DNA of 28,596 nucleotides from Neocallimastix lanati (nom. inval.) (lineage: Eukaryota; Neocallimastigomycota; Neocallimastigomycetes; Neocallimastigales; Neocallimastigaceae). How positions within the stretch are numbered: the first letter of the stretch is position 1; each line of letters opens with the position of its first letter. Below are positions 1-28,596 of the stretch, in pieces. The notes under the pieces are model-generated. The model was not told where the DNA came from. It was given only the letters and a program-made list of their open reading frames with translations, and did not search any database. The stretch lies in contig JACVTC010000440.1 in NCBI GenBank assembly GCA_016946835.1, positions 1 through 28,596 on the forward strand, read 5' to 3'. The position numbers and the translations under genes were made by a program.

Positions 1-2126
1 TTATTATATTAATAACTAATTACTATTATTTGAATAAACTTTTTTTTTAATATATATATAAATATTTATATTTTTTTTCTGCTGTCTTTATTTTATTTTG
101 AACCAAAGAATTCAATAATAAATAATTATTATTATATTTTTATTTGTTTTTTTGTTTGTTTTATTTTATTTTTGATTGGAATTTATGAATATAACTAATA
201 TAAAGTATTTATAAATAAAGATAATAAAAATTATATAATAATAATAATAATATAAATAATTAAATGGCCAAATTTCAAAGAGTAAATTATTAATTATAAT
301 AATTTAATTATTTTATAAAATTTTTTTATCAAATATATTTTGAGCTTAAAGTAATTGTTTATTACTAATATTTTAATATAGAATATTAATTACTATTATT
401 GATAATGATTTTAAATTTTATTTTTTTTTATTTTTTTTTTTTATTTTTTTTTTTTTGTATTCATTCACATTAATAGAATGAGAATTTGACTAAAAATAAA
501 AATATATAATTTTACATTAAAATAAATATTTTTTTTTAAAAAAAATTTTAGTAATATATAATTATATTTTATGATAATTATATTATTATATATATATATA
601 TATATTTTATTAGAGAATAAAAATATTTAAAGGTTTATGGCAAAATCAAATGTTTATCAGACAAATATAAACCTACGAATGATTTACTTTTAGTATAGTA
701 ACAATACATTTTATTTTAGGATTTCTTATTAACAATTTGAACAAAATTATAAAGAATAACAAAAAAAAAAAGTAGTATTTAATTATATATATATTAAGGG
801 TTAGTATTATTTAGTTTTATTTATATTGAAATTTAATTATATTTCCCCAACTAGTAATTAAATTTATATTATAGCCACGTGTGAAACTCATTTGTTTAAT
901 AAAATATATAACAAATATATAATTCAAAAGAATATTAATAATAAATAATAAATAATAAAAAATAAAAATAAAAATAAATCATAAATTATAAATAAAAAAT
1001 AAATATAATAAATAATAAATAATAAATAATAAATAATAAATAATTAATAATTAATAATTAATAATGAATAATTAATAATGAATAATGAATAATAATTTAT
1101 AAATAATAATAATAATTAATAAATAATAAATAATAATAAAATTATATTTTTTTAGTATTTAAAGCCAAGCCTAATAATTTATTAAAAAAATATAATTATA
1201 ATGTGTATTTAAAAAAATTAAAAAAAATTTTTTTTTCATTTTTATTAAATATTATAAATATTTTTTAATTATAATAATTATTTGTATAAATAAAATTTTT
1301 ATTTTTTTTACTCTTTAAATAATGAATTAATATTACATGATATATGATATATATTTTGAAAATATAAAATTATATAAATTTAAATTTAATAAATAAAAAT
1401 AATAGATTGAAAAATCTTTCCTTAACAGTTAAATATATATGAGGAAAAATAAGAAATTTAAAATTTATGATTATTATAATTGTAAAATTTTAATAATTGA
1501 ACATAATTATTTGTAATAATATTAAATAAATAACTTTTTTTTTTTTCTATAATCCATTATTACTTTAACAACTTTTTATTATGTAATGAACAATGAAAAT
1601 GAAAACATTGTATTAATTATTAATATTATTAATTTTAAAGAGAAAATTGATCAAACTTTATTAAATCATGGATATAATAATGGTCATTTTAAATAAGAGA
1701 TTATTTATTTAAAAACTTATATATTAAACATATATATTTTTTTATATTAAAATATTATTTATAATAAATTATTAATATTACTTATTAATGATTTATATTT
1801 TTTATTTGAATATATATTTCAAATATAAACAATATTATTAATTAAAATTTTTTTAATTAATTCTAAAAATAAAATTTAATTTCTACCAATTAAAAGAATT
1901 TAAATAAATATAATTATAATGTTATAATTAAATTTTTAACATTTAAAATTTTGTAAATATTATTTAAAGTAATATATAAACATTTTAAAAATCAATAAAA
2001 ATTTAAATGAAATTAAAAAATTTTTTTTTTATTTTTTTTTTACATATTAATATTATTAAATTTAAAAGAAAATATTAATCAATTTTGGACATAAATAATA
2101 TACTATTTTATTATTTTATTAATTTT
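1..2126. other. AT-rich left flank without a recognisable gene
   Basis: I see no open frame, tRNA fold or LTR relic that I can defend here. The stretch is almost entirely A and T, with homopolymer runs and short AT repeats. The last bases before the first LTR are AATTTT, which do not repeat on the far side of element A-I. Confidence 0.7.
931..1140. repeat. (TAA)n-type microsatellite
   Basis: Degenerate tandem trinucleotide and heptanucleotide repeats of the AATAAATAAT kind fill this stretch, with TTAATAA and TGAATAA variants towards the right. It looks like ordinary slippage-generated low-complexity DNA. Confidence 0.85.
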
Positions 2127-2966
2127 TGTTATGGTTCGGGTTTTATTAGAATTTTATTTAATTATTTATTTTTAATATTTTTTTCTGTCTACATTTTAAT
2201 TATTGAAAAACTTCACTTATTTATACTTTTTGAAAAAAAATAAATATGTAAAGCCTTTCTACATTTTATTATCATATTTAAAAAAAAATATTTACTATTA
2301 CTAATTACTTAAAATTTTATATTAATTTAAATTAACTAATTCATAAGTATTTTTATTTTAATAAATTTTGTTTACATAATTTTATATTATTTTTCATATA
2401 CTAAAACTAAATTATTTAATATATACGAAAAGTAACAAACAAAATTTAAAAAGATTTTACAGAAAAATAAAGTTATTTTAATCAAGAATGTTAATATAAT
2501 ATTCTTATATTTTATATAAAATAAATTTAAAAACTATAATATATTTAATATTTATTATTAATCAATTAAGATTTGATTTTATTTGTGGGAATAAAAATAT
2601 AAAATAATCAATTTAAAAATAAAATAAAATACTAAAAAGAATACAAGTTTAATATTGATACAATATAATAATAATATAATAATATATTTGAAAATAAAAA
2701 TAAAATATTAATATTGATAATAAACACTTTAATAAAATAATAAAATTTAAGGTTAAATTATAGATATTGATATTAATAATAAAAATATAAAATTATTGAT
2801 AATATTTTAGAAACTTTTAATAAAAATATAAAAAAAATAAATATATTTAGAAAATATTTTAGTATAGAAAATATAGTAAAGTAATATTAAGTAAAGAATA
2901 ATATAATGGATTCTAAAGTAAGTTGAAATTCTAATTAATAATCCATTATATGTTCGTTCTTTACCA
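2127..2966 (-). repeat. LTR of A-I, 3' LTR in element sense
   Basis: The LTR starts TGTTATGG and ends TTTACCA on the plus strand, so it has TG...CA ends. It matches 10356-11201 nearly base for base. Near the right end is a perfect 12-bp inverted repeat, 2901-2912 (ATATAATGGATT) with 2940-2951. Confidence 0.93.
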
Positions 2967-2989
2967 AGATGCCCCCACTAAGACTCAAG
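2967..2989 (-). promoter_or_regulatory. Polypurine-tract region of A-I
   Basis: On the minus strand the bases just before the LTR read GTGGGGGCATCT. The G run is the only purine tract at the position where plus-strand DNA synthesis should be primed. The CATCT between it and the LTR is unlike the long A/G tract of Ty3, but it is shared with A-II and family B. The role is inferred from position. Confidence 0.5.
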
Positions 2990-5900
2990 CTAATCTATAG
3001 CTGAGTTATACTTTACTATATTTTTCAAATGGACATTACGATTCATTTGAATCATAGTATTTGGGTCCGCAAGTGTTACGGTATTAAATTGTTTTTTTAT
3101 TACTTTTAAAGGACCGACAAAATAAGGTTCTAATTTAGAACGACTAAAATTTCGAACAAGAACTAAATCACCGATTCTTATGTTTTTGGAATTTTTCATG
3201 CTATTTTTTTCTTCCCTTCGATTGGCCCAATATTTACTTGCGTTCTTTACATTTTCAGCTGCTTCCATGGTCCACCTATAATGTGAGATAAATTTTTCTA
3301 AAAGAATTTCATCTGAAGATTTATTCACTCCTTGTGTAGGTCTAGCAGCAATGTCGAAAGGCTGTTGATCCTCACGACCATAAACTAATTCGAAGCTAGA
3401 ATGTTTGGTTACAGAATTCTTTGTAGTTCTAAGGGCCCACAAGGCTGAAGGTAATACCTCATCCCAGTCTTTATTTTCTTCACCAAGTAATCTCAATAAT
3501 TTACCAATTTCTTTATTCCTATTTTCAACCAATCCATTACTTTCTGGGTGATAGGTAGTGGTAAATTTTACGTAAACATCATATAAGTCCAGGAATATTT
3601 TAGTCATATCCGATGTGAATTGAACGCCATTATCCGTTGTAATGACTTGAGGAACTCCATGTCTAGCGAAAACATTTATTAAAAACTTAATAATGTCCTT
3701 AGATGTAATATTTTCAGTAGGTTCAGCCTCCACCCACTTTGTGAAATAATCCACCGCAACAATGATATATTGGTTTTTATTACCAGTCTTTATTAAGGGA
3801 CCAATAATATCAAGTCCAAGATGAGTAAAAGGGCCTTCAACTTCTGTTGGAATGTTTTCGGTTGGTTCTGGATATGGCTGAGGGCGATTTAACTGACATT
3901 TTTCGCATTTTGAAATTATCCGTTTTATATCGTTGACCATATCATTCCAGTAGTAACTTTTTCTAAGTCTTTGATATGTTTTATAATAACCTTCATGGCC
4001 AACATGATGTGCTTCGAGAATTAATTTTAGTTTTTCATTTGTTTCGGTAACAAGTTTTCTATAATTATTTCCATCTATAAAATAATCTATACCATCAATC
4101 TTTGTAAATTTTTCTTCAATAAATTCTTTAATTACTTTAGAAAGTGAATCATTTTCATCATCTTTATTCGTTTTTATAGCTAATACCTTTTGTTCTTTAT
4201 CGTTCTTCATTCTAGATAAAGCGTCGGCTACTACATTCTTTTTACCTTGCTCATAGCGAATATCCACTTTTAGCATACTTGCAGTCAAACACCATCTTGT
4301 TTGTCGTGCATTATTCGGTTCCTTATTATTAAATAAACCTAGTAGAGGTTTGTGATCTGTAAAAACTATGGTTCTAAAGGGGCTTCCCATAATATAAGGT
4401 TTTAATTTAGTAATACAATAATATAAAGCCGTTCCTTCCAAATCGGTTATTCCATAATTCTTTTCTGCTTTGGTTAAGCTACGGCTAATGAAATGAATCG
4501 GGTGTTCTATTTCCGATTCGTCTTTCTGCAATAAAACTCCACCAATACCTTCATATGATGCATCTGTTCGAATAATGAATTCTTTGGAAAAATCAGGATA
4601 TTTTAAAATAGGAGCATTAATTAATTTTTCTTTTAATTTGGTAAAACTTTGTTTTTGTTCATTATTCCATTTATATTTTACGCCTTTTCTTAATAGCTTA
4701 CAAAGAGGAGCTGAGGTTTGAGCATATTCATTTATAAAGTTCCTATAATATCCTACAGCACCTAAGAATGATCTTAACTCATGTATATTCGTGGGTTCTT
4801 TCCAGGCTTTAATTGCTTCAATTTTACTATTTTGAGGACTAAGACCCTTAGTAGAAATCTTGTGACCAAGAACTTCAACTTCCGTTTGCATAAAGTGACA
4901 TTTTTCAATATTAATTTTTAATTTATGTTTTTTGAAGATTGCTAATACTTGTTTTATGTGTTGGATATGTTCTTCGACAGTTTTTGAATATATAAGTATA
5001 TCATCAATAAAGTTGAAAACACATTTTCCAATTAAAGGAAATAAAATTCTATTCATTTCCCGTTGGAAGGTAGCCGGAGCTCCAGTTAATCCAAAAGGCA
5101 TAACTTTGAATTGGTAGTTGCCAAATTTGGTTGTAAAACTGGTTATTTCAACACTTTCTTCGTCCATTAGGATTTGATGGTAACCTGAGTATAGATCCAT
5201 AGTAGTAAAGATTTTGGCACCATCTAGACTGTCAAATATCTCGTCAATATAAGGAAGGGCATAAGAGTCTTTTTCGGTTAGATCATTCACCTTGCGGTAG
5301 TCCACACACAATCTCCATTTTCCATTAGCCTTTGGGACCACAACAACAGGTGAAGACCATTCTGAATATGATGGTACAACTAGCTTTTTCTTAATAAGTT
5401 TAATTAGTTCTTCTTTAATAATATCGGATTTAAATTTGGTTACTCTGTAACATCTTTGTTTAACAGGTTTTGCGTTCGCTTTCAAGTTAATTTTATGAGG
5501 GGCCAAGTCTGACGGTGTTAATTCTTCAGAAGATGTCGCTATAATGTCCAAGTTTTCTTCAAGTAATTTTACTATTACATCTTTATAATCTTTACAAAGG
5601 CTTGCTAAAAATTTTTCATCATGGATATACTCTTGCGGAGATAGACCTTCAAGTTTCTTTAATTCATTAGTTGTGTCTTCATCTTCAAGTATTTTCCTTA
5701 CTATACATACTAATTTTTCTTCTTCTTGGAAATTATTATTAATAGGAGCTATAACGTCGATTAGTCCTTGAGAATTAAATTGACATAAACTATATCTTAT
5801 AGGATGGATAAAAAGATTGTGTTCTACTTGAGTTTGAAAATTAATCAACAAATCATAAAATGGGTCATCATCATCAATTATTCGAAAATCTACCTATCAT

Positions 5901-7106
5901 TTTATAATCATTAATCTTAACAGGTATTCGTACAATGATTCCTTCCGAATACTCATCATTCTTAGTCGCTAAACGTATCCTTCCACGACTAATACCTACT
6001 TCTTCATAATTTCCAGGTAATTTCTCATAAAATTTTTTTGTGATAACATTGAGGTTACTACAAGAATCAATAAGTGCTTTACCAGGAATTTCATCTACTG
6101 TTACATCAACCATGGCAATATCTTCTTCTGAGGTTTCCTTACTTTTGCTAATATAAGAGTGATCAATATTATTTACCAAAGTAGCAGCAGCAATAGTATT
6201 GTTTAATGCACCTATTATTTTCTTTTCAGGTTTTTCTAATTTTAATCCTTGACTTACTTGACTTCTGACTTTTGGAGAAACATTGAGGAGCTGACCGAAA
6301 CTAATATTACACTTGGTTTCATTCAAATCTTGTAAAACATCATATTCTTCCTGATCCTTACACATCTTGATGTTCCTAAGCGTTCTACTAATTGTTGCTT
6401 TTTCTTTAGGCTCTTGAAAATCTATGAGCTTCTGTAATGTAATATTCTCATGACCTTCGTCATTAAGCTTTTCAGGAACTTCAATAACTTCCATTTCATT
6501 GATTTGTTTTGTTTTAATAATTTTATCGTTTTCAGTTATCGATTAATTTATTTAATCGTTGATGCATTTTATCACTAGTAGTACTGATGCTATTTCTTTG
6601 TTTTGAAGAATCCAGACTTTGCTTTTCTCTTATAGTAATATTATCCTCCCTTTCCTTCCTTTTTCCCTTGTTATTTCCAAAGTTAGCTCTTTCTTTATTC
6701 CGAATTTGTTTTTCTTTGGCTTTCTCAATATTTATATTAGGCTGCGCCATTATCGAAGGATGTATTTGATTTTTATTTTTAACAATTATTCTATTTTCTA
6801 TTTCCTTCTCTTTTATCTTTCTTATTGCAGGAGTTGTTATAGGGGTAGGATTATCTTTGAGACTTTTACGTTGTCTCTTTTCATTATTTTCACTAGTTTC
6901 AGTCGTTAGTCGTCAACTTCCTTTTTGTCGCACTAACTATAAATTCTACATCATTCTCCATTATCGGATTCTTTGTGAGTTTCATTAGTATAGGAAGCAT
7001 CTTCTTTTTCTTCCTTATTATAATCATTTGTACTACTAGGAATGGATTTGTATTGTAATGAAGCTATTTTATTTTTATAGGGAGTGCTTCCTCTCCCTTT
7101 TAGTGG
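2990..7106 (-). pseudogene. pol: pol of A-I, interrupted by one-base insertions
   Basis: This is the same polyprotein as in A-II. RT, RNase H and integrase are uninterrupted from 5851 down to 2990, including FIDD in RT, TDAS in RNase H, and the HHCC and DD35E residues of integrase. Upstream, the protease and the N-terminal linker are split into three frames by single extra bases at 5893/5894 (C), 6535 (G), 6902 (G) and 6958/6959 (C) relative to A-II. Few amino acids differ from A-II in the intact part (for example A/T, K/E, V/I and M/K changes), so the copy was under protein-level constraint until recently. All breaks are insertions and none is a deletion, so uncorrected sequencing error is a serious alternative to true decay. 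Without the breaks, expression would be by -1 frameshift from gag. Confidence 0.88.
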
Positions 7107-7112
7107 TTTAAA
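7060..7112 (-). promoter_or_regulatory. -1 ribosomal frameshift signal of A-I
   Basis: Slippery heptamer U UUA AAC (7106-7112, minus) lies in the gag frame two codons before its stop. Then come 8 nt, GGGAG (7080-7084), an 8-nt loop holding GAAGC, and CTCCC (7093-7097). After 15 nt comes GCTTC (7060-7064), which can pair with the loop GAAGC as an H-type pseudoknot. The geometry is identical to A-II and B. Confidence 0.85.
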
Positions 7113-7995
7113 GATTTTCCACTATATAACCGTTTCTTATTTTCTTGAATAATTGCATTTAACTTAGGACAATTATACTGCAAATGTCCTGGATCGCTAC
7201 AATAAAAACAGGCTTTAATGGTAAGATTTTTCATTTTTTTTGTTAAGTCCTCCAATTCGTAATCTTTATTTCTTTTTGGGCTTCTAACTTCATAATTCTC
7301 TCTTACTACCTTTCTGTTGTTTTGATAATTATTCCTGATATTTATTCTTGGGTTGACAATTTCAGTTGAAGTACTCTTTTGAGGGTCTCAAATTCATTAC
7401 TCTATCAACCTTTTTCGGCAATGTCAAACGCCCGATTTAAAGAAATGTCATCCTTAAGGGAGACCTTTTTCCAAGCTTCTTCATTGTTCCTAAGAGCATC
7501 AATATAATCGAGAACACTGACTCGCTTCTTTCTTTTCTTATCTAATTTCAAATATATGGATCGGAAACGAGTATTAAAGTCTTTTACTCGCTCATTTCTT
7601 TTAATTCTTAAAGCACGGAGCTCACGAAGTAACATATTCTGGTCTTCTTTAAGACCATAAAAAGTTTCTATTGCTTCTACAATTTCCTTTAAGGAAGGAT
7701 ATTCATCTTTTTTCTTTTCTTCTGAATCAGATTCTTCTTCTTCTTCGTCCTCACTTTCTGATTCAGAATCGGTACTGTAACTTTCAATTAAATCCTGGAT
7801 AACTTCGCGAGGCTCTCCAGTAGACGTGAGTAAGCAGGCGGTAAAAATCTTTTTGGGATCAGTAACTTCCTCAAGTTTTATCCATAATCGGATTTCTGAT
7901 TCCCAAGATTTGATATCGAGATTTTCCTTTGAAATTTTCTCGATATCTTTTAATTCCTTTTTTAATTCTTTAAAATTGATTTTATTTTCAGCCAT
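7100..7995 (-). pseudogene. gag: gag of A-I, frameshifted
   Basis: This encodes the structural Gag protein that would form the particle and bind element RNA. The start is set at the ATG at 7995 (MAENK...), which aligns with the family B start; the open frame continues upstream only from a TTG. The first two thirds are intact: a helical Gag core, then a run of Ser, Asp and Glu, then basic blocks. Relative to A-II an extra T in 7411-7415 and an extra A at 7369/7370 shift the frame, so the CCHC zinc knuckle lies in another frame. Both insertions fall in or beside homopolymers, so a sequencing artefact is possible. The end overlaps the frameshift signal leading into pol. Confidence 0.87.
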
Positions 7996-8117
7996 TTGAA
8001 AATTTAAAAATGGTATTAATGCTATGATATCCAATTTAAAAATATCGTTTACTTTAAAAATATATTTAATAACAAAAAAAAAATAAATTTATCTTTGTTT
8101 TATACTAATATAATTAT

Positions 8118-8287
8118 GGACTCAGAAAACCCTCTGACAATCCAATTCTTTATTCCAATAATAATTCAGACTCAGAATCTCTCTCTGAAAATCTGATAAA
8201 TTAATTCAGACTCGAAAACACCCTTCGAAAATCTGAAACTAAAAAAAAAATAAATTCAGACTCAAAAACGCAATTTGAAAATCTGAA
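8118..8287 (-). repeat. Four-unit hairpin repeat array in the A-I leader
   Basis: Four imperfect units (8118-8143, 8166-8196, 8205-8237, 8255-8287) each fold into a two-tier hairpin. On the plus strand this is an outer stem such as TTCAGA/TCTGAA, an internal loop CT opposite AAAA (ACAA in the first unit), an inner stem and a 6-7 nt loop. The inner stems are CAGA/TCTG twice, CGAA/TTCG and CAAA/TTTG, so paired positions change together. The array ends about 120 nt before the gag ATG. A role in packaging, dimerisation or translation is inference. Confidence 0.8.
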
Positions 8288-8589
8288 GCTTTTTATTATG
8301 AATTTTAATATTTATTATATTCTCTTAAGCATTAATACACAGAATATGTATATCTTAATTTTTTTTCTAAATTTATTTGTAGTAATAACTTCTTTATTTA
8401 ATTTTATTTAATATATTTATTTCCTTTATTAAAATAATTAATATAACATAAAGCAAATTGTATAAATACTTAAATAATAATAATAATGTATATTTATTTT
8501 TATTTTTATTTTTTTTTTTTGTATATATTTATTATTCTATTAATTCTTTGTTATAACCTTTAATGAAATATTAAATAAAAAGTTAAAAT

Positions 8590-8880
8590 ACAAGCCAAAC
8601 TATATAGTGTTGAACCATCAAATATATAGCTTGTTAACCCTTCTTACAATAAGTCCCCTTAGCTCTTTATTGATAAGTTGATAATGTCGATTGTTAATTA
8701 TTAAGAAACTTAATAAAAAGAAGGTAGCAATATTAAATTCTTTTTAATTTGGCTAACTTATTGTTAGTAATAAAGAAGATAATAACGTATCCTTCCCAGT
8801 ATCAACAAGATCAAAACAATAAAGTATTATGTGTGGGTGTTCAACTATCCCGCGTAGAGAGTTGTAAGACAGCTTATTTA
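8590..8880 (-). other. Conserved structured leader segment, A-I
   Basis: This segment is richer in G and C than its surroundings and almost unchanged in A-II (17660-17940). It starts with a two-part stem, ACAAG (8590-8594) with CTTGT (8640-8644) and CTATATA (8600-8606) with TATATAG (8633-8639), with five extra bases on one side. I found no ORF, tRNA or known ribozyme motif. It is probably a folded part of the leader RNA. Confidence 0.45.
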
Positions 8881-9269
8881 TATTTTTCTTTTTAATTAAA
8901 ATTTAATTAATTATATAACGAATAATAGAAAATTTAACACACACAAAAAAAAATTTCAATTATAAAAATTTCGAAAAAAAAAAAATTTAATTATATAAAA
9001 TCATAAAAATAATACACTTATTTGAAAAATAATAATAATAATCTAATTTTATATATTCTATATATATATATTGTACATGTATATATTAAAAAAAAATAAA
9101 ATAAACTGATAAACATAAAAAAAAAATTACAATTTATTATTTAGAATTATTAATATAAAAAAAAAATTTATTTATAAAATTTATTCTTATTTAAAAAAAA
9201 AATTAAAAATTTGTACTACAAAAAAAAAAAATTTTTTTTGCTTATTATTTTAATATTTATCATTAATTA

Positions 9270-9273
<4 letters not shown>

Positions 9274-9328
<55 letters not shown>

Positions 9329-9370
9329 TATATAAATCTATATCTATGATAATACTATTGGTTAAAAAAA

Positions 9371-9426
<56 letters not shown>
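9274..9426 (-). repeat. Two about 52-nt pure T tracts, poly(A) in the sense RNA
   Basis: Uninterrupted T runs lie at 9274-9325 and 9375-9426, separated by ordinary AT sequence. In the element transcript they would be internal poly(A) stretches. Lengths differ in A-II, as expected for homopolymers and for their sequencing. Confidence 0.9.
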
Positions 9427-9432
<6 letters not shown>

Positions 9433-9664
9433 TTGTTCTACACTAAAGAAAAATTTAATTTATTATTTATTAAAAAAAATTTATTAATGAAATATTTATT
9501 ATTTTAATAAAAGGAAAAAAAATATATATATATTTTTATTTTATTGCAAAAATAATAATAATAATAATAATAATAATAGGCGAACAAATTTATAAAAGCC
9601 TAAAATAAAAATAAAAAAAAACTATATATTTTAACGTCACTTCGCAAGAATGACCAGGGTTTTA

Positions 9665-9848
9665 TCAGGGATCGAACCTGACCCACCTCTTATTTTCTGC
9701 GCGAGTGAACAAACTATCACCTGTTGAAGTGTGTAGTTGCCTTCAGCGTGAAGGTTTTATAGTTCTAGGGCGTATTTGCCTAATTGTCAAGGATTTGTTC
9801 CTTGAGATACTCGCGTTTACAATCTACAAAACCTTGCAAAATTGTAAA
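9665..9848 (-). other. Multi-helix RNA domain in the A-I leader, with a T-arm-like hairpin
   Basis: Perfect stems nest here. CGCGAGT (9700-9706) pairs with ACTCGCG (9809-9815). This encloses AACTAT/ATAGTT (9712-9717 with 9759-9764) around hairpin CCTTCA-GCG-TGAAGG (9740-9754), plus hairpin CAAGGA/TCCTTG (9788-9804). TTTACAAT/ATTGTAAA (9816-9848) follows. At 9665-9681 the minus strand forms a perfect tRNA T-arm, TCAGG-TTCGATC-CCTGA, with a B-box, but no matching acceptor stem. A-II lacks the whole region. Confidence 0.6.
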
Positions 9849-10013
9849 TAAGAGTTTATGAAATTAATATCCTGCAAGCTAACACTGTCTTACTCGAATA
9901 TTAACTTCGTAAATTTGTTAACTTTTTATTATTTTTTTTTTTATTATTATTTTTTTATTCTATAATCTATAATTAAATGAAGTTACTACAAAAACTAAAG
10001 TTTTCCAAAGTTT

Positions 10014-10014
<1 letters not shown>

Positions 10015-10045
<31 letters not shown>
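10015..10045 (-). repeat. 31-nt T tract bounding the A-I-specific leader segment
   Basis: Sequence resumes match to A-II (ATAACTTTTATTATTATT...) immediately after this run. The extra A-I leader is therefore bounded by T tracts on both sides (9375-9426 and here). Confidence 0.85.
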
Positions 10046-10047
<2 letters not shown>

Positions 10048-10116
10048 TATAACTTTTATTATTATTAATATTAATATTAAATTATTAATTATTATTATTT
10101 AACAAAACTTATGGAT

Positions 10117-10270
10117 AATCTGATAGTATACCCTGTCTGACGTGCAGCTTGCCTCTTCACGGCGTCATGCCACGCGGGTACCACGGCTACTGTATTCAAT
10201 ATAAAATACAGCAGTCCAGAGCCTACTAGCCCAATTACTATGTAGGTTAAACTTAGCCCGGAAATCTATA
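10117..10270 (-). other. Leader block conserved between families A and B (A-I copy)
   Basis: This GC-rich island matches 18568-18721 (A-II) closely and 26075-26230 (family B) clearly, with exact blocks such as CTGTCTGACGTGCAGCTT and a CCTAC/GTAGG hairpin with an identical 15-nt loop (10222-10246). The stem CTGTATT/AATACAG (10190-10196 with 10205-10211) becomes CTATATT/AATATAG in B, a compensatory change. Conservation without an ORF points to RNA structure. The function is unknown. Confidence 0.75.
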
Positions 10271-10332
10271 TCCAAGGCTTTGTTAAATAATTTAATTAAT
10301 AAATAATATTAAATTTTATTTTTCTAATATTC

Positions 10333-10348
10333 CCCGATATCTCCACCA
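10333..10348 (-). promoter_or_regulatory. Primer-binding site of A-I
   Basis: The minus strand reads TGGTGGAGATATCGGG, 7 nt inside the LTR. It begins with TGG, the complement of a tRNA 3' CCA. It would match a tRNA with acceptor GGAGATA/TATCTCC, discriminator A and T-stem CCCGA. I cannot name that tRNA. The same site is present in A-II and B. Confidence 0.75.
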
Positions 10349-10355
10349 TAAATTA

Positions 10356-11201
10356 TGTTATGGTTCGGGTTTTATTAGAATTTTATTTAATTATTTATTT
10401 TTAATATTTTTCTGTCTACATTTTAATTATTGAAAAACTTCACTTATTTATACTTTTTGAAAAAAAATAAATATGTAAAGCCTTTCTACATTTTATTATC
10501 ATATTTAAAAAAAAAAAAAATATTTACTATTACTAATTACTTAAAATTTTATATTAATTTAAATTAACTAATTCATAAGTATTTTTATTTTAATAAATTT
10601 TGTTTATATAATTTTATATTATTTTTCATATACTAAAACTAAATTATTTAATATATACGAAAAGTAACAAGCAAAATTTAAAAAGATTTTACAGAAAAAT
10701 AAAGTTATTTTAATCAAGAATGTTAATATAATATTCTTATATTTTATATAAAATAAATTTAAAAACTATAATATATTTAATATTTATTATTAATCAATTA
10801 AGATTTGATTTTATTTGTGGGGAATAAAAATATAAAATAATCAATTTAAAAATAAAATAAAATACTAAAAAGAATACAAGTTTAATATTGATACAATATA
10901 ATAATAATATAATAATATATTTGAAAATAAAAATAAAATATTAATATTGATAATAAACACTTTAATAAAATAATAAAATTTAAGGTTAAATTATAGATAT
11001 TGATATTAATAATAAAAATATAAAATTATTGATAATATTTTAGAAACTTTTAATAAAAATATAAAAAAAAAATAAATATATTTAGAAAATATTTTAGTAT
11101 AGAAAATATAGTAAAGTAATATTAAGTAAAGAATAATATAATGGATTCTAAAGTAAGTTGAAATTCTAATTAATAATCCATTATATGTTCGTTCTTTACC
11201 A
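10356..11201 (-). repeat. LTR of A-I, 5' LTR in element sense
   Basis: TGTTATGG...TTTACCA, the partner of 2127-2966. It shares private variants with that LTR (ATTATTGAAAAAC, TACTTAAAATTTT) that the A-II LTRs lack, so the pairing of LTRs into elements is clear. Transcription on the minus strand should start here. No core promoter could be identified with confidence. Confidence 0.93.
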
Positions 11202-11205
11202 ATAT

Positions 11206-12042
11206 TGTTATGGTTCGGGTTTTATTAGAATTTTATTTAATTATTTATTTTTAATATTTTTCTGTCTACATTTTAATTCTTGAAAAACTTCACTTATTTA
11301 TACTTTTTGAAAAAAAATAAATATGTAAAGCCTTTCTACATTTTGTTATCATATTTAAAAAAAAATAATCTACTATTACTAATTACTTCAATTTTATATT
11401 AATTTAAATTAATTAATTCATAAATATTTTTATTTTAATAAATTTTGTTTATATAATTTTATATTATTTTTCATATACTAAAACTAAATTATTTAATATA
11501 TATACGAAAAGAAACAAACAAAATTTAAAAAGATTTTACAGAAAAATAAAGTTATTTTAATCAAGAATGTTAATATAATATTCTTATATTTTATATAAAA
11601 TAAATTTAAAAACTATAATATATTTAATATTTATTATTAATCAATTAAGATTTGATTTTATTTGTGGGGAATAAAAAAATATTAAATAATCAATTTAAAA
11701 ATAAAATAAAATACTAAAAAGAATACAAGTTTAATATTGATACAATATAATAATAATATAATAATATATTTGAAAATAAAAATAAAATATTAATATTGAT
11801 AATAAACACTTTAATAAAATAATAAAATTTAAGGTTAAATTATAGATATTGATATTAATAATAAAAATATAGAATTATTGATAATATTTTAGAAACTTTT
11901 AATAAAAATAAAAAAAATATATTTAGAAAATATTTTAGTATAGAAAATATAGTAAAGTAATATTAAGTAAAGAATAATATAATGGATTCTAAAGTAAGTT
12001 GAAATTCTAATTAATAATCCATTATATGTTCGTTCTTTACCA
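11206..12042 (-). repeat. LTR of A-II, 3' LTR in element sense
   Basis: TGTTATGG...TTTACCA. It carries the A-II variants ATTCTTGAAAAAC, TTTTGTTATC and ACTTCAATTTTAT, shared with 18807-19642 and absent from the A-I LTRs. It also has the terminal ATATAATGGATT inverted repeat. Confidence 0.94.
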
Positions 12043-12065
12043 AGATGCCCCCACTAAGACTCAAG
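12043..12065 (-). promoter_or_regulatory. Polypurine-tract region of A-II
   Basis: The minus strand reads GTGGGGGCATCT directly before the LTR, identical to A-I. It is assigned by position between the pol stop and the 3' LTR. Confidence 0.5.
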
Positions 12066-15000
12066 CTAATCTATAGCTGAGTTATACTTTACTATATTTT
12101 TCAAATGAACATTACGATTCATTTGAATCATAGTATTTGGGTCCGCAAGTGTTACGGTATTAAATTGTTTTTTTATTACTTTTAAAGGACCGACAAAATA
12201 AGGTTCTAATTTAGAACGACTAAAATTTCGAACAAGAACTAAATCGCCGATTCTTATGTTTTTGGAATTTTTCATGCTATTTTTTTCTTCTCTTCGATTG
12301 GCCCAATATTTACTTGCGTTCTTTACATTTTCAGCTGCTTCCTTGGTCCACCTATAATGTGAGATAAATTTTTCTAAAAGAATTTCATCTGAAGATTTAT
12401 TCACTCCTTGTGTAGGTCTAGCAGCAATGTCGAAAGGCTGTTGATCCTCACGACCATAAACTAATTCGAAGCTAGAATGTTTGGTTACAGAATTCTTTGT
12501 AGTTCTAAGGGCCCACAAGGCTGAAGGTAATACCTCATCCCAGTCTTTATTTTCTTCACCAAGTAATCTCAATAATTTACCAATTTCTTTATTCCTATTT
12601 TCAACCAATCCATTACTTTCCGGGTGATAGGTAGTGGTAAATTTTACGTAAACATCATATAAGTCCAGGAATATTTTAGTCATATCCGATGTGAATTGAA
12701 CGCCATTATCCGTTGTAATGACTTGAGGAACTCCATGTCTAGCGAAAACATTTATTAAAAACTTAATGATGTCCTTAGATGTAATATTTTCAGTAGGTTC
12801 AGCCTCCACCCACTTTGTGAAATAATCCACCGCAACAATGATATATTGGTTTTTATTACCAGTTTTTATTAAGGGACCAATAATATCAAGTCCAAGATGA
12901 GTAAAAGGGCCTTCAACTTCTGTTGGAATGTTTTCGGTTGGTTCTGGATATGGCTGAGGGCGATTTAACTGACATTTTTCGCATTTTGAAATTATCCGTT
13001 TTATATCGTTGACCATATCATTCCAGTAGTAACTTTTTCTAAGTCTTTGATATGTTTTATAATAACCTTCATGGCCAATATGATGTGCTTCGAGAATTAA
13101 TTTTAGTTTTTCATTTGTTTCGGTAACAAGTTTTCTATAATTATTTCCATCTATAAAATAATCTATACCATCAATCTTTGTAAATTTTTCTTCAATAAAT
13201 TCTTTAATTACTTTAGAAAGTGAATCATTTTCATCATCTTTATTCGTTTTTATAGCTAATACCTTTTGTTCTTTATCGTTCTTCATTCTAGATAAAGCGT
13301 CGGCTACTACATTCTTTTTACCTTGCTCATAGCGAATATCCACTTTTAGCATACTTGCAGTCAAACACCATCTTGTTTGTCGTGCATTATTCGGTTCCTT
13401 ATTATTAAATAAACCTAGTAGAGGTTTGTGATCTGTAAAAACTATGGTTCTAAAGGGGCTTCCCATAATATAAGGTTTTAATTTAGTAATACAATAATAT
13501 AAAGCCGTTCCTTCCAAATCGGTTATTCCATAATTCTTTTCTGCTTTGGTTAAGCTACGGCTAATGAAATGAATCGGGTGTTCTATTTCCGATTCGTCTT
13601 TCTGCAATAAAACTCCACCAATACCTTCATATGATGCATCTGTTCGAATAATGAATTCTTTGGAAAAATCAGGATATTTTAAAATAGGAGCATTAATTAA
13701 TTTTTCTTTTAATTTGGTAAAACTTTGTTTTTGTTCATTATTCCATTTATATTTTACGCCTTTTCTTAATAGCTTACAAAGAGGAGCTGAGGTTTGAGCA
13801 TATTCATTTATAAAGTTCCTATAATATCCTACAGCACCTAAGAATGATCTTAACTCATGTATATTCGTGGGTTCTTTCCAGGCTTTAATTGCTTCAATTT
13901 TACTATTTTGAGGACTTAGACCCTTAGTAGAAATCTTGTGACCAAGAACTTCAACTTCCGTTTGCATAAAGTGACATTTTTCAATATTAATTTTTAATTT
14001 ATGTTCCTTGAAGATTGCTAATACCTGTTTTATGTGTTGGATATGTTCTTCGACAGTTTTTGAATATATAAGTATATCATCAATAAAGTTGAAAACACAT
14101 TTTCCGATTAAAGGAAATAAAATTCTATTCATTTCCCGTTGGAAGGTAGCCGGAGCTCCAGTTAATCCGAAAGGCATAACTTTGAATTGGTAGTTGCCAA
14201 ATTTGGTTGTAAAACTGGTTATTTCAACACTTTCTTCGTCCATTAAGATTTGATGGTAACCTGAGTATAGATCCATAGTAGTAAAGATTTTGGCACCATC
14301 TAAACTGTCAAATATCTCGTCAATATATGGAAGGGTATAAGAGTCTTTTTCGGTTAGATCATTCACCTTGCGGTAGTCCACACACAATCTCCATTTTCCA
14401 TTAGCCTTTGGGACCACAACAACAGGTGAAGACCATTCTGAATAAGATGGTACAACTAGCTTTTTCTTAATAAGTTTAATTAGTTCTTCTTTAATAATAT
14501 CCGATTTAAATTTGGTTACCCTGTAACATCTTTGTTTAACAGGTTTTGCGTTCGCTTTCAAGTTAATCTTATGAGGTGCTAAGTCTGACGGGGTTAATTC
14601 TTCAGAAGATGTCGCTATAATGTCCAAGTTTTCTTCAAGTAATTTTACTATTACATCTTTATAATCTTTACAAAGACTTGCTAAAAATTTTTCATCATGG
14701 ATATACTCTTGCGGAGATAGACCTTCAAGTTTCTTTAATTCATTAGTTGTGTCTTCATCTTCAAGTATTTTCCTTACTATACATACTAATTTTTCTTCTT
14801 CTTGGAAATTATTATTAATAGGAGCTATAACGTCGATTAGTCCTTGAGAATTAAATTGACATAAACTATATCTTATAGGATGGATAAAAAGATTGTGTTC
14901 TACTTGAGTTTGAAAATTAATCAACAAATCATAAAATGGGTCATCATCATCAATTATACGAAAATCTACTATCATTTTATAATCATTAATCTTAACAGGT

Positions 15001-16178
15001 ATTCGTACAATGATTCCTTCTGAATACTCATCATTCTTAGTCGCTAAACGTATCCTTCCACGACTAATACCTACTTCTTCATAATTTCCAGGTAATTTCT
15101 CATAAAATTTTTTTGTGATAACATTGAGATTGCTACAAGAATCAATTAGTGCTTTACCAGGAATTTCATCTACTGTTACATCAACCATGGCAATATCTTC
15201 TTCTGAGGTTTCCTTACTTTTGCTAATATAAGAGTGATCAATATTATTTACCAAAGTAGCAGCAGCAATAGTATTGTTTAATGCACCTATTATTTTCTTT
15301 TCAGGTTTTTCTAATTTTAATCCTTGACTTACTTGACTTCTGACTTTTGGAGAAACATTGAGGAGCTGACCGAAACTAATATTACACTTGGTTTCATTCA
15401 AATCTTGTAAAACATCATATTCTTCCTGATCCTTACGCATCTTGATGTTCCTAAGCGTTCTACTAATTGTTGCTTTTTCTTTAGGCTCTTGAAAATCTAT
15501 GAGCTTCTGTAATGTAATATTCTCATGACCTTCGTCATTAAGCTTTTCAGGAACTTCAATAACTTCCATTTCATTGATTTGTTTTGTTTTAATAATTTTA
15601 TCGTTTTCATTATCGATTAATTTATTTAATCGTTGATGCATTTTATCACTAGTAGTACTGATGCTATTTCTTTGTTTTGAAGAATCCAGACTTTGCTTTT
15701 CTCTTATAGTAATATTATCCTCCCTTTCCTTCCTTTTTCCCTTGTTATTTCCAAAGTTAGCTCTTTCTTTATTCCGAATTTGTTTTTCTTTGGCTTTCTC
15801 AATATTTATATTAGGCTGCGCCATTATCGAAGGATGTAGTTGATTTTTATTTTTAACAATTATTCTATTTTCTATTTCCTTCTCTTTTATCTTTCTTATT
15901 GCAGGAGTTGTTATAGGGGTAGGATTATCTTTGAGACTTTTACGTTGTCTCTTTTCATTATTTTCACTAGTTTCATCGTTAGTCGTCAACTTCCTTTTTG
16001 TCGCACTAACTATAAATTCTACATCATTCTCATTATCGGATTCTTTGTGAGTTTCATTAGTATAGGAAGCATCTTCTTTTTCTTCCTTATTATAATCATT
16101 TGTACTACTAGGAATGGATTTGTATTGTAATGAAGCTATTTTATTTTTATAGGGAGTGCTTCCTCTCCCTTTTAGTGG
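12066..16178 (-). CDS. pol: Pol polyprotein of A-II (protease, RT, RNase H, integrase)
   Basis: Copies element RNA into DNA and integrates it. The frame is open from the slippery site (16178) with no ATG near its start; the 1307-residue reading beginning at 15989 starts with TTG. It is therefore expected as a Gag-Pol fusion with about 1370 pol residues. In the 1307-residue numbering: a Lys/Asn-rich linker (1-230); protease motif ALIDSCSN with Asp283, where DSC replaces the usual DSG/DTG; RT with the FIDD box at 635-638; RNase H with TDAS (Asp784) and TDHKPL; integrase zinc finger His969/His973/Cys1003/Cys1006; catalytic Asp1035, Asp1094 and Glu1130 (D,D35E spacing); and a GPY/F-like module (EPYFVGPLKV). 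It ends soon after VHLKNIVKY, so there is no chromodomain. Confidence 0.95.
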   Translation of the reverse strand, partial: PLKGRGSTPYKNKIASLQYKSIPSSTNDYNKEEKEDASYTNETHKESDNENDVEFIVSATKRKLTTNDETSENNEKRQRKSLKDNPTPITTPAIRKIKEKEIENRIIVKNKNQLHPSIMAQPNINIEKAKEKQIRNKERANFGNNKGKRKEREDNITIREKQSLDSSKQRNSISTTSDKMHQRLNKLIDNENDKIIKTKQINEMEVIEVPEKLNDEGHENITLQKLIDFQEPKEKATISRTLRNIKMRKDQEEYDVLQDLNETKCNISFGQLLNVSPKVRSQVSQGLKLEKPEKKIIGALNNTIAAATLVNNIDHSYISKSKETSEEDIAMVDVTVDEIPGKALIDSCSNLNVITKKFYEKLPGNYEEVGISRGRIRLATKNDEYSEGIIVRIPVKINDYKMIVDFRIIDDDDPFYDLLINFQTQVEHNLFIHPIRYSLCQFNSQGLIDVIAPINNNFQEEEKLVCIVRKILEDEDTTNELKKLEGLSPQEYIHDEKFLASLCKDYKDVIVKLLEENLDIIATSSEELTPSDLAPHKINLKANAKPVKQRCYRVTKFKSDIIKEELIKLIKKKLVVPSYSEWSSPVVVVPKANGKWRLCVDYRKVNDLTEKDSYTLPYIDEIFDSLDGAKIFTTMDLYSGYHQILMDEESVEITSFTTKFGNYQFKVMPFGLTGAPATFQREMNRILFPLIGKCVFNFIDDILIYSKTVEEHIQHIKQVLAIFKEHKLKINIEKCHFMQTEVEVLGHKISTKGLSPQNSKIEAIKAWKEPTNIHELRSFLGAVGYYRNFINEYAQTSAPLCKLLRKGVKYKWNNEQKQSFTKLKEKLINAPILKYPDFSKEFIIRTDASYEGIGGVLLQKDESEIEHPIHFISRSLTKAEKNYGITDLEGTALYYCITKLKPYIMGSPFRTIVFTDHKPLLGLFNNKEPNNARQTRWCLTASMLKVDIRYEQGKKNVVADALSRMKNDKEQKVLAIKTNKDDENDSLSKVIKEFIEEKFTKIDGIDYFIDGNNYRKLVTETNEKLKLILEAHHIGHEGYYKTYQRLRKSYYWNDMVNDIKRIISKCEKCQLNRPQPYPEPTENIPTEVEGPFTHLGLDIIGPLIKTGNKNQYIIVAVDYFTKWVEAEPTENITSKDIIKFLINVFARHGVPQVITTDNGVQFTSDMTKIFLDLYDVYVKFTTTYHPESNGLVENRNKEIGKLLRLLGEENKDWDEVLPSALWALRTTKNSVTKHSSFELVYGREDQQPFDIAARPTQGVNKSSDEILLEKFISHYRWTKEAAENVKNASKYWANRREEKNSMKNSKNIRIGDLVLVRNFSRSKLEPYFVGPLKVIKKQFNTVTLADPNTMIQMNRNVHLKNIVKYNSAID

Positions 16179-16184
16179 TTTAAA
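16132..16184 (-). promoter_or_regulatory. -1 ribosomal frameshift signal of A-II
   Basis: Heptamer U UUA AAC (16178-16184, minus) is in the gag frame as TCT TTA AAC CAC TAA. An 8-nt spacer is followed by GGGAG (complement at 16165-16169), loop AGGAAGCA, and CUCCC (complement at 16152-16156). After 15 nt comes GCUUC (16132-16136), which can pair with the loop GAAGC. Slipping back one base puts the ribosome exactly in the open pol frame. Confidence 0.9.
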
Positions 16185-17065
16185 GATTTTCCACTATATA
16201 ACCGTTTCTTATTTTCTTGAATAATTGCATTTAACTTAGGACAATTATACTGCAAATGTCCTGGATCGCTACAATAAAAACAGGCTTTAATAGTAAGATT
16301 TTTCATTTTTTTTGTTAAGTCCTCCAATTCGTAATCTTTATTTCTTTTTGGGGTTCTAACTTCATAATTCTCCCTTACTACTTTTCTGTTGTTTTGATAA
16401 TTATTCCTGATATTTATTCTTGGGTTGACAATTTCAGTTGAGTACTCTTTTGAGGGTCTCAAATTCATTACTCTATCAACCTTTTCGGCAATGTCAAACG
16501 CCCGATTTAAAGAAATGTCATCCTTAAGGGAGACCCTTTTCCAAGCTTCTTCATTGTTCCTAAGAGCATCAATATAATCGAGAACACTGACTCGCTTCTT
16601 TCTTTTCTTATCTAATTTCAAATATATGGATCGGAAACGAGTATTAAAGTCTTTTACTCGCTCATTTCTTTTAATTCTTAAAGCACGGAGCTCACGAAGT
16701 AACATATTCTGGTCTTCTTTAAGACCATAAAAAGTTTCTATTGCTTCTACAATTTCCTTTAAGGAAGGATATTCATCTTTTTTCTTTTCTTCTGAATCAG
16801 ATTCTTCTTCTTCTTCGTCCTCACTTTCTGATTCAGAATCGGTACTGTAACTTTCAATTAAATCCTGGATAACTTCGCGAGGCTCTCCAGTAGACGTGAG
16901 TAAGCAGGCGGTAAAAATCTTTTTGGGATCAGTAACTTCCTCAAGTTTTATCCATAATCGGATTTCTGATTCCCAAGATTTGATATCGAGATTTTCCTTT
17001 GAAATTTTCTCGATATCTTTTAATTCCTTTTTTAATTCTTTAAAATTGATTTTATTTTCAGCCAT
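16172..17065 (-). CDS. gag: Gag of A-II with CCHC zinc knuckle
   Basis: Capsid/nucleocapsid-type protein of 297 residues that should assemble particles and bind element RNA. The start is the ATG at 17065 (MAENKINFKELKKELKD). The 13 codons before it are open but begin with TTG, and the chosen ATG aligns with the family B start. Visible parts: a helical N-terminal half with IKSWESEIRLWIKL; an acidic run of Ser, Asp and Glu near residues 70-95; KDFNTRFRSIYLKLDKKRKKR, typical of retrotransposon Gag cores; an Arg/Asn-rich stretch; and one zinc knuckle CFYCSDPGHLQYNC (C-x2-C-x4-H-x4-C, about residues 262-275). The stop falls two codons after the slippery heptamer, and pol follows in the -1 frame. 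Confidence 0.95.
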   Translation of the reverse strand: MAENKINFKELKKELKDIEKISKENLDIKSWESEIRLWIKLEEVTDPKKIFTACLLTSTGEPREVIQDLIESYSTDSESESEDEEEEESDSEEKKKDEYPSLKEIVEAIETFYGLKEDQNMLLRELRALRIKRNERVKDFNTRFRSIYLKLDKKRKKRVSVLDYIDALRNNEEAWKRVSLKDDISLNRAFDIAEKVDRVMNLRPSKEYSTEIVNPRINIRNNYQNNRKVVRENYEVRTPKRNKDYELEDLTKKMKNLTIKACFYCSDPGHLQYNCPKLNAIIQENKKRLYSGKSLNH

Positions 17066-17189
17066 TTGAAAATTTAAAAATGGTATTAATGCTATGATAT
17101 CCAATTTAAAAATATGTTTACTTTAAAAATATATTTAATAACAAAAAAAAAAAAATAAATTTATCTTTGTTTTATACTAATATAATTAT

Positions 17190-17357
17190 GGACTCAGAAA
17201 ACCCTCTGACAATCCAATTCTTTATTCCAATAATAATTCAGACTCAGAATCTCTCTCTGAAAATCTGATAAATTAATTCAGACTCGAAAACACCCTTCGA
17301 AAATCTGAAACTAAAAAAAATAAATTCAGACTCAAAAACGCAATTTGAAAATCTGAA
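17190..17357 (-). repeat. Four-unit hairpin repeat array in the A-II leader
   Basis: The same four units as in A-I at 8118-8287, with only spacer homopolymers differing. The first unit reads GGA-CT-CAGA-loop-TCTG-ACAA-TCC on the plus strand. In the sense RNA each hairpin has UUUU or UUGU opposite AG between its two stems. It lies about 125 nt before the gag ATG. Confidence 0.8.
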
Positions 17358-17659
17358 GCTTTTTATTATGAATTTTAATGTTTATTATATTCTCTTAAGC
17401 ATTAATACACAAAATATGTATATCTTAATCTTTTTTTTTTAAATTTATTTGTAGTAATAACTTCTTTATTTAATTTTATTTAATATATTTATTTCCTTTA
17501 TTAAAATAATTAATATAACATAAAGCAAATTGTATAAATACTTAAATAATAATAATAATGTATATTTATTTTTATTTTTATTTCTTTTTTGTATATATTT
17601 ATTATTCTATTAATTCTTTGTTATAACATTTAATGAAATATTAAATAAAAAGTTAAAAT

Positions 17660-17940
17660 ACAAGCCAAACTATATAGTGTTGAACCATCAAATATATAGC
17701 TTGTTAACCCTTCTTACAATAAGTCCCCTTAGCTCTTTATTGATAAGTTGATAATGTCGATTGTTAATTATTAAGAAACTTAATAAAAAGAAGGTAGCAA
17801 TATTAAATTCTTTTTAATTTGGCTAACTTATTGTTAGTAATAAAGAAGATAATAACGTATCCTTCCCAGTATCAACAAGATCAAAACAATAAAGTATTAT
17901 GTGTGGGTGTTCAACTATCCCGCGTAGAGAGTTGTAAGAC
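17660..17940 (-). other. Conserved structured leader segment, A-II
   Basis: The counterpart of 8590-8880, nearly unchanged in sequence, including the ACAAG/CTTGT plus CTATATA/TATATAG stem (17660-17704). No coding frame or known RNA motif was recognised. Confidence 0.45.
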
Positions 17941-18339
17941 AGCTTATTTATATTTTTCTTTTTAATTAAAATTTAATTAATTATATAACGAATAATAGAA
18001 AATTTAACACACAAAAAAAAAAAATTTCAATTATAAAAATTTCGAAAAAAAAAAAATTTAATTATATAAAATCATAAAAAATAATACACTTATTTGAAAA
18101 ATAATAATAATAATCTAATTTTATATATTCTATATATATATATTGTACATGTATATATTAAAAAAAAATAAAATAAACTGATAAACATAAAAAAAAATTA
18201 CAATTTATTATTTAGAATTATTAATATAAAAAAAAAATTTATTTATAAAATTTATTCTTATTTAAAAAAAAAATTAAAAATTTGTACTACAAAAAAAAAA
18301 AAATTTTTTTTTGCTTATTATTTTAATATTTATCATTAA

Positions 18340-18345
<6 letters not shown>

Positions 18346-18406
<61 letters not shown>

Positions 18407-18447
18407 TATATAAATCTATATCTATGATAATACTATTGGTTAAAAAA

Positions 18448-18496
<49 letters not shown>
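18346..18496 (-). repeat. Pure T tracts in the A-II leader
   Basis: T runs at 18346-18403 and 18452-18496 (poly(A) in sense RNA). The second run is directly followed by the sequence that in A-I lies after the 31-nt T tract at 10015-10045. A-II is therefore a T-tract-bounded deletion relative to A-I, or A-I an insertion. Confidence 0.9.
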
Positions 18497-18499
<3 letters not shown>

Positions 18500-18567
18500 A
18501 TAACTTTTATTATTATTAATATTAATATTAAATTATTAATTATTATTATTTAACAAAACTTATGGAT

Positions 18568-18721
18568 AATCTGATAGTATACCCTGTCTGACGTGCAGCT
18601 TGCCTCTTCACGGCGTCATGCCACGCGGGTACCACGGCTACTGTATTCAATATAAAATACAGCAGTCCAGAGCCTACTAGCCCAATTACTATGTAGGTTA
18701 AACTTAGCCCGGAAATCTATA
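18568..18721 (-). other. Leader block conserved between families A and B (A-II copy)
   Basis: Essentially identical to 10117-10270, and placed about 60 nt inside the PBS. It contains the CTGTATT/AATACAG stem and the CCTAC/GTAGG hairpin shared with family B. Confidence 0.75.
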
Positions 18722-18783
18722 TCCAAGGCTTTGTTAAATAATTTAATTAATAAATAATATTAAATTTTATTTTTCTAATATTC

Positions 18784-18799
18784 CCCGATATCTCCACCA
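18784..18799 (-). promoter_or_regulatory. Primer-binding site of A-II
   Basis: The minus strand reads TGGTGGAGATATCGGG, 7 nt from the LTR, identical to A-I and B. See the A-I entry for the tRNA it implies. Confidence 0.75.
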
Positions 18800-18806
18800 T
18801 AAATTA

Positions 18807-19642
18807 TGTTATGGTTCGGGTTTTATTAGAATTTTATTTAATTATTTATTTTTAATATTTTTCTGTCTACATTTTAATTCTTGAAAAACTTCACTTATTT
18901 ATACTTTTTGAAAAAAAATAAATATGTAAAGCCTTTCTACATTTTGTTATCATATTTAAAAAAAATAATCTACTATTACTAATTACTTCAATTTTATATT
19001 AATTTAAATTAATTAATTCATAAATATTTTTATTTTAATAAATTTTGTTTATATAATTTTATATTATTTTTCATATACTAAAACTAAATTATTTAATATA
19101 TATACGAAAAGAAACAAACAAAATTTAAAAAGATTTTACAGAAAAATAAAGTTATTTTAATCAAGAATGTTAATATAATATTCTTATATTTTATATAAAA
19201 TAAATTTAAAAACTATAATATATTTAATATTTATTATTAATCAATTAAGATTTGATTTTATTTGTGGGGAATAAAAAAATATTAAATAATCAATTTAAAA
19301 ATAAAATAAAATACTAAAAAGAATACAAGTTTAATATTGATACAATATAATAATAATATAATAATATATTTGAAAATAAAAATAAAATATTAATATTGAT
19401 AATAAACACTTTAATAAAATAATAAAATTTAAGGTTAAATTATAGATATTGATATTAATAATAAAAATATAGAATTATTGATAATATTTTAGAAACTTTT
19501 AATAAAAATAAAAAAAATATATTTAGAAAATATTTTAGTATAGAAAATATAGTAAAGTAATATTAAGTAAAGAATAATATAATGGATTCTAAAGTAAGTT
19601 GAAATTCTAATTAATAATCCATTATATGTTCGTTCTTTACCA
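18807..19642 (-). repeat. LTR of A-II, 5' LTR in element sense
   Basis: TGTTATGG...TTTACCA, matching 11206-12042 apart from a run-length change. Its right end is followed by AATA and then the B LTR, so it formerly abutted the tRNA leader. Confidence 0.94.
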
Positions 19643-19646
19643 AATA
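19643..19646. repeat. Left target-site duplication of element B (AATA)
   Basis: AATA before TGTTAAGG is repeated at 27806-27809 after the other B LTR. If the shared terminal A is excluded from the LTRs, the duplication could be called as 5 bp, AAATA. Confidence 0.6.
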
Positions 19647-19859
19647 TGTTAAGGTTTTAGAGAATTAAATAAAAATAAAGTAAGAAACACAAATTTTATT
19701 TTTTTATTTATTATTTTTATTTATAAATTTATTTTATTTTATTTTATTTTATTTTATTTTTTTTGATGATATTTAAAAATTAGTAGCAAAATTTACAACT
19801 ATTTATACTTTTTTTCAAGGCATAAAAGTTGTTCTTGCCACTAAATTACATTTTATTTA

Positions 19860-19891
<32 letters not shown>

Positions 19892-19982
19892 AAACTATTA
19901 AATTTAAATTGATTTTTATAATTAATTATATAAAATTTAATTATAACAATATAAATAAAATACATTTATAATATTAATAAAA

Positions 19983-20035
<53 letters not shown>

Positions 20036-20536
20036 TTATTTATTTAAAAATATCTAAAATATTACTAATAAGAATTTATTTAATTGGCTAAAATTTTTAT
20101 TACAATCTGTTAAAATATTCAAATAAAAATAAAAATACTATTCTAATATAAAGGTTTTTAATAAAATAAAATATTTTTCAATATAAAATAAAACATTTCG
20201 ATATAAAATTTTATAATAAAAGTTAAAATATAATATATAAATTTTTAATTATCAATATATAAAAATATTATTAATACAAATTTTCATTATTAATATAAAA
20301 ATAAAAAAATAAGATTTATTATTAATATTGTTAATATAAGTTTTAAATATATAAAAATATTACTATTAATATAAGATTTAATATAAAAATTATAAAGTTT
20401 AATATAATTTTTGATCTAATTTTTAATCTTTGAATTTAAAAATTTATTAAAGTACAAAAATAATAATGTACACATAATGTATTAGAAATAAATCGTAGAT
20501 TTAATTAAGAATGCATTATTTAGTACATTCTTATCA
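19647..20536 (-). repeat. LTR of B, 3' LTR in element sense
   Basis: Starts TGTTAAGG and ends TTCTTATCA, with a partner at 26923-27805. It contains T tracts at 19860-19887 and 19985-20033. The right end forms a two-part inverted repeat (AATGTAC/GTACATT outside, ATAATGTATT/AATGCATTAT inside). Confidence 0.93.
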
Positions 20537-20554
20537 AGATGCCCCGACGAAGAC
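20537..20554 (-). promoter_or_regulatory. Polypurine-tract region of B
   Basis: The minus strand reads CGTCGGGGCATCT directly before the LTR. GGGGCATCT is shared with family A. It is short and interrupted compared with known tracts. Confidence 0.45.
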
Positions 20555-23500
20555 TCAAGCTTCTCTGTAAGCGGAGTTAAACTTTACTAAATTTTTAAAA
20601 TGAACATTCCTATCGAGTTGTTTCCCAGTTTTCTGATCGATTAAGGTTGCCGTGTTGAATTGAATTTTTAAAATTTTAAATGGTCCATTGTAATATGGTT
20701 CTAGCTTAGTGCGGCTAAAGTTTCTAACAAGAACAAGATCACCAGCTTTTAATTCTTTTCCTTTTTTCATACTTATTTGTTCTTCTCGTCTTGTTGCCCA
20801 ATACTTGTTAGCATTCTTCACATTTTCGCATGCTTCTCTAGTCCATTGATAATGACGAACAAATTTTTCCATTAAAATTTCATCATACGATTTACCTGCA
20901 TTTTCAATTGTTCTTATGGCTATATCATAAGGCTGTTGGTCTTCTCTTCCATATACTAATTCAAAACTAGAATGTCCGGTAGCTGTGTTTTTGGTAGTTC
21001 GAAGTGCCCATAAAGCAGAAGGTAAAACTTCATCCCAATCTTGATTTTTCCTTCCTAATAAACGAAGTAATTTTCCAATTTCTTTATTTCGGTTTTCAGT
21101 GAGACCATTGGATTCAGGGTGATAGGTAGCTATGAATTTTACATAAACATCATAAAGATCAAGAAAGATTTTAGTCATATCAGAAGTGAATTGGACTCCA
21201 TTATCTGTAGTAATAACTTGAGGCACACCATGTCTTGCAAAAACGTTTATTAAAAATTTAATTATATCAGAGGAAGTTATGTTTTCAGTGGGTTCGGCTT
21301 CAACCCATTTGGTAAAGTAATCAACAGTTACTATAATATATTGATTATTATTTCTTGTTTTTGGTAACGGTCCTATAATATCTAATCCTAAATGCACAAA
21401 GGGACCCTCCACTTTAGTTGGATGGTTTTCGGTTGGTTCTGGATATGGTTGAGGACGATTTAACTGGCATTTTTCACAATTACTAACAATTCTTTTGATA
21501 TCTTTAATCATATGATTCCAATAAAAGTTTTTCTTAAGTCTTTGATATGTTTTGTAATATCCTTCGTGGCCAATATTATGAGCTTCTAAAATTAATTTAA
21601 ACCTTTCATTTTCGTCCGTTATTAATTTTCTATAATTTCCATTGTCGATAAAATAATCTTCACCATCAATAACAGTAAACTTTTCATTAATAAATTCCTT
21701 TATAACTTTAGATAATAATTCTTCATTATTTCCATTAGTAATTTTTGTTAATAATATCTTTCTCTCTTCCTTACTTTTCATTCTTGAAAGAGCATCAGCT
21801 AACACATTCTTTTTGCCTGATTCATATTTTATATTAATTCCGAGCATACTAGCGGTTAGACACCATCTTGTTTGCCTTGCATTCAAAGGTTCTTTATTCT
21901 TAAATAAACCAACTAATGGTTTATGATCTGTGTAAATAGTTGTAGGTAATGGATTTCCTTCAATATAAGATTTAAATTTAGTCATACAGTAAAACAAAGC
22001 GGTTCCTTCTAAATCGGTAATACCATAATTCTTTTCAGCTTTCTTTAAACTTCTACTTATAAAGTGTATTGGATGCTCCTTACCGGTTTCTTCTTCTTTT
22101 TGTAAAAGAACTCCACCAATTCCATTATACGAAGCATCAGTTCTAATGATAAAAGGTTTGTCAAATGACGGAAATTTTAGAATAGGTGCATTGATTAATT
22201 TTTCTTTTAGGAGTTCAAAGCTTTCTTGTTGTTCTTTATTCCATTCATATTTGGTATTCTTTTTCAATAATTTACATAAAGGTGAGGTAATTTGAGCATA
22301 TTTAGGAATAAAATCACGATAATATCCCACTGCTCCTAAAAATGATCTTAATTCATGAAGTGATGAAGGGGCTTCCCACTTCTTAATAGCTGTTATCTTA
22401 CTTTCCATGGGACTTAATCCTTTAGTAGTAAGTTTGTGACCTAATACATCAACTTCAGTTTGAAGAAAATGGCACTTTTCAATATTAATTTTTAACTTGT
22501 TTTCTTTAAATACTTCTAATACTTGTTTAATATGAATTAAATGTTCTTCGATACTTTTTGAATAGATCAAAACATCATCAATAAATACATAAACAAATTC
22601 ACCAATAAAAGGGAATAAAATTTTATTCATTTCTCTTTGGAAGGTTGAGGGAGCTCCAGTAAGTCCAAAAGGCATAACCTTAAATTGATAATTTCCAAAC
22701 TTAGTAGTGAAAGTGGTTACTTCAACGCTTTCTTCATCCATTAAGATTTGGTGAAAACCAGAAAATAAATCAAGAGTTGTAAATATTTTAGCTCCTCCGA
22801 GACTATCAAAAATTTCATCTATATATGGAACTGAATAAGAATCTTTTTCTGTCATATCATTGACTTTTCGGTAGTCAATGCACAAGCGCCACTTTCCATT
22901 GTGTTTTAGAATGAGTACTACTGGAGATGACCATTCTGAACAGGATGGTTCTATCAATCCTTTCTTAATAAGCTTTGTAAGTTCTTCTTTTAAGATATCT
23001 GATTTTAATTTAGTTAACCTATAACTTCTTAATTTTACTGGCTTTGCATTTGCTTTCAAACGGATCTTATGTGGTGAAAGTTTAGAAGGAGTTAGTTCTT
23101 CTGTTGAAGTGGCAACTATGTCAATCATTTCTTTGAGAATTTTAATAATTTGTTCTTTATAATCTTTATTTAAGGTACTTAAAAATTCATCACTCTCAAT
23201 AAATTCCATTGGAGTTAATTCCTTTATAATTTCCTTTTCATTATTCGTTTCTTCAACTTTTCTAATAGTGCAGATTATACTTTCTTCATCATAATATTGA
23301 TTATTTATTTTAGCTATTTCTTCGTATTCACTTTCTGACAAAAGTTTACATAGACTGTTTAAGGTTGGATGAATAAATAAACAATGATCGATTTGAGTTT
23401 TAAAGTTTATTAACATATCATAAAATGAGTCTTCTTTCTCAATAATTCTAAAGTCCGCATTAAATTCATAATTATTAATTTTTACTGGTAATCGAACAAT

Positions 23501-24544
23501 AATTCCTTCCGAGTATTCTTCATCTTGTGTTGCTAGTTGGATTCTTCCACGACTTTTTCCAACTGTTTCATATTCACCAGGTAATTTATCAAAATACTGC
23601 TTAGTAACGATGCTTAGGTTACTACAAGAATCAATTAAAAGTTTTCCTAGTACTCCGTCAACACTTGCATCAACCATTGCTAAGTCTTCTTCGGCTACTT
23701 CATTACTTTTACTTATGTAGCTATGGTCATAGTTATTTACTAATAAAGTTCGTGCTATTACATTGTCTACAGTTCCAATTATTTTAGACTTTTCTAACTT
23801 TAAACCTTGAGTTAATTGTGAACGAATTTTAGGACATGCATTCAAGAGTTGACCTATCGTAATACTGGATTTAAGATTATTTAAATCATCCATAATATTG
23901 TAAGGTTCTTTATTATTCATCATTTTGATATTCCTTTTTACTAATTGAGTATTTCCATTATTAGTTTCCTTAGTTTTTGTTGAAATTAATTTTTCCAAAG
24001 TATTAGTTTTATTTTGTTGATTATCTTTATTCATTTCTAGATCTTCTATTTCATTATCGATTACAAGTATATCTTCAGATTCAACTTTTTCCTTTCCTTT
24101 TGATGAATAATTGTTGTTTTCTTCTTTACTTTCTCTTACTCTTGTCATATTTCTTAATTCCTTTTCTTTTTGTTTTTCTTTGTTAATATTTGGTTGAGTT
24201 AAAATTGAAGGAAGTATTTGATTTTTATAAACTTTATTTGGTTTATTATGCAGCTCATTTTCTTTCTTCTTTCTTAAAGCAGGAGTTGCAAAAGGACGTG
24301 GATTATCTTTTAAACTTTTATGTACTTTCTTGGAATTATTTTCTTCTTTTTCGCTGTTATTATCATTCATTTTTCTTTTTACAGCATTTATAATGATATC
24401 ATCCTCACTAAAATCAGATTCTTCAGATTCTTCGTTAAAGGAATTATTATCAATTGGAGTATTCTTAGTAAAAGTATTATTTTGTAAATTATTTAATGAA
24501 GCTATTGTTTTGTCATTGGGAGTGCTTCTGCTCCCATTTAGAAG
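20555..24544 (-). CDS. pol: Pol polyprotein of B (protease, RT, RNase H, integrase)
   Basis: Same enzyme set as A-II. The frame is open from the slippery site at 24544 (about 1329 residues). An ATG at 24370 begins a 1271-residue reading but aligns with the non-ATG start region of A, so it is probably an internal Met and the protein a Gag-Pol fusion. In the 1271 numbering: protease LLIDSCSN with Asp247, again DSC rather than DSG/DTG; RT FIDD at 596-599; RNase H TDAS and TDHKPL; integrase zinc finger His931/His935/Cys965/Cys968; catalytic Asp997, Asp1056 and Glu1092; and a GPF module (YYNGPFKILK). It ends NLVKFNSAYREA with no chromodomain. The frame is fully intact. Confidence 0.95.
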   Translation of the reverse strand, partial: LLNGSRSTPNDKTIASLNNLQNNTFTKNTPIDNNSFNEESEESDFSEDDIIINAVKRKMNDNNSEKEENNSKKVHKSLKDNPRPFATPALRKKKENELHNKPNKVYKNQILPSILTQPNINKEKQKEKELRNMTRVRESKEENNNYSSKGKEKVESEDILVIDNEIEDLEMNKDNQQNKTNTLEKLISTKTKETNNGNTQLVKRNIKMMNNKEPYNIMDDLNNLKSSITIGQLLNACPKIRSQLTQGLKLEKSKIIGTVDNVIARTLLVNNYDHSYISKSNEVAEEDLAMVDASVDGVLGKLLIDSCSNLSIVTKQYFDKLPGEYETVGKSRGRIQLATQDEEYSEGIIVRLPVKINNYEFNADFRIIEKEDSFYDMLINFKTQIDHCLFIHPTLNSLCKLLSESEYEEIAKINNQYYDEESIICTIRKVEETNNEKEIIKELTPMEFIESDEFLSTLNKDYKEQIIKILKEMIDIVATSTEELTPSKLSPHKIRLKANAKPVKLRSYRLTKLKSDILKEELTKLIKKGLIEPSCSEWSSPVVLILKHNGKWRLCIDYRKVNDMTEKDSYSVPYIDEIFDSLGGAKIFTTLDLFSGFHQILMDEESVEVTTFTTKFGNYQFKVMPFGLTGAPSTFQREMNKILFPFIGEFVYVFIDDVLIYSKSIEEHLIHIKQVLEVFKENKLKINIEKCHFLQTEVDVLGHKLTTKGLSPMESKITAIKKWEAPSSLHELRSFLGAVGYYRDFIPKYAQITSPLCKLLKKNTKYEWNKEQQESFELLKEKLINAPILKFPSFDKPFIIRTDASYNGIGGVLLQKEEETGKEHPIHFISRSLKKAEKNYGITDLEGTALFYCMTKFKSYIEGNPLPTTIYTDHKPLVGLFKNKEPLNARQTRWCLTASMLGINIKYESGKKNVLADALSRMKSKEERKILLTKITNGNNEELLSKVIKEFINEKFTVIDGEDYFIDNGNYRKLITDENERFKLILEAHNIGHEGYYKTYQRLKKNFYWNHMIKDIKRIVSNCEKCQLNRPQPYPEPTENHPTKVEGPFVHLGLDIIGPLPKTRNNNQYIIVTVDYFTKWVEAEPTENITSSDIIKFLINVFARHGVPQVITTDNGVQFTSDMTKIFLDLYDVYVKFIATYHPESNGLTENRNKEIGKLLRLLGRKNQDWDEVLPSALWALRTTKNTATGHSSFELVYGREDQQPYDIAIRTIENAGKSYDEILMEKFVRHYQWTREACENVKNANKYWATRREEQISMKKGKELKAGDLVLVRNFSRTKLEPYYNGPFKILKIQFNTATLIDQKTGKQLDRNVHFKNLVKFNSAYREA

Positions 24545-24550
24545 TTTAAA
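24498..24550 (-). promoter_or_regulatory. -1 ribosomal frameshift signal of B
   Basis: Heptamer U UUA AAC (24544-24550, minus) reads TCT TTA AAC TTC TAA in gag. An 8-nt spacer leads to GGGAG, an 8-nt loop CAGAAGCA and CUCCC (24518-24535). After 15 nt comes GCUUC (24498-24502), complementary to the loop GAAGC. Spacer, stem, loop and 15-nt connector lengths equal those of family A although spacer and connector sequences differ. Confidence 0.9.
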
Positions 24551-25443
24551 GACTTTTTGGAATATATTTCTTTTTTATTTTTTTCCATAATCTTATTTAA
24601 TTGAGGGCAATAGTATGAGTAATGACCTTCTTCCTTACAGAAGAAGCAAGTTTTAACGGATAAATTTCTCATTTTCTGGGTTGATTCTTCTATAATATCT
24701 TGAGGTTTCAGTTTATTATTTGTTTGACTTGTTTGGAAAGTTTCGTTTCTTCTTTTAGGATAAAGTCTTGAAGTAGTACTGTTTTGATTATTTTGATTAT
24801 GCTGGGAATTATTAACATTATAGGTATTAATATTATTGTTCCTTACAGAAAGTCTATCTACTTTCTCGGCAATTTTGAAAGCTTTCTCCATACTTATATC
24901 ATCTTTAAGGGATAATTTCTTCCAGGCTTCATAATTATTTTGAATAGAATCAATATAATCTAGTACACCAATGCGCTTTCTTCTCTTTTTATCAAGTTTA
25001 GTGTACAAAGTTCTATATCTTACATTAAAGTCTTTAATCTTTTCGTTTCTTTTAATTCGCATTGCACGAAGTTCTTTAAGAAGTAAATTTTGGTCTTCTT
25101 TAATACCGTAAAAATTTTCAAGACTTGAAATAATTTTTTCAAGAGAAGGAAATTTATCATCATCAACATTTTCTTCTTCATCATCTTCTTCTTCATCTGA
25201 TGAATCATCACTTTCATCATCACTATCTTCTCCCAAATCTTCAATAACGCGTTGTACTTCACCAGAGCTGGTAAGTAAACAAGCATTAAATATTGTTTCC
25301 GGATCTGTGATACCTTGTATCTTGATCCAAAGTTTTAATTCAGTAGCCCAGGACTTTATATCTAAATTGTCCTTGCTAAGCTTCACTATGTCTCGTAATT
25401 CTTTCTTTAATTCTTTAAAACTTAAAGTACTTTTAGTAGACAT
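24538..25443 (-). CDS. gag: Gag of B with CCHC zinc knuckle
   Basis: Structural protein of 301 residues starting at an ATG (MSTKSTLSFKELKKELRD) that aligns with the A-II start. Conserved with A: LDIKSWATELKLWIKI near the N-terminus, an acidic Ser/Asp/Glu run at about residues 75-95, LRAMRIKRNEKIKDFNVRYRTLYTKLDKKRRKRIG in the core, and one zinc knuckle CFFCKEEGHYSYYC at residues 266-279. Between core and knuckle is an Asn/Gln-rich linker not present in A. The C-terminus, ...KKEIYSKKSLNF, ends just after the slippery heptamer. It probably forms the particle and selects element RNA through the knuckle. Confidence 0.95.
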   Translation of the reverse strand: MSTKSTLSFKELKKELRDIVKLSKDNLDIKSWATELKLWIKIQGITDPETIFNACLLTSSGEVQRVIEDLGEDSDDESDDSSDEEEDDEEENVDDDKFPSLEKIISSLENFYGIKEDQNLLLKELRAMRIKRNEKIKDFNVRYRTLYTKLDKKRRKRIGVLDYIDSIQNNYEAWKKLSLKDDISMEKAFKIAEKVDRLSVRNNNINTYNVNNSQHNQNNQNSTTSRLYPKRRNETFQTSQTNNKLKPQDIIEESTQKMRNLSVKTCFFCKEEGHYSYYCPQLNKIMEKNKKEIYSKKSLNF

Positions 25444-25630
25444 TTCGTTTTTAGTTAATAATTTTTTTTTTTTTTATTATAAATTAACGAGGTTATTAAA
25501 TACGAATAAATTTGAAAGTCCAACTTTAAAAATATAATTTAACAAGTAATTTAATATCGAATCAAATTTTAAAACAATATATCTTAGTAATTTTTGAAAA
25601 TAATAATTTTATTTGCTTTCTTTAGTAAGT

Positions 25631-25905
25631 ATAAGCTCGAAATCCTTATCGACAACTTAGTAGAAATTATAAAGCACGAGGTTCTTTTCGACTACTTTTT
25701 TAAGAATAATTTTAAGTTCGAAATCTTTATCGACAACTTAATAGAATAATTTTAAGTTCGAAATCTTTATCGACAATTCAATGAAATAATTTTAAGTTCG
25801 AAATCTTTATCGACAACTTAATAGAATAATTTTAAGTTCGAAATCTTTATCGACAACTTAATAGAATATTTTTCAAGCTCGAAATCTTTATCGACCACTT
25901 GAATT
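25631..25905 (-). repeat. Seven-unit 40-bp hairpin repeat array in the B leader
   Basis: Units begin at 25633, 25672, 25714, 25754, 25794, 25834 and 25875 (period 39-42 bp). Each folds as an outer stem TAAG/CTTA, an internal loop of 2 nt opposite 4 nt (CT or TT opposite ACAA), an inner stem CGA/TCG and an 8-nt loop. The outer pair varies as T-A (TAAG/CTTA), C-G (unit 7) and A-T (unit 2), which is covariation inside the array. It lies about 190 nt before the gag ATG, the same place as the A array. Confidence 0.85.
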
Positions 25906-26070
25906 TTGTAATTTAGTATATTTGTAGTAATAAATTTAGAAGCAAAGTTTTATTTATTATTTTCACCTTTCAAAAATTTTTCTTTTTAAACGATAAATAT
26001 TGTATTGTTATAGCTAATAAAATTATTAATTAATTATAATTATTAAACACAAAAAATAATCTTTATTGTC

Positions 26071-26230
26071 GTACAATCTGATAGTACACACTGTCTGACG
26101 TGCAGCTTACCTAATGATGTCATGCCACGCGTGTGCCACGATTACTATATTCAATATAAAATATAGCAGTTCAGAGCCTACTAGCCCAATTACTATGTAG
26201 GATAAACTTAATCCGATAATCTATGTACGG
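26071..26230 (-). other. Leader block conserved between families A and B (B copy)
   Basis: Matches 10117-10270 and 18568-18721, with stem CTATATT/AATATAG (26145-26151 with 26160-26166) in place of CTGTATT/AATACAG, and the CCTAC/GTAGG hairpin with identical loop (26177-26201). It lies about 670 nt inside the PBS here, against about 60 nt in A, so it has moved relative to other leader modules. Confidence 0.75.
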
Positions 26231-26344
26231 AATAAAAAAAATTTTAAAAGTATTCAATAATATTTTTATTAACTAATAAAAATTAACTAAAAACACAATA
26301 TTTTCAAAGTAAATTAAGATTCTATTACAGGAATTATATAACAA

Positions 26345-26415
26345 ATAAAGTATCAGTAATAAAAAAAAATAAAAAAAATTTAAATGGCGAAGTTAGCCAA
26401 AGTCTGATACTTTAT
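26345..26415 (-). other. Long-stem hairpin in the B leader
   Basis: ATAAAGTATCAG (26345-26356) pairs perfectly with CTGATACTTTAT (26404-26415). The loop contains a second small stem TGGC/GCCA. This is clear in the sequence. The function is unknown. Confidence 0.6.
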
Positions 26416-26479
26416 ATAATAAAGTGCCTTATAACTAGCACAAAGAAAAGTAAAAAAAAATATATATAAAAAAAACAAT

Positions 26480-26664
26480 CTTACGCCTTCGGTGACGTAA
26501 GCTCCTTATTCGCCAGTGCTTGGAAAGTACCCGCACCTTCGTGTGTTGAAACGTTGAAGGCTGAACTATTATTACCGGGTCGGTAACCAAATACCTTCGT
26601 CTACTTTCCAATTAATCTCCAAATTAACTACTATTCAATAACCTACTATGAATAGAGTTAATTT
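26480..26664 (-). other. Multi-helix RNA domain in the B leader
   Basis: In order: hairpin CTTACG/CGTAAG (26480-26501) with C-TTCG-G inside its loop. Then closing helix TGGAAAGTA (26521-26529) with TACTTTCCA (26602-26610), enclosing CCTTC/GAAGG (26536-26560) and TTACCG-GGT-CGGTAA (26572-26586). Then a strong hairpin AAATTAACT-A-CTATTCA with TGAATAG-AGTTAATTT (26621-26664), 16 pairs with one bulge. The layout resembles the A-I domain at 9665-9848, but the sequence does not. Confidence 0.6.
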
Positions 26665-26787
26665 GTTGCTATCTGAGAATACACTGTGTATGAGCTCTAT
26701 CCGCTCCTTGTTATAATTTTACAAAATTTGTTTTTTTTTGAATCTTAATTTTACTTATTTAAAAAAAATTTTTTTTATATATATATC

Positions 26788-26833
26788 AAACAAGCGCCAT
26801 AGGTTAATCAAAGGATTAACGACTTACTTGTTT
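26788..26833 (-). other. Two-tier hairpin near the B primer-binding site
   Basis: Outer stem AAACAAG/CTTGTTT and inner stem GTTAATC-AAAG-GATTAAC, separated by unpaired bases, 68 nt inside the PBS. It is a plausible part of the priming or packaging region. Confidence 0.55.
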
Positions 26834-26900
26834 ATCAATATAAAATAAAAAAAAATTAAAAAAAAAATCTATGTTATTTACTATTATTTCTATTTAATTC

Positions 26901-26916
26901 CCCGATATCTCCACCA
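26901..26916 (-). promoter_or_regulatory. Primer-binding site of B
   Basis: The minus strand reads TGGTGGAGATATCGGG, 6 nt from the LTR. It is identical to both A elements even though the LTRs have diverged, so both families use the same primer tRNA. Confidence 0.75.
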
Positions 26917-26922
26917 TATAAA

Positions 26923-27252
26923 TGTTAAGGTTTTAGAGAATTAAATAAAAATAAAGTAAGAAACACAAATTTTATTTTTTTATTTATTATTTTTATTTAT
27001 AAATTTATTTTATTTATTTTATTTTATTTTATTTTTTTGATGATATTTAAAAATTAGTAGCAAAATTTACAAACTATTTATACTTTTTTTCAAGGCATAA
27101 AAGTTGTTCTTGCACTAAATTACATTTTATTTATTTTTTTTTTTTTTTTTTTTTTTTTATAAAAACTATTAAATTTAAATTGATTTTTATAATTAATTAT
27201 ATAAAATTTAATTATAACAATATAAATAAAATACATTTATAATATTAATAAA

Positions 27253-27302
<50 letters not shown>

Positions 27303-27805
27303 TTATTTATTTAAAAATATCTAAAATATTACTAATAAGAATTTATTTAATTGGCTAAAATTTTTATTACAATCTGTTAAAATATTCAAATAAAAATAAA
27401 AATACTATTCTAATATAAAGGTTTTTTAATAAAATAAAATATTTTTCAATATAAAATAAAACATTTCGATATAAAATTTTATAATAAAAGTTAAAATATA
27501 ATATATAAATTTTAATTATCAATATATAAAAATATTATTAATACAAATTTTCATTATTAATATAAAAATAAAAAAATAAGATTTATTATTAATATTGTTA
27601 ATATAAGTTTTAAATATATAAAAAATATTACTATTAATATAAGATTTAATATAAAAATTATAAAGTTTAATATAATTTTTGATCTAATTTTTAATCTTTG
27701 AATTTAAAAATTTATTAAAGTACAAAAATAATAATGTACACATAATGTATTAGAAAATAAATCGTAGATTTAATTAAGAATGCATTATTTAGTACATTCT
27801 TATCA
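26923..27805 (-). repeat. LTR of B, 5' LTR in element sense
   Basis: TGTTAAGG...TTCTTATCA, with T tracts at 27134-27158 and 27255-27300. This is the start of B transcription, pointing away from the tRNA gene 15 bp beyond its end. The terminal inverted repeat lies at 27733-27798. Confidence 0.93.
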
Positions 27806-27809
27806 AATA
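27806..27809. repeat. Right target-site duplication of element B (AATA)
   Basis: AATA follows the LTR and repeats 19643-19646. The next base makes AATAT, the same five bases that precede element A-II. Confidence 0.6.
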
Positions 27810-27820
27810 TCAATCAGATT

Positions 27821-27892
27821 TCCGCACTGGTCCAGTGGCTAGGATTCCACGCTCTCACCGTGGCGGCCGGGGTTCGATTCCCCGGTGCGGAG
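27821..27892 (+). tRNA. tRNA-Glu (anticodon CTC)
   Basis: Full cloverleaf: acceptor TCCGCAC/GTGCGGA with discriminator G, D-arm with GTCCAGTGGCTAGGAT, anticodon stem CCACG/CGTGG with loop CTCTCAC (anticodon CTC at 27854-27856, reads GAG), and T-arm GGGGTTCGATTCCCC. Internal Pol III promoters fit: A box TGGTCCAGTGG (27828-27838) and B box GGTTCGATTCC (27871-27881). There is no intron and no encoded CCA. It is the evident target of the retrotransposon stack: the TFIIIB-binding region upstream is now retrotransposon LTR. Confidence 0.98.
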
Positions 27893-27917
27893 TGTAAATA
27901 CTAAATTCAAATATTTC

Positions 27918-27928
27918 TTTTTTTTTTT
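27918..27928 (+). terminator. Pol III T-run terminator for tRNA-Glu
   Basis: An 11-T run, the first run of four or more T after the tRNA, leaving a trailer of about 25 nt. Confidence 0.8.
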
Positions 27929-28344
27929 AAAAGGATATTCCTCAGTTCAAAAAAAAAAAGAAAAGAAAAAAAAAAAAAAAGAAAAAAAATATATATATAT
28001 ATTCTTTTTTTTTTTTTTTTTTTGAATTTGAATTTGAATTTACATCATATTTTCTCCTGTTATTTAAATTAAATAAGAAATATGAGATAGGGAAGGACTT
28101 CCCTTGACGAACCCAAAAATGAATTTCAAATTTTTTGTTTTGAAAGAGCATTATGAAAAGGAGCACAAAAGAAGATAAATATAGATTGACTAGATGAAAC
28201 TAAAAAAATTTGTATATGAATATCGAGATGAAAACAACTTTGTTAAAAAATGCTGAAAAAAAAAAAACGTATAACTGAAGAGTTCTAAATTCTATGCTAT
28301 TTTAGAGATCAATTAAAAAAGCTACCTATATATACTTAATATTA
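27929..28344. other. Noncoding stretch between convergent tRNA and right-edge gene
   Basis: Contains an A-rich tract (27949-27988) facing a T tract (28003-28023), three direct GAATTT copies (28024-28041) and a small palindrome AGGGAAG/CTTCCCT near 28089-28104. The only open frame is low complexity and I do not accept it. Part of this is probably the 3' UTR of the minus-strand gene to the right. Confidence 0.55.
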
Positions 28345-28596
28345 TTAAATTTCTTCTTTGACAGATTCCTCTAATGTTTTTTTAATTTTTTTTTTTTTTT
28401 TTTTAGACAATGAATAGACTTTATTTAAGATCTCATGTACAGCATTTCTGCCAAGAAGGAGATATTGTATGTAAAAACTAATATTATCTTCAAGATTTTC
28501 CTCTTTATCATCAGGAATGTTCAATGATTTCTCAGTATAATCAGAGAAAAAATTAATAAAATTTCATCAATAAATTGAACGAATTGTTGCCTAAAT
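28345..28596 (-). pseudogene. 3' end of an unrecognised protein gene, cut by the window edge
   Basis: Reading leftwards on the minus strand, one frame is open from about 28563 to a TAA at 28345-28347. It encodes NFFSDYTEKSLNIPDD, then an acidic stretch, then FYIQYLLLGRNAVHEILNKVY and a tail with six consecutive Lys, ending KTLEESVKEEI. The poly-Lys comes from a 19-A run that keeps frame with what follows. Upstream bases up to the edge read RQQFVQFIDEI in a different frame. The two join if the 6-T run at 28547-28552 is one base short, so this is either a sequencing error, an intron, or a real break. Codon composition and sequence complexity look coding. I do not recognise the family. It converges on the tRNA gene and looks like a host gene rather than part of a retrotransposon. 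Confidence 0.5.

Follow-up and report, generated by a model that had tools for sequence, protein, structure and literature searches.

What is the row of small hairpins that precedes gag in the retroelements of this locus, and what might it do? An earlier note, made from the letters alone, had proposed that two element families, A and B, carry arrays of one design with unrelated stems, and that the design is a candidate undescribed RNA motif, which matches confined to leaders of tRNA-targeting elements would support. The window analysed here, 28,596 nt of contig JACVTC010000440.1 of Neocallimastix lanati, comes from a genome of 199 Mb in 762 contigs. It holds three Ty3/gypsy elements (A-I, A-II and B), arranged in tandem on the minus strand beside a tRNA-Glu gene:

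7405..7995, minus strand: start of A-I gag, frame interrupted, 196 aa open (compare A-II gag)
12066..15824, minus strand: A-II Pol (RT, RNase H, integrase)
16172..17065, minus strand: A-II Gag, 297 aa, one CCHC zinc knuckle
20555..24370, minus strand: B Pol (RT, RNase H, integrase)
24538..25443, minus strand: B Gag, 301 aa, one CCHC zinc knuckle
26899..26916, minus strand: candidate tRNA primer-binding site of B, sense TGGTGGAGATATCGGGGA
27792..27805, plus strand: B 5' LTR, outer end; the tRNA gene lies 14 nt away (entered as C380:27792-27877)
27820..27893, plus strand: tRNA-Glu (CTC) gene, the insertion target

The Pol order (RT, RNase H, then integrase) and the CCHC in Gag are those of Ty3/gypsy elements, and the single CCHC knuckle is invariant across the 16 Gags aligned. 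Among the 78 proteins listed as Gag relatives, the named ones belong to Orpinomyces (Orpsp1 identifiers), Piromyces, Neocallimastix and Anaeromyces. A long leader separates the LTR end from gag (about 2.4 kb in A-I, 1.7 kb in A-II and 1.5 kb in B). The gag and pol frames of A-I are broken (window 2990-7995), those of A-II are open. A-I also carries about 580 nt absent from A-II (9428-10016), with a flanking direct repeat AAAGTTTGTT at 9428-9437 and 10007-10016 and, by eye, a B-box-like GGTTCGATCCC on the minus strand; this extra segment is perhaps a SINE-like insertion. Alignment of the A and B leaders showed a strongly similar stretch of about 160 nt (minus strand, 10105-10295, 18553-18743 and 26055-26235) with at least one paired change (CTGTATT...AATACAG vs CTATATT...AATATAG) and, for the A-I and B copies scanned, no Rfam match at E<=1; it is probably a second structured leader domain, judging from its sequence.

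Regarding the target sites, the B-box-like string GGTTCGA was found 50-80 nt beyond the B LTR end at 137 places (71+66) and the reversed pattern at none; a control distance of 350-380 nt gave three places (2+1), and in all three tRNA sequence adjoins the end of the LTR. For A the LTR end gave 29 places (12+17), with the reversed pattern, here the control, again at none. The LTR ends of both families lie just upstream of tRNA or tRNA-like (Pol III) genes, the placement expected of Ty3-like targeting. Many of the A and B sites listed precede a repeated tRNA-like sequence (AGAACTTTGGTTCAATGGTTAGTTAC...) that is not an obvious standard tRNA and is perhaps a tRNA-derived repeat used as target. Examples of a gag together with an LTR-tRNA site are C224:415451 with C224:418648, C237:29522 with C237:32682, and C241:11544 with C241:14802; a gag of a further family, F1 (C323:984433), lies 2.8 kb from the LTR-tRNA site C323:981579. 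The string of the B candidate primer site recurs at 10331-10348 and 18782-18799, and is also present in family F7.

The hairpin array before gag in A and its repetition in A-II are real. The A-I array (8115-8287) consists of four hairpins on the gag-sense (minus) strand, and all units of A-I and A-II are gag-sense. Units located by covariance model are as follows:

8115..8146, minus strand: A-I unit nearest gag (number 4 in RNA order), with UUGU opposite AG, 35.2 bits, also by fold
8165..8197, minus strand: A-I unit 3, loop GAGAGAU, 40.5 bits
8205..8237, minus strand: A-I unit 2, loop GGGUGUU, 41.5 bits
8255..8287, minus strand: A-I unit 1 in RNA order, loop UUGCGUU, 39.1 bits
17187-17218, 17237-17269, 17277-17309 and 17325-17357, minus strand: A-II array, the same four units as A-I
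25630-25661, 25669-25700, 25711-25742 and 25751-25782, minus strand: first four of the seven units of the B array
25791-25822, 25831-25862 and 25872-25903, minus strand: remaining three units of the B array

The arrays sit near the gag end of the leader, with a distance to gag of about 120 nt in A and about 190 nt in B; overall, array placement is about 120-580 nt before gag. The B array (25630..25903) is a 40-nt tandem repeat, and several of its units are near-identical copies. The inner stems CAGA/TCTG, CGAA/TTCG and CAAA/TTTG are present as claimed. The unit with UUGU opposite AG, described as the first of both A and B, is first only along the plus strand (8115-8146 and 25630-25661) and last in RNA order.

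For each of the 12 type-1 units (that is, units of the array kind) tested, ViennaRNA predicted a hairpin bulged by 1-3 nt on its 5' side, with z-scores against shuffles of -1.03 to -3.27 (weakest in A unit 3, -1.03, and B6, -1.25) and a moderate stability of -4.4 to -11.9 kcal/mol for single units in isolation. The internal loop of 4x2 nucleotides given in the note did not hold: folding pairs two of its nucleotides, so that UUKU/AG becomes a bulge plus two pairs and a 5' bulge fits better. An A unit reads, in sense RNA (L079), UUCAGAUU-GU-CGAA-GGGUGUU-UUCG-AGUCUGAA, and the window copy has the bulge UU. A reading of the units as introns (hairpin borders GU...AG) was rejected: the commonest B units end in AA and the F3 units in GG or AA. 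Stems had been called unrelated between A and B; this is right for the outer stems, where the turnover is, and not for the inner stem, which is mostly UC(R)A/U(Y)GA. No Rfam family matched the array, either in a gathering-threshold scan of the window or when the leaders of A-I and B were scanned down to E<=1.

For comparison, 24 gag-leader stretches were taken from genome G000, 22 by Gag match (of differing classes) and two (L091, L092) by their B arrays; the family names F1 and F3-F7 are our own. The type-1 bulged hairpin was present in 17 of the 24 leaders, and the F4 leaders carry a second hairpin type:

F1 (L069-L071): two type-1 units each
F3 (L072, L073, L089): type-1 units
F5 (L077, L078): two type-1 units each
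F6 (L083, L084): three type-1 units each
A-like (L079): four type-1 units
B variants (six leaders): 5 to 10 type-1 units per leader
F4 (L074, L075, L076, L090): second hairpin type in the place of the array

The second type (GATATATTTRGGGG...CTAGTTTATATC; repeated in F4 as GAUAUA-U-UURG...YUAG-UU-UAUAUC) replaces the array in F4 and occurs once in F5, where it follows the type-1 units (L077, L078). Across seven rows, 94.8% of its pairs were kept (88.8 in shuffles) and three pairs were changed on both sides, in itself an unexceptional result (133 of 500 shuffles). Neither hairpin type was found in three of the 24 leaders (L080, L085, L086). In the F7 leaders (L085, L086) gag begins about 190 nt after the primer-site string, without an array. 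The Gag of L080 is 97% A-like, and the stretch upstream of it is unrelated and holds no array; L080 is perhaps a chimeric or rearranged copy. Relatives of the array were absent from the viral contigs and prokaryote genome contigs scanned.

The frequency of such hairpins by chance was assessed in the last 700 nt before gag with a descriptor of the pairing (at least three G-C pairs), a 5' bulge of 2-4 nt and the loop size, which not every array unit passes. It found three hairpins each in A-I, A-II and L079, five in B, two and two in F1, two in F5 and four in F6, one of the last (-560) not being an array unit. The means in dinucleotide shuffles were 0.02-0.09 for A-I, A-II and B, and 0.02-0.15 over all leaders with descriptor hairpins; none of 500 shuffles equalled the observed count, except one of 500 each for L071 and L077. 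The antisense strand gave no descriptor hairpin in any of 16 leaders. The GC-filtered descriptor found none in F3, F4, F7 and L080. When longer stems with at least two G-C pairs were used, the F3 leaders gave 3, 2 and 2 hairpins (0, 0 and 5 of 300 shuffles giving as many), F4 one and one (32 and 36 of 300), and F7 and L080 none.

A covariance model built from eight A and B units (R1) matched, at E<=1 in the window, exactly the 15 array units (4+4+7), all in sense. When L069-L080 were included there were 29 matches (the 15 of the window and 14 in the loci), all of them sense array units. The leaders L081-L092 gave 53, again all sense, of which 52 were array units. In these scans all 82 matches at E<=1 were sense and 81 were array units upstream of gag, the sole exception being a weak match at L082 48-81 (E 0.36) that overlaps the gag start. 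The outcome that the earlier note had named as refuting, random AT-rich matches as frequent as leader matches, was absent for this model. Confinement of the motif to leaders was examined in the window and in short leader stretches. Regarding families held out of the model, R1 found all six F1 units (E 1.7e-6 to 0.0029) and all four F5 units (E 3.9e-4 to 6.4e-4); all six F6 units were also found (E 1.2e-4 to 5.4e-3). The F3 units were missed with default filters. With filters off, in ten leaders (three of F3 and seven without the type-1 motif), the 11 best matches were all in F3 (E 0.0057-0.99), and the best match in the seven leaders without the motif had E 4.1.

Models from single families behaved differently from R1. 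A B-only model (R2) did not detect A and detected F5, F6 and, weakly, F1, with off-array signal at L085 602-624 (E 0.024). An A-only model (R3) did not detect B and detected F1, and also F3, the latter at E 0.6; its off-array matches lay at window 7720-7768 and 16790-16838, on both strands (E 0.013-0.12). Since each misses the other family, A and B are linked through intermediates (F1, F5, F6) and not directly, and the direct kinship that had been proposed is not supported.

Covariation was examined in 453 copies of the unit, 42 of them distinct, collected from 95 leader strings by similarity alone (at most seven mismatches), with pairing not required. The strings represent about 91 places: L001-L003 all cover one array and L004-L006 another, and the window itself supplies L018 and L040. 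A unit list that demanded pairing (G.U allowed, A.C not) gives a biased G.U 30 vs A.C 7. Covariation was scored on 35 of the distinct units, leaving out the five from F5/F6 and two variants from F3; as the rows are related, shuffles overstate significance throughout. In the 35 units, 89.1% of the cells were paired against 75.7 in shuffles (sd 1.0) and 64 cells were changed on both sides against 19.3. There were 20 pair types against 16.1 (one of 500 shuffles as high), and the covariation score was 0.498 against 0.234, a slid register giving at most 0.162. The number of double-change pairs in the 35 units was unexceptional (7 vs 5.7; 112 of 500 shuffles). Two placements of the bulge paired almost equally well (89.0 vs 89.4% in an alignment of 19 units, which omits minor variants; 89.1 vs 90.4% in the 35 units); B6 units suit the first register and B1-type units the second, so that the bulge can slide by one.

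The standing cells of the 42 distinct units included 35 G.U, 10 A.C and 11 other mismatches; the G.U excess lies mostly at one closing pair, which is U.G in 19 units, U-A in 13, C-G in 3 and never unpaired. Changes within a unit type comprised A.C 10, G.U 9 and five other mismatches, and to Watson-Crick pairs two one-sided and three two-sided changes. Young copies thus showed neither a preference for G.U nor a sign of selection on pairing in these within-type changes. The covariation is thus seen on comparing unit types and families with one another, and not within sets of recent copies. An element acting as RNA is favoured over one acting as DNA and is not proven, because the within-type changes do not favour G.U over A.C (9 vs 10). 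The claim of an undescribed RNA motif is supported as to structure, absence from Rfam, stems that covary between unit types and placement in leaders of elements whose LTR ends lie by tRNA genes; it is not supported as to the 4x2 loop, wholly unrelated stems and the direct link of A with B.

Two further properties bear on function. The first five nucleotides of 17 loops (16 different, GAGGAA being shared by F5 and F6) held 39 G among 85 positions, where random leader positions gave 10.9 and at most 27 in 20,000 draws, and 71 purines among 85, against 46.2 at random positions. Loop sequence is not strictly constant, A unit 1 having UUGCGUU. Predicted hairpins exposing purines and G in the leader near gag are what is looked for in a packaging signal. 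The second property is a scarcity of sense AUG relative to dinucleotide shuffles: 10 vs 27.0 in the A-I leader (7995-10355; antisense 19), 11 vs 20.9 in A-II (17065-18806; antisense 18), 3 vs 17.1 in B (25443-26925; antisense 11), and 1-3 vs 6.4-10.2 in the leader stretches tested of F1, F3, F5, F6 and F4. One AUG near the 3' end of the F5 and F4 stretches resembles the true gag start. The LTRs were not depleted (6 vs 6.6; 9 vs 9.7). Because the leaders are AUG-poor, ribosomes probably scan them, the array included; if so, the gag mRNA includes the array, and gag synthesis could be blocked by any protein held tightly there.

The best single reading, which we hold tentatively and at somewhat less than an even chance, is that the array is a set of Gag-binding packaging hairpins and perhaps also a translational operator. 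The array would be a row of hairpins in the genomic RNA and gag mRNA, presumably transcribed and folded in vivo. Each predicted unit would offer an outer stem that varies between types yet stays paired, then a 5' bulge of 1-3 nt, an inner stem starting UCRA/UYGA in most types, and a loop of 5-8 nt, mostly purine-rich, with an exposed G. The element's own Gag may bind at multiple sites through its single CCHC knuckle and so mark the RNA for packaging into particles; as ribosomes seem to scan the leader, accumulating Gag may also lower gag translation. This is preferred because of the CCHC Gag, the purine loops and the published work on Ty3 and MMTV. According to a review, Ty3 NC and its zinc finger are required for RNA packaging (PMC4974528), and MMTV Gag binds and needs a single-stranded purine loop, GGAGAAGAG (PMC8096270). 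Counting against it are F7, which has gag and the primer string without an array, F4 with another hairpin, L080 with none, the non-conserved loops, and the within-type changes.

A stricter form, in which Gag molecules bind the bulged purine hairpins cooperatively, stop the ribosomes that must scan past them to reach gag and commit the RNA to packaging, so that the array is an operator titrated by Gag, is considered unlikely. It has a model in the MS2 operator hairpin, which is packaging signal and translational repressor at once (PMC6281560). If true, it would make the array a multi-copy counterpart of that operator, carried by Ty3/gypsy elements whose stems drift and whose hairpin types (type 1 and the second type of F4 and F5) are interchangeable. 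We give no better chance to translation control alone, in which the array sets the pace or path of scanning ribosomes, or is bound by a host factor, and has no role in packaging. The AUG-depleted leaders (A-I and B, for example) and the placement about 120-580 nt before gag suit it, and it would set gag output from a leader of 1.5-2.4 kb; slowing of scanning, however, needs neither purine loops nor a bulge, and single units are moderately stable at best.

That the array acts as DNA, as palindromic protein-binding sites of an insulator or activator, appears distinctly unlikely. The gypsy insulator consists of repeats in the 5' untranslated region (PMC2493044), palindromic repeats are known in Sireviruses (PMC2829016), and the near-equality of G.U and A.C among within-type changes fits this proposal; the standing excess of G.U over A.C (35 vs 10 in 42 distinct units), though mostly at one position, speaks against it, as do a bulge that is one-sided (no 5' bulge hairpin in antisense in 16 of 16 leaders) and half-sites whose sequence varies while pairing persists.

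Simple retroviruses have export elements with repeated internal loops. By analogy, the units may be sites for a host RNA-binding protein, for example in nuclear export or localisation, which is thought improbable: the asymmetric bulge is repeated and its flanks are conserved, but no Rfam family matches. Neutral tandem duplication by template slippage is very improbable, since paired changes between unit types and families and the same array plan in families with differing surrounding leaders argue against it, despite the near-identical B tandem copies, the variation in unit number (5 to 10) across the six B variants and the uncompensated recent changes.

Returning to the reading as Gag-binding packaging hairpins, the closest known systems compare as follows. 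The MMTV ssPurine-loop packaging hairpins are likewise leader hairpins near gag with purine-rich, G-containing loops; the predicted hairpins here differ in belonging to Ty3/gypsy elements, in carrying a bulge and in standing in tandem, as many as ten to a leader among those fetched, with outer stems that have turned over. Ty3 of Saccharomyces cerevisiae shares the Ty3/gypsy Pol, one CCHC in Gag and the association with tRNA genes, whereas the present elements have a long AUG-poor leader with a hairpin array. The MS2-type coat-protein operator has the same order of stem, 5' bulge, short upper stem and loop; its A in the bulge, (x)xYA loop and single TR copy differ from the other bulge and loop letters and repeated units found here (PMC6281560). 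The Drosophila Su(Hw) insulator is also a repeat cluster, placed in gypsy's 5' untranslated region; it is a DNA element, whereas the units here bulge on one side and their arms covary. Sirevirus motifs are repeated and dyad-symmetric in noncoding parts of LTR elements; they are palindromes that lie in LTRs or before env and nearly all have a CGG-CCG core, unlike bulged hairpins before gag (PMC2829016), and the array units do not form symmetric palindromes with that core.

Retroelement leader hairpins are already known; new is a tandem array that keeps a bulge and a purine loop while its outer stems differ, and among the open-access titles and abstract starts listed in searches none describes such arrays. 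The array matters because, according to PMC4974528, neither the sequences that direct packaging of Ty RNA nor the places where Gag binds Ty1 and Ty3 RNA are precisely defined. The covariance model can be used for finding the motif elsewhere, and since the motif is small, repeated and naturally varied in its stems from family to family, it would lend itself directly to testing how Gag recognises RNA in Ty3/gypsy elements.
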